Assembly (NCBI GenBank): GCA_950295325.1
Contig: OX485808.1
Span: 37,409,180-37,473,179, forward strand
DNA: 64,000 bases
Source: Polytrichum commune
Taxonomy: Eukaryota > Streptophyta > Polytrichopsida > Polytrichales > Polytrichaceae
Reading direction: 5' to 3'
Shown: one piece after another, positions 1 through 64,000 of the stretch
How positions within the stretch are numbered: position 1 is the first letter of the stretch
Layout: every line of letters starts with the position of its first letter
Made by a program: the position numbers and the translations under genes
Notes under the pieces: generated by a model
Databases searched by the model: none
Seen by the model: the letters and a program-made list of their open reading frames with translations, nothing else
What the model was told of the DNA's origin: nothing

Positions 1-819
1 CAAAATAACATTGCAAGAAATAAGAATTAGAAACACTCATTCCTTCCCCTACTCCAATCTCCTTCTCCACAATCAAAACACACCACCCACAGCAAGATTT
101 TTGCAACAGTTGTGATTTTATTATGGACAGTCCTCAAAACCAACCGAGTCAAAAATCCTGGCCACAAATTACTCCAACCGCTCTTCAATTAGGGTGAACC
201 CCTTCAAAACCAAATGCTTCTACACAAAACAGACTCATGGTGAATTTGCACAATGAATACCCGTCAAGAATGATGCCAACAAGACTGAAGCTTCAGATTA
301 GGACCAATTGAAGCCAGAAAACTCAGCTCCCCACAACCAGTGACTCTTCAAAGCCCAATACTTTAAAAAAAACTCGAGAGTGACAGTGTCTGACTATGAA
401 TAAGAACCGCCGAGGTACCTTCAAAGTCCAACACCAATACTAGTTCAGTGCTTGAAGATGGTGGTCTGTGTTTCGATTGTTGGGGCGATGTTTTAGGGAT
501 GCGAAGGCCAGACAAGTACAGTCAAATTCTTGTTTAATTTGTAAAGGAGGTTGAGTTACAAGCTCAGTACGTACGTCTGCATGCATGCAAGGTGGCCAGT
601 GACAGCAATTGCCACCTCACGGTGGGCGTCAGGCCACGTGGCAGTGCATGGCACCCTCCTTGGTGTTTATTAATCTAAAGGCCAGGCCACCGTGGAGCCC
701 CTCGGAAATAAGCGGAGTAGGTGTGTGTGTGTGTGTGTATGTAGTTGGTGGTGAACCTTGAAAACTTCATGGGGTTCGAGCCATGAATGTCCACAAGAGA
801 TTTTCGGACATAACTAGTA
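1..819. other. gene-less stretch with GT microsatellite
   Basis: No reading frame here looks coding in any frame. A short GT microsatellite lies at about 719-739. No RNA gene or transposon end was recognised. Confidence 0.5.
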
Positions 820-1318
820 GGGCCACTTCACACACGAGCCAAGAGCCGTGACCATGAAATTGTGAGAGCCCAAACGAAGGTGTCCAAAGGCCGTCCCAAC
901 ACACCCCCAAAATCATGTAGTCTGGTCACGGACCCTCAAGTGTAGTGTGAAGTCGTATGTGACCGGGCCCTCAACCAAATGCTATTTCAGTGACTTTTTA
1001 TTCATGCGGGTCTTCATGTATGATAAAATAGAATAAATCAATGGTTGTGAGTGTTTGGAGTGCCATGGTCTTCCGATTTTGTGTTAAGCCTATCTCCAAG
1101 AGGTGGTTATTGAAAATAATCTAAGTGACCATGAAACATGATCCATTCGATGCCATGTAGGAATCCATGTAGACTTTACATCCATCTTGCATTCACATAC
1201 TCGGTTGGTCCCTCAAGCGTAGTGCGAAGTGAACTTGAACCAGCTCCGCCTTTTCCACCAATGAGAGTGCTTGAAGTGTACTAGTCATGGGCTCTCAGTC
1301 TCATGTGTGAAGTGACCC
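820..1318. mobile_element. Harbinger-like MITE, family H1, copy 1
   Basis: Terminal inverted repeats begin GGGCCACTTCACACACGAG on the left and, read from the other strand, GGGTCACTTCACACATGAG on the right. The flanks are GTA (817-819) and TTA (1319-1321), close to the TWA target duplication of PIF/Harbinger elements. It has no coding capacity. Related copies lie at 17778-18275 and 40691-41292, and the last has an exact TTA duplication. Superfamily assignment is inferred from terminus and target site only. Confidence 0.75.
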
Positions 1319-2930
1319 TTAATTGCTCAAGATCCTAGTGTTTCCAAGTCCAGCCAGTTACATGTTGACATTTTTTTTCCTTTATTAATTTGAGGGATAT
1401 CCTCTAAATTCCTCTAAAAACGATTGGTAATTTTTGCTGATGTCTCGACCTTCAATCGGTTATTTCTCAAACTCAACCGGTTCATCTGTAACTAGCAGTT
1501 GGTTCTCCCCATTCATTGGTTCGAGATGTACACTGGGTTTTGGGTGGGTCGGTCTCCATGTATAAGTTGCCCCTACATGACTCTTCCTCGGATAATAAGA
1601 AGAAGAACAATAACAACGAGGAATGGCGGCGACGATGATCTTAAAGAACTGATAAATTGGAAATATCTAAGTGACAAATTGAGTCCTTTGGACACATGGC
1701 AATAGGTTAAGAAAATAGACTATGAGGTAAGATGTCTTGGGCAAAGGGAGGTTGGTGAGGTTGAATATTGGGCAGTAAGTTAGTATTGTGGGTGGGTCCG
1801 TTCATGATCCTGTTAACGTGTTGGTGTTGGAGTCTCCAAAAGCATTGGAAACCTAGCACGTAGTTGACGTACATGTGTTGCCACTTTGCAGCGGCCAAAA
1901 GATATTCCTTGGTTTTGAGAGTACTATAATAATGTATGTTCAAATTGTAGCCGTTTATTCAGTCTAGTTATCCGTAACGTTTCCAGATCAAACTCCAGTT
2001 GAGTTGGCTAGAAGGTGGGTTTGTGATTGTAACCGTGAAGTCACTGATGTTTTATTAAGATATTAAGAGAGTGGTGATGGGTTATAACTTACCATAAACA
2101 TGCATTCTAGCTTGTCGTACGTCTAGGATCAATGGACTGACAACGTGGCCTTCGTAGAGGTTTGTTTGGGATTAATTGATGGTGGAGGGTCTCATAGGAA
2201 GATCCTATTTTAAACCCTAAGATTCTTCAATAGTACAGTAGCTTTTTGATTTTGAGAGACAAGGTCCAAGAAGTTTCATCTAACTTTCATAATTGAATAC
2301 TGACATACAATGAGCTCACGAGTTCTTAAGTAATCGAATTTTTTTTGGTCAAAGATAGACCGGTAAACTCCAAGTTTTATCTCTCTTTGAGAGACTTATA
2401 GATGACTATATTGATGATCTAAAGTTTTTTTTAAAAGGTGGTTTTTAGTATGTAGCTCAGTTGTTAGAAAGTACGAACGTACATAAAATATTTATAAAAC
2501 ATTTAAAGGCAAAATGTGGACATAAAATTTTGTATTTAAATACTGTCATAAATCATCTAAAATTCTAGAGAATTCCAAGAAAATACATCAATAAAAGTTC
2601 AATAAGCTCCATATGTGTTAACAATCAATTTGAAACTTCCATGGTGCACGTACCACTCAAAATTAAACAGCACAAAGGACATCATGTATGACTCTAGAAC
2701 TTGGGAGTAATGAATAAGGAGAACTGACAGCTACACTACTTTGTCTAATTTGCTTGGGTTGCCATTTGGAGTGACGCATTGCTATAACATTTTACTGAGA
2801 GAATCATTTTTTCCTCTTTTAAATAACACAAGTACAATGTTTATGGTATTTAGTGTCATGTACATTATTCATGAAGGGCTTAAACTAGATGCCAGGAGGT
2901 CTTAAAGTGTCACGTCGGCTAATTCCTAAT
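1319..2930. other. gene-less stretch
   Basis: Short open frames at 1499-1705 (+) and 1707-1943 (-) have no recognisable motif and no codon bias. The sequence turns AT-rich after about 2300. Nothing else is supported. Confidence 0.45.
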
Positions 2931-3834
2931 ATGATTCTAGTCGTCAACATAAGTAACTTCTTCAAGTGAAAAAATATTTGCATTATGACATTTAGAGTAG
3001 CACATTTAGATACTTTAGACGAAACTTTTGTGTTTTAGTATGCAAGGGGAAGATATCTTTTAGTGTACCAATGGCAAGCGTCATGTGTTTACATTTAGTA
3101 TGCAAGAGGAAGATTTTTCTTGAGCATACTAATGGCAAGTGTCATTTGTGTACAATTTTATTCAACCTGTAGACTATTGTGTAAAACAGGCATGCACCTC
3201 ATAACATTTATGAACATACTCATGCCAAGATATTAGTAAGCGCACTTGAACGCCAAGTGTCATGAGGTGACACTTATGGTGAAGTCATTGATCGTCAATG
3301 TAACCTAGCGTACGGGCAAGTGACACTATTACGCATGTGCCATTGAATACCATAAACGGTGTAGTTAGTATACACACTAGAGAATATGATATAACTTAGT
3401 TGGTAAGAAACAATAATGTCTGTGAAAATTTATAGCAACATGTAACTCTAAATTGTAACCCACACTAATTAGATAAAATAGTGTGGATACATATAAACCA
3501 GTTGAGTTTGACAAATAGTTTGAACACCCTATAGGTAAATATAATTCACACCATGAATTTATTTTATAGACTTTATTTTGTTTGTAAATTGTATCATTTG
3601 TCATAATCTTGGAATCTAGAGATAAATTAACGTTGATCCATAACAAAACAACATGAATACATTAATGGTACATGCAAATAAAAATAAACTAGTACCTAGC
3701 TGCAACACTATCTTGAAACAATCCAACATTATCTTGAAACTCGTAGTGACCACCCCAATCTTGCACACAATACCAAATCGTTGTTGAGTTATTGCTTCCA
3801 GTCACTATCTACTTGGCAACTCTCAATGATGTTG

Positions 3835-3837
<3 letters not shown>

Positions 3838-3889
<52 letters not shown>
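3838..3889. repeat. CT microsatellite
   Basis: An uninterrupted CT run of about 25 units lies in copy A. The matching run in copy B (about 19946-19978) is about 16 units, a length difference expected of slippage. Confidence 0.9.
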
Positions 3890-3892
<3 letters not shown>

Positions 3893-4982
3893 CAAGCTTG
3901 ACTCTTCCTCAAGTCTTTGACAAGTAGCCCCTTGCGGCCCCTCAAACCCTAGTAAGAATGCATTGCCCTAAGTATGTCCTAAACATGTTATTTGTGAAAA
4001 TGGCACATAAAAATGTCACATATGCCATTTTCTCAATTACAAGGAAGGTTGGCTCAAATTGGCCTTTGGAGATAGCTTTTGTCAGCTACATAAGTTTTTT
4101 TTTGCCAACTACAGCTTTTTCCAAAGTTCAAGTGCATTCCACAATACTAGAATATGAGTTGGCCTTGAAGAAAAAAATTGCCACATGTGAATGTGACATT
4201 TTCATGAATACTTTGTTCCTACCTTAAGTCCCCCTTTAAGGTGCCGTTTTCCGTAAATATCAGAATAAAATTTGATAAGTTATTATAAATCATGAGAACA
4301 AAAATAAAAAGTTTGGGGGGGGGGGGGGAAGGGGAGGGTTGAACATCATTGGTCATGTGATCTCAAATGTGTCACAAGGAGATTTTCCCTTAAAGTTTGA
4401 CCTTCAATACACCTAAGGTTTATCCATAGCCAACATCTAAATTCACCAACTTTTAGTCATTTGAGACAATTTCTCATCCAATCCAAAGACATTCATTGAA
4501 CCTTATATAAAATTTTCGTTCCTATTGTATTAATAAGATTCAAATATTACCTAAACTTTTCTTCAAACGCTCTTTTATATATAATATTGTATGGGTCACG
4601 TGATTCAAGCTATAGTATTTCCAAAAACTGCATTGTTTTTTTCTCTGTTGAACTACAAACACCCTATATTCTTTCTCACGTGGTTTCATAAAATTTTGAC
4701 AGTGACCTCTTTGTGTGCTTGAGTAATTGATTGTTGTAACTGGATTATTATTTGGATTTTGTATGAGTTGAAAACTTCAGGAACCTCATGGTCCCATGAG
4801 GTAATTTAGCCTAAAAGTGACACTTTAATAAAAAAATTGCTATCTCAAGCATGCTAAGTAACTTGGAACTTTAAATCTATACGTAGTCTACTTAAAAAAA
4901 TTCAAAAAACATACATTCATATGCAACCTATAGAAACTTGCAAATTTGTTTGAAGTAATGAGCCTTTTACTTGAGTCCACTA

Positions 4983-5392
4983 CACGGGGAGGTCACTCCA
5001 TTGTCAAGTTGAAAACCACGTGCGAACAAAAAAAATCTACTTTTTCTAAGTTGCATCAACAAAATGGGTCAAAATTTTATCAAAAAAATTTATGAGTACA
5101 TATACATGGTATCTATTACATAGTGAAAATTAATAACCAAATTTGATAATTTGTTTTTTCTAGAAAACATACCGTTTCTAACTAGAATGACGCAGAATTG
5201 AACTAAAACAATTACTAGAAAAATGGAGATGACTAAAAATTTCAAAAAAAATATACAAAAGATATTATCAATGGATATGTATATATAGAAAAAATGTCAT
5301 AATTTTTAAAATGATCTATGGCATATAATATAGGGGTAGCAAACTTTGTTCGCACGTGGTTTTCAACTTGACAATGGAGTGACCTCCCCGTG
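4983..5392. mobile_element. hAT-like MITE, family A, copy 1
   Basis: A 410-bp element with perfect 48-bp terminal inverted repeats (4983-5030 and 5345-5392) that start CACGGGGAGGTCACTCC. It is flanked by an exact 8-bp duplication GTCCACTA at 4975-4982 and 5393-5400. The paralogous site in copy B (GTCCACTA once, 21095-21102) is empty, so the ends are proven and the insertion came after the segmental duplication, unless B excised it cleanly. Each TIR holds a CACGTG G-box. There is no coding capacity. The 8-bp target site points to hAT; the termini are not the classic CAGGG. Confidence 0.92.
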
Positions 5393-5556
5393 GTCCACTA
5401 GGAGGATCCATTGATGTTGGATTGCTAGGTGAGGATCACCACAAAATCAACCTTATAGGGTGAGAGTCTTCTATTTAATGAAGGCCCAGTGATGAAAATG
5501 TATACCTTCTTACTTCTCATTTTGCAGTCTTTGGCATGTTGTTGCTTGAGGTTGAC

Positions 5557-6157
5557 CAAGGGCAGACTCGAGCTAAGATTTTGAACCGTTGGGGGGGGGG
5601 GGGGTGACCTCAGAATATGGAACATCCAATGTATATTTTATTTTCAAATTTCAACAGGTGGTCGAATTTGATTATTTATTGAGAAATTTGGACTCATTGA
5701 GCGGACATCCCCATAATGTTTTTTGATAATATCGTTAATATTCAAAGCTATGACAATGGTCGACTTTTCGATATAGATGGTCATCAGATCGACCATCCAA
5801 ACATCGCCAATAGTAAGCAGATGCTTGACCTTCCTTCAATGCACTCGTAGAAAACATTGCGAAAAAGAACCGTTGTCGATTTCCCATTGCGGTTCTTTTG
5901 ACAAGCCTGCTCTGCAGTCACTCAACGACTGCAGATTTGTTTTTGGTTTTACCAACTGAAATTTTAAGAATTTGGGGGCTTTTAATATACCGTTGGAAAG
6001 GTCTTGAAAGCACCTTCCAACGGTGTGTTACACGTCCCAATTTGTTTAACATTCCAGTCGCCAAACAATAAAGAAAAACATGTAGTCGTTTTGACATAGT
6101 TTTCTACTCCTGATGTCAGGGGGCTGAGCCCCCTAAGCCCCCTTGGCTCCGCCCCTA
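5557..6157. mobile_element. hAT-like MITE, family C, copy A
   Basis: A 601-bp element flanked by AGGTTGAC at 5549-5556 and 6158-6165. The right end reads GGCTCCGCCCCTA and the left end is its decayed complement. Near the right end GGGGGCTGAGCCCCC forms a palindrome. A G-run lies at about 5591-5606. The orthologous copy is at 30477-31078 in segment B, so insertion predates the duplication. The small open frame at 5777-5959 lies inside and is not a gene. Confidence 0.85.
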
Positions 6158-6723
6158 AGGTTGACGACACTCATCTTTTGAGCATTCTCGACGAATGTTG
6201 CATTTTCAAAATATATGAAGTCATAAAACTCTAGAGAACTTTCCATGATAAAAACTATCTGATAATTATCCATGAACTTTGACCTTCACAAACTAGACTT
6301 GATAGATCTGGTGTTTGCTCATCAACATCCACCATTACATATTCAAAGATTTCTTGAACTGCTTTGTGGACAAATGAAAACACTTATTTCACAAGTTGTC
6401 AGGAAAATGTAAAAAGCCATCGGGCTGGCAAAGAAACGGAGGGGCATCTCTCTTATACAAACACATCCCCAAAAGGAGAAGATGCCTAAGCATGTACACA
6501 ATGTTCAAGCTCACACGAGGCACTGATTTGACATTCCCAAAAAGACCAAGAATGAGATATAAGCATTTCTTCTGCCTAGCTATTGGATGCATGGATGTTA
6601 TACAAACATGCAGCAAGACTGGCAGTGATACGTGCCCTGTTCAAAGTCTTTCACAGAAACAAAATCAGCTTCTTATCATGAGGCTGATGCTACCCAAAGT
6701 TCACTTCCATATGAGATTCCACA
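6158..6723. other. gene-less stretch of copy A
   Basis: Overlapping frames on both strands (6389-6616 minus, 6396-6836 plus) are kept only partly in copy B (31311-31653) and resemble no family I know. The plus frame runs into the MITE at 6724, so its length here is accidental. Confidence 0.4.
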
Positions 6724-6887
6724 CACAAGGGCGATTTACAGCATTCCCTCTTGGCACACTTCCTTCTTGTGTGCGGGAAAAACTTAAGAATTCCCTTCAA
6801 AAGGAGGGAATTATGTCAAAGTGGGAATATCCATAGTGGGAAAACCATCCCTTTTCCCATGCGGGAATTTCTCAAATGCTCCTTGTG
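6724..6887. mobile_element. CACTA-like MITE present only in copy A
   Basis: A 164-bp element that starts CACAAGGGCGATTT and ends, read from the other strand, CACAAGGAGCATTT. It is flanked by a 3-bp duplication ACA (6721-6723 and 6888-6890). Copy B has the empty site, reading directly from GATTCCAC into AAAAGG at about 31641. The 3-bp target site and CAC termini suggest CACTA/EnSpm, but the element is too small to be sure. Confidence 0.75.
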
Positions 6888-6890
6888 ACA

Positions 6891-9015
6891 AAAGGTAAAG
6901 AAGGTTCCCTGTTGCCTCCATCGAGTCGCCGAGTTATCAAGCTAGAATTTCCTCATTGCTGAAAGCGTCTTCTGTGTATTGTAGAGCTTCCCCCTGGCAT
7001 GTGATGGAGATGCATCTTGGTCAGTACTCTGTTCCAGTAATTTTGGGTTTTTGATCAAATTCAGAGACTGAAATGCAAAGATTCACCACAACCATTCTGT
7101 ACACTAAAATTATGATTTAGTGTGGCCCACACTATTCGTCATCTACCCATACTAATTGTCTTGCAAGCACTGAGTGGCAACTAGAGAGGGTGTCATATGA
7201 CACTAGGCATGGTGGATGCACCACAGTAGATGTGCACAAAAAATCAAAGTAGGAATGCATTACATACAACCCGATGCATCTGGAGTCCATCCGATCACCA
7301 CTAACTCATTTGTCCAAAGGGATTCCAATTAATTGAATTTGCTTAGTACCATGGCAACCGTGATACAAATTAATTCATTCCACACTAAAAGTGCCACATT
7401 TCACAAAATTGTTGATGGAAACCTATGACAAAGTTGATGTGGCACAATATGACATTTCGACATGCAAAGTTGAACTTGCCATGGCATTACGGTTACCCGA
7501 ATCAATCCCTCCTCTTGTTGATATTTTCTACCTGCGCATCCTAGCTAAATGAATCTTTCTTTGGAGGAAGCTAAATCGGTTTAATCCATAAGTTGTTCCA
7601 AATTACCACTTTCTAGAAACATCATTGTGACATGTATCAAGGGTTGGCCACATGGCTTGGGCTTCCATAGCCCAGACAACCCTTGAAGGACCTACAGTGA
7701 AACAATAAAAAATAAAAAATAAAAAGTAGAACATTCTAGTAAAAGTTGTTTTATTATTTGGTAAAACACATGCAATGTGTTTATTAATTTGTAGTAAAAC
7801 ATAATCTACGTTCTTATTGCATTTTGCAGCTTGCACAGTGGCTTGCCTTGGTTGTAGCCACATTTTTTGGTGTGTTATACAGCTTGCCTGACTGTCCCGC
7901 CTCTCCATTAGTTAAAAATTGTTGCAGGGTAACAAAGCTAGGCCATGTGCCTAACCCTTCAACCTATGCATGGCTACTTTGGCCCACCAACCTAGGTTAA
8001 CAAACTAGAAAGATGATTATTTATAGCTCAGGTTCACTCTTTCAACATGTTAATTTAAACTAAGAAACTTGGGTGATTTTACACATAAGCTCTCAAACTG
8101 GTCTTTTAGCCAACTCACCTGTACTTTGATCTGGGAACTTTACAGAAAACTTCAATGCATCGAAACATTCAAGGAACACTTTCAGATCATTTTTTGGACC
8201 TTTGCTGGATTTCAAGTCCAGTACTCTCAACTATTGTGTTGCGAAGTTGCATGTGATCTTGTCCTAATGTGTTATTGATAGGCTCCTGATGGTGCAAACT
8301 CTCCAGCCCATTGTGGGTCTTGTCAAATCACCAGATGTTACAATTCGCATTTGTCAAAGTATTGCGTCCTGCCACAAAAGGGTTGCCCTGGTGGCTTTCA
8401 ACGATAATTAAATAGCTTCAGAAAACAATTCAATTGAAGACTTCAACCAATTGCAAGCAATTGAGGGCCTACATACCTCCACCTTTGGATTGCTTGTCCA
8501 GCTTTAAGAATCTAATGGGATCTTGTCAAAAGGATAAGTCTGTGGCCGGGATAAGTATGTGGACTTGCTGAAAAAGGCCCAAAAAACCTTTGGTAGCTAG
8601 AGAGTTGATGATGACAAGTGCAATCGATCCACATTTAATACTTCCGAGAAAGATGAAGCTTTGCTTGGATCTGTCTAAGCATCAACACATGAGTACTCAT
8701 CCTTTCAAGGCCCCACCTCTTACCTTAATCTCCATTCTTTTTTCTTCAACAAGTGTCAGAAGTTGTGTCTGTCCCGAAATCTGGCCATCACAATTGGATA
8801 GTCTCTATATTGCCTTGTAGCCTTTGAACATCAGACGACTTCAGAATAGGGAGAAATTGGTAGTTGCATATTGTGCATTGCGCATTGAAAATTCCAATTC
8901 AATGCAAACGGTTGGGCGGCAAACCCTGAACACTACCATCTCCAACATCAGATTACCTTGTCCAGTTTGGGTATTCTACCTACCTTCTATGCAAGAAATA
9001 ACCCATTTACAATGA
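6891..9015. other. gene-less stretch 3' of WAKL gene 1
   Basis: The stretch holds several short open frames (7603-7908 minus; 8069-8278, 8590-8820 and 8824-9015 plus). Copy B (31643-33767) retains most of them, but recent duplication alone explains that. A cysteine-bearing run at about 8283-8410 (plus) is closed by stops on both sides and was not assigned. This may hold the 3' UTR of the WAKL gene just past its stop codon; no clear polyadenylation signal was seen. Confidence 0.4.
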
Positions 9016-12000
9016 TTATCTAGCATTGACATCAGGAGCCATCGGTTTGATATTCCCTGAAATTACTAGTGGATCATTACTTGAAGCACAACTCGAGTTG
9101 GTGTACGCGGTAGAATTTGTATCAAATCCATCAAGAATGGGAAGCATTTCTAGCTCTCCAGGTTCAAAGCTATCGACATCACTCCAATCTCTCGCCCGTT
9201 GTGGAACTCCTTTGATAGCGAGAAGCTCGCTAACTACTTCTTTCATCGAGGGGCGGTCATGCCGCTGGTTTGCCAAACATCTGGAGGAAAGCTCCGCGAC
9301 ACCCTGAATCTCTTGTAGCATCTGTGTGCAATTCGACTCGTCTTTGTCGACCAGCTTCGGATCCATGATGGCCTCCACGTTCCCCATACGGACGAAGGGC
9401 AACACCATGGCCGTCAGATTGATGTCTTTCGAGTCTCGCTCAAAGTCAAGTGGCTTCAATGAGGTGATGAGTTCTAGCAACACCACCCCAAAGCTGTACA
9501 CATCGCTCTTCTCGGTGAGCTGATAGCTGTGGAAGTACTCGGGATCTAAATAGCCGGGTGTCCCTTGCACCGCAGTCGAGACATGGGTCGCGTCCGGCTT
9601 CACAAGCCTGGAGATCCCAAAGTCGGAAACTTTCACAACGTACTTGTCGTCCAATAAGATGTTGGATGTCTTTACATCTCTATGGTAAATCGGCGGATAT
9701 GCAGCAGAATGGAGGTACCTGCAATTAAATCCAGGCACAAGTCTAAACTTCAGGAGAATCCTCACGGAACACAAAGCAAGGACTGTTGACTAGATATCCA
9801 ACTGTTTTTCGCTGCCATGTGATCATATGTGAACCTCCAGAAGCCCATCCCAGATTCATAGCACCCTCCGTCCAGGTCAGTTTCTAAAACAAACTGGTAT
9901 ACCAACTAGAAAGCCGGTATTAAATAGCCCAAGACCACTCTTGAAGCATGTGAATCTTAGCCTTAAGAAAATCTTGGGTGACGTTATGAAATCACTCTCA
10001 AACTCACCAGGAGTTTGATCCCCAAAACTTTACGGATAACACTAATGTCCAAGAAGCAAAAGAAGTTATTGATATATATGTATGAACGGATGCTTTTAGC
10101 TCTTTATCAACCACGCAGTTACTCCAGCATTAGTCTTATCTTTTAAATGTCAATTTGTGCTACAGTCTGCATTCCAAAATTAAAAATCGTTTCAACAAAG
10201 GAGTGTTGAAACTGGACCTTATAGGGGGTACAATTTCAATGGTTTCTACGCATTACTTGACTCCTCGTCAATAAAGATATAAGGACATCGAGTTCGACTT
10301 ACGCTAAAGCATCCGCCGTCTCTATTGCGATTTGCAACCGCTTCTCCCACCCCAAGTGCAACTCGGAGCGTTGGCCTTGCAAATGCTCCAGCAGATTTCC
10401 ATTTGGCACGTACTCGTAAACGAGCATGGGAACCTCAGTCTCCAAGCAACACCCATGCAACCTAACCAAGTTGCGATGATTCACTTGCGACAAAACTGAC
10501 ACCTCGTTCACAAACTGCTGCGACCCGCTAGTGTCCACGTGGTTCGTCTTCTTGATAGCAACCTCCATCCCGTTGTCGAGCGTCCCTCTGTACACCGTGC
10601 CAAACCCACCCTCTCCCAGTATCCTTTCGGCCGCAAAGTTTTTGGTCGCCTTCTCGAGCTCTCTAAGACTGTACAATGTCGCCGTTTTCCCGTGCGAGTA
10701 GGAGGAGAAGAAGTCCTTCATGTTCCCTAGGGCCTCCAAATTTCGACGCTCAAAACGTTTCACTTTGCGGCGTTTCTGTACACAGCAGATGGTGATAAGG
10801 ACTCCCACAGCTATAGTCACGAAACTCGTGCCTACAACACCTGCACATAAACAAAAACTTATCCTCAATTCATAATGGTTATATGCTTTGAGCATCACCA
10901 AAGTATATGGCCATCCAGATCAACATCTCACACCAATATTAAATTTTGGCCAGTACTGTCAAATGATGAATGAACTCCCCATGCTTGGTTTGGATATATC
11001 AAGCAGAATTATGTGCAAGATTGACAAATGAACTAACAAACATTGCCAATTAAATTATAGGTAACATTTAATTAATTGTTGGTGTGCAATCCTACCTGCT
11101 ATAATTGCCACCTTGCTATTCGTTGCCGGGGTGGGGGCTGCATTTGCAGTGCACCGACTTCCATTGACAAAGCCATCACCCTTGAATCCCGCATTACAAG
11201 AGCAGTTATAAGCTCCTGGAGTGTTGGTGCAGGTTGCATTTGATGCACAAGAGTTCAATGATGGACTTGCACATTCATCAATGTCTGCAAGTAGCCAATG
11301 CCAAACTTATGAGCTCGCCACAATTGCCCAGGAGTAATGAAGTACTCCTGCAATGGTCCTCGAATTTTGAAAACCGCCCGTAGACCGGAAACTCACAAAT
11401 ACATAAGTTCTTCCCAGTCAATTGGTGTTTTTGTACATTTCAATGAAATTACATAAGATTGCTGAGGGCAGTTTTTTTTAGTGTACCTGTGCATCCAGTG
11501 GCGTTGAAACGAGTCCCATTAGCATAGCCATTACCAGTAAAGCCGGCAGGGCAGCTGCAAGTATAATTTCCAACGGTGTTGGTGCAGATTGCATACGGTG
11601 AGGAACAAGTATTCAATGTTGCATTGTTGCATTCGTTGACATCTACAGATATGCACAGGGCACTACGTCAAAGATGACCCCTTCAGGCAATTGAAAATTA
11701 CTAGCCGATCATTAAAAGTGCGCCCCCAATGGGTCATGCGGGGAATCTGGACCTTGAAACGGAGGACCTGACCTAATTTTGTAACTTGTCAATGTGATGC
11801 ACTCAACATCAGGAGAAAGTGTTGAATTTAATCTAATTCAGACATGGAGGAGGTCCTAGAATGGTTTGCTGCATTTGACAAGATGTGATCTTTCTGAAAC
11901 ATTTTACTTCATTCACAGGCAGTACGGTTGTTGAAATCAATCACAGTCTACAGATGTGCAGCTCTAGTTGGATCTTTACAGAAAGTGAAAAAAGATTCCA

Positions 12001-13312
12001 GTCTAGGCTTATCCGGTGGATTATTCTGCGGAAGATTCTTATCCAAAATCTCAGAAGATCAACGGAAAAGTACACAAATTCAAATCCCGATGCAGCCAGT
12101 GCCATTGCGTTACCCATCAACCCACCACCCTTGTGCACACCCCACCGTTATCTCGCCCTAGAAATATCCAAACAAGTGGAGTTCTTGGATCAGAGTCTCA
12201 GACATGAAAACTACAGATCTTAACCAGAATCTGGAGTTTGAAATAAATAAAATAAACCTATTTCGCGACCATTTGCTTTATTGAGAGGCTCGTTTGACGC
12301 TTTCTAAAGTATGTTGATAAGATTGATTACCGATCATGTGCTCTAGTTGGATCTCCACGGACAACTCCCAGTTTCGGGTTAGGCGGTGGATTCCTCTGCA
12401 CCAAATACTTTTACAGCATCTCAGAAGATTCACAAAAACTTAGTAACAAAAATCAAACCCACCGATGCATCCAGTGCCATTGCTGTACCCATCACCCTGC
12501 CACCCTTGCAGGCACGCACATTGGAAGCCCGCCCCACTGGTGTCCGAACAAGTTGTATTCTCGGAACAGGTGGAGTTCCCGTCGACGCTGCAATTCCCCA
12601 GGAGGTACCACCCCAGCCTCATTCCCCAGGATCCACCCCCGAAGACCGAGGCCGAGGCCGTGGAATACGTCTCCGGGTAGATGATGCTCGCGTACCCCAT
12701 CGCCGAGGACCCGGCCACCTCGCTGGCGCTCATATTCACCGTGCGCACGCGCGGCGGCACATAGGCGGCAGTGCAACACGCATAGAAGTCGCAGTACGCA
12801 GTGGTGTATTCATTCACTGCCAAATTCTGGCAGGAGGGGTGTGTCCCCCCGTCCTGGTCGGTGGAGAACTGCGCGGTGGTACTGGCCCCGTAGCCGAACA
12901 GGACGTTAGAAGTGTCTATCAAGTAGGGTGATGTTTTGGCGACTTGGAAGGATATGTTCAGCGAGGAGCCAGTCCATGCCTGTAGTGGCGTGGCGTTCAG
13001 GATTAGGTAGGAGGTGTCCAGAGCTGTGACCTGGTAAGTGCCCGACACAGTGGAGAGCATTAGGTTGCCATTGCTAAGACTACTGCTGTTGGTTGAGCAA
13101 TTGAGCTGGAATCCGGGGAGGCCGCATCCTGCTCCTTTGATCCCAAACGGGTACGACACCGTCACGTTTCCGCACTTTTGAGAGTTGCATCCAGCAGATG
13201 CTGCGGCTACTACATCAGTCAATTGGGGAGTCAGTAGCAGGCTCAGAATTAAGGTGCAGCTTAATGTGGAAATTTGTAGCCTCACGTGCCTCAAGCGTTC
13301 CAAATTCCTCAT
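9016..13312 (-). CDS. wall-associated-kinase-like receptor kinase, gene 1
   Basis: Five exons join in phase: 13312-12463, 11642-11487, 11284-11096, 10840-10303 and 9718-9016. That gives 2,436 bases and 811 residues, all introns GT-AG. Order of parts: a signal peptide (about 1-39); a cysteine-rich GUB_WAK galacturonan-binding region ([19 protein letters not shown]; about 40-235); an EGF module (about 239-283); two calcium-binding-type EGF modules that start DVNEC and DIDEC (exons 2 and 3); one membrane span (about 393-418); then the kinase. The kinase has GEGGFG (about 474-479), [13 protein letters not shown] (about 589), DFG (about 609) and [10 protein letters not shown], so it looks catalytically active and of RD type. 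It should sit in the plasma membrane and sense cell-wall pectin or its fragments. I start at 13312 because the signal peptide follows; an in-frame ATG at 13480 would add 56 residues ahead of it. Its near twin is at 33768-37883. Confidence 0.93.
11930..12560. repeat. internal duplication in intron 1 of WAKL gene 1
   Basis: The stretch at about 11940-12200 matches about 12330-12560: both start near a GTGCAGCTCTAGTTGGATCT-like motif and run into the 3' end of an EGF-coding exon. The right unit ends in the functional exon 1; the left one is decayed. The same pair is present in gene 2 (about 36535-36772 and 36907-37135), so it predates the gene duplication. Confidence 0.75.
12088..12195 (-). pseudogene. 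relic EGF exon in intron 1 of WAKL gene 1
   Basis: Read on the minus strand, this aligns with the EGF-coding end of exon 1 (about 12463-12565), including AATGGCACTGGCTGCATCG. The splice donor GGTGGG of the living exon is GGGATT here, and the frame holds stops. It is best read as a dead copy of an EGF exon left by intragenic duplication, not as an alternative exon. Confidence 0.7.
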
Positions 13313-14248
13313 GGTCTTCGGATCATCAACAATTATGTAAGACAGTTGCTGCAGGGCCTTAGTAGTACTGTGCTTGTCGAGATGATGCTGCTCGCGCCAC
13401 GCTCTTGAAAATCGAGCGCAAAAATATTCTGCGCCCTCCCGAATTCTCCGAGGCCTGAACATCATCATGTGCATAATCAACGGCCCATTCTAGTAACCAT
13501 CTGTCATGTTCTCCTGTACGACTTGTAGCTAACACTCTGACGAAATCTGCACTCACGCAATGATGAACAGAGGCAAGCCAGCCTCCTCCGTCGACTTGCT
13601 ACGAAATAGCAGCAGTGAGAGCACAGCAACTTAGCACCGTGACGTCCACGTGAGCTGAATGACTTCCAAACCCCTTCCAACGCCACTGGAGGTGCCTTAA
13701 TTCGGACAATCACCGCAGGATGTTCCAGAATTAGCAGCAGCTGCAACCATGATTCCTGAAATAACCGAGTGATCTTAGACTCGACTCGAAGTCATCAACT
13801 TCTCTCTCATCTCACCTGATCCCTCCGCGTCATAAAATTTGGCCATTGACATTTTTGGCTGCTCCCGTGTTGCATAATAAACTCTCTGCAGATTTCGGGT
13901 TCTGCATATCTCCCTCAGATCAGCACCGCAACTTAGCATAACATCACAATGCGGTTTAATTCAACTACCATGTCTCGCATCAGCTCATCTCCGCCAGGCA
14001 CCTTGCAAAAGACAGACACGAATTAGCACCCCACCAGTTAACTCTCCTCTTGAGCTACACAAGTAACTTAACCCACCGATGAAACCTTCGATGCAGTTTT
14101 TCAGGATCTCCAAAAGCTCGGGTTGAATAATACACCCCTTTGGACCCGTGCCGCAAGAATTTCCCGACGAGGCTTCATCTCAAGTCAACTACACTAAATA
14201 TGATATTTGTGTCACTTTTACTATTTGGAATTCCACAACACTTATTCA
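13313..14248. other. 5' flank and likely promoter side of WAKL gene 1
   Basis: Upstream DNA on the minus-strand gene. It includes an in-frame extension to 13480 and small frames at 13359-13556 and 13504-13746 that may be upstream ORFs or chance. No convincing TATA box was picked. Copy B keeps the region (37884-38819) with scattered substitutions and small indels. Confidence 0.35.
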
Positions 14249-17200
14249 GGGAGGACGAAATCCTACCGCCCACAGTTCGGGAAGTTTTTGAAGCCTTAGT
14301 GGCTAATTGCCGGTAGTTGCTACGAAGGGTCGGATTTTTTCCAATTCACATCGGCAAGAGCCGGTCTTTTGTAAAATCAATCGGTCAATTGCCTATATTT
14401 TCATATTTTCATTGGCCAATATCTGATTAAATGGAATTCATATCGGCACTAATTGTTTAAAAAATGTATGAAAAGTTGAAATCATTTCTTAGTACAAAAT
14501 TTTGAATAAGTGAAAAGAAAGGCATGTTCAAAAACTTTAAATTTGAAGAGTTAATATCCTTGACAAGATTTGAACCTAGCAATGCCTTCACCGCTTGAAG
14601 GCCAAGGGTCCCCCAATTCTTCATAGAAGCAATTGGATTTGGTCATGGAAAGGTTGCATAATTTAAAAAGTTTAAGTTTTAGGGTACTTCCTCAAGTGCA
14701 TCATGAGATGCCCCAGACAAATAGCGCTCTGGATGCTTCCAACTGAAATCCAGTAACTCACAAGAAGAATCGACTACATTTCCGGGACATTTTTTGGTCC
14801 ATCGGCTAATTGCCAGAGGATTGAAATCACAGTCGGATTGCCATCCGATGGTTGGAAATTTGGACCGGCCATGAGGGGAAATCCATCGGCTGATAATGAA
14901 CTAGCCGTCGGTTTTCCCCGAACATAGCTACCGCCTACGACCATTTCGGGGGAGGCAGATTCGGGCAGGGGGCAGATGCCCCACAAAGAAACCGGGATTT
15001 TCTGGACCCGCCCGAAAACTTCTGCCCGCCCAGTCCGACTTTAATAAAAAACTATTGCCCTTGCATTTTTGAAGGCCACTTCTCTACAAATCCCATATTG
15101 AGTGCATTTCATTCTCCAAGGTCCAAAATCCAATATATATATTCACTTTCATTGAGTAAATAAGCAATTAACTGGGATTTCATTTGTAAAGTGAAACCGA
15201 CAGTCAAGCATGTAATTTACTTGGAAGAAAAAATATTACAAAACCCTCATTAGCACTGAGGTTATAATTTTGTGACTTACTATTGAAAGGGTCTTTGTCA
15301 CTCTAAAGTGGAACTAAAAATCGTTTTTTTTTAGTATTTTTAAAATATTTTAGTTAATACCTTCTACTTTCACAAAGTATTCATACACACTCAAACTAAT
15401 TAAGTGTGATTATGTGTAGTTAAGTCTAAAAAATCCTAAATAATCCTAACTAAGCCCAATTCAATCAGAAAGTATGCTTATCAAATTAAATAAGCCTAAT
15501 TAATTATTAAATGCACTTTATAATTATTTAATCCAGATATGAGGAATGATGTGCTTAATTACACTTGTTTGGGCTTTATTACACTTAATTGGCTGAATGC
15601 ACTTACTTGCACTTAATCAGGCTCAATTTGTTCAAATGTGTATGAATACGTGTAGAAACCTAGGCCTTGCACAACATAATGGCCGGGGATTCGTGGCACT
15701 CATGTATTCTCATTAGTGAGAGTTCATTCATCTTTGCGGATGAGATGAACCACTTTAGATACTTCCATACGTCATCGGCTCCTTGTCTCAAGGGTTTCAA
15801 AAATACCAAGTTTTAGTAGTTTTAAAAATCCTAGTCTAATCTAATACTTAAGGCACCAATATAAAGGGGTGCAGACATAAAAAAAAAATAATGCCTCATA
15901 TAGAAGCAAGTGGGGGCATCTTGTGTTGCCAATCTATCACTACTAATCCGGTTATTTTAAAGAAAAATTAACATGGGTGGGTGTTAAATACCCCCTCACG
16001 AACTTTCGGAGGTATCAAATCCGGGTTGGGGCAACCTTCTAGAGAAATTTTCTAAACCCGACCGAAAATTGTTGTCCGCCTTGCCCAACTTCGAAAAAAA
16101 CATTGCCCTTGCATTCTTGAAGGCCGCTTGACTACAAATCCCATATTGAGTGCACTTCACCTTCAAGGTCTAAAATCCAATATATATGTGCACTTCTAAT
16201 TAGTAAATAAGCAATTGATTGGGATTTCATTCCGGAAGTGAAACCATCAATGAAGCACGTAATTAACTTGGAGGTCAAAAACATTACAAACTCCTCATTA
16301 ACATTGAGGTTATAATTTTGTGACTTACCATTTAAAATTATCTTTGTCATTCTAATGATAGATTAGTGCAAGTGTTCATAAGATGACCAAAATGAAACAA
16401 TGAAGATAGATTATAAAACATATAACAAAAAATATATATACATATATATTTTATTTTTTAAAGTAATATAATACAAGGTATAAATAAATGATATGTTATT
16501 TGGAATTAGACTTGTGGGACAACGTTATGGATGGGGTATACTCAGAAAATCATAAGTTTCTGACTATAGCCTATCTGAATTATTGTAATAATTTATCCTC
16601 ATCACATATTGTATTATCTTTAAAATCACATGGTGTATATTATTTATTTTAAAATATAATAATAATAATGATATTGAATTGTTTTTTTTAGTTCACCAAT
16701 TTATCATAATGTGATATATATTATTTTGACATATTACAAATGTTTGAGCAATCACACCCGTGCAAAATAAATGAATTATGAACAACAACAAAAAAAAAAG
16801 TCTATGACAACACGTCATAATTATATATTGCACACATTGATATCTTGCGATATTTATCAAAATAAGCATGTGAAATTCAAAGCCATGTCATGGCCTTGGA
16901 AACAACTCATGGGAGGTTAGAAAATAGGCTTAGAGCATCCAAGGCCACATCATTGCCCCTTGCCAACTAATTGATATTTACAAAATAACGATGAGAGAGA
17001 AAATAGGTCTTACATGCCAACTTGGAGGTGTTTCACTAAAGTAAGCTCCATCCGAGCTTCTTGATGGACTCATCCGATTTTCGTTACCGGATGACTTTAC
17101 TTGAGTGCCACGAATCCCCGGCCCAAATTTTCCTTCTAATACGGTTATTTAGACTTAATTACACATAATCACACTTAATTAGTTTGAGTGTGTATGAATG

Positions 17201-17673
17201 TTTTGTGAAAGTAGAAGGTATCAACTAAATTTTTATAAAATAAACATACTAAAATTTTATTAAACCTAATTTTAGTTCCACATTAGAATGACAAAGACCC
17301 TTTCAATGGTAAGTCACAAAATTATAACCTCAGTGCTAATGAGGATTTTGTAAATATTTTTACTTCCAAGTTAATTACATGTTTGATTGTTAGTTTCACT
17401 TCAAAAATGAAATCCCAATCAATTGCTTATTTACTCAATGGAAGTGAACATATATGTTGGATTTTGGACCATAGAGATGAAATGCACTCAATATGGGATT
17501 TGTAGAGAAGTGGCCTTCAAGAATGCAAGGGCAATGGTTTTTTTGAAAGTCGGGCGGGGCGGGTAGAAGTTTTCGGGCGGGTCCAGAAAATCCCGGTTTC
17601 TTTGTGGGGCAGTTGCCCCCACCCGAATCTACCTCCCCCGAAAGGCTCGTAGGGGGTAGGATATCGTCCTCCC
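14249..17673. mobile_element. large foldback-type repeat, family FB, copy 1
   Basis: The ends are inverted: GGGAGGACGAAATCCTACC at the left, and the complement of GGGAGGACGATATCCTACC at the right. Inside, about 14930-15330 and 17285-17655 are long inverted arms (CGGGCGGGTCCAGAAAATCC and its complement; TTGAGTGCATTTCAT and its complement). A third arm-like copy lies in direct orientation at about 16020-16345. I see no transposase and no clear target duplication. Family is unknown; similar arms occur at 39655-43258. Confidence 0.65.
15681..17123. mobile_element. nested element with perfect 22-bp inverted ends
   Basis: GGCCGGGGATTCGTGGCACT at 15681-15700 is matched in inverted orientation at 17104-17123, and the perfect pairing extends 22 bp on each side. 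It lies inside the foldback repeat and itself holds an arm-like copy at about 16020-16345. The internal sequence is AT-rich and non-coding. No target duplication could be fixed. Confidence 0.65.
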
Positions 17674-17777
17674 AATTTAAGGGCCGCAACTTGGATCAAT
17701 CAAGGCATGTATTATTTTGGGAGTCTTTCAAATAAGACAAACAAATGTATAAAATCCCTATACCATTCAATTTCTTA

Positions 17778-18275
17778 GGGCCATTTCACACATGAGTCAA
17801 GATCCATGACCATGAAATTGTGAGATCCCAAAAGCACTATCCAAAGGCCATCTCCATACACTTTCAAAATCATATAGTGTGGTCACGGACCCTCAAGTGT
17901 AGCGTGAAGTCGTATGTGACCATGCCCTCAACCAAGTGGCATTTCTATGTATTTCTATGTATATACCTCACAAATAATAAATTTTAATAAATCAACGGTT
18001 GTGAGATTTCGGAATGCCATGGCTCCCAGTTTTGTGTTTGGCCTACTTACCTCCAAGTGGTGGTTTTTGGAAATAGTCCAAATGACCACGAAACATTATT
18101 CATGTGATGCCAGGTGGGAATCCTTGTAGAGTTTACACCCGTCTTGCATTCACTTACTCCGTTGGGCCCTCACGCGTAGTGTGAAATGAATTTGGACCAA
18201 TTCCACCTTTTCCACCAATGAGAGTGTTTGCAGTGCAATGGTCATGGGCCCTCAGTCTCGTGTGTGACGTGTGTC
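17778..18275. mobile_element. Harbinger-like MITE, family H1, copy 2
   Basis: It starts TTA then GGGCCATTTCACACATGAG and aligns along its length with 820-1318, including the GTCACGGACCCTCAAGTGTA stretch. The right end is decayed or lost after CTCGTGTGTGACGTG, so 18275 is approximate. Confidence 0.65.
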
Positions 18276-19035
18276 ATATTCAGACCACACTATATATTCT
18301 TAATCACATGTAGTAGGAAATATTTCAGCAAAATATATCATACCTTTTAGCACTGGTAAAGTTGATTTTGGAATCATTTAAATAATACATTTTACTAGAA
18401 TTGATAGAGTTTTCCATAAATGTAAAATGGGATCCCTATATATATATATACATATATATATATGGGGGCAAACATATAAAAGTGGACAGTATTTTATCCT
18501 CACACTCATTCGTTGTAAGTGAATTCACCACTTGTTGATATCATGGGAATGTGGGAGGGAGCATGGGAGAACAAGAAGGGAACTACATGGAACATGAACC
18601 TTTATTCCACTCTATGTCACATAAAGTATCCATAGGTTTATTATAAGCCTACTTGATATCCTTTCTAGACCCAATGGTTCCAAAATTGAAAGGATCCTAA
18701 GTTTCTTAACGGCCGTGTGAAGCTTTACAATCAATGATGATAAAAAGTTGGATGTTTTCCCATGATTCCTGCATTACTCTCACTTGCATTCCTAGTGCTC
18801 CTTGTATTAGAACTAGTGCATCAAGCACTTTGTTGAGCACTTTGTTCTAGAAACATCAAAATTTGACTATGTAATATCTTTAAAAGAAATTACGATATAT
18901 TCAAAATTAATTTATCATGACCTCCGTATATATGATACAATAAAATTATTTCACCCTTCAAATAGTACTCATAAGTAAAGTTGCCAAATTTATGTTTCAT
19001 GCAAGTGTTTCTTACATTGAAATGAATGGTTACTA
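18276..19035. other. gene-less stretch between duplication copies
   Basis: AT-rich DNA with a TA microsatellite at about 18438-18465. No coding frame, RNA gene or element end was seen. Confidence 0.45.
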
Positions 19036-19941
19036 ATATGATTCCAGTCGTCAACATAAGTAACTTCTTCAAGTGAAAAAATATTTGCATTATGACATTT
19101 AGAGTAGCACATTTAGATACTTTAGACAAAACTCTTGTGTTTTAGTATGCAAGGGGAAGATATCTTTTAGCGTACTAATGGCAAGTGTCATGTGTTTACA
19201 TTTAGTATGCAAGAGGAAGATTTTTCTTGAGCATACTAATGGCAATTGTCATTTGTGTACAATTTTATTCAACATGTAGACTGTTGTGTAAAATAGGCAT
19301 GCACCTCATAACATTTATGAACATACTCATGCCAAGATATTAGTAAGCGCACTTGAACGCCAAGTGTCATGAGGTGACACTTATGGTGAAGTCATTGATC
19401 GTCAATGTAACCTAGCGTACGGGTAAGTGACACTATTATGCATGTGCCATTATATACCATAAACGGCGTAGTTAGTATACACACTAGAGAATATGATATA
19501 ACTTAGTTGGTAAGAAACAATAATGTCAGTGAAAATTTATAGCAACATGTAACTCTAAATTGTAACCCACACTAATTAGATAAAATAGTGTGGATACAGA
19601 TGAACCGGTTGAGTTTGACAAATAGTTTGAACACCCTATAGGTAAATATAATTCACACCATGAACTTATTTTATAGACTTTATTTTTTTTGCAAATTGTA
19701 TCATTTGTCATAATCTTGGAATCTGGAGATAAATTAGCGTTGATCCATAACAAAACAACATGAATACATTAATGGTACATGCAAATAAAAATAAACTGGT
19801 ACCTAGCTGCAACACTATCTTGAAACAATCCAACATTATCTTGAAACTCGTAGTGACCACCCCAATCTTGCACACAATACCAAATCGTTGTTGAGTTATT
19901 GCTTCCAGTCACTATCTACTTGGCGACTCTCGATGATGTTG

Positions 19942-19981
<40 letters not shown>

Positions 19982-21186
19982 CTTGACTCTTCCTCAAGTC
20001 TTTGACAAGTAGCCCCTTGCGGCCCCTCAAACCCTAGTAAGAATGCATTGCCCTAAGTATGTCCTAAACATGTTATTTGTGAAAATGCCACATGGCACAT
20101 AAAAATGTCACATATGCCATTTTCTCAATTACAAGGAAGGTTGGCTCAAATTGGCCTTTGGAGATAGCTTTTGTTGGCTACAAAAGTTTTTTTTTTTGCC
20201 AACTACAGCTTTTTCCAAAGTTCAAGTGCATTCCACAATACTAGAATATGAGTTGGCCTTGAAGAAAGAAAAAAATTGCCACATGTGAATGTGACATTTT
20301 CATGAATACTATGTTCCTCCCTTATGTCCCCCTTTAAGGTGCCCTAAACTGAAAATATTAGAATAAAAATTGATAAGTTATTATAAATCATGAGAACAAA
20401 AATAAAAAGTTCGGGGGAGGGGGGGGGGGTTTGAACATCATTGGTCATGTGATGTCAGATGTGTCACAAGGAGATTTTCCCTTAAAGTGTAACCTTCAAT
20501 ACACCTAAGGTTTATCCATAGCCAACATCTAAATTCACCAACTTTTAGTCATTTGAGACAATTTCTCATCCAATCCAAAGACATTCATTGAACCTTATAT
20601 AAAATTTTTGTTCCTATTGTATTAATAAGATTGAAATATTACCTAAACTTTTCTTCAACATTCTTTTATATATAATATTGTATGGGTCATGTGATTCAAG
20701 CTATAGTATTTCCAAAAATTGCATTGTTTTTTTCTCTGTTGAACTAAAAACACCCTATATTCTTTCTCACGTGGTTTCATAAAATTTTGACAGTGACCTC
20801 TTTGTGTGCTTGAGTAGTTGATTGTTGTAACTAGATTATTATTTGGATTTTGTATGAGTTGAAAACTTCAGGAACCTCATGGTCCCATGAGGTAGTTTAG
20901 CCTAAAAGTGACACTTTAATAAAATTTTGCTATCTCAAGCATGCTAAGTAACTTGGAACCTTTTTTTTAAATAAAAAAGTCCATAGATTAGCAAATCTAT
21001 ACGTAGTCTACTTAAAAAATTTCAAAAAACATACATTCATATGCAACCTATAGAAGCTTGCAAATTTGTTTGAAGTAATGAGCCTTTTACTTGAGTCCAC
21101 TAGGAGGATCCATTGATGTTGGATTGCTAGGTGAGGATCACCACAAAATCAATCTTATAGGGTGAGAGTCTTCTATTTAATGAAGT
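19036..21186. repeat. segmental duplication, copy B, left part
   Basis: Matches 2931-5485. It lacks the hAT-like MITE of copy A, having the empty site at 21095-21102. It contains a shortened CT microsatellite (about 19946-19978) and a G-rich run at about 20413-20430. Homology stops at TTCTATTTAATGAAG and resumes at 30411. Confidence 0.9.
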
Positions 21187-21658
21187 TGTTGTCTCCTTTT
21201 TGTGGATCACTTCTCACACTGCCTTGTTGAGCGGATAGATCCTTGATTAGCCATTATGATTTGCCAAAGTTGGTGCTCTTCTTGAAGTGTTCTTGCATCC
21301 TTCTCAAACCGCTATTATGAATGGCCAAAGTGGTGGTATTTTGTACTTGAGATGCAATGTATGATTTATCGCTTTTAACATTGACTTACATGATGGCAGT
21401 GTTGCACTCACTTGTTGACGGCTTAATGATAAATTAAGGTGTTGCCAAAAGGAAGGCGTCATTTTAAGGCACTGCTACATTATAGTGAACATGGAGAAAT
21501 TTATGCCAACTTGGTTGCTATCCTTAGCTATTTATTGAAATGTTTATGTTATTCCTTTTATATTTACTCAAAAGAGTAGAGTTTTCAAAATATGGTTTGG
21601 TTCATTTCCTAGAGTTTTGAGCCGATACTCTAAGGGAATAAAAATGGGTGATCCATTA

Positions 21659-21888
21659 CTACACTATATATTGTATTTAGTGTCACTTATTTTTTGGAAT
21701 TATGCAGTGCTACAATTATTTGCTATATATCTCATTTTTTGCCAACAAATGTCAAATTGTTTGTTTAGATATGATAGGACATTAACATCTTTACTTGGTA
21801 CAAAATTACATAAATAGTAAAAAAAAATAGTATTGTGTAACTCCAAATAGTAAGTGACACTAAATTCAATATTTGGCATAGTATCTAG
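21659..21888. mobile_element. short inverted-repeat MITE, family D, copy 1
   Basis: The left side CTACACTATATATTG then TTTAGTGTCACTTA, and the right side TAAGTGACACTAAA then CATAGTATCTAG, are complementary. The inner GCAGTGCTACAATTATT is shared with copies at 22681-22889 and 23853-24081. Non-coding; superfamily not assigned. Confidence 0.6.
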
Positions 21889-22272
21889 TTCTCCCCGTTC
21901 GTTGGTCCCATACCCATTCAAATTACCACATAGGGTGGGCACACATAAATTATTACTTTTCAGTTGATCACTAAATGCACAACCAATGGCACCCTAGTTT
22001 GATCCACGCAACCATACTCTAACATAGTTTCCATCACTAGTCTTGAATGCACGGGCTAATTATGGCCATGTCAGGCTTTGCAAAAGTCGCCGTCTCAAGA
22101 ACCACAAATGGGTAGTTTATACGTTGTAATTTTCAAAGTTTAAATGTTTTAGTGTTTCAAACCAATAATGTTTTTATGTTGTAGTATAACACTGCACAAA
22201 TGTTTCATAATTATGATAGGTTTTTTATGGTAGATCAATGTTCCTACTTTGTTCCCTTGAGGGTCTCAATAA

Positions 22273-22359
22273 TAAAGAGCAAGGTGGGAGTAGATTTTGA
22301 TGTTCCCCACATTGTTCCCTAGAGGGGAACATCAAAATCCACTCCCACCTTGCTCTTTA
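22273..22359. ncRNA. near-perfect 36-bp hairpin, possible small-RNA precursor
   Basis: Arms 22273-22308 and 22324-22359 pair at 35 of 36 positions across a 15-base loop. The single mismatch becomes a G-U pair if the minus strand is transcribed. Such arms could feed a miRNA or siRNA pathway, or be a very small palindromic MITE. Transcription is not shown, so the RNA call is tentative. Confidence 0.4.
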
Positions 22360-22680
22360 AAATTCTATAAAAGAGTGAATTTTCCATCATCTTCCAGTAG
22401 AATATGTGGATAGCATAATTGGAATAACTTTTGGGAGGAAAATGACACAAGTTTGAATCCTGTCACATTTGCATTGATGAAACATCAAAGTATCATTTTA
22501 TTTTCACATCACTTGTCTATTCTAAAGCATCCCCAAAAACTCAAGCTCCTTGAATTTTTGCTAAACTCTAAACATTGAAACACTAGAACATTAGAACATT
22601 GACTGTGTGTATTAACCGGTAAAATGTGAACATTTACCCCTAGAGGTGATATACTTTGCCATTTTTGACTTGGCCATAAT

Positions 22681-22889
22681 TGCACTAAATATGTTATTTA
22701 ATGTCACTTCCTATTTGAAATTACAAAACACCATAATTGTTTACTGTACATCTCAATTTTTAACCAACAAAGGTCGAATTCATTGTTTGAACATTATAAA
22801 ACATGAACATCTTTACTTGGTAAAAAAAATTGCATTAATTGTAAAAAGATATAGGAGTGTGTAACTCCTAGTAGTTGTATTTAGTGTAG
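22681..22889. mobile_element. short inverted-repeat MITE, family D, copy 2
   Basis: Left GCACTAAATATGTTATTTAA and right TTGTATTTAGTGTAGC are inverted. The inner stretch (TAACCAACAAAGGTCGAATT, then ACATCTTTACTTGGTA) matches copy 1. The ends are approximate. Confidence 0.55.
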
Positions 22890-23134
22890 CTCATGCATTC
22901 AAGACTACTGCAGTCACGGAAACTATGTCGGGGTCGACTTTATCAACCACTTATTGCCACCTGGCCATTGCTAAGGACGCAACAAAGATTATGAATTTGT
23001 TTCTGTCATCTTTGAGCCAAAACCACAAAGTGCAAGATGGCTTTTATTTAGGATCAACAAGAACTCCTTTGACTACTATATATGCTCCCAACATCTGTTG
23101 TCTATCTGCCTCATCTGGAGTGCAATAAGATTAA

Positions 23135-23668
23135 GGGCCGCTTTACACCTAGAGGCCAGGCCAATTCGTTGTGTAAGAGGCTTAAAATCCTCACTTATGA
23201 TTGGTCAAAAGGCTGAAATCGGCCCCAACCTCTTCACACCTAGAGGCTGGACCGATTTGGTGGTATGAAATTTTTAATAAAGAAATGTATGGTATGATAC
23301 GGCCCGAGCTCATTGAATTGGGTGCACCCAAAATGAAAGGCCTATTCTTGGCCTCGGGCCAATGTCAAATTTCAATAATAAAAAAATTCTTTAATAAAAC
23401 ATGATTTTTTTAGCGAATCGTATTCATCGGATTATGTGAAAATATGAATGGCTCTATGCTAGATTATGCTAGATCCGTTGGATTATGCTAGATTTATTGA
23501 ATCGACCTAGTTTCTTGGCCCTAAGGCCTTTACATATGGGAAAATTAACCCCCATTATAATCTTATTATAATGTGTAGTTGAAGCCGGCCTTCAACCCAG
23601 AAAGGGCTGAAATTTCATGCAATCGGCCTCAAGGGGAATTGGCCCGGCCTCTAGGTGTAAAGCGACCC
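23135..23668. mobile_element. Harbinger-like MITE, family H2
   Basis: A 534-bp element with inverted ends GGGCCGCTTTACACCTAG / GGGTCGCTTTACACCTAG that extend about 32 bp. It is flanked by TAA at 23132-23134 and 23669-23671, the TWA target of PIF/Harbinger. A second, internal copy of the terminus lies at about 23235-23265 (TTCACACCTAGAGGC), so the left arm is partly duplicated. No coding capacity. Confidence 0.82.
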
Positions 23669-23852
23669 TAATTCTTTCGATCATGAATCTTAAGGCCAAC
23701 TGTTATAGTCGGGAGCTTCTACTTCTGTATGGACATTGAACATTCAATCCCTCGCCAAGATTCAGTATCAATCATGTCTGCTCATCTCAAAATCATGTAA
23801 ATCACAACATGTCTTTCTAGATTCCACTTCGGTGTCAATGAGGTCAATCTTG

Positions 23853-24081
23853 CTACACTGATTATCCCAATTAGTGTGTGTTTTGTTTCTATTTGGAGTT
23901 ACAGAGTGCTATAACTATCTATTGAGAATGTAATGTTTTACCAAGCAAAGTCATTTATGTTTTTTAATGTCCGAACAACCTATTCAAATTTCTTTTAGTG
24001 CAAATTGAACTCCGGAATAAGATGTTATTGCACTGCGTAACTCTCAATAGTAACATAAACTAATTGAGATAATTAGTGTAG
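23853..24081. mobile_element. short inverted-repeat MITE, family D, copy 3
   Basis: CTACACTGATTATCCCAATTAG at the left (cut here to the first 22 positions of the element) is matched by the complement of CTACACTAATTATCTCAATT at the right. The inner GGAGTTACAGAGTGCTATAA is also inverted near the right end. Confidence 0.65.
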
Positions 24082-24788
24082 TAACCTTGAAGATGTTATG
24101 GCTAGGTGATAACAAGAATTTTTAGTTCTTCTCTGCTTGTCGAGGAGGAGGCTTATAGCCTCTTCCCGAAATGCCGCCCTCTGGGGCGGCCACGTCACCT
24201 GTTAGGATTAGGGTTCATTGGTCCTCGGAGACAGTAAACCCCTGGGCTGGACAATCAGAATTGCGAAGACCTCTTGGCGGGTCACTCCACTTACCATTGC
24301 GGATGATTTGTCAAGGCCTCTCTCACATCGCAAATACTGTCTGCACGTGAGTTGTGTCTTGTTCATCACAAAATTGACTTAAAACAGCTCACAGAATCAT
24401 CGGAGATAGTGAGGGCGGTGGTAGGCGATGAGGTGCAAGTGGAAGCACAAGTGAATTCGATTTTTGCTTCTCGCAAGCCAGTGCAGGTGCAATCGCTTGT
24501 TGTGGCCATAGCAATGATATTCTTGCACTTTGATTCTTTTATTTTCTTGCAACTCTTTTTGAGAGCAGAGCAGCTAGCATTGGTGATGAATTGCTATGAT
24601 GGTCTTCATATTGAGATTTCTTGTATGTTGATGGCATTGAATCTCCACGTAGCACGTCGATGAGCGACATCCCTTCGCAAGAGGAATGGGTGGAGCAAGT
24701 TTCGTGGCAAGAGCCCTGTCGTTTGTATTGCACTAACTCTTACATCAAGTATGACGATTGCAATTTGCCATCCCTCTCGCACTCCCGA
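24082..24788. other. unassigned stretch before tandem repeats
   Basis: A GC-richer patch (GCCGCCCTCTGGGGCGGCC, about 24173-24191, is itself a small palindrome) leads into open frames at 24352-24663 (+) and 24606-24842 (-). Neither shows a known domain. It could be the worn end of a gene, but no exon can be supported. Confidence 0.35.
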
Positions 24789-25620
24789 CATAGAATTTGC
24801 AACAAATTCTGACGCTGTCATATACTCTCCTCGATGTAACAAGTACGTGAATAAGTACTGACCTGCAAGTCACACAAAATCAAGAGCGCGCCATTTAAGC
24901 TTGCCAGCAGCTCTGGACAATTGTTCTTTGAAGAGCCAAAACTGTGTTACTATCTGCGATGTGTGCATTTGGGCTTCGATTCATGTCGGAACGACAAGAA
25001 TGTCCTTGCATTTCACATTATCAATGAGAATTTCAGACTGCTCTTGTTTCAAAAGACACTAGCTCCCAAGTTCCTGATTCCGGATTGAAGCCTAGGCTAC
25101 TGCACTGTCTCTTCCATCAGGCATGGGGATGGCAATTATCTATCGCTCTTCTACTGCCAACATAGAAGTTGCCACAAATTTTGCGACTGTCCTGTATGGT
25201 TTCGAAGTAACAGGCACAAGAATAACTACTGAGCGGCGAGTTACGCAAACCCAAGAGCACAACAGTAATGTTCGCCAGCAGCTCTCGAGATGTGTTCTTG
25301 GAAGGACAGAAGATGCGTTAGTTTTGGCGATTTGTACATTTCGGCATCAATTTAAGTCAGAATAGAAAAAACAATGCCTCAAAGTTTACTTTTTCAACGA
25401 GACTTTCAGACTGCCGAGCATAGAGTTCGCCACAAATTTTGCCACTGTCCAGTATACTCTTCGAAGTAACAGGCATAAGAATAAAGTACTAACCGGCAAG
25501 TCACACGAAACCAAGAGCGCCACAGCATACCAGCTTTGGCAATTTGTTCTTTAAAGGACAAGAGTTGCGGTACTTTCGAAATATGCCAACAAGCACAATG
25601 TGAGAGACCATTGACATCTT
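24789..25620. repeat. three decayed tandem units of about 260 bp
   Basis: Units start CATAGAATTTGCAACAAATT (24789), CATAGAAGTTGCCACAAATT (25161) and CATAGAGTTCGCCACAAATT (25419). Each continues through AACAAG/AACAGGCA, CTGCAAGTCACAC-like and CAAGAGC motifs. The first two are separated by extra DNA; the last two abut. On the minus strand, similar but stop-broken peptides appear in all three (a SCW... and VTS... pattern). This could be a decayed run of duplicated exons or a non-coding satellite. I do not recognise it. Confidence 0.5.
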
Positions 25621-27154
25621 CGAAAACATTGTGCGACGATCAATACTCTTGCAGGACGCGTATGGGAACAACAAAAGATCGCCAGAAGATGAATAAAGGA
25701 TACTTGTGCTCGATTCTTGAGCAAGGGAGTAGAATTGCACAAGATTGTAAAGTCGGTACTGCCTTCAGATAAGTTTCAAATGGCCTGCAACGCCTTGGGA
25801 CTGTTTTTGGGGATGGACATACTATTCAAAAGTATTGACAGCGTTGGAATCTTTATCTGATCCCATGCAGGTGAGGTTGACTTCTGAGGTTGTAGAAGTT
25901 GTTCTCCGTATATTTAAATGGCCACATGTTTCTTTGTTCTGATAACATTGTGCTTTCAAGACCATTAAGAATGTGCCCTTGCCCTTTCTTTGTTAGCAGA
26001 CGAGATTCATGACTCAAAATAGAATCAAGGTCTTGAATTCATCAACTCCTATGTTAAAATGTCTATTTACGAGAACATGAGAAACTAACTACATTATCAA
26101 ATTCATGAAGTAGAGATATGAAATTTACCAAGTACAGCTATGAGCATAAATGCCTCAGCAAGCAGCAACCAATTGGTGCGTCTATCTACTATCTACATCC
26201 AACCTCATATGTTCAATGAATCAATCTCCCGACCCTAAAATTCGACTCTCTACATAAATTGTCACATTCTTTTTCATGTAGCGAGTTACACATACATGAA
26301 TAACTCATCAAAACTTCGTTCACAAATAAACGTTGGACATGTATCTTGGACAGAAGATGATACAGTAGTCTCTAATACGATGAAGTTGTCATGGAGACGC
26401 AGATCAAAGGTGTAGGAATTATAATGCTCATGAATAAAACTGGAATTTTTTTCGCAACAGTTCCATCTTGGGTTGATTGCACTGGCATAGAACCAGGGTA
26501 TTGAAGTGACTTAAGGTAACTTGCATTCTACATGTGAGCTTGTAAGCTTCATTTTACTGGACAACCGATTCTATGATGTATCACGCTAGTCTGGTGAAGG
26601 ACATAAACCTTTGGACGAATGGGTGAAAATATCTCATCTTGCCGAAAATTTTCAGAAAGAGGAAGTTGATGTTGCATTCGCTTATTATTACAAACTTACT
26701 CCATATAAGCACACAAAGTGCATACACGGAAAATTACTTGAGGGGACTGAGTAACTAGCCTTATGATTCTCGACCCATATCCAACACATCCATACAGACA
26801 GAGAAATAAAGAAACAAAAAAAGATTGAGTACCAAAAATGGTGAAATTTATTTCAGCTTAAAGTATGCAGTTAAAATTCTCTGCACCAATTGTTCCATGA
26901 ACCCCACACCTTTCCATCATCAAGTATTCTGTTGCAATTTGGCTCCATAAAGGCATTTTTATAATTATGTGGATGGAGCTTTATGAGGTGGAAGTGAAGT
27001 TTCTCTAACTCTTTGTTTAGTAATGAACCCAAAACGGTATTTATATTTTGTACATCATCCAATTTCATTGTCACACATGTATTTTGAAGTCCTCGTATAG
27101 GTACTTTCAAAGGCAGGGGCAACAAATTTGTAACATTGAAGTGATACACAAAAC
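25621..27154. other. gene-less stretch
   Basis: A minus-strand frame at 26871-27170 (99 codons) is the longest; it has no recognisable motif. The rest is unremarkable AT-rich DNA. Confidence 0.4.
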
Positions 27155-27905
27155 TTATATTAAAATGCATAAAAGAATAAGATCACATGTATAGAATGTG
27201 ATACAGGTAGATCACTTAGTGCATTTTAAAAACGACGTGCGGTATAATATAGAGAGGATTAAAATCTTTTGAAATAAAAATTATAAAGGAATTCCAAATA
27301 ATGAAGGGGCCATTAAATGTAGACAATCCCATTATAAGTAAGTTAGATGGACATAAAATGTGGGCCATTATTTTTTTGTAAAATTAATATAGGGGCTGAA
27401 GGTAAGGATCCTAGAAGGTATGTTTAGTATGGTATGTAAATGGGTTTAGGACTCACGGGGATGTTTGCACCCTTCTTTGATTCCATGCTTTCCCTCAACA
27501 CTCGTCAATTGCGTTAGGAAGTAGATTAATTTTTATTACTTGAAAAGAATATAGAGTACAAAAAATTGCAGTGACTTGGTGAATATAAGTAATGGAAGGG
27601 TGCAAACAAATGGGCCATTTTTGAAATTTAAGTAATTATAGGGAGGTTTTAATTCAGCCCTTGAAAGTAAATAGCCCCAAAACCAAAAAAACCCCAGCCG
27701 CACGTGGTGCACAAAAATGCCTTAGAGTGATCTACCCGTGGAATGTGAACAACAATTTTCAATGATTAGATATTAAAATGTATAAAAGAATAAGATCACA
27801 TGTATAGAATGTGAACAAAAAATTTCAATGATTAAATATTAAAATGCATAAAAGAATAAGATCACATGTCTAGAATGTGAACAACAATTTTCAATGATTA
27901 AAGAC
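27155..27905. repeat. tandem repeat of about 75 bp, split by a MITE
   Basis: The unit ATTAAAATGCATAAAAGAAT followed by AAGATCACATGTATAGAATG occurs at about 27159, 27774 and 27837. The first unit is interrupted by the hAT-like MITE at 27202-27740; removing the MITE and one 8-bp duplication restores a regular array. Confidence 0.85.
27202..27740. mobile_element. hAT-like MITE, family B, copy 1
   Basis: A 539-bp element with inverted ends TACAGGTAGATCACT / CACGGGTAGATCACT. It is flanked by an exact 8-bp duplication GAATGTGA (27194-27201 and 27741-27748). The neighbouring tandem units supply the empty-site sequence. The right end carries a CACGTG G-box (GCCGCACGTGGTGCAC). Its outer 15 bp resemble family A, though the insides differ. 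No coding capacity. Confidence 0.9.
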
Positions 27906-29501
27906 TTGTCATTCAATTTATTAGAGTTGAAATGTTGGTCCAATTTTTACTATTTGCATACATTTTCACCTTGGCACCTTGACTTCAATTTAATGCACTA
28001 AAGATTAATCTTGCGGTAATTTCAATTTTATTTATAATTCACTTTTTTGTTTGAATAGAGAAAAATATTCCCAACAACTCTTCTTTGGAGATAAATACCA
28101 TTTGAGGATCAAAGTCAATAGTTTTAATAAATATAGTAATTCCATTGGGAAAACCATTCACCAGGTGGGAGGTTGGCATGGTGAACCCAAATCCACTCTT
28201 CATAACATCTTTATGAAGTAAGCCAAAAGATATCCTCTTCTCACCAAGGACCTCCAACCAGTGCTAAGGGGTTGGTACTCGAATTTCATTAAGGGTTAGT
28301 GGGAGGTAGCTTACTAGGAAGTCCTCAAGTGGGCAAACAAGCTTTATTGCTTCATTTGAGCAATATATGAGATTAATATGAACACAAAATCCAAACTGCA
28401 GAATTAGGTGAGGAGAAGCTAATAAGATAAAGCTCAAGGAGCTATACAAAACATCTCATCATTTCATTGGAGTAAGATCAAGCACAATATAAAGTTCAAA
28501 AGATGGCTTTGGGCTACTGAGGACCTAGAGATGTCCACATCTTCATGCTACAAGTGAGATTTGCACATGGAAGTAACCACATATAACTTCCATACGCTCA
28601 CCAAGGCCTATCAACCCATAAGAAAACAATATTCAATCTTGTCATGTCTTTTAAGGAATTCAAACGAGCCCCTGGATACATGGGTACCAGATAAAGCCTT
28701 GCAATTACTATGGAAATAGACCACATTTGTTACAAGTCTTGTTCCATATGTTCAATGACATCCAGCCAGTCCAATGTATTCGCTACAAATTCACCAACAT
28801 CCTATCAAGAGCCTTCAAATACAGGATGCACGTAATTTGCTTAATCACCGACTGACCGACACAATGCCTTCCTTGCAACAAAATATCAAGAGCATGCCAC
28901 TTGATGTCTGTTAATATGCAGAAAAATAATTTTGTCAAAAGAGTTGAGGTGGCACGTCCCTCCAGCCACAAGGAAATTCCCAATATTGGTTTAGTCACCA
29001 CATTACCAATTCCCTGTTTGTAGAGCATGAAGTCACACAAGAGCTCACTCCAAAAAGATGCAAACATGTGTTCATAACTTCTTGTATACGAGTGTCTATT
29101 TTAAACAATGTCAGTTGACAATTGCTTAAGTGATTGCAAAAGAGCATCCACACTCTAAAGCTCTGCCAAGTCATGCAATTGACTTGCTGATGTCCAACCA
29201 CAACCCCAATGGACAGGGTCACATTAAGCTGATCTTCGTACAACAATTCTAGCTAAAGGATTCACCTAATGGACTTTTTCAGTACTCCTCTCTGTATAAC
29301 TTTGTAGCTATGTTGTTGTGGCTTCGTACGTGGTATTTCATAATATGGATGAGCCTTGTTTTCTGATGTTTGTGTTAAATCAGTTATATTTAGGAGTTAT
29401 GTTGCTAACAAGGTTGCAGGGTCACACACACGAAAATCCAAGTGATGCTTGAGCAACTTGAAATGTTGATTTCCTTAACGTATTTTCCTTTGCGTATGTA
29501 G
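27906..29501. other. unassigned stretch with minus-strand open frames
   Basis: Minus-strand frames at 28039-28257, 28264-28449, 28783-29067 and 28995-29246 are more protein-like than most here (for example SFWSELLCDFMLYKQGI at about 29000-29060). None matches a family I can name and each is cut by stops. A worn gene fragment is possible. Confidence 0.35.
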
Positions 29502-29819
29502 AGTCCATGGTGGTTGACCATGTAGTGTGCATGGAACCGCAGTGTGGGGAGGTGTTTGCTAATGTTTCTCGGCTACAAGCACACCGCGAATTGTCACATT
29601 GTCATGTCACTTGTGATGTATGCGGCTCATCCATGTTGAATAGACAATTGCAGATGCACACTTTACCACACACTGGAGGATCTCCTAGGATCCAGTTTTC
29701 AGAAATCCAATTTGGACACACACATCAGAGCAGTTCATATGGAGTTCAAGCCTTACAAGTGCTCACCATGCACTATGCGAACTCTATACAATGTTGTGCG
29801 TGACAAGCATGAAGCATAA
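29502..29819 (+). pseudogene. relic of a TFIIIA-like C2H2 zinc-finger gene
   Basis: After a likely splice acceptor (TATGTAG, ends 29501) comes CMEPQCGEVFANVSRLQAH then ELSHCHVTCDVCG and LQMHTLPHT. These match the spacing of two C2H2 fingers of plant transcription factor IIIA, which normally binds 5S rRNA genes and 5S RNA. After about 29690 the frame is lost; a different frame gives FKPYKC then VVRDKHEA and a stop at 29817-29819, like the end of TFIIIA (HVRDNHE). Upstream exons were not found nearby. It looks like a truncated, frameshifted 3' fragment. Confidence 0.6.
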
Positions 29820-30410
29820 AGGAGTTACACTAACCTAATCATAAGTTAGCTCGAAATGGAAGCATGTTGTGAACAATCTACGTCGCGTTTTTTGGATGAG
29901 GAAATGTGAAGATCACAAAGCCAACATGTAATTATACCTCAAAGATATCAATCTGAATTTTTTTTTTGGTTATTCCCCCCCCCCCCCGTTATTGAGCATA
30001 TCATGATTGAGTTTGGTCTTAACTTCACACCCGCATACGAATGAACTGCCTCTCCTACGAGGGGCCTCGGCCCCAAGTGGCTCGTTCCTGGAACTCTTTA
30101 GTTCAACATTCACCTTACTGTGACCCCAGAAATAAGTACAACTTGATATTGTGATTGCCTACATCAGGATCCCAGACGTGATTTATTGATATGACTTTGT
30201 GTTTAATACGGCCTTACCTTGAAATTATGACAAGTTTAGGAAATGGTAAAAATGTCATATTATCAAAGCGACCCAATTATAATTAGAATGCGACAATGGG
30301 GAACTTACATCAATTTGCCTCCATTACAACCAAAGAATATTTGAACAGAACATCTGCTTGAGGCTTTAAGCAAATACTACTTCAATATAGAGTTCATATT
30401 AGAGTCCAGT
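29820..30410. other. gene-less stretch before copy B resumes
   Basis: Contains a C-run of about 13 at about 29977-29990. No gene or element end recognised. Confidence 0.4.
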
Positions 30411-30476
30411 GATGAAAATGTATACCTTCAGACTTCTCATTTTGCAGTCTTTGGCAGGTTGTTGCTTGAGGTTGAC

Positions 30477-31078
30477 CAAGGGCGGAGCCAAGATTTTGAC
30501 CCGGTAGGGGGAGGGGGGGGGGGGGGGTGACCTTAGAATATGGAAATATCCAATGTAAATTTTATTTTCAAATTTCAATAGGTGGTCGAAATTGATTATT
30601 TATTGAGAGATTTGGACTCATCGAGCGGACATCCCTATAATGTTTTTTGATAATATCGTTAATATTTAAAGCTTTGGCAATGGTCTTTTTGATATAGATG
30701 GTCATCAGATCGACCATCCAAACATCGCCAATAGTAAGCAGATGCTTGACCTTCCTTCAATGCACTCGTAGAAAACATTGCGAAAAAGAACCGCTGTCGA
30801 TTTCCCATTGCGGTTTTTTTGACCAGCCTGCTCTGCAGTCGCTCAACGACTACAGATTTTTTTTGGTTTTACCAACTAAACTTTTAGGAATTTGGGGACT
30901 TGTAATATACTGTTGGAAACGTCTTGAAAACACCTTTCCAACGGTGTGTTTCACATCCCAAAAATTTTAACATTGCAGTCGCAAAACAAAAAAGAAAAAC
31001 ATGTAGTCGTTTTGACATAGTTTTCTACTCCTGATGTCAGGGGGCTGAGCCCCCTAAGCCCCCTTGGCTCCACCCCTA
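30477..31078. mobile_element. hAT-like MITE, family C, copy B
   Basis: Orthologous to 5557-6157, and better preserved at the left end: CAAGGGCGGAGCCAAG against the complement of TAGGGGTGGAGCCAAG at the right. Target duplication AGGTTGAC at 30469-30476 and 31079-31086. A long G-run (about 30507-30527) follows the left end. Confidence 0.88.
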
Positions 31079-33767
31079 AGGTTGACGACACTCATCTTTT
31101 GAGCATTCTCAACGAATGTTGCATTTTCAAAATATATGAAGTCATAAAACTCTAGAGAACTTTCCATGATAAAAAACTATCTGATAATTATCCATGAACT
31201 TTGACCTTCACAAACTAGACTTGATAGATCTGGTGTTTGCTCATCAACATCCACCATTACATATTCGAAGATTTCTTGAACTGCTTTGTGGACAAATGAA
31301 AACACTTATTTCACAAGTTGTCAGGAAAATGTAAAAAGCCACCGGGCTGGGAAAGAAACCGAGGGGCATCTCTCTTATACAAACACATCCCCAAAAGGAG
31401 AAGATGCCTAAGCATGTACACAATGTTCAAGCTCACACGAGGCACTGATTTGACGTTCCCAAAAAGACCAACAATGAGATATAAGCCTTTCTTCTGCCTA
31501 GCTATTGCATGCATGGTTGTTATACAAACATGCAGCAAGACTGGCAGTGATACGTACCCTGTTCAAAGTCTTTCACAGAAACAAAATCAGCTTCTTATCA
31601 TGAGGCTCTTGTTACCCAAAGTTCACTTCCATGTGGGATTCCACAAAAGGTAAAGAGGGTTCCCTGCTGCCTCCATTGAGTCGCACAGGTCGTCAAGAAT
31701 TTCCTCATTGCTGAAAGCGTCTTCTGTGTATTGTAGAGCTTTCCCCTGGCATGTGATGGAGATGCATCTTGGTCAGTGCTCTGTTCCAGTAATTTTGGAT
31801 TTTTGATCAAATTCAGAGACTGAAATGCAAAGATTCACCACAACCATTCTGTACACTAAAATTCTGATTTAGTGTGGTCCACACTATTCGTCATCTACCC
31901 ATACTAATTGTCTTGCAAGCACTGAGTGGCAACTAGAGAGGGTGTCATATGACACTAGGCATGGTGGATGCACCACAGTAGATGTGCACAAAAAATCAAA
32001 GTAGGAATGCATTACATACAACCCGATGCATCTGGAGTCCATCCGATCACCACTAACTCATTTGTCCAAAGGGATTCCAATTAATTGAATCAGCTTAGTA
32101 CCATGGCAGTCGTGATACAAATTAATTCATTCCACATTAAAAGTGCCACATTTCACAAAATTGTTGATGGAAACCTATGACAAAGTTGATGTGGCACAAT
32201 ATGACATTTCGACATGCAAAGTTGAACTTGCCATGGCATTACGGTTACCCGAATCAATCCCTCTTCTTGTTGATATTTTCTACCTGCGCATCCTACCTAA
32301 ATGAATCTTCCTTTGGAGGAAGCTAAATCGGTTTAATCCATAAGTTGTTCCAAATTACCACTTTCTAGAAACATCATTGTGACATGTATCAAGGGTTGGC
32401 CACATGGCTTGGGCTTCCATAGCCCAGACAGCCCTTGAAGGACCTACAGTGAAACAATAAAAAATAAAAAATAAAAAATAGAATATTCTAGTAAAAAGTG
32501 TTTTATTATTTGGTAAAACACATGCAATGTGTTTATTGATTTGTAGTAAAACATAATCTACGTTTTTACTGCATTTTGCAGCTTGCACAATGGCTTGCCT
32601 TGGTTGTAGCCACATTTTTTGGTGTGTTGTACAGCTTGCCTAACTGTCCCGACTCTCCATTAGTTAAAAATTGTTGCAGGGTAACAAAGCTAGGCCATGT
32701 CCCTAACCCTTCAACCTATGCATGGCTACTTTGGCCCACCAACCTAGGTTAACAAACTAGAAAGATGATTATTTATAGCTCAGGTTCACTCTTTCAACAT
32801 GTTAATTTAAACTAAGAAACTTGGGTGATTATACACATAAGCCCTCAAACTGGTCTTTTAGCCATCTCACCTGTACTTTGATCTGGGAACTTTACAGAAA
32901 ATTTTAATGCATCGAAACATTCAAGGAACACTTTCAGATCATTTTTTGGACCTTTGCTGGATTTCAAGTCCAGTACTCTCAACTATTGTGTTGCGAAGTT
33001 GCATGTGATCTTGTCCTAATGTGTTATTGATAGGCTCCTGATGGTGCAAACTCTCCAGCCCATTGTGGGTCTTGTCAAATCACCAGATGTTACAATTCGC
33101 ATTTGTCAAAGTATTGCGTCCTGCCACAAAATGGTTGCCCTGGTGGCTTTCAACGATAATTAATTAGCTTCAGAAAACAATTCAATTGAAGACTTCAACC
33201 AATTGCAAGCAATTGAGGGCCTACATACCTCCACCTTTGGATTGCTTGTCCAGCTTTAAGAATCTAATGGGATCTTGTCAAAAGGATAAGTCTGTGGCCG
33301 GGATAAGTATGTGGACTTGCTGAAAAAGGCCCAAAAAACCTTTGGTAGCTAGAGAGTTGATGAGGACAAGTGCAATCGATCCACCTTTAATACTTCCGAG
33401 AAAGATGAAGCTTTGCTTGGATCTGTCTAACCATCAACACATGAGTACTCATCCTTTCAAGGCCCCACCTCTTACCTTAATCTCCATTCTTTTTTCTTTA
33501 ACAAGTGTCAGAAGTTGTGTCTTTCCAGAAATCTGGCCATCACAATTGGATAGTCTCTATATTGCCTTGTAGCCTTTGAACATCAGACGACTTCAGAATA
33601 AGGAGAAATTGGTAGTTGCATATTGTGCATTGCGCATTGACAAATCCAATTCAATGCAAATGGTTGGGCGGCAAACCCTAAACCCTACCATCTCCAACAT
33701 CAGATTACCTTGTCCAGTTTGGGTATTCTCCCTACCTTCTCTGCAAGAAATAACCCATTTACAATGA
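31079..33767. other. gene-less stretch 3' of WAKL gene 2
   Basis: Counterpart of 6158-9015 without the CACTA-like MITE. The same short frames recur with substitutions and stops; none is supported as a gene. Confidence 0.4.
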
Positions 33768-36700
33768 TTATCTAGCATTAACATCACGAGCCATCGGTTT
33801 GATATTCCCTGAAATTACTAGTGGATCATTACTTGAAGCACAACTAGAGTTGGTGTACGCGGTAGAATTTGTATCAAATCCATCAAGAATGGGAAGCATT
33901 TCTAGCTCTCCAGGTTCAAAGCTATCGACATCACTCCAATCTCTCGCCCGTTGTGGAACTCCTTTGATAGCGAGAAGCTCGCTAACTACTTCTTTCATCG
34001 AGGGGCGGTCATGCCGCTGGTTTGCCAAACATCTGGAGGAAAGCTCCGCGACACCCTGAATCTCTTGTAGCATCTGTGTGAAATTCGACTCGTCTTTGTC
34101 GACCAGCTTCGGATCCATGATGGCCTCCACGTTCCCCATACGGACGAAGGGCAACACCATGGCCGTCAGATTGATGTCTTTCGAGTCTCGCTCAAAGTCA
34201 AGTGGCTTCAATGAGGTGATCAATTCCAGCAACACCACCCCAAAGCTGTACACATCGCTCTTCTCGGTGAGCTGATAGCTGTGAAAGTACTCGGGATCTA
34301 AATAGCCGGGTGTCCCTTGCACCGCAGTCGAGACATGGGTCGCGTCCGGCTTCACAAGCCTGGAGATCCCAAAGTCGGAAACTTTCACAACGTACTTGTC
34401 GTCCAATAAGATGTTGGATGTCTTTACATCTCTATGGTAAATCGGCGGATATGCAGCAGAATGGAGGTACCTGCAATTAAATCCAGACACAAGTCTAAAC
34501 TTCACAAGAATCCTCACGGAACACAAAGCAAGGCCACTCTTTAAGCATGTTAATCGTAGCCTTAAAAAAATCTTGGGTGACGTTATGAAATCACTCTCAA
34601 ACTCACCAGGAGTTTGATCCCCAAAACTTTGCGTATAACACTACTGTCCAAAAAGCAAAAGAAGTTATTGATATTTATGTATGAACGGATGCTTTTAGCT
34701 CTTTGTCAACCACGCAGTTACTCCACCATTAGTCTTATCTTTTAAATGGCAATTTGTGCTACAGTCTGCATTCCAAAATCAAAAATCGTTTCAACAAAGG
34801 AGTGTTGAAACTGGACCTTATCGGAGGTACAATTTCAATGGTTTCTACGCATTACTTGACTCCTCGTCAATAAAGATATAAGGACATCGAGTTTGACTTA
34901 CGCTAAAGCATCCGCCGTCTCTATTGCGATTTGCAACCGCTTCTCCCACCCCAAGTGCAACTCGGAGCGTTGGCCTTGCAAATGCTCCAGCAGATTTCCA
35001 TTTGGCACGTACTCGTAAACGAGCATGGGAACCTCAGTCTCCAAGCAACACCCATGCAACCTAACCAAGTTGCGATGATTCACTTGCGACAAAACTGACA
35101 CCTCGTTCACGAACTGCTGCGACCCGCTAGTGTCCACGTGGTTCGTCTTCTTGATAGCAACCTCCATCCCGTTGTCGAGCGTCCCTTTGTACACCGTGCC
35201 AAACCCACCCTCTCCCAGTATCCTTTCGGCCGCAAAGTTTTTGGTCGCCTTCTCGAGCTCTCTAAGACTGTACAATGTCGCCGTTTTCCCGTGCGAGTAG
35301 GAGGAGAAGAAGTCCTTCATGTTCCCTAGGGCCTCCAAATTTCGACGCTCAAAACGTTTCACTTTGCGGCGTTTCTGTACACAGCAGATGGTGATCAGGA
35401 CTCCCGCAGCTATAGTCACGAAACTCGTGCCTCCAACACCTGCACATAAACAAAAACTTATCCTCAATTCACAATGGTTATATGCTTTGAGCATCACCAA
35501 AGTATATGGCCATCCAGATCAACATCTCACACCAATATTAAATTTTGGCCAGTGCTGTCAAACGATGAATGAACTCCCCATGCTTGGTTTGGATATATCA
35601 AGCAGAATTATGTGCAAGATTGACAAATGAACTAACAAACATTACCAATTAAATTATAGGTAACAGTTAATTGTTGGTGTGCAATCCTACCTGCTATAAT
35701 TGCCACCTTGCTATTCGTTGCCGGGGTGGGGGTTGCACTTGCAGTGCACCGACTTCCATTGACAAAGCCATCACCCTTGAATCCCGCATTACAAGAGCAG
35801 TTATAAGCTCCCGGAGTGTTGGTGCAGGTTGCATTTGATGCACAAGAGTTCAATGATGGACTTGCACATTCATCAATGTCTGCAAGTAGCCAATGCCAAA
35901 CTTATGAGCTCGCCACAATTGCCCAGGAGTAATGAAGTACTCCTGCAATGGTCCTCGAATTTTGAAAACCGCCCATAGACCGAAAATTCACAAATACTTA
36001 GGTTCTTCCCAGTCAATTGGTGTTTTTGTACATTTCAATGAAATTACATAAGATTGCTCAGGGCAGTTTTTTTAGTGTACCTGTGCATCCAGTGGCGTTG
36101 AAACGAGTTCCATTAGCATAGCCATTACCAGTAAAGCCGGCAGGGCAGCTGCAAGTATAATTTCCAACGGTGTTGGTGCAGATTGCATACGGTGAGGAAC
36201 AAGTATTCAATGTTGCATTGTTGCATTCGTTGACATCTGCAGATATCCACAGGGCACTACGTCAAAGATGACCCCTTCAGGCAATTGAAAATTACTAGCC
36301 GATCATTAAAAGTGCGGCCCCAATGGGTCATGCGGGGAATCTGGACCTTGAAACGGAGGACCTGACCTAATTTTGTAACTTGTCAATGTGATGCACTCAA
36401 CATCAGGAGAAAGTGTTGAATTTAATCTAATTCAGACATGGAGGAGGTCCTAGAATGGTTTGCTGCATTTGACAAGATGTGATCTTTCTGAAACATTTCA
36501 CTTCATTCACAGGCAGTACGGTTGTTGAAATCAATCACAGTCTACAGATGTGCAGCTCTAGTTGAATCTTTACAAAAAGTGAAAAAAGATTCCAGTCTAG
36601 GCTTATCCGGTGGATTATTCTGCGGAAGATTCTTATCCAAAATCTCAGAAGATCAACGGAAAAGTACACAAATACAAATCCCGATGCAGCCACTGCCATT

Positions 36701-37883
36701 GCGTTACCCTTGTGCACACCCCACCGGTATCTCGCCCTAGAAATATCCAAACAAGTGGAGTTCTTGGAACAGACATGAAAACTACAGATCTTAACCAGAA
36801 TCTGGAGTTTAAAATAAAAAAATTAAACCTATTTCGCGACCATTTGCTTCCTTCAGAGGCTGGTAGGACGCTTTCTAAAGTATGTTGATAAGATTGATTA
36901 CCGATCATGTGCTCTAGTTGGATCTCCACGGACAACTCCCAGTTTAGGGTTAGGCGGTGGATTCCTCTGTACCAAATACTTATGCAGCATCTCAGAAGAT
37001 TCACAAAAACTTAGTAACAAAAATCAAACCCACCGATGCATCCAGTGCCATTGCTGTACCCATCACCCTGCCACCCTTGCAGGCACGCACATTGGAAGCC
37101 CGCCCCACTGGTGTCCGAACAAGTTGTATTCTCGGAACAGGTGGAGTTCCCGTCGACGCTGCAATTCCCCGGGAGGTACCACCCCAGCCTCATTCCCCAG
37201 GATCCAGTCCCGAAGGCCGAGGCCGAGGCCGTGGAATACGTCTCCGGGTAGATGATGCTCGCATACCCCCACGCCGTGGACCCGGCCACCTCGCTGGCGG
37301 TCATGTTCACCGTGCGCACGTTCTGCGGCACATCGGCGGCAGTGCAACACGCATAGTAGTCGCAGTACGCAACTTTGAATTGATTCACTGCCAAATTCTG
37401 GCAGGAGGGGTGTGTCCCCCCGTCCTGGTCGGTGGAGAACTGCGCGGTGGTATTGGCCCCGTAGCCGAACAGGACGTTAGAAGCGTCTATCAAGTAGGGT
37501 GATGTTTTGGCGACTTGGAAGGATATGGTCAGCGAGGAGTAAGTCAGTGCCTTTAGCGGCGTGGCGTCCAGGATTACGTAGGAGGTGTCCAGAGCTGTGA
37601 CCTGGTAAGTGCCCGACACAGTGGAGAGCATTAGGTTGCCATTGCTAAGACTACTGCTGTTGGTTGAGCAATTGAGCTGGAATCCGGGGAGGCCGCATCC
37701 TGCTCCTTTGATCCCAAACGGGTACGACACCGTCACGTTTCCGCACTTTTGAGAGCTGCATCCAGCAGATGCTGCGGCTACTACATCAGTCAATTGGAGA
37801 GTCAGTAGCAGGCTCAGAATTAAGGTGCAGGTTAATGTGGAAATTTGTAGCCTCACTTGCCTCAAGCGTTCCAAATTCCTCAT
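33768..37883 (-). CDS. wall-associated-kinase-like receptor kinase, gene 2
   Basis: Five exons at 37883-37034, 36236-36081, 35879-35691, 35439-34902 and 34470-33768. Each has exactly the length of its counterpart in gene 1, giving 811 residues. Domains are the same: signal peptide, GUB_WAK galacturonan-binding region, three EGF modules, membrane span and an RD kinase with [19 protein letters not shown] and DFG. No stop or frameshift is present. Compared with gene 1, 26 of the first 238 residues differ. The last 45 codons of exon 1 and all of exon 2 encode identical protein, and exons 3-5 differ at only about 7 residues. Clusters lie at residues 103-119 and 168-188. The start at 37883 was chosen for the signal peptide; an in-frame ATG at 38051 lies upstream. 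The protein likely sits in the plasma membrane as a cell-wall sensor. Confidence 0.93.
36682..36772 (-). pseudogene. relic EGF exon in intron 1 of WAKL gene 2
   Basis: Same dead EGF-exon copy as in gene 1, further shortened by a deletion (CATTGCGTTACCCTTGTGCA joins parts that are apart in gene 1). It confirms that the exon duplication and its decay began before the genes split. Confidence 0.65.
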
Positions 37884-38819
37884 GGTCTTCGGATCATCAA
37901 CAATTATGTAAGACAGTTGCTGCAGGTCCTTAGTAGTACTGTGCATGTCGAGATGATGCTGCTCGCGCCACGCTCTTGAAAATCGAGCGCAAAAATATTC
38001 TGCGCCCTCCCGAATTCTCCGCGGCCTCAACATCATCATGTGCATAATCAACGGCCCATTCTAGTAACCATCTGTCATGTTCTCCTGTAGGACTTGTAGC
38101 TAAAACTCTGACGAAATCTGCACTCACGCAATGATGAACAGAGGTAAGCCAGCCTCCTCCGTCGACTTGCTACGAAATAGCAACAGTGAGAGCACAGCAA
38201 CTTAGTAGCGTGACGTCCACATGAGCTCAATGACTTCCAAACCCCTTCCAACGCCACTGGAGGTGCCCTAATTCGGACAATCACCGCAGGAAGCTCCAGA
38301 ATTAGCAGCAGCTGCAGCCATGATTCCTGAATCTTAGACTCGACTCGAAGTCATCACCTTCTCTCTCATCTCACCTGATCCCTCCGCGTCATAAAATTTG
38401 GCCATTGACATTTTTGGCTGCTCCCGTGCTGCATAATAAACTCTCTGCAGATTTCGGGTTCTGCATATCTCCCTCAGATCAGCACCGCAACTTAGCATAA
38501 CTTAGCATAACTTCGCAATGCAGTTTGATTCAACTACCATGTCTCGCATCAGCTCATCTCCGCCAGGCACCTTGCAACAGACAGACACGAATTAGCACCC
38601 CACCAGGTAACTCTCCTCCTGAGCTACACAAGTAACTTACCCCACCGATGAAACCTTCGTTGCAGTTTCTCAGCACCTCCAAAAGCTCCGGTTGAATAAT
38701 ATCCCCTTTGAATTCGTGCCGCAACGATTTCTCGACTAGGCTTGATCTCAAGTCAACTACACTATACTGTATATGATATTAGTCACTTACTATGTGGAAT
38801 TCCGCAACACTCATGCAGT
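37884..38819. other. 5' flank and likely promoter side of WAKL gene 2
   Basis: Counterpart of 13313-14245. It includes a small tandem TAGCATAACT repeat (about 38494-38515) that gene 1 has once. No TATA box or other site was called with confidence. Confidence 0.35.
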
Positions 38820-38973
38820 GTACAGTCCGAGGATCAAAAGCAGCTACCTAGAAATAGTATGTGCCGGTCCTTCCAAATCATAAACGAATTTCTTACGAAG
38901 CCATGTTTGGCCTCACCTCTCTTTGAATTCTTTTCCAACCTTGCTTCTGCCTTCTTTCGGACGCCGTGTCACT

Positions 38974-39024
38974 GGGGCGCTCCATGGCCCAAGCGCAGAC
39001 CCAATCCGGGCCACGGAGCGCCCC
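38974..39024. repeat. GC-rich palindrome with 17-bp arms
   Basis: Arms GGGGCGCTCCATGGCCC (38974-38990) and GGGCCACGGAGCGCCCC (39008-39024) pair at 16 of 17 positions over a 17-base loop. It lies in a GC-rich island (about 38960-39080) within AT-rich DNA, and likely is the core of a transposon fragment whose ends were not found. Confidence 0.7.
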
Positions 39025-39654
39025 GGGCCCATCAACGGCCCACAAGCCTCGCGGCGGCCCAATGACACGGCCTCCCACCTGACTTTATCAAATGAAACCA
39101 AAAAAATTCTTAAAATCCGGGTCAAGTTTATAGCGGAGGTATCTGGCTATCCCAATGCACCTACGACAACTTGCTCCAGAGATTGTCGAGTAGGTTTTAG
39201 TTAAGTAGTTTCCACACATGTTCATTGTTTTATCTACCAAGCAATGACATGTTGGATACTTTTTGTCCCATCCCCAAATGCCTTACTACTCACCTATCTT
39301 ACCATCGGTTTTGATTAATGGAGCTCCTCGTGCCCTCATAGCTAAGACTAAAAGCAAACCAATCACAAGGACGGGAGGCGACACTTTTAAAGGTCTTATG
39401 TTCTTGCCTCATGTCTAGGTACCGATGGGAGGGTCGATGCTTGAGGCTTAATACCTCCACTTTTAAACCATGCCACATCATTTGCCAACTAGGCTTGGGA
39501 CTAGATAGTGTCGATGGTGTGAAGGCCGTGTTTTTAGAACCAACTTTTAGGCTTAGCTAAAGTCAAGTGGGAATGGGGCATTATTTTAGCCCCACACTAA
39601 ACATTAAAATTTTAAATACTAGACAGATATGGTAGAACCACCTATTCACAACGA
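39025..39654. other. gene-less stretch
   Basis: No coding frame or element end recognised beyond the tail of the GC-rich island. Confidence 0.4.
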
Positions 39655-42600
39655 TTAGGACCCCATCGGGAAGGTTGGGTAAGAGCTCGTACCAAACTGT
39701 ATGGGTTTTGCTTTGTCAAGCCATGACCCCATCATATTCAAAAATTTATGAGTCCACATGAAAACTATTGCCCACCCCGCATGAATTAAAAAAACAATAT
39801 GCCCTTGGACTCTTGAAGGCCATTTGTCCACAAACCCATATTGAGTGCACTTCACCTTCAAGGTCCAAAATCATATATATATATATATGTTCATTTCCCC
39901 GTAAGGCAAATGAGGCTAATACAGTTAGTTTTCTTAATCATAATACCTTTAAATTGGCTCTTAATCGGTGGTATAGTCGCTCTAACTCAATGGGTAAGTA
40001 ATGCATGATGATTTAGCCACCACCTTGATGATATTTGGTTTAGTCACCTTTGTAAAAGTCAAAGTACACCCACCATCCTTCATAATAAGGTGTGCTTTCC
40101 ACCGAGCTATGACACGCTTGAACTTTATGGACAAGGTGGGCAAATTAGGAGGTGGCATGTGGCTATGAGGTGCCGACCAACTTGTATTGTGGATATTCTT
40201 TAACGAAAAGCCAATGCGGTAACATTTTATATTATCCATGACCACTTGAGAGACATGACCACAACCAATATTGGCATAATACTTGGTTTCCATTGGCAAA
40301 TGATCCATGTAGAATCTACTAATGATGTCGTCCACTTACGCAACATTGAATGATAAAAGAGTTCCCCCTATAACACTAGACTGGGAAGCATAGAATCTTT
40401 GATTTCGTAGCGTAGATCAACACTTTCCTCACCTCTGACTTCAACGATTTCAAATAATTCATGATTCACAATTGCTAACCCACCCAAGCTTCTAATGCTC
40501 AAATCCATCGGTTGGACGATTCCGTAGAGCTGAAGGTTTCCACATTAGCCCCATCTAACTTAGAAATAAGCAATTGATTGGGATTTCATTTCCAAAGTGA
40601 AACCATCAATAAAGCATGTACTTAACTTGGAAGACAAAAATATTGCAAAATCCTCATTGGCGTTGAGGACCTTATGATTTATGTAACTTAGGGCCACTGC
40701 ACACGTGAGCCAAGAGTTGTGACCTTGTAATGGTGAGGACCCTTGACTCTCATCCAAAGGCCGTACCATGGGTGTTGGGAAAGCCATTTTATGTAGTCAC
40801 GAGCCCTTAAGCATAGTATGAAGTGAGAATGGACCATGTTGCAGGACCAAGTCATATTTTGTTGGCGGAAAAAGAGGGGAGGATGTGGTTCAATATAACG
40901 TCTCAAACTCTATCAATTTGAGAGAATTACTTGGTAGTGTTTGTCTGTCTTGGAATCTATCTTGGAACATGTTATGGAATCTGCCCTACAATCTGTCATG
41001 AAATTTGTCATGCTAGAAAAAATAAATTATTAAAAATAAATTAAATTAAATCACGGTCTCCCAGAATTTGCATCAGGCCCACCTAATGAAAATTTTGGGA
41101 GACCAAGAAACCTTATCCATAGTCCGCCATGTAGGACTCCATGTAAACTTTTCATTCATGAAGTCTTCTTTGGGCCTTTAGGCCTTCACCTTTGTGTGTG
41201 AAGTGAACTTGGACGGTCTCCACCCTTTCGACCAATGAGAACTCTTAGATTGCAATGGTCACGGGCCTTCAATCTTGTGTGTGAAGTGGCCCTTACTACT
41301 TGAAAAAGGTCTTTGTCATTCTAAAAATGAAACTATAATGAGTTGTGCTATTTGTAGTTTGTTCATTTCATAATAGTTTAGTTATTTCCTTCTACTTACA
41401 CAAGTATTCATACACATTCAAACTAATTAAGCGTGATTATATTTAATCAAGCATATTAAACCTACCTGAAAGTAATGAACCTAATTAAGCCTAATTAAAT
41501 CAACAATTATGCTTACCAACACAATAAGCCTAATTAAATATAAAATGTGCTTTACTTGAATTAATTATTACTAGAACAACAAAGACCCTTTCAAATGGTA
41601 AGTCACATAAATTGAAAGGTCCTCAATGTTATTGAGGAGTTTGTAATAGTTTTGACTTCCAAGTTAATTGCATGTTTTGTTGATGGTTTCGCTTCAGAAA
41701 TGAAATCCTAGTCAATTGCTTATTAACTAGGGGAAAGTGAACATACTAGATTATGGACCATGAGGGTGAAGTGCACTCAATATGAGTTTTGTAGACAAGC
41801 GGCCTTCAAGAATGCAAGGGCAAATTTTTAAAGAGTTGGGCGGGGCAAGCAACAATCTCCGGGAGGTGACTATCGGAATTTTAGAAAACCACGTGAGATG
41901 AAAAAAATAAAAAAATAGGGTCAATTTAATTTGTTTAGGCTAAAATTTATAATATGGTTAGATCTACCATAGCATTGGAAATATGTCCCCTACATGATTA
42001 TATGTGAAATAAGGTGGTGGATAATTTCTTCTTTTTAGTAATTAGTAGAAAAAAAATAAGGTCATAGACATAGGATCCCCCTACAAATATGTAGTAGGAT
42101 CAGTAGAATAATTGTGGGTTTGATTACTTGGATGAAGAAGTGTGTAGTTTCTGTCCAAATTTGAATCAAGCGTGTAGTATGGAGGAAAATGTAGTGGGAT
42201 TTTTTGTGGGGAAGGAATGTGTTGGCACTCCTCAACGGCTACTGCGTTTTGAGTGGCATTGAACATGTGGGATATTGTTGGATGTTTAGAACCTGACAGC
42301 CTCTACCATCACCTTCAACCATTTCTTGCAGTTGGTTTTGGTTTTGTCACAACCTTAGTCCTCGATTGTCAAGCTCACATTTTTTAGCATTTTCTAGAGT
42401 TTCTTTTATGCACATTGATGGTGCAGAGTGGCCACTTCCTTTGCCATATTTTCCACATGTATTTGGTGTAGGGTTTAGCTTTTGTGGTTCGTCTTCTCTT
42501 TGTTGGTTTTGTGATTATGAGTTATTTTTGGGGTTTTGGGTATGATCTTGCAAGGTTTATATTCAGGGCTACAATTTGGCATGAGAATGAAGAAGATCAA

Positions 42601-43258
42601 CGTGTATACACTCACTGATGAAGGAGCATCTCCAAAGTGCATTGGAACTATGAAGGGGGAGGATAGAGAATCCTTAGCTGACCTAAGAGTGCGCCTACAA
42701 GAAAATGTTTACAACTTGTTTATTTCAACTTGTAGGTTATGTTATCTCCATGTTTATTGGTAACCTTTTTCACTAGTATCCAAATGTTCTTGGTTGTGTT
42801 TTGAATGGTTCAGGATTAATATTACTAATTAAATCCAAATGAATGACAATTTGAATGAAACGAAATGTTTATTGCTCACATAGTCAGTTTCACAATGCTA
42901 TAGTATTCCGTCCACTATTTGGAATTTGTAGTATTTGTACGATTTATAAAAAAAAATTGTGCCAAAAATTAGCCTCTCTAAACAATTACAAATAAATTTA
43001 GGGCGCTAAAAACACGTCAAAGTAGCTTTTTATCTACAAATAAGGAGGAAACAAATATTGAGAGGTGCATAAATATCTCCCCATTAAATACTCCATTATC
43101 GCACGTGGTTACAAAACGTAAGGAGGTGTGATTGTTGTGACACAACAATTTTTGGTTGGGATCTAAAAAATTCAAATATGATGGGGTCATGGCTTGGCAA
43201 AGCGGGGCCCATGCGATTCAACATGAGCTCTAGCCCCAACCCACTAGGAATCTATAGG
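39655..43258. mobile_element. foldback-type repeat, family FB, copy 2
   Basis: Outer arms at about 39655-39751 and 43165-43258 are inverted (CAAGCCATGACCCCATCATA and its complement). Inner arms at about 39776-39905 and 41740-41870 are also inverted and match the arms of the 14249-17673 element (TTGAGTGCACTTCACC). A block of about 650 bp at 39906-40562, absent from the first copy, holds an unassigned minus frame of 117 codons (39982-40335). A Harbinger-like MITE sits at 40691-41292. The ends are approximate and no transposase was seen. Confidence 0.55.
40691..41292. mobile_element. Harbinger-like MITE, family H1, copy 3
   Basis: A 602-bp element starting GGGCCACTGCACACGTGAG; the right end reads GGGCCACTTCACACACAAG on the other strand. 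Exact TTA duplication at 40688-40690 and 41293-41295. It interrupts the foldback repeat: the uninterrupted form GACTTACTATTGAAAGGGTC is at about 15278-15298. This confirms both the ends and the TTA target. Confidence 0.88.
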
Positions 43259-43357
43259 GTGCCACAATTTCAATTAGGCTAGGATTGATTTTGGTTAAAA
43301 AAAAACAATTGTGGGTGGTTAAAGTAAGGTTCCACTTTTCACAGTTTCTAAGGGTTC

Positions 43358-43468
43358 GTTTCCATGTAGGTTGCTTCGCCCAATAGATTCTAGTGGAGAT
43401 GTAGATTGCACTTGGTGGAATCTACATTTTCATTAGAATCTGTTGGGCGAAGCGGCCTACATGAAAAC
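43358..43468. ncRNA. 50-bp hairpin with wobble-type changes, possible pre-miRNA
   Basis: Arms 43358-43407 and 43419-43468 around an 11-base loop. Forty-three of 50 positions are Watson-Crick pairs. Six of the seven changes give G-U pairs in a plus-strand RNA, leaving one true mismatch. Preserved pairing in RNA but not DNA fits selection on a transcript, although C-to-T decay of a small palindromic MITE could also produce it. No host gene or promoter was seen next to it. Confidence 0.45.
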
Positions 43469-43728
43469 TAGCTAAATCTCCGACTTCAGTTATGGGGTAT
43501 CACCGTATCGCCCATGAATCAATAATGCCATGACATATGTCTCTGGTTTTGAGTGCTTAAACAAGGATGAATTCATCTTAAAATAAGTGATTATGGCAGA
43601 CTTTAGACACTAGTAATATGTTCAAACCAATTTTTGGCTTCAAAAACTCACCGTATTTTCAAATTTAGAAAATAAAGTTACCTAAAATTTTCATTTCATT
43701 AATTATTGGATTTGGAATTTGCAAAAAA

Positions 43729-43816
43729 TTGAAGAGGTTAGGAGGTTGGAAGAAGGTTGGAAAAATGCCATCATTCTTATGTTCAACACCTTCTTCCGAC
43801 CTCCTAACCTCTTCAA
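43729..43816. ncRNA. 29-bp hairpin, possible small-RNA precursor
   Basis: Arms 43729-43757 and 43788-43816, loop 30 bases. All but one position is a Watson-Crick pair; the exception is a U-G pair in plus-strand RNA. It lies 260 bases from the previous hairpin. Expression is not shown. Confidence 0.4.
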
Positions 43817-45061
43817 TAAATTGGTTTAGGTCCTCCCCCTTTTGAATATGATTTCTCCAGTTCTCGCCCTTTCCTCTTCCTGCCTCGAACTTTCTTTCTT
43901 CTTTTCCAAGCTCACTTGAGTTGGCAATGGAGGGTTTGGGGGTTTCCGACATTGTTGGAGGTCATTGTGTCTCTATAGCATGATGTAGACAACATCAAGG
44001 GTGCCATTGAGTATTGGATGTTTGGGAATAGGGAGTGCTTTGTTGATATAATGGCTTATGCGGTTGGATTGCTATATATGGACATGATGTAGTTGGGTCC
44101 TCTATGTCCTCACATGTGGGATGCTTCTCCCAAATTGTGTTGACAAGGCAATCAACTTTGCATCCTTTGGGAGCACTATGTGTGCCACGCCATGGGTCTC
44201 CCCAAGCACTGTGCAATGTGCGAGGAGGAAATCATCCTTGCCTTGATTCAAGACATGGTTTCTGAGCATTCCCATAACTACTTTGAAGGTGGTCATGATT
44301 GGAAGATTCTTGATAGGAAAAGTAATTTGTAACTATGATTTTGATAGCGAAAGCAACACCTCCATTAGCGGCTATTGTTGCTTAAGTCATTTGCTTGAGT
44401 ACGTTGATTGTATTAACTTGCATTTTTTATGTTTTTAAGTTTCACGTATCATTCTATGAAACTATGCCAACTAGCCTCAGTTTTGTTGATGGTTTTCAAT
44501 TTTAGTAGTTCCTTTTGTAATGATTGTTGGCCCCATGTACCGTAAACCTAAATTTGTCTTTTCATTGTGTGGAATTGGGTCCAGTTGTTGGAATTGTTTT
44601 GGATGTATGATTGAACCATGTTAGGTGTTCGAAATTGCCTACAAAGTGATTGTTGTGGCCACCAACCTCTTTCAATCTCCCTATCTAATTGTTTTGCCAA
44701 CCCTGTCCTATCTACCACCTGCAATTGTTGTGACCCCAATTGCACTTATTGCTACGTTCCTTGGTTTCCTTAACTCTTTGCTAGACTTTGCACAAAATCT
44801 CATATTGTTAATCTCTCCATGCCGCACAACATATAATTGCATATGGGTTTCCTCGGAAAACACATCAAAGATTGTAATGTAAAACATGAAGGCCACATAT
44901 TTGATATTACATCTACATCTATCATTCTACCTAAGCCATTGTGGGAAATTTACAAGTAGATTATAATTTTTTGGAAAATCATGGGCAACTTGTAAAATAT
45001 TGTTGCCCATAAATTTAAAACATTGTCTGGGAAGACAACCATGATGGTACCATAGACCCAA
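43817..45061. other. gene-less stretch
   Basis: Short frames at 43995-44216 (-), 44548-44745 (-) and 44625-44882 (+) lack recognisable domains. Nothing else is supported. Confidence 0.4.
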
Positions 45062-45345
45062 AAATGGTCATAGGGCCCTGCTCCATGGAATTAGAATGCC
45101 CTTTCATGAGCAAGCTCACCTAAGCCTGCTCAAAAAATAACATTCCTCCAACAAAGTGCAAGCTCTCTATGATTTGGGTGCTCCCGATGAATTTCATTGT
45201 CCTATCAAGGTCAATTTTAGACTTCCAAATTGACAAAGACCTAATCCTGCAAGATGCGGCAAATATTATTTCATGAGCATGCTCATGTGAGCTTGCTCGT
45301 GAAACATGGGTCTCATGTCCATGGGCATAGGGTACCCTATGACCA
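45062..45345. mobile_element. MITE-like element with long imperfect inverted ends
   Basis: The left side (AATGGTCATAGGG, then TTTCATGAGCAAGCTCACCT) and the right side (AGGTGAGCTTGC-type complement, ending CCCTATGACCATTT) form imperfect inverted arms of about 70 bp. No target duplication could be fixed and there is no coding capacity. Confidence 0.5.
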
Positions 45346-45876
45346 TTTCAGCAATTTTAACAACATTGTCCATTATAAGGATTTTTTCAAGCTGAATGAG
45401 CATGAAATAAAAATTTTGGTCTATTTTTTGTGGGGGGGGGGCTACATGTAGTATTTTCCTCGCATGCCCTACAATACCTATGATTGATCATAGTCTTACA
45501 TTGTCAGAAGACATAGAGCACATATATATTTGTGAGATGTGTTCAAGCACCTTCATATCTATTGTAATGAAGTATATGAAAGTGTGTTTAAGCACATTAT
45601 GCAATATATCTATTATGTTGGGGGTTCTGAGCAGTGCCCTAGCATTCCCATTTGGGAACAACGTGACATTTGCCAATACGGTATTATTTATGAGAAAGAG
45701 TACATTTTGTAGTCAAGACATGTATACATTATGACGTTTAGCGAAGCACCTTGGGATACTTGAGATGATGGTTTAGGGTTTTAATAAGTCACGGGAAAAG
45801 AATATTGAGCATACACTTGAGGCCGGACAAGAAACTCCTCCTCCGGAGAAGCCCAACTCCAAAAAGTGCCGCCATG

Positions 45877-46286
45877 CACGGGTAGATCACTCCATTGTCA
45901 AGTTGAACACCACGTGCGACCAAAAAAAATCTTCTTTTGGTAAGTTGCACCACCAAAATGGGTCAAAATTTTATCAATTTTTTTTCATGAGTAGATATAC
46001 ACAATACCTATGACATAATCAAAAGTGGTAACTAAATTTGATGATTTGTTTTTTTCATAAAACATACCATTTCTAACTAGAATGACACATAATTGAACTA
46101 AAACAATTACTAAAAAAAATAAAGATGACTAAAATTTTCAAAATAGTATTCAAAAGATACTATCAATGGTTATGTATATGTAGAAAAAATATCATAAATC
46201 TCAAAACTATATATGGCATGTAATATAGGGGTAGCAAACTTTGTCCGCACGTGGTGTCAACTTGACAATGAAGTGACCTCCCCGTG
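45877..46286. mobile_element. hAT-like MITE, family A, copy 2
   Basis: 410 bp, starting CACGGGTAGATCACTCC and ending in GACCTCCCCGTG. Exact 8-bp duplication CCGCCATG at 45869-45876 and 46287-46294. The termini carry G-boxes as in copy 1. The TIRs differ at several positions, so it is older than copy 1, or comes from a sister source that also gave 63457-63865. Confidence 0.92.
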
Positions 46287-47904
46287 CCGCCATGTAGGCG
46301 GCCATGTCATTTTATCATCCATGAGAAAAGTTCACCACCATTGTTTTCTTCACCTAGTGTAAACACCCACCGGTCAAGAGTTGCATTTTCGACCAATCAC
46401 AATTGAGAAACGCCCTTTTTTTCATGACCGGTGGACTTCTCCACCGTAGTGTAAACCGGCCCTTAGCAAGTGGCATGACTTTAGATTTTAGGATGCACCT
46501 AGAAGATATCCATCACCATACTAATGCCAAATGGGCATCATTTGTGTACACTTCAATTAACTTTAGACTATTGTGTAACATAGGCCTTGCACTTCATAAC
46601 ACTATTGAACATACTCATGCCAAGGTTCTAGTAATCTCAATTGAATGCCAAAAATAAATGATTTCAACCCTTGGTTAAACTAGAACATACATTCATTACA
46701 TGCATGCCCAAAAATGAAACCCATTTGTAGCAATTCTCCTTGAGGTCGATTTGGGGGAGGTGGTCGCACCCCCGACATGTCTACCTCAAGGATGGATTGT
46801 TGTAGTAGGATTCAAGCACAACTTCGTGTTACTAAAGGAAGCACATCGCAAATAAGCTAGCAAAACCTTGATGTCCAAAGGTGGTCCAAATAACTATTTG
46901 TGAAATCTAATTTTGGTGGCACACAGAGGGTTTTGAACAAGTACCGACTTGGCAGGTCTAGGGTGGATAGGGGGTGAGGATGACAGTTGGCACAAGAGTT
47001 GAAAAGGGAGGAAATCAACATAGCATCCACCATAAAAAGATGTTACTATCAATGGCAATTTCATTTCACTATTAAATCTATGTCACAAATAAACACCATT
47101 GGCACCAAAGAGAGCTCCCCAAAAGCAAAAGTACAACAAGGTTTATCCAACATCTCAACCTTCAAGAATGTTCAAGTGTCGAGAACAAGGCTGCCAATAA
47201 CGGCTATCTTACTGTGGGGTTTTTTTCCTCAGAAAGGATTAAGTTCAAATTGGGACATATAAGATTAGATCTTTATTACAATTTTAATCACATTAAATTT
47301 CACCAATTAATGAAGATGTAATTTTCCAATATAGACAATGATACTAGGAACATCATTCTTGAGAGGGTTCAATCCAAGTAGGTGCAACAAAAAACCACAC
47401 AAATTTACTCAGTGTCACCAGTATTATTGCTCTTGACAATGCTAATTGTGATGGGCATGTCTGCAAGCTACATGAAATATGAACTCAATAGTATAGGAAA
47501 AAAACCGAAAGGAGTGGAATCACAACTCACAATATATGATGGATCTCCATGACCAATATATGGAGAACAAACAGTTCTAATTTGTTCGAAGGCCGATAAC
47601 AGTGATGGGCAAGGTTGCCGAACAGTGATGTTGGGGGATTCAAGCTTCGGAGGTTGAGAGGTCGCAGGAGGTAAGGGGGGAAGAAAACTAGAGTAGAAGC
47701 GGCGTTACTGTTGCTCCTCAGTTCTTCCCCCCCCCCAGCCACCCGCCTCTTCGAAATCTGAAAGGACTCCGTCAACTACGGCCACCCCAACAAAACGGAT
47801 CTGCCTCAAGTATAAGACAAGCTGCTCAAGCGCACTTCCACAACCTGCCTCCACATCCCTACCGCTACCGCTTCATCGAAACAGATCCACTGTTGAGGCA
47901 CCAC
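46287..47904. other. gene-less stretch
   Basis: A fragment at about 46351-46465 has partly inverted CCACCGGTCA / TGACCGGTGG motifs and ends GGTTTACACTACGG-like, perhaps another Harbinger-like remnant. Otherwise short frames only; a C-run at 47727-47735. Confidence 0.4.
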
Positions 47905-49090
47905 AGGAGAGACACCGTTGACGGAGCTCGACATCAGAAGGAGAGACATCGCCGCCGAGAGACTACCTGTTTACTGAAGGAGAGACATCACTGAGACATC
48001 GAAGGAAAGACATCGCTGAGGCACCGGAGGAGAGACATCACTAAGACACCGAGGGAGAAACATCGCCGAGGCACCGAAGGAGAGACATCGTTGAGACACC
48101 GAAAGAAGACACTGCTGAGACACCGAAGGAAGACACTGCTGAGACACCGAAGAAGAGACATCGCCGAAGCACCGAAGGAGAATTATTGCTGACGGAGTTT
48201 TGACACCAACAGGAGAAACGTCGTTGCGGAGAGCCCATTGCTCTATCGAAGGAGAGACACCGTTGCCGAAAAGACCCACTGTTACCATAGTCAACTCTAA
48301 CCCACAGTGCACCGTAGTGCTGAGAGATATATGCTTTAAACAACACTGTTGGGTTTGCATTAGAGATACTTGGATCTGCTAGTTTGTAGCAAAGATCCAC
48401 CAAATCTTCCATTCTGATCAAAATATTAGATTCATAGTACAGACTGTTGTCTGCCGAAGGTAGAGAGAAGGGTCCCGAGAGAAACTACCACAATACTTAG
48501 ACTACCGCATGTTGTGACTACAGAGTACTGCAGCAAGTATTACAGGAGTTGGTAAAGTTGTAGCCGACACCCATTAGATTGATATCATTGTCTAGAGAGC
48601 CAAAGAACACCTACCGATCTACTGAGGGCTGAACTTGTTGAATACAGAGAGTGCACTAAGAGTACCAACTCCATCCAGTACCTTAGTACGAGTGCAGATA
48701 GTAAGCTGATCTACTGAATGAGGAAACGGCCAACTGACACCGATCACTGTAGAAGAGAACCCAACACAGATAGATATAGTAGTGCATATCAAACCCGCAT
48801 ACTCTGATTCTTCCACTTAGATCTCATTAGTGAGTGCATTCTGGACCTGCACCGAAAGCTGAAGAAAATAAGTATCAAGTAGTTCAAATATCAATCTCTA
48901 GAAATAACCAGTGGGTGAAGAAGATATCTTGTTGCTCCTGCACCGAAATTTCTTGGCTCTGCACCAAAGTTTCAGGCTCCGCACCGAAGTCTCTACACCA
49001 AACAAACCCAAGCCAAGCAGGAGTTGCGGCAACCTCAAACGGACCTCAAGACCTGGAATGCAGCTTTGCACCGAACGGAGGATTGTGAAA
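47905..49090. repeat. degenerate CACCGAA minisatellite region
   Basis: Between about 47935 and 48260 a variable 20-30-base unit around GACACCGAAGGAGAGACATC repeats more than ten times. Further on (48848-49078) the motif GCACCGAA or GCACCAAA recurs five more times. Open minus-strand frames over it (47971-48421) are repeats of one peptide pattern and not convincing genes. Whether it belongs to the LINE downstream is unknown. Confidence 0.6.
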
Positions 49091-49623
49091 ATCTGCTGCC
49101 GAGACAAAAACTGCTGCCGAAACAGAAGGTGTTGGTGTATTAAGGTAAGGACTTCTAAAACCGAAACCTTTTTCAATTTCAGTTGCATATAGAGGAAACT
49201 ACACAAGCACTCACTTAGCTTAGCACATTAGCCACTCATAACAGGGCAGCTCTCACATTAAACACAAACACACTAATTCACAAAGTAAAACTTTTTGTTG
49301 CAAGAATCCTCACTTAGAGCGCACCCACTAGGAGAATAGACACATAGCATTTCAATTCCTAGTAGTAGAAGTAGGTTACTTAGAAAAATGAGGTTTGCTC
49401 ATGCAACCTTCATTACTCTTGTTTTCTGGCTCACAGCCACTTCATATTGGATAAACTCTCATGGTACACACTCTCACACATTCTATGCATGCTTCTTCCC
49501 TACAAACAACATCCAAACAGGCCCACAACTTAATTTGTGGAATGGAGTTGTAACAGGGGTAATAAACTTTGCTATATCTCCACAAAAATATGTCACTTAC
49601 TTAAAAATTGTACTTGTAACAGA
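49091..49623. other. possible 5' leader of the LINE
   Basis: No repeat end or target duplication marks where the LINE starts. A frame at 49388-49702 (+) overlaps ORF1 in another frame and is not supported as a gene. Confidence 0.3.
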
Positions 49624-51130
49624 ATGTCTTCATCCGCCAACGTTGCTGCCACTACTAGGAAACTTTTTGAGCAAAAAAATGATAATATGGATATTGTGTT
49701 GAATGGTCAAAAACGGTCAGTCGGGGTAATGATTGTATCAAGCCAAAAAAAGGCTAAGGGGAAAGAAATCGCCCCCCAACGCCCCCCCCTTTTGGTTTGG
49801 ATACCATACACTCAATACACTAGCATGTGACAATGGTGAAATGTTAGAACCTACTCTTTTAGTTAGTGAACTCATAAGATTTGGGATGGAACATAATGAC
49901 GCATTAGAACACTTAGAAGCTTTTCCCTCATTTCCATACATTCCCCAAGAAGCTTGGCCTTCTAAGAGATTGGATGGAAAAGAGGGCGGGCATTTTAACC
50001 TTACTCAAGTTCCGTTTGATGTTGAGGTTGATGAAAATGGATTTTCTCTAGATTATCAAATTGCCATAGCATTTGAGTTATGTGATCGAAATCTAACAAG
50101 AGATGAAATCTATGCAAAAACGGAAGCTAGACTGGAAAAAATGAACATTCAACTAGGAGAAGTGCTAGATGACCCGATTGCTATACTTTATTTTCACGGC
50201 TCTAAGAGGTGGAGTGGAACAATTAAACTCCACATCAAGAATCCGTTAAAAGATGCTAATGATCTCTTACTAGGAATAAGATCATTCATCCTCAAATTGG
50301 ACAACATTTCTTATTGTAGGGAAAAGGTCTTCAAGTCGTTTGACTCAATAGCAATAGCAAGTTTACTTTCGGTTAAAATTTCTAGTCCAACACTCAAGGA
50401 CAAGAAATGGTTCCAACTACATGAGGAGATAGTAAATGATAGCTTCAAACGAGGATATGAGTTTGAAGTTACCAACGTACAAAAAAATGATAATACAGAA
50501 TTTGCTTGGATAAAAACCCCATCCCCGGACCAAGCTAAGAAAATTAAAACTTACAAGATTTCATTCTTTAATGAAATCATGGAAGTTAACTTTGCTAGTA
50601 CCGAGAAACTTTCAGAGGATGACAAAGCTAGGAAAAATATGGTGGTTTTAATTGCAAAAAACCAAAACAAAACCAAAACAACCGCTGCCTTAGAGGAGGG
50701 AATAAAGAAACTCTTTGGAGATGAAAACGTAGCGGGTATTTTCTTCCGATTAGAAAAAAGAAAACATGTGGGTTCATGCAATGTGCAGTGTCTAAACGCA
50801 GCGGTATACAAGAAATATGTGAAGCAAAATCACCTAATTCTTGGCAAATACGTTGAATTTTCACCCCATCCCAAAAGCCTAGATGGAATTGACGCGCCCT
50901 CCCCAATAGAACTTACTAGACTTGGGTTTTCGGATGTGAATACCGCACTTGCAAACACAATCCAAGCAATGGAAAAAACACCTTCGAAAGGATACACAAA
51001 AGCGGACTTAAGCAAGATGGTTAAAGAGGCGGTAAATAAACGGGCAGTAGTAATTCGGAAAGAGATGAGCCTCCTTAAAGAGGAAATTGTAGAAGAAGCA
51101 AGAATGTATGCCGATAAAGTACAAGCATAA
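49624..51130 (+). CDS. LINE ORF1 protein, RRM-like
   Basis: Best start is ATG 49624 (MSSSANVAATTRKLFEQKN). One frame change occurs at the C-runs near 49772-49790; from there 49791-51130 is fully open. The protein would be about 500 residues with a basic N-terminus (SSQKKAKGKE). A region near residues 140-200 (WSGTIKLHIKNP) and another near 340-420 (MVVLIAKN, then VAGIFFRLE and LGKYVEFSPHP) have the beta-alpha-beta spacing of RRM folds. The C-terminus is a charged helix, perhaps a coiled coil. LINE ORF1 proteins typically bind their own RNA. Unlike ORF2, base composition is not strongly C-over-G. RRM is inferred from pattern, not from an alignment. Confidence 0.7.
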
Positions 51131-51244
51131 TCAAATCGCAACTCAAGAATTCAAATTGCACTCCTCCAAAAGCAAATGCGCATCACCCTCGAAACCCTCC
51201 AAGCGGATCACCCCGACACACCCGAAATTGAAGGTCATATGGAC

Positions 51245-51715
51245 ACGTCAAACTAGTTTTGACATTCGTAGCGACAAGGAAAAACAAAACAAAAGTATAT
51301 TTTTATACAAAATACAACAAAAATAAATTCAAATACCATATAGTATTACTAAATACTAGAAGTAAAAAATGAGTTTCTACATACGTAACATCAAGAAAAC
51401 ATAAAATAAAAGTATGTTTCTATACAAAACACAAAAACAAATACCGTATAGTATTATTAAATACTATACGTATAAAAAAAATTATATACAAAACAACAAG
51501 TAAATATAAAATATAAAATAATTATATATAAAATACAATAAAAAAACAATACAAACACCGTATAGTATTCTTCAACACTATACGGACAAGATTAATTCTG
51601 ACATACGTAATATCAAAAACATATAATATAAAATTATATTTATATACAAAATACAACAAACATATTTACAAATACCGTATAGTATTATTAAATGATATAT
51701 GTAAAAAACTCACAA
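51245..51715 (+). repeat. four tandem units of about 115 bp, each with a hairpin
   Basis: Hairpins start near 51335, 51445, 51558 and 51676, so the spacing is 110-118 bp. The second has perfect 11-bp arms CGTATAGTATT / AATACTATACG around ATTA (51445-51470). The third has perfect 9-bp arms CCGTATAGT / ACTATACGG (51558-51585). The first and fourth are worn. Between hairpins the units share ACATACGTAA, ATCAA and TATACAAAATACAACA. It lies between ORF1 and ORF2 and could be a promoter, RNA-structure or translation element. Confidence 0.8.
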
Positions 51716-51956
51716 CACACATTCTAAAACCAAACAAAACAATCATAGCACTTACCAATACCATTCTAAGAATACAAATAAATAAAATAAAAACAAAGAC
51801 GCCCATTAAACACACAATAATCAACACACAGACAAATAAACAACCGGTATCACACAATAAAAAGACGCTCACACAAACTAAAAGGTTACTCACAACTAAT
51901 ATAAAAATAAGAATATTCACCAAACTCCTTATAAAACACCAAACAAAATACCAAAT

Positions 51957-52146
51957 GGCCTCGGCCTGCCGGCCTCGCCACAAAAATAAATAAACAATAT
52001 ACCCACACCTACACGAATCCTATCACAACCACTTTATACACATAAAATATAAATCTCATTCTAAACATAAACTTTAATTGAAACATCGCCTTCAACATAA
52101 AACGGCCTCGGCCTCCCGGCCTCCCGGCCTCGCCACAAAAATAAAA
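51957..52146 (+). repeat. paired GC-rich islands in the LINE spacer
   Basis: GGCCTCGGCCTGCCGGCCTC at 51957-51976 and GGCCTCGGCCTCCCGGCCTC at 52104-52123 are both followed by CGCCACAAAAATAAA; the second has an extra CCCGGCCT unit. They stand out in an A-rich, G-poor spacer. The role is unknown. Confidence 0.75.
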
Positions 52147-52244
52147 ACAAATACCAAATCGTAAACAACTGGACACCTAACACAATAACAGACCACACAC
52201 CTAAAGACAACACAAATACACACTTCTCAACCAAACAAATATGA

Positions 52245-54112
52245 AACAAAATACCCGCCTTACCTAACATTTTTACAACAACTAGATTCATACTTACCAA
52301 ATATCTAGAAATAAACAAGAAAAAACCAAAAACGATACAACTTCATGGGTACTACTTCATTAACAAACTAACATTATTAAAATGTGGAGATATAAAACCC
52401 AACCCTGGACCAATGCCTGATATTTTACACACACATCCCGCTTCACACAAAAAGAGAGCCAAAGAATATTTTATTCCAAATACGATAAAACTGCAACTCG
52501 AATATCAACACATAGCTACCACATTTGAACCCATACTAAAACATAATCATCCATTACATCACCAAACAACCACTATGTATACATACTTACATCAATACAT
52601 CCAAACACAAAGCCATTCCCCATCAACTCACATACTATACGCCTTAATCATCACTATAAACCCCTCAATAAACACATGTACCAATATACTAGCCCAACCA
52701 CACATTAACCACTTTAACAATATATGGACCAACACACTTATTATTAGGCTAGCCAACCTTAACAACCCTCCCGAATGGCATATTCTAACACAACATCCAT
52801 ACACTACATTTGTAGAAAATAACCAAGATATAATACTCCCAAAAAATACTATACATACTGAACTATATGAATTCATCCACGGCCAAGAAACCCCACTTAC
52901 TCCAGCCACACTCCAAAGAAAATTTCCCTATCTTCCAGAAAAATTAATAACCGAATTTCTCCGATACCTAGAAAACATAAACGAATACTCACACCCGCCT
53001 CCACTCCCAAACACCCCTACACCAACTTCAAGAAACGTCATAAATATCAATCACGAAACAAACATGATAACTTGGAATGCCTCATCGCTTAACACAGCCT
53101 TACCAAATCTACAAAGCCTAATAAACTACTTCTTCAGAAACACTGCAATCATTAATATCCAAGAAACCAAATTGACAACAACTAAATCAACAAAATACAT
53201 ACTAAATTTATTCCCTGAATACAAACTTATTTTTACCAACACGCACGCCCTCACAAGATGTATACAACAAATAATGCCTTACACCCCCGGAAGAGGTGGC
53301 CTACTCACACTAATTCATAACAAATACGCATTTCCCGGAAACGTCACCAAGATCTCTTCACCAGCAAACATTTCTCCATACTTACAAATAAACAATCACC
53401 CACTCCTATCATGGCTAATCATACACATGTATATGCCCACACACTTAGAAGATATCCACCTCATTCCGTACCTCAAAACCGCAATCACTAATCAAATCAT
53501 TGCACATCCAAACCACACGCACATCCTATGTGGTGATTTTAACCGAGACATTGCACTCACTGGTAGACAAAACTATAACAATAACACACCTTCACAAGAA
53601 GAAGACATACAATGAAAAAACTTCACCACAACCCTCAATTTAGAATATATTCCTACGGACACTATCCTCTCTAGACAATGAAGCTATAATTACACATCAA
53701 CCAACCTTATAGACGGCTTCTATATCAACTCACCAGACAATAACAGATTCACCTCCAAAACAAACACAGACATGAATCTAAACTCATACCACTACCCATT
53801 CATTCTGCACATACCCCAAAACACACTTATAGCTAGACCCCTACTCCCCACGAATATCACACCAACCAGAATACTAAACCCAATCCCTCCGGAAAACTTA
53901 GAAAAATTCAATATAGAATTTATCGAAACATACTCCACGCAACTAAACGAACTAACCAAATTACTAGAGGACCACAACCACCTCAACCCTGATCAATGGC
54001 AAGAAGCCTGTGAAACACTACACAATATTGTAGAAAAAATCTCTTAAACCATTGAAAAAACCTGCAAAGCACCCCAATACCATCCCTCACGAACAAAACT
54101 GCACAGCAAGGT
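52245..54112 (+). pseudogene. LINE ORF2: N-domain and APE endonuclease
   Basis: After the NPGP motif comes an unassigned domain of about 215 residues, then an exonuclease-endonuclease-phosphatase fold from about 53060. Catalytic-type blocks are visible in order: TWNASSLN, IQETKL, GRGGLLTLI, IHMYMPT, CGDFNRD and, past two stops, NLIDGFYI. This enzyme nicks target DNA to prime reverse transcription. In-frame stops are TGA at 53613, TGA at 53678 and TAA at 54043. The frame changes near 54110 and the reading continues in another frame to about 54386. Confidence 0.8.
52371..52415 (+). other. 2A-like motif just before the ORF2 ATG
   Basis: Translation in the ORF2 frame gives LLKCGDIKPNPGP directly before the first methionine (52413). 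Established 2A peptides follow DxExNPGP and cause ribosome skipping before the last proline; here K stands where E is usual, so activity is doubtful. The frame is open upstream to 52245 without any ATG. Similar NPGP motifs are known at the N-termini of several LINE ORF2 proteins. Confidence 0.65.
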
Positions 54113-54499
54113 GGCTTCCTGCCACGAAAGCTATCTAAAGAATGGAAAAAACACCTTGAAACATATCACCTTATTAGAAAAACTATATACATTGCAAAAA
54201 ACAACCCACACTGGTAAACTCACCCTATCTTAAATGAAATTCGAAATCACCAAAATGTATTAATCCCACACACACCCACAACAACCACTCCTCCAAATGA
54301 ATGGATAGACATCATAGCTGCCATCGCAAAAACTGCTAATAAAGACGCCAGAAAAATCACCAAAAAAAATCCAAAGACTGTATTCTAAAAGTTGTATCAA
54401 AATACCAACAAATGTATGAAAAAACCCCAAAAAGATAAATATGAAAGTCTTCAAACACTCCGAAACCTCCCCCCTAGACTCCATCACGGATAGACAAAA

Positions 54500-56560
54500 C
54501 AATATCCTAACTAGCCCTGAAGACATTGCAAAAGAAATACACATCCAACAATCCATCAGTAACCGCCCAACAGTACCCACATGTCACTATCATAATATTC
54601 ACCCACCATACTGCACATGAGGTGTTAGGCAATACCCATGGCACGACCTAGAAGGATTTACAATCGATCAACGTGGTGAACCCCAAATTCCCCTGCACAC
54701 ATACTTTGACCAAGAAACATACGACTTCTGCCTTAAAAACCTAGGCAACAACAAAACTCCGGGCCCAGACAAAATTCCTAATTCAATCTTAAAAAATATG
54801 CCCCCACGGTTTCACAAACTACTCTATTTATTCTTCAAACACTGCTACAAACAAAAGCAAATTCCCGCATCGTGGAAAACCAGTTTAACAATTTTACTAT
54901 ATAAGAAAGGTGACCCGTCAAAACTTACCAACCACAGATCTATCGCACTAGCTAACACCATATATAAATTATATACAAACACACTAACATCTATCATTTC
55001 AGCTTATGGGGAAAGATACCAAATATTGCATAACAGCCAAAAAGGATTTAGAGCTGAAAGAGGAACATCTAGGCAACTTCAACTCCTCATTGCAGCATTA
55101 GAAGATGCTAGACTTACGAACCAAGATATATACATCCTCTACATCGACTTCAAAAATGCTTTCGGCTCCATTGACCATGCAAGACTTTTATCCATAATGA
55201 AGGACATGGGCTATCCAACTGACGCCATAAACCTCGTCGGGAACATATACTCACAAGCATCTACCATATTTACGGGAGAACACTTTGGTAAAACCCTACC
55301 TATCCCCATTCAAAGAGGTACAATACAAGGAGACACTCTCAGCCCATATTTATTTATAATATTTTTAGAACCCCTCCTTAGATGCCTACACCAAGGCGAT
55401 AATGGATATACCTTCGGAACATCTAAAGAAAAAATTACATCCGCAGCATATGCAGATGACTTGGCAGCTATTGCTAACAAATTAAAATCATTACAAGTAC
55501 AACTAAATAAATTAGACAAATTCTGCGGATGGGCAAGAATGGACCTCGGAATACCCAAATGCGCTATGACCGGATGTCCTAATAAATCAAAAATTAATCC
55601 CATAACATTCAAAGCCTTGATCCAATCTACTAATATAAATTATAGAAACCAACCAATTCCAGTTTTAAACCAACACGAACCATACACTTATCTTAGAATA
55701 AACCTCGCACCTTCACTTAAATGAAAAACACAAATAAACACCACTACAACAAAAATTATCAAACAATGTCAAGCCCTCGTAGCATGCCCAGCCACCATGA
55801 AGCAAAAAATCAACATGGCAGACACAGTCATACGTGCTGGAATAGCCTATAGCTTTTATGCAGTACAATACTCTATTCCGGCCATAAAAAAACTCGACAA
55901 AAAGATTATAACACTCCACAAGACAATATGCGGATTACTGAAATGTACATCTAATATTGCTACACAACTTCCACATGATCTATTCGGAATTAAAGCATTC
56001 TCACTATAAAATGCCTACCTGCGCTGTATTGGAGAACAACTATAAAACGCCCTCAATGACAAAGGTAGACTTGGCAAAATCTATTATGGCTTGACATAAT
56101 TTATACTAGCTAAATTTGGAGGCTCCAAAGAAATAACCCGCATTAAATACCACCACTACGTTAGATTACCTATCACCAGAACGTTATTCCTACTCAAACA
56201 TGAAGCTGGAGTCCACCTAAAAAGCACAATAGATACATTTCTATTAAATCCGTCCCCACTCGAAACCGCATGGTTGAAAGAAGCACAAAACCTACAGGGC
56301 CTAAATCCCAACACTTCACTTAAACTATTACAAAAACTTCTATTGCATAATATAATAAAATTAGAACAAATAATCATGCCCAACGGTGTCACCTTAATGA
56401 ACCCAGATGACTTTAAAATATACCACTCCAACCCTACAAAACTCATAAAGAGTGCATTAAACATTGCAAACCAATTATTCTGCCACCCTTCCTGTCACCG
56501 AGAATGTCCACTCCCATGCCCACACCACTATCCTCCACGAACCCTAAAAATGATTATACA
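54500..56560 (+). pseudogene. LINE ORF2: reverse transcriptase
   Basis: Open at 54798-55724 with the order TPGPDKIP (54752 onward), LLYKKGDP, HRSIAL, YIDFKNAF (motif A, about 55140), RGTIQGDTLSP (motif B), AAYADDLA (motif C, YADD at about 55449) and YLRINLAP. All catalytic aspartates are kept. Stops include TGA at about 54617 and TGA at about 55722; the latter follows PSLK where related enzymes usually have Trp. Downstream, the same frame runs on to about 56564 with several TAA stops. The sequence resembles, from memory, LINEs of oomycetes, Glomeromycota and green algae more than plant L1; this is untested. Confidence 0.85.
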
Positions 56561-57226
56561 ATAATAAACCACAACATCCTTCCTCAACACCCAACTCCCC
56601 CTATACACACCCCGAACCCCCCGGTCCCCCACCTACCCCCACCTCCCAATAATATGCTTAAAAACCCCCGTAAATTTCTCATACACACAATACTTGACCA
56701 CAAACAACGACAACTCACAGATTCTAATGGGATACAAAGAAAAGACACATCATATCTATGCCAATGGATTACCCCAAATAATAATACATACAACAAATGG
56801 CGCACCCAAAGAGATTTATTCCCCTATTGTGACGCATATACTAGTCATCACAACACCGAACTACTTACCCAATATTATACAAAAAGACAACACAAACACT
56901 TCTCAAACATTATCAATGCATACTTCTCCATAGAACAACAACGAGACACTAAATACGTTATCCCTGCCACAATTATCCCATTGGCACATATCTTCATTAA
57001 TGAATGCAATCCAGAGAGTGACATCGAAACAAATACTAACACTATCCAAACACAATTCGACGTCGCTCACATATATGAAGACAACGGTCGGCACCTCATT
57101 ACCATCTCAAAAACTAGATTATTGTGGTTATGGAAACAATACCATCAAGCTAAAGATACCCCACATAATCTAGAACCACCTACCCAATCATTTGAAACAG
57201 AAATCGTGTGGCTATACCAAAGGTAA
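56504..57226 (+). pseudogene. LINE ORF2: proline-rich linker
   Basis: A frame distinct from the RT part. A proline-rich run (about 56580-56640) is followed by about 180 residues with no recognised fold. It joins by frame change to the methyltransferase-like region near 57210. Confidence 0.5.
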
Positions 57227-58380
57227 AATACCGTATTCCAAAAAACGATCAACTTAAACTTGCCCAATATACAATACCAACTCCAATACTAGACTTCCTA
57301 ATAACATCCTTCAATATCAACCATTCATACTTCTCATCCCCAGTTACTTGCTCCATACAAGTCACCCAATTCCACTCACCATTCTCCAGGGATAGAATAT
57401 TTGGATCCCTAGGAAAAGCGTTTGACCAAAAATGGAAGGGAATTGGTTACGCCCACCCCCATAACGCAACAGACTTACAACAAGCCATCCATTGGGCCCG
57501 CATTGCGGCCAAAAATGATCTAAATACAATCACTATACTTATTTCAAAAGATATGAATTGGTACCACAATTTTAACCCATATACTGGCCCATTCTCGGAC
57601 ACACACATCATTGCCCACTTTGCAGCAGACACCATTATATACGAAGAACCCACAATTCCCCCCGAACTCAATATCACGAGGAAAGAATTATCAACATTAC
57701 GAATATTCTGTATCCACCACCAAAACAATCACATCGGTACCTACGAACAAATGAATCAACTCCCCAACATAGCAAATAACCTCCAAATATTACAAATTCA
57801 CACACAAATTGCACCACCCACCCCCGTGAATACCGCCGTTAACCCTAGCAAAAAATGGGCTAAATCTAACTACCCAAACACACCCGTAAATAATAACACA
57901 CCTATTCCACAACTCCCAGATTACCAAACTAACTTACCACTAAAATTCCACCCTCAATTCATCTACTACACAGACGGTTCTTTCATGAAACCCAAAGAAA
58001 TTAACCCTGGAGTATGGAGAAGAGAAAGAGCCGGCTATGGAATCTATAGCCCCAAGGGCCTTAACATCTCCAAAAGACTACATGGACACCAAAACATACT
58101 ACGAGCATAAATGATAGCAATACATGAAACACTAACAACCATTAATACATTATACCCAAACGAACCCGCATACATATTTACCGACAGTCTAAACGTATTA
58201 CACTTACTCAACACACAAATTAAACACCCCACACTTCACAATAGCCACCCGACCAAATTACCCTCGCCACCATGGTACAACTACTTCAAAACTGGACACA
58301 ACCAATCACACTATACAAAGTTAGAGCACACATCAACATTGACGGCAACGAACAAGCAGACAAATTGGCAAAAGAAGGAC
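57208..58380 (+). pseudogene. LINE ORF2: methyltransferase-like region and RNase H
   Basis: At about 57330-57720, FSRDRIFGSLGKAFDQKWKG then AHPHN, ILISKDMNWYHNF and EEP match the order of blocks in phage Dam-type adenine methyltransferases (...F.DAF...W.G...NPPY...WI.KA), but NPPY is replaced by AHPHN, so it would be inactive. RNase H follows: YYTDGSF (about 57964), then FTDSLNV (about 58178). The usual catalytic Glu in RAE is a TAA stop here (58108-58110). Its last block, HINIDGNEQADKLAKEG, is in another frame from 58272. The methyltransferase call is a hunch; the RNase H is firm. Confidence 0.6.
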
Positions 58381-59428
58381 TAGAACTAGAGCACAGAATT
58401 GCCATTCATCCATATGAGCATGCTCATGCCACCCCATACTACTACCAAAAGGACATTTGGGCCTCAATGACGGACGTTCCTGATAAAGGCCCCGTTAGAT
58501 TCCTAGAAAAACAAATTATTAAATACGATAGGGAAAACAACTTGGAAAACATGGCCACACAAACCCCCAACACTTACAAATGGACAGGAAATGCAGATAT
58601 AGATAAAGAACTTTCTAACGAATTCTGGGAAAACCCGGAAGTCACGGATAAACAAAAATCATGCCTCATCAAATTCCGAACAGGAACCTATATGGGCAAT
58701 GCTCGAAAACAATTGTTCTTCGGTAGACAAACATATCCCTCTATTACATGCCCCATTTGCACCTCATACGAACCGGACACGTGGTTACATGTACTACTTA
58801 CGTGTAAACAACAACATATACATTCACTCCACGTCAAAAGACACAACAAAGCAGTATGGGAAATTAGGAAACTACTAATCTCATATGAGAAATCTAGATG
58901 TTATACTCTCATGAATGTTGGCACTTTCAATAATACACCCTAGGAAAACACCATTCCCAACTGGCTACTTCCTTGCACATGCGGTACACAAAGATGCCAT
59001 TGTAACTCCATATTTAGACCTGACATCCTCTGTGTTAGAGGATTACCATACCAAAATGACCCCCCCCCCCCACAGACTTGGACCCCAACCTCACCATACA
59101 ATTCCTTGAATTTACATACTGTAATGATAGATTCTCTCCAGAAACACTCGAAGCAGAAAATAACAAGTACAAACCATTAATTGATAGTATTGCTGCTAGA
59201 GGATGGAAAGTTGACCCCCTTATTATAATCACCGCTGGCGCTAGAGCCACTACACACATTCCTTCAATGAAATCACTCAAAAATAAATTTAAAATACCTA
59301 TGTCTACCATTAAAAATACCTTTAAAAACATCAATACTATCGCTATAAAATATGCCATGACTATCCTCCTACACAAAAGAAGAATAGAAAACCATCAACC
59401 ACTACCCCAAACACTAGACCCCCCTTAG
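58272..59428 (+). pseudogene. LINE ORF2: RNase H end, cysteine clusters, RLE-like endonuclease
   Basis: Starts with the final RNase H block. Next is CPICTSYEPDTWLHVLLTC (about 58750-58800), a C2HC finger. After a TAG (58941-58943) come CTCGTQRCHC and FRPDILCVRG (about 58970-59035). After a C-run and frame change, IQFLEFTYCNDRFSPE then NNKYKPL and VDPLIIITAGARATTH follow. The RPD...EFT...K order and the preceding cysteines are typical of the PD-(D/E)XK restriction-like endonuclease of R2-type LINEs. The C-terminus reads ILLHKRRIENHQPLPQ and stops at 59428. Confidence 0.75.
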
Positions 59429-59660
59429 ATAAAGCCATAAAACCTTAACAACTAAGCTACTCCACCCCATCCACTAACAATGAACTAGAAACATGGCGAC
59501 CCAAATCTTACTAACAACCCCCCCCCCCCCTAATAACTAATCATTTTGGTTTGTGTTACTAGTGACTGGTGACTATAGTGTCTACTCTCGAAAGGGAGGA
59601 GTAGATCTTCACCTCCATACCTTTGTCTTGTGGGCATTGGATTGGAAGAGGATCAAACAG
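59429..59660. other. LINE 3' tail and flank
   Basis: A short A/C-rich 3' untranslated stretch ends in a C-run at about 59517-59530. I cannot find a poly-A tail or a target duplication that would fix the end. The composition returns to ordinary after about 59540. Confidence 0.4.
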
Positions 59661-60223
59661 CACGGGTAGGTCACTTAGTGCATTTTAAAAACGACGTGCG
59701 GCATAATATAGAGAGGATTAAAATCATTTGAAATAAAAATTATAAAGGAATTTCAAATAATGAAGGGGCCATTAAATGTAGACAATCCCATTATAAGTAA
59801 GTTAGATGGACATAAAATGTGGGCCATTATTTTTTTGTAATTTTAATATAGGGGCTGAAGATAAGGATCCTAGAAGGTATGTTTAGTATGTTTGCTATGG
59901 TCTCCTATGTGTTTTCTTCATAACTTTGTTTGCAATGATAATACTTGTTTGCACCCTTCTTTGTTTCCATGGTTTCCCTTAACACTCGTCAATGCGTTAG
60001 GAAGTAGATTAGCTTTTATTACTTAAAAATAATATAGAGTACAAAAAATTACAATGACTTGGACAATATAAGTAATGGAAGGGTGCAAACAAATGGGCCA
60101 TTTTTGAAATTTAAGTAATTATAGGGAGGCTTTAATTCAGCCCTTGAAGGTAAATAGCCCCAAAACAAAAAAAACCCCAGCCGCACGTGGTGCACAAAAA
60201 TGCCTTAGAGTGACCTACCCGTG
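59661..60223. mobile_element. hAT-like MITE, family B, copy 2
   Basis: 563 bp with ends CACGGGTAGGTCACTTAG / CACGGGTAGGTCACTCTAAG. Flanks TCAAACAG (59653-59660) and TCGAACAG (60224-60231) are an 8-bp duplication with one change. It aligns with 27202-27740 through most of its length, including GCACGTGGTGCAC near the right end. Confidence 0.88.
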
Positions 60224-62012
60224 TCGAACAGACACTTCATTCACGTCGGTCTCTTCGGAGTTTTCTCCTCAATAGTATAGATTATCGGTTGTTAAAAAAG
60301 GTATTGTATTTACGATGTTGCAATTATCGTCATCACTTCGTGTTTTTCAGTCAACCAATACAATATTACATTACATTACATAAGATATAGAATATACCAA
60401 AACGAACGGATTTAACTATTAACAATTTGGGAAGATAGTGGTTGTCAACTCATTGGAAAGCAATCACAATTATATAAAGTAACATATCACTTTGATATCA
60501 CTAAATACAATGTAGTTTAGGATCCAATGAGTGGGAGATGGACTCAACAAGATTGGGAGTTTTCACCCAAGAGTTGGATATGAGGAGGTGATTCTTAAAA
60601 ATATCATAGAAGATAAGGATGCAAGACATGCATCCAACATGGAGCATACAAACCCTCGTCTTAAACTTGAGTTGATAGCATGAGAACTCATAATATTATG
60701 AAACATGGCATTGCTCATACGGTGTTGAAGGGGATTTCACAAATATATTATGCACTACCATTTTCTCAATGCACGGCATAAGAACAAATCATTGTGAAAG
60801 GAAATCCCCCGTGCCATAGGTCTCCATACTGAAAGACCTCACAACAATGATGTAAGCAAATGAATTGTCAAATTCATATATATATATATATATATAAATA
60901 AAAATCACCAAGTATCAAATTAAAAATTTGAATAAAAAGGGGAAAATATATTTAAAAAACTAGGTGAAAATGGATTAGAATCCCGTGCACTACCCTCGTT
61001 GTCGATTGTCAGGTTCTTTGCCTTAACCTTGATACAAATAACGTCTCCTAAAAAGGGATCAAGATCCTCTAGACTTGAAGAATGATGTAGCATAGGAGGA
61101 AGATAGCCTTGGTATGGTGGTTTGATGAAGTATTCTACGAAAGCAAAAGCCTTCAAACTAATGGTCGACACACAAAGACAATCAAATAACCAATATGTGT
61201 AAACTATGAGTAGGAAAATGAAAAATGTGGTCAAAGAGTAGCAAAATATTTCTTACTTGTTTTCCAAGGACATCTCCCTTCATGAGGGATAGTATATTAA
61301 TGCAAGACCAACTCTCAAAGACATGAAACCCGAATTTCTAAATGTTTTTCTCTCTACAAGCAATTTATTGCATATCATCCGCACATAATATAAAATACAT
61401 TTAATCTTATGCTAGGTAGGTTTTGCAAATTCGAAATGTTTATCTTTGGTATCTAGCATCAAAATCAATCCAATAGGAAATATGTGATCCAAATTGGGTA
61501 TGTGAGACTAGCAAATCATATAGTATGTTGATAATGGTAAGATCAACATCATATACAAACACTTTGCCATTGATATGGATATGTTATGATTAAATTTGTG
61601 GATTTACTAGCATTATAAAGATTTACTAAGGATTTAGAAAGTAGGTAAGTTGCTAAGAATTGTGGTAAGTTCTAGAAGATATTGGTGAGGTGGCCATTGC
61701 TTGCTAATGTCCAAAGTCGATAGAACGGTGACAAGGCTTACAACTTATCAAGATGACGGGATAGGAGATTATATATATATAAGATTTATGTGTTATATCT
61801 ACGAGTAAGTAGATTTAGGGTAATTCTAGTGAAACTTCATAATTCATAGTATTTAAAGGCTCTTGGCCAAGAGTTCAAGACCTTCTTCTAGTGCTTATGG
61901 GAGTGATAATGTGACATACGATAGACTTGAGTGTTGGAATTATGAGTAGAGTTTGTATTAAGGCCTCGGCCTTGAGAATCTAACAACGGGTGAGAGCTAC
62001 ATACATTTTCGG

Positions 62013-62046
<34 letters not shown>

Positions 62047-63448
62047 CCATTTGCCTCTATGTCAAAGGGTCCAATAAATACTAGTGTCATAGAGACATAA
62101 ATCAAACAATTAAACATGAATATATTCTTAATTTCTAAAAATAACACAAAATACCTTGTAGAATGTCCATATAATTATGTTTATGTACACCAAAAATTCT
62201 TAAAGAACTTCAAAGATGAAAGATTACATAATAAAGATTTTTGCATATCTCTCATGGATGACAATAGCCGACAATAGTTGGTAACAATTGCTACTCCAAC
62301 CAAAGTAATAACCCACAAGATCGGCCATATGTATGAAATATTTCAATACCTCCAAGCAATACCATTTTATCTCTTACAATCATCCAAATGCATCCCATTC
62401 ATTCATGCAAACCATCCAAATTCATGCTCCTATAATGCACTTGAAAACGAGACATATTTCGTTTGGGAATGTCCCCTATACAACCCCGTATAAGTTTCCA
62501 TCACTATTTGAGAACGTAGTTTCATGAAGCCTCAAGTCTTTCTTTAAATTAGGCCAACAAGTTAACATTAGCCTATATCTCACAGAGGCTACCGCACTCC
62601 ACCACTCTAGAGAATTAACTACACGAAATATGATATTTAATGTCACCAATTATAATTGTCTTGCTCAAAACTAATTTAAAACTACAATATAGTGTCACCA
62701 ACACTAAATAGTAACCCAATATTATTTTCCATTCCTTGTAATTTTTTTTTTGGGGGGGGGGATTATAAATCTACAGTGTTGCAATTATTGTCACTTACCA
62801 AGTGATTTTCCATCCAAATTTCAATCATCCATGACAATATTTCATCACAAGTTGCTAACAAGAGAAGGTAGGGTTTTGGCTAATGGATGAACTCATCCAT
62901 CATCCATGACAATATTTGTAAACTTATTCATCAGAAGTATCATCCAAAACACCATATGACACTAAACATCATATTAGTGTAGCTCGAAACCATCCTAATG
63001 TACTTTCAGTCCCATTGGCCTTTTCGGCTTCCTATACTTTAAAATCAATTTCATTTTTTTTTGTGTAACCTAATATACATTTTTCTTATTCACAAGAGAT
63101 ATCTTTGTGTTTAAGTACTGCCATGGATGGTGCAAGTGACTTCATATATGATGTTGTTTTCTCAAGATGTAGAAGTTTAGATTATTGATAAAGAAAGGCA
63201 TGCCTTGGCCAAAGTTAAGGCTACTTCTTTGTTGTGAAAATTCACATCCACATAAATATTTGATATATATAATGAGTTGTTGTGTATTGTAAGTTACAAA
63301 AATGTTTCCTTTTGAAAAATGGTTTGGATTCTCAAATTAGTTTATACTAAAGTCCTTTTCAATTGCTTTGGGTATGACATGTGGTCGAAGACATTTGGGG
63401 CATCCAAATTGCCATGAGAGTGGAAAAGTCTCCTCCAATTTTCTTCAA
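60224..63448. other. gene-less stretch
   Basis: Contains a TA run (about 60878-60896), a CT run (about 62015-62043) and a G-run (62752-62761). A fragment near 62620-62715 (GATATTTAATGTCACC) may be a worn family D MITE. A minus frame at 60920-61234 is unassigned. Confidence 0.4.
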
Positions 63449-63456
63449 CTTCTTCC

Positions 63457-63865
63457 CACGGGTAGATCACTCCATTGTCAAGTTGAACACCACGTGCGAC
63501 CAAAACAAATCTTCTTTTGGTAAGTTGCACCACCAAAATGGGTCAAAATTTTATCAATTTTTTTTCATGAGTAGATATACACAGTACCTATGACATGGGT
63601 AAAAGTGGTAACTAAATTTGATGATTTGTTTTTTTCATAAAACATACCGTTTCTAACTAGAATGACACATAATTGAACTAAAACATTTATTAAAAAAACA
63701 AATATGGCTAAAATTTTCAAAAATATATACAAAAGATACTATCAATGGTTATGTATATGTAGAAAAAATATCATAAATTTTAAAATTATATATGGCATGT
63801 AATATAGGGGTAGCAAACTTTGTCCGCACGTGGTGTCAACTTGACAATGAAGTGACCTCCCCGTG
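63457..63865. mobile_element. hAT-like MITE, family A, copy 3
   Basis: 409 bp, starting CACGGGTAGATCACTCC and ending GACCTCCCCGTG. Exact 8-bp duplication CTTCTTCC at 63449-63456 and 63866-63873. It is closest to copy 2 (45877-46286), sharing its TIR differences from copy 1. Confidence 0.92.
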
Positions 63866-64000
63866 CTTCTTCCTTAAAACTTGCCTTTGTTGATTTTGAA
63901 GACACCACTATGGACCATGTCCGCAGTATGGCATACAATAGGAGTTATGGTCTAGAATTACACCTTCCTCGAAGCTAGCATGCAATATGACCCCCAATTT

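Follow-up and report, generated by a model that had tools for sequence, protein, structure and literature searches.

A LINE on the + strand of the window (the whole stretch of 64,000 nucleotides analyzed here) very probably carries two endonucleases, an APE endonuclease ahead of its reverse transcriptase (RT) and a predicted restriction-like endonuclease (RLE) at its C-terminus. LINEs are classed by endonuclease type and usually have one type per element. The element in the window is a broken member of a large LINE family in a 408-Mb land-plant genome, and it is probably the degraded remnant of one member of a two-endonuclease family that is autonomous, was recently active and resembles Dualen as that group has been described. 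LEAFY domains and a contig carrying plastid rbcL show the host to be a land plant; it may be a seedless one, probably a moss with n = 7, to judge by rbcL ends and chromosome numbers. The earlier note on this DNA had proposed one land-plant element with two endonucleases and an RNase H; the APE, the RT, the RNase H and an R2-like C-terminus stand, but the second nuclease is without a profile match.

Organization of the copy in the window

The copy spans positions 47497-60267 and is flanked by 13-bp target-site duplications (CTCAATAGTATAG) at 47484-47496 and 60268-60280; a match of at least 13 bp was reached in 14 of 1000 shuffled flanks. The extent of 52245-59428 originally given for it was too short, as is evident from these duplications, the upstream ORF1 and the split 3′ UTR. 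The stretch between the 5′ duplication and ORF1 (47497-49339, +) is assigned by its position to the 5′ region of the element. ORF1 (49340-51130, +) consists of two pieces in the same frame. The second piece (49733-51130) shares 59% identity, where aligned, with the 747-codon ORF1 frame of another copy (L055), whereas the likeness of the first (49340-49702), which includes a hydrophobic stretch, was judged by eye. ORF1 has no match in Pfam, and the L055 ORF1 has none in NCBIfam.

The leader from ORF1 to the 2A-like site (51131-52385, +) is poor in G and contains stops in the window copy. In two relatives, L054 and L053, it has no stop in the ORF2 frame and 21/20 and 28/42 stops, respectively, in the other frames, and so open a leader was found in none of 1000 base shuffles of each copy. 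The motif GDIKPNPGP follows (52386-52412, +), which we take to be a 2A; its counterparts in relatives are GDIEPNPGP and GDIETNPGP, and conservation between L054 and L053 begins at this motif. ORF1, the 2A-like site, the PCIF1-like stretch described below, the family size and the recent activity were all absent from the earlier note.

The ORF2 in the window is decayed. Its homology is colinear over five matches with changing frames and 23 stops, a count taken over these partly overlapping matches and excluding a sixth (24%). The 3′ UTR (59429-60267, +) has a remnant of the terminal hairpin, recognized when 3′ ends were compared by eye with those of other copies, and an inverted-repeat element nested at 59661-60223 divides it in two.

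Family structure and probable recent mobility

In two subfamilies, all ORF2 parts are found in a single open frame and in the same order, over 2625 and 2919 codons, and 2625-codon frames occur at at least three places in the genome. The order in L054 and L053 is APE, RT, a PCIF1-related stretch, RNase H and CCHC-RPD-EFT-KY. Six copies show pairwise identities of 97.6-99.7% over about 1.75 kb, and this near-identity suggests that the family has recently been mobile in its host genome. Target duplications of 12-13 bp flank all four copies tested. By eye, the 3′ ends of copies have a hairpin followed by a short repeat tail of the (CTT)n type or (CTAT)n. RLE-bearing elements are usually site-specific. 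Site-specific insertion was rejected here, since inspection by eye of the sequences next to the listed 3′ ends showed them to be different; in this comparison no 3′ end was recognized in L031 and L032, and some loci are one copy taken twice. Seven minus-strand copies (L039-L044 and L047) served for 3′ ends. The RT of L064 is only 61-63% identical to those of L053 and L054, and such deep subfamilies within one genome argue against a very recent arrival. No relatives were found in viral contigs or in prokaryote contigs.

APE, PCIF1-like and RNase H regions

The APE domain (53067-53849, +) retains WNASS, QETK, GDFN and LIDGF, with SYH where SDH is expected, and contains stops. Its QETK and GDFN blocks, which had been reported from the sequence before, were confirmed at 53160 and 53532 on the + strand when positions were recomputed. 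The Pfam profile Exo_endo_phos matches the window copy below its cut-off (E = 1.3e-4; 22.3 bits against 24.5) and exceeds the cut-off in one relative only (L053, 25.5 against 24.5); it has no match in L054 at E ≤10 or in the L045 piece at E ≤1. L054 matches the NCBIfam exodeoxyribonuclease III at E = 0.005. L054 and L053 are 70% identical in this domain and have WNAS, QETK, GDFN and SDH in common; the APE and the 2A-like site were looked at in two of the three subfamilies, those of L053 and L054, the third being that of L064, L065 and L069.

Downstream of the RT, a conserved region at 56654-57226 (+) shows omega values of 0.11 and 0.27 in relatives. The idea, formed by eye, of a chromodomain at about 56.65-57.2 kb was dropped, with neither a Pfam CHROMO match nor a believable PDB match.

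A PCIF1-like stretch is found at 57208-57756 (+; PF12237, E = 4e-7). It scores 30.2 bits in the window against a cut-off of 31.1, which is exceeded in five relatives but not in L069, and all of the 150 places scored, out of 697 candidates, lie above the Pfam cut-off. PCIF1 chains are the sole PDB matches at E ≤10. The likeness spans about 75-90 residues, part of the domain only, and ends at the catalytic motif. This motif of the PCIF1 methyltransferase, NPPF (present as anppf in structure 6irv), is replaced by HPHN, HPPN or FPTD across three subfamilies. The stretch thus shares sequence similarity with the cap-specific adenosine methyltransferase PCIF1/CAPAM (6irv, 6irx) but differs from it in lacking NPPF and in being embedded in a LINE ORF2. 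The Pfam name PCIF1_WW refers to a CAPAM-like methyltransferase and not to a WW domain, according to the available portion of PMC7641849. Four pieces of the PCIF1-like and RLE regions have no match in PHROGs.

The RNase H domain (57934-58395, +) has the blocks that had been claimed, YTDGS at 57967, TDSLN at 58180 and GNEQAD at 58344. In the window it is broken by frame changes, with a stop in place of the E at 58108, and the Pfam RNase_H match (E = 5e-4) is below the cut-off. The profile is above the cut-off in all six relatives (L045, L046, L048, L053, L054 and L069; E from 1e-11 to 4e-15), and relatives have the complete D-E-D-H-D set.

Relationships of the reverse transcriptase

The RT domain (54687-55961, +) has the YADD already recognized from the letters, at 55449, and matches RVT_1 in Pfam (E = 2e-26), as do all four pieces from relatives in which the RT is present in full or for the greater part (L045, L048, L053 and L054; above the cut-off). 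In the RT tree, the family is excluded with support of 100/98 from an L1-type group composed of human L1 and six RTs of the same genome judged L1-type by eye; L066, in which no open frame was found round its YADD-like motif, was left out. The placement inside ordinary plant L1 that would have spoken against the earlier note was thus not observed, and identity with an ordinary plant L1 is ruled out. Plant L1s have APE ahead of the RT and RNase H behind it, and insert at dispersed sites with short duplications. The family is like them in each of these respects and unlike them in its RT, in its R2-like C-terminus and in the His of its D-E-D-H-D set. An archaeal-like RNase H with Arg at the place of this His has been reported for plant L1, and partly doubted (available portion of PMC4640811).

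Against PDB, the top match of the relatives' RT is R2 (9nl2, 120 bits); human L1 scores 72-74 bits. The R2-type chains 8gh6 and 8ibw score 67 and 63 bits, so that "nearest to R2" is true for some R2s only. R2 itself has neither APE nor RNase H, and its target is rDNA. The family is like R2 (9nl2, 9nl3, 9dou, 8gh6) in the best PDB match of its RT and in the C-terminal CCHC and PD...E...K layout, and unlike it in having APE and RNase H and in inserting at unrelated sites. From other RLE-only LINEs, too, it differs in its APE and in its insertion away from a fixed site.

Dualen/RandI LINEs were reportedly first described by Kojima and Fujiwara in 2005, from green algae. In the available portions of PMC4640811, PMC3636483 and PMC3747384 they combine APE and RLE in one element and have RNase H, and in that of PMC3747384 RandI 3′ tails are short non-A repeats, (ATT)n and (CTATTT)n. 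By these descriptions the family agrees with Dualen/RandI in its APE, RNase H, short non-A 3′ repeats and RT outside L1, and would do so in its predicted RLE. It could accordingly be a Dualen/RandI of known type, in which case the algal group would simply extend into land plants, its parts and mechanism unchanged, and may have been annotated already; we give this reading a real but slightly less than even chance. LINE/Dualen labels from repeat programs in cryptophytes (PMC12747079) and in the apicomplexan Besnoitia (PMC9714946) also favor it. The family differs from Dualen as described in its land-plant host. Against this reading, the PCIF1-like stretch and the 2A-like site go unmentioned for Dualen in the available text. 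The open-licence literature, in its accessible portions, places Dualen in green algae, cryptophytes and one apicomplexan, with no land plant and no PCIF1-like part. The presence of both endonucleases in Dualen has been read as a sign of APE replacing RLE (PMC4640811, available portion).

Evidence for a predicted second endonuclease

The C-terminus (58606-59425, +) contains a CCHC knuckle, RHN, CxC...CxC and RPD...EFT...KY. The cysteines and the RPD...EFT that had been claimed are present (CPIC at 58749, RPD at 59016 and EFTY at 59108), but in the window copy a tract of 12 C (59060-59071) stands between RPD and EFT, and the two are read in different frames. The pattern, with spacing ranges chosen after the sequences were inspected, is found in all three subfamily copies tested and in none of 100000 shuffles of each. 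It is predicted, from motif, order, conservation and selection, that this region is an R2-type RLE. The earlier note had named a lack of PD-(D/E)XK similarity as grounds against it; such similarity is supported here by motif, order and selection and not by any sequence match.

Alternatively, the element could be a LINE with APE only, its C-terminus being a cysteine-rich DNA- or RNA-binding tail in which RPD...EFT...KY arose by chance or is a dead remnant. APE alone would explain dispersed insertion and 12-13-bp duplications, and no profile match ties the C-terminus to any nuclease; five sequence searches of PDB with it found no nuclease, R2's endonuclease included. AlphaFold single-sequence models of two window pieces are unusable (mean pLDDT 43 and 31). 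Nevertheless, P, D, E, K and KY are invariant in all five aligned copies of three subfamilies, and RPD is kept in 14 of the 15 distinct copies listed (L024 has RPN). The order CCHC, RHN, PD, E, K matches that of R2, and the top PDB match of the RT is likewise R2.

The C-terminus also appears to be strongly constrained. Between L054 and L045, omega is 0.064 for the APE part, 0.054 for the RT part, 0.072 for the PCIF1-like part, 0.084 for RNase H and 0.063 for RLE; between L054 and L053, it is 0.122 for APE, 0.065 for RT, 0.145 for RNase H and 0.097 for RLE, both endonucleases being somewhat less constrained than the RT in the latter pair. These figures are rough because silent sites are near saturation, and they point to strong purifying selection on both endonuclease regions (omega 0.06-0.12, against 0.05-0.07 for RT). 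We therefore regard an APE-only element as improbable. Finally, an R2-like element nested in an L1-like one and misread as a single element is extremely improbable: the window copy is broken and has at least one nested insertion, but all parts lie in the same order in the single frames of two subfamilies and the outer-end duplications match in the copies tested.

Possible division of tasks

If the element is a dual-endonuclease LINE, its parts may share the work as follows. The ORF1 protein would bind RNA, the leader would be translated, and the ORF2 protein would be released at the 2A-like site. One endonuclease would nick the target, most likely the APE, since insertion sites are dispersed. 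The RT would be primed at the nick, starting from the 3′ hairpin and tail; RNase H would remove the template, and the RLE would cut the second strand or the junction in the fashion of R2. The PCIF1-like part, which lacks the methyltransferase motif, might bind RNA or its cap and so allow self-recognition. This allocation is tentative, and we think it somewhat unlikely to hold as a whole. More doubtful still is the proposal of a land-plant LINE clade in which both endonucleases are in use, each at its own strand or step, and a captured PCIF1/CAPAM domain with altered catalysis recognizes capped RNA, the transcript of the element itself; no account of a retrotransposon using a cap-modifying enzyme was found in the literature searched. 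With a large, recently active land-plant family that has long open frames, near-identical copies and selection acting on each nuclease region, the role of two endonucleases would become testable beyond green algae, and a retrotransposon with a part derived from PCIF1 would newly link RNA-cap biology with mobile elements.

Structure and ends of the element

The LINE copy in the window is a decayed element on the + strand (47497-60267), with the order ORF1, leader, ORF2 and 3' UTR. The earlier note had placed it at 52245-59428; it begins about 4.7 kb further upstream, and every motif of APE, RT, RNase H and the C-terminus described there is found at its place in the sequence. Four Pfam matches were obtained, of which RVT_1 (E 2e-26) alone exceeds its curated cut-off; Exo_endo_phos (E 1.3e-4), PCIF1_WW (E 4e-7) and a fragment of RNase H (E 5e-4) stay below theirs. 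ORF2 is broken: it is collinear with that of L054, another locus of the family in the same genome, via five partly overlapping matches with shifting frames and 23 stops inside, a count that excludes a sixth match (24% identity, 6 stops). ORF1 spans 49340-51130, and its piece at 49733-51130 shares 59% identity with the ORF1 of a relative, L055, over the aligned part. By eye, and between subfamilies, the in-frame hydrophobic N-terminal stretch at 49340-49702 resembles the start of the L055 ORF1 frame. The leader contains a diverged tandem repeat at 51255-51692 (units CCGTATAGTATT). Nested in the 3' UTR, and splitting it, is a short element at 59661-60223 whose ends, CACGGGTAGGTCAC, are inverted. 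Its flanks, TCAAACAG and TCGAACAG, resemble an 8-bp duplication of the type made by hAT-like MITEs, and a second copy of the short element, 89% identical, lies at 27203-27740.

A 13-bp duplication, CTCAATAGTATAG, is present on both sides of 47497-60267 (14 of 1000 shuffled flanks attain 13 bp). Flanking duplications were found in all four copies tested; the matches in L055, L056 and L057 are of 12 bp, attained by 4, 11 and 0 per 1000 shuffles, respectively. Only in L056 does the duplication directly adjoin the start of similarity to another copy. The 5' ends of L055 and L057 are less sure, because the L055 duplication lies about 480 bases upstream of the point where such similarity begins, and in L057 the sequence preceding ORF1 is a different one. 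The 5' regions of L055 and L056 contain repeats of about 80-160 bp that are differently arranged, although the copies are otherwise 98% identical. At the 3' ends, the copies share a common UTR and a terminal hairpin, followed by a short pyrimidine-rich repeat, e.g., (CTT)n or (CTAT)n, and the sequences beyond these tails differ among the listed copies when the flanks are compared by eye. For RandI of green algae, the available passages of PMC3747384 list the tails (ATT)n and (CTATTT)n.

Elsewhere in the window, 6888-14249 and 31643-38818 form a duplication (95-98% identical) with wall-associated-kinase-like genes, as judged by eye, and a repeat of about 411 bp is found at 4983-5392, 45877-46287 and 63457-63866, two of the copies being 95% identical.

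Family size and ORF2 layout in relatives

LEAFY domains and a contig carrying plastid rbcL identify the host as a land plant, presumably a moss. Searched against its 408-Mb genome, nearly all of which is in seven contigs of 42-78 Mb, the C-terminal part of the window element gave 3747 first-look candidates, of which 150 were scored (all E ≤1.9e-62), and 101 bases from the 3' UTR of this element gave 338, of which 40 were scored; candidate numbers do not equal copy counts, and the counts are lower bounds. Open frames of 2625 codons occur at at least three places among the scored C-terminal matches, and frames of 2919 and 2924 codons are also found in the family. Six copies (L039-L043 and L048) share 97.6-99.7% pairwise identity over about 1.75 kb. 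At least three subfamilies can be distinguished: the RTs of L054 and L053 are 80% identical, and that of L064, in the subfamily L064/L065, is 61-63% identical to both. L069, the 3' part adjoining L064, has PCIF1-like, RNase H and C-terminal parts.

In L054 and L053, a single frame encodes GDIExNPGP, which we take to be a 2A-like motif, followed by APE, RT, a conserved region, the PCIF1-like stretch, RNase H and a cysteine-rich C-terminus. Conservation between the two begins at the 2A-like site, and the leader upstream of it (281 or 582 codons) is weakly conserved. The leader is open solely in the ORF2 frame, with no stops there against 21 and 20 in the other frames of L054 and 28 and 42 in those of L053, and 0 of 1000 base shuffles are open for either copy, from which we infer translation of the leader. 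Its frame shares 22 bases with the end of ORF1 in L054. The sense strand of ORF2 (L054 and L053; 52001-58000 in the window) is strikingly poor in G, at 11-12%, with about 6% G in the leader, in contrast to 21% G in the ORF1 part of L054; GC skew inside the window reaches -0.57.

Placement of the RT

The RT lies outside L1 in a tree of 13 sequences (four of the family, six from the same genome that are L1-type by eye, human L1 and two R2), in which a branch supported at 100/98 separates L1 from the family; several branches are long, the root is for drawing only, and Dualen, Utopia and CRE are absent from the tree. The best PDB matches of the RT profile are the R2 chains 9nl2 (120 bits), 9nl3 and 9dou (109 bits each), ahead of human L1 (72-74 bits) and, below that, R2-type 8gh6 and 8ibw (67 and 63 bits).

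PCIF1-like stretch and RNase H

PF12237 scores above the cut-off in L045, L046, L048, L053 and L054 and at all 150 scored places of 697 candidates; L069 and the window copy fall below the cut-off. According to the available passages of PMC7641849, this Pfam entry is in fact the CAPAM-like methyltransferase family. Two PDB searches with the stretch, at E up to 10, returned PCIF1 chains alone (E 0.025 and 1.5; 0.14 and 0.26). The catalytic NPPF is replaced by HPHN, HPPN or FPTD in the family, which makes methyl transfer by the usual means unlikely; our guess is that the stretch may bind RNA or the cap. The RNase H of the relatives retains the D-E-D-H-D set, and thus its histidine makes it unlike the archaeal-like RNase H with arginine reported for plant L1, a report cited and partly doubted in the available text of PMC4640811.

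Two predicted endonuclease regions

Exo_endo_phos is above the Pfam cut-off in L053 and gave no Pfam match in L054 or the L045 piece. Over the APE domain, L054 is 70% identical to L053 with the expected residues present, and it matches the NCBIfam exodeoxyribonuclease III model (E 0.005). At the C-terminus, five aligned copies from three subfamilies share an invariant knuckle C-x2-C-x9-H-x4-C, RHN, CxC...CxC, PD, EFTY, K and KY; RPD is found in 14 of 15 distinct copies compared, and RPN in the remaining one. A pattern that we presume to be typical of R2-type endonucleases, with spacing ranges chosen after the sequences were seen, is present in all three subfamily copies tested, and none of 100000 shuffles per copy shows it. 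PDB sequence searches with the predicted RLE region matched no solved nuclease, and in a profile search from the RT to the end, R2 similarity was confined to the RT, with none in the C-terminal region.

Dualen carries both APE and RLE, as stated in the available passages of PMC4640811 and PMC3636483. In those of further papers, Dualen/RandI is listed for green algae (PMC4438587), named in Chlamydomonas relatives (PMC8226300) and cryptophytes (PMC12747079), given as a RepeatModeler label in Besnoitia, an apicomplexan (PMC9714946), and entered in class tables (PMC5753468; PMC4455052); the main text of PMC5348765, as far as available, does not mention it. Among the matches listed from the open-licence literature, in the passages available, no land-plant case of Dualen/RandI was recognised and no retrotransposon with a PCIF1 domain was found.

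With silent sites near saturation, omega between L054 and L045 is 0.064 for the APE part, 0.054 for the RT part, 0.072 for the PCIF1-like stretch, 0.084 for RNase H and 0.063 for the predicted RLE; between L054 and L053 it is 0.122, 0.065, not computable, 0.145 and 0.097, respectively. The leader has an omega of about 0.5. In the nearer comparison (L054/L045), constraint on the endonuclease regions is thus about equal to that on the RT, and in the farther one (L054/L053) it is somewhat weaker. These low values show that both endonuclease regions are under strong purifying selection.
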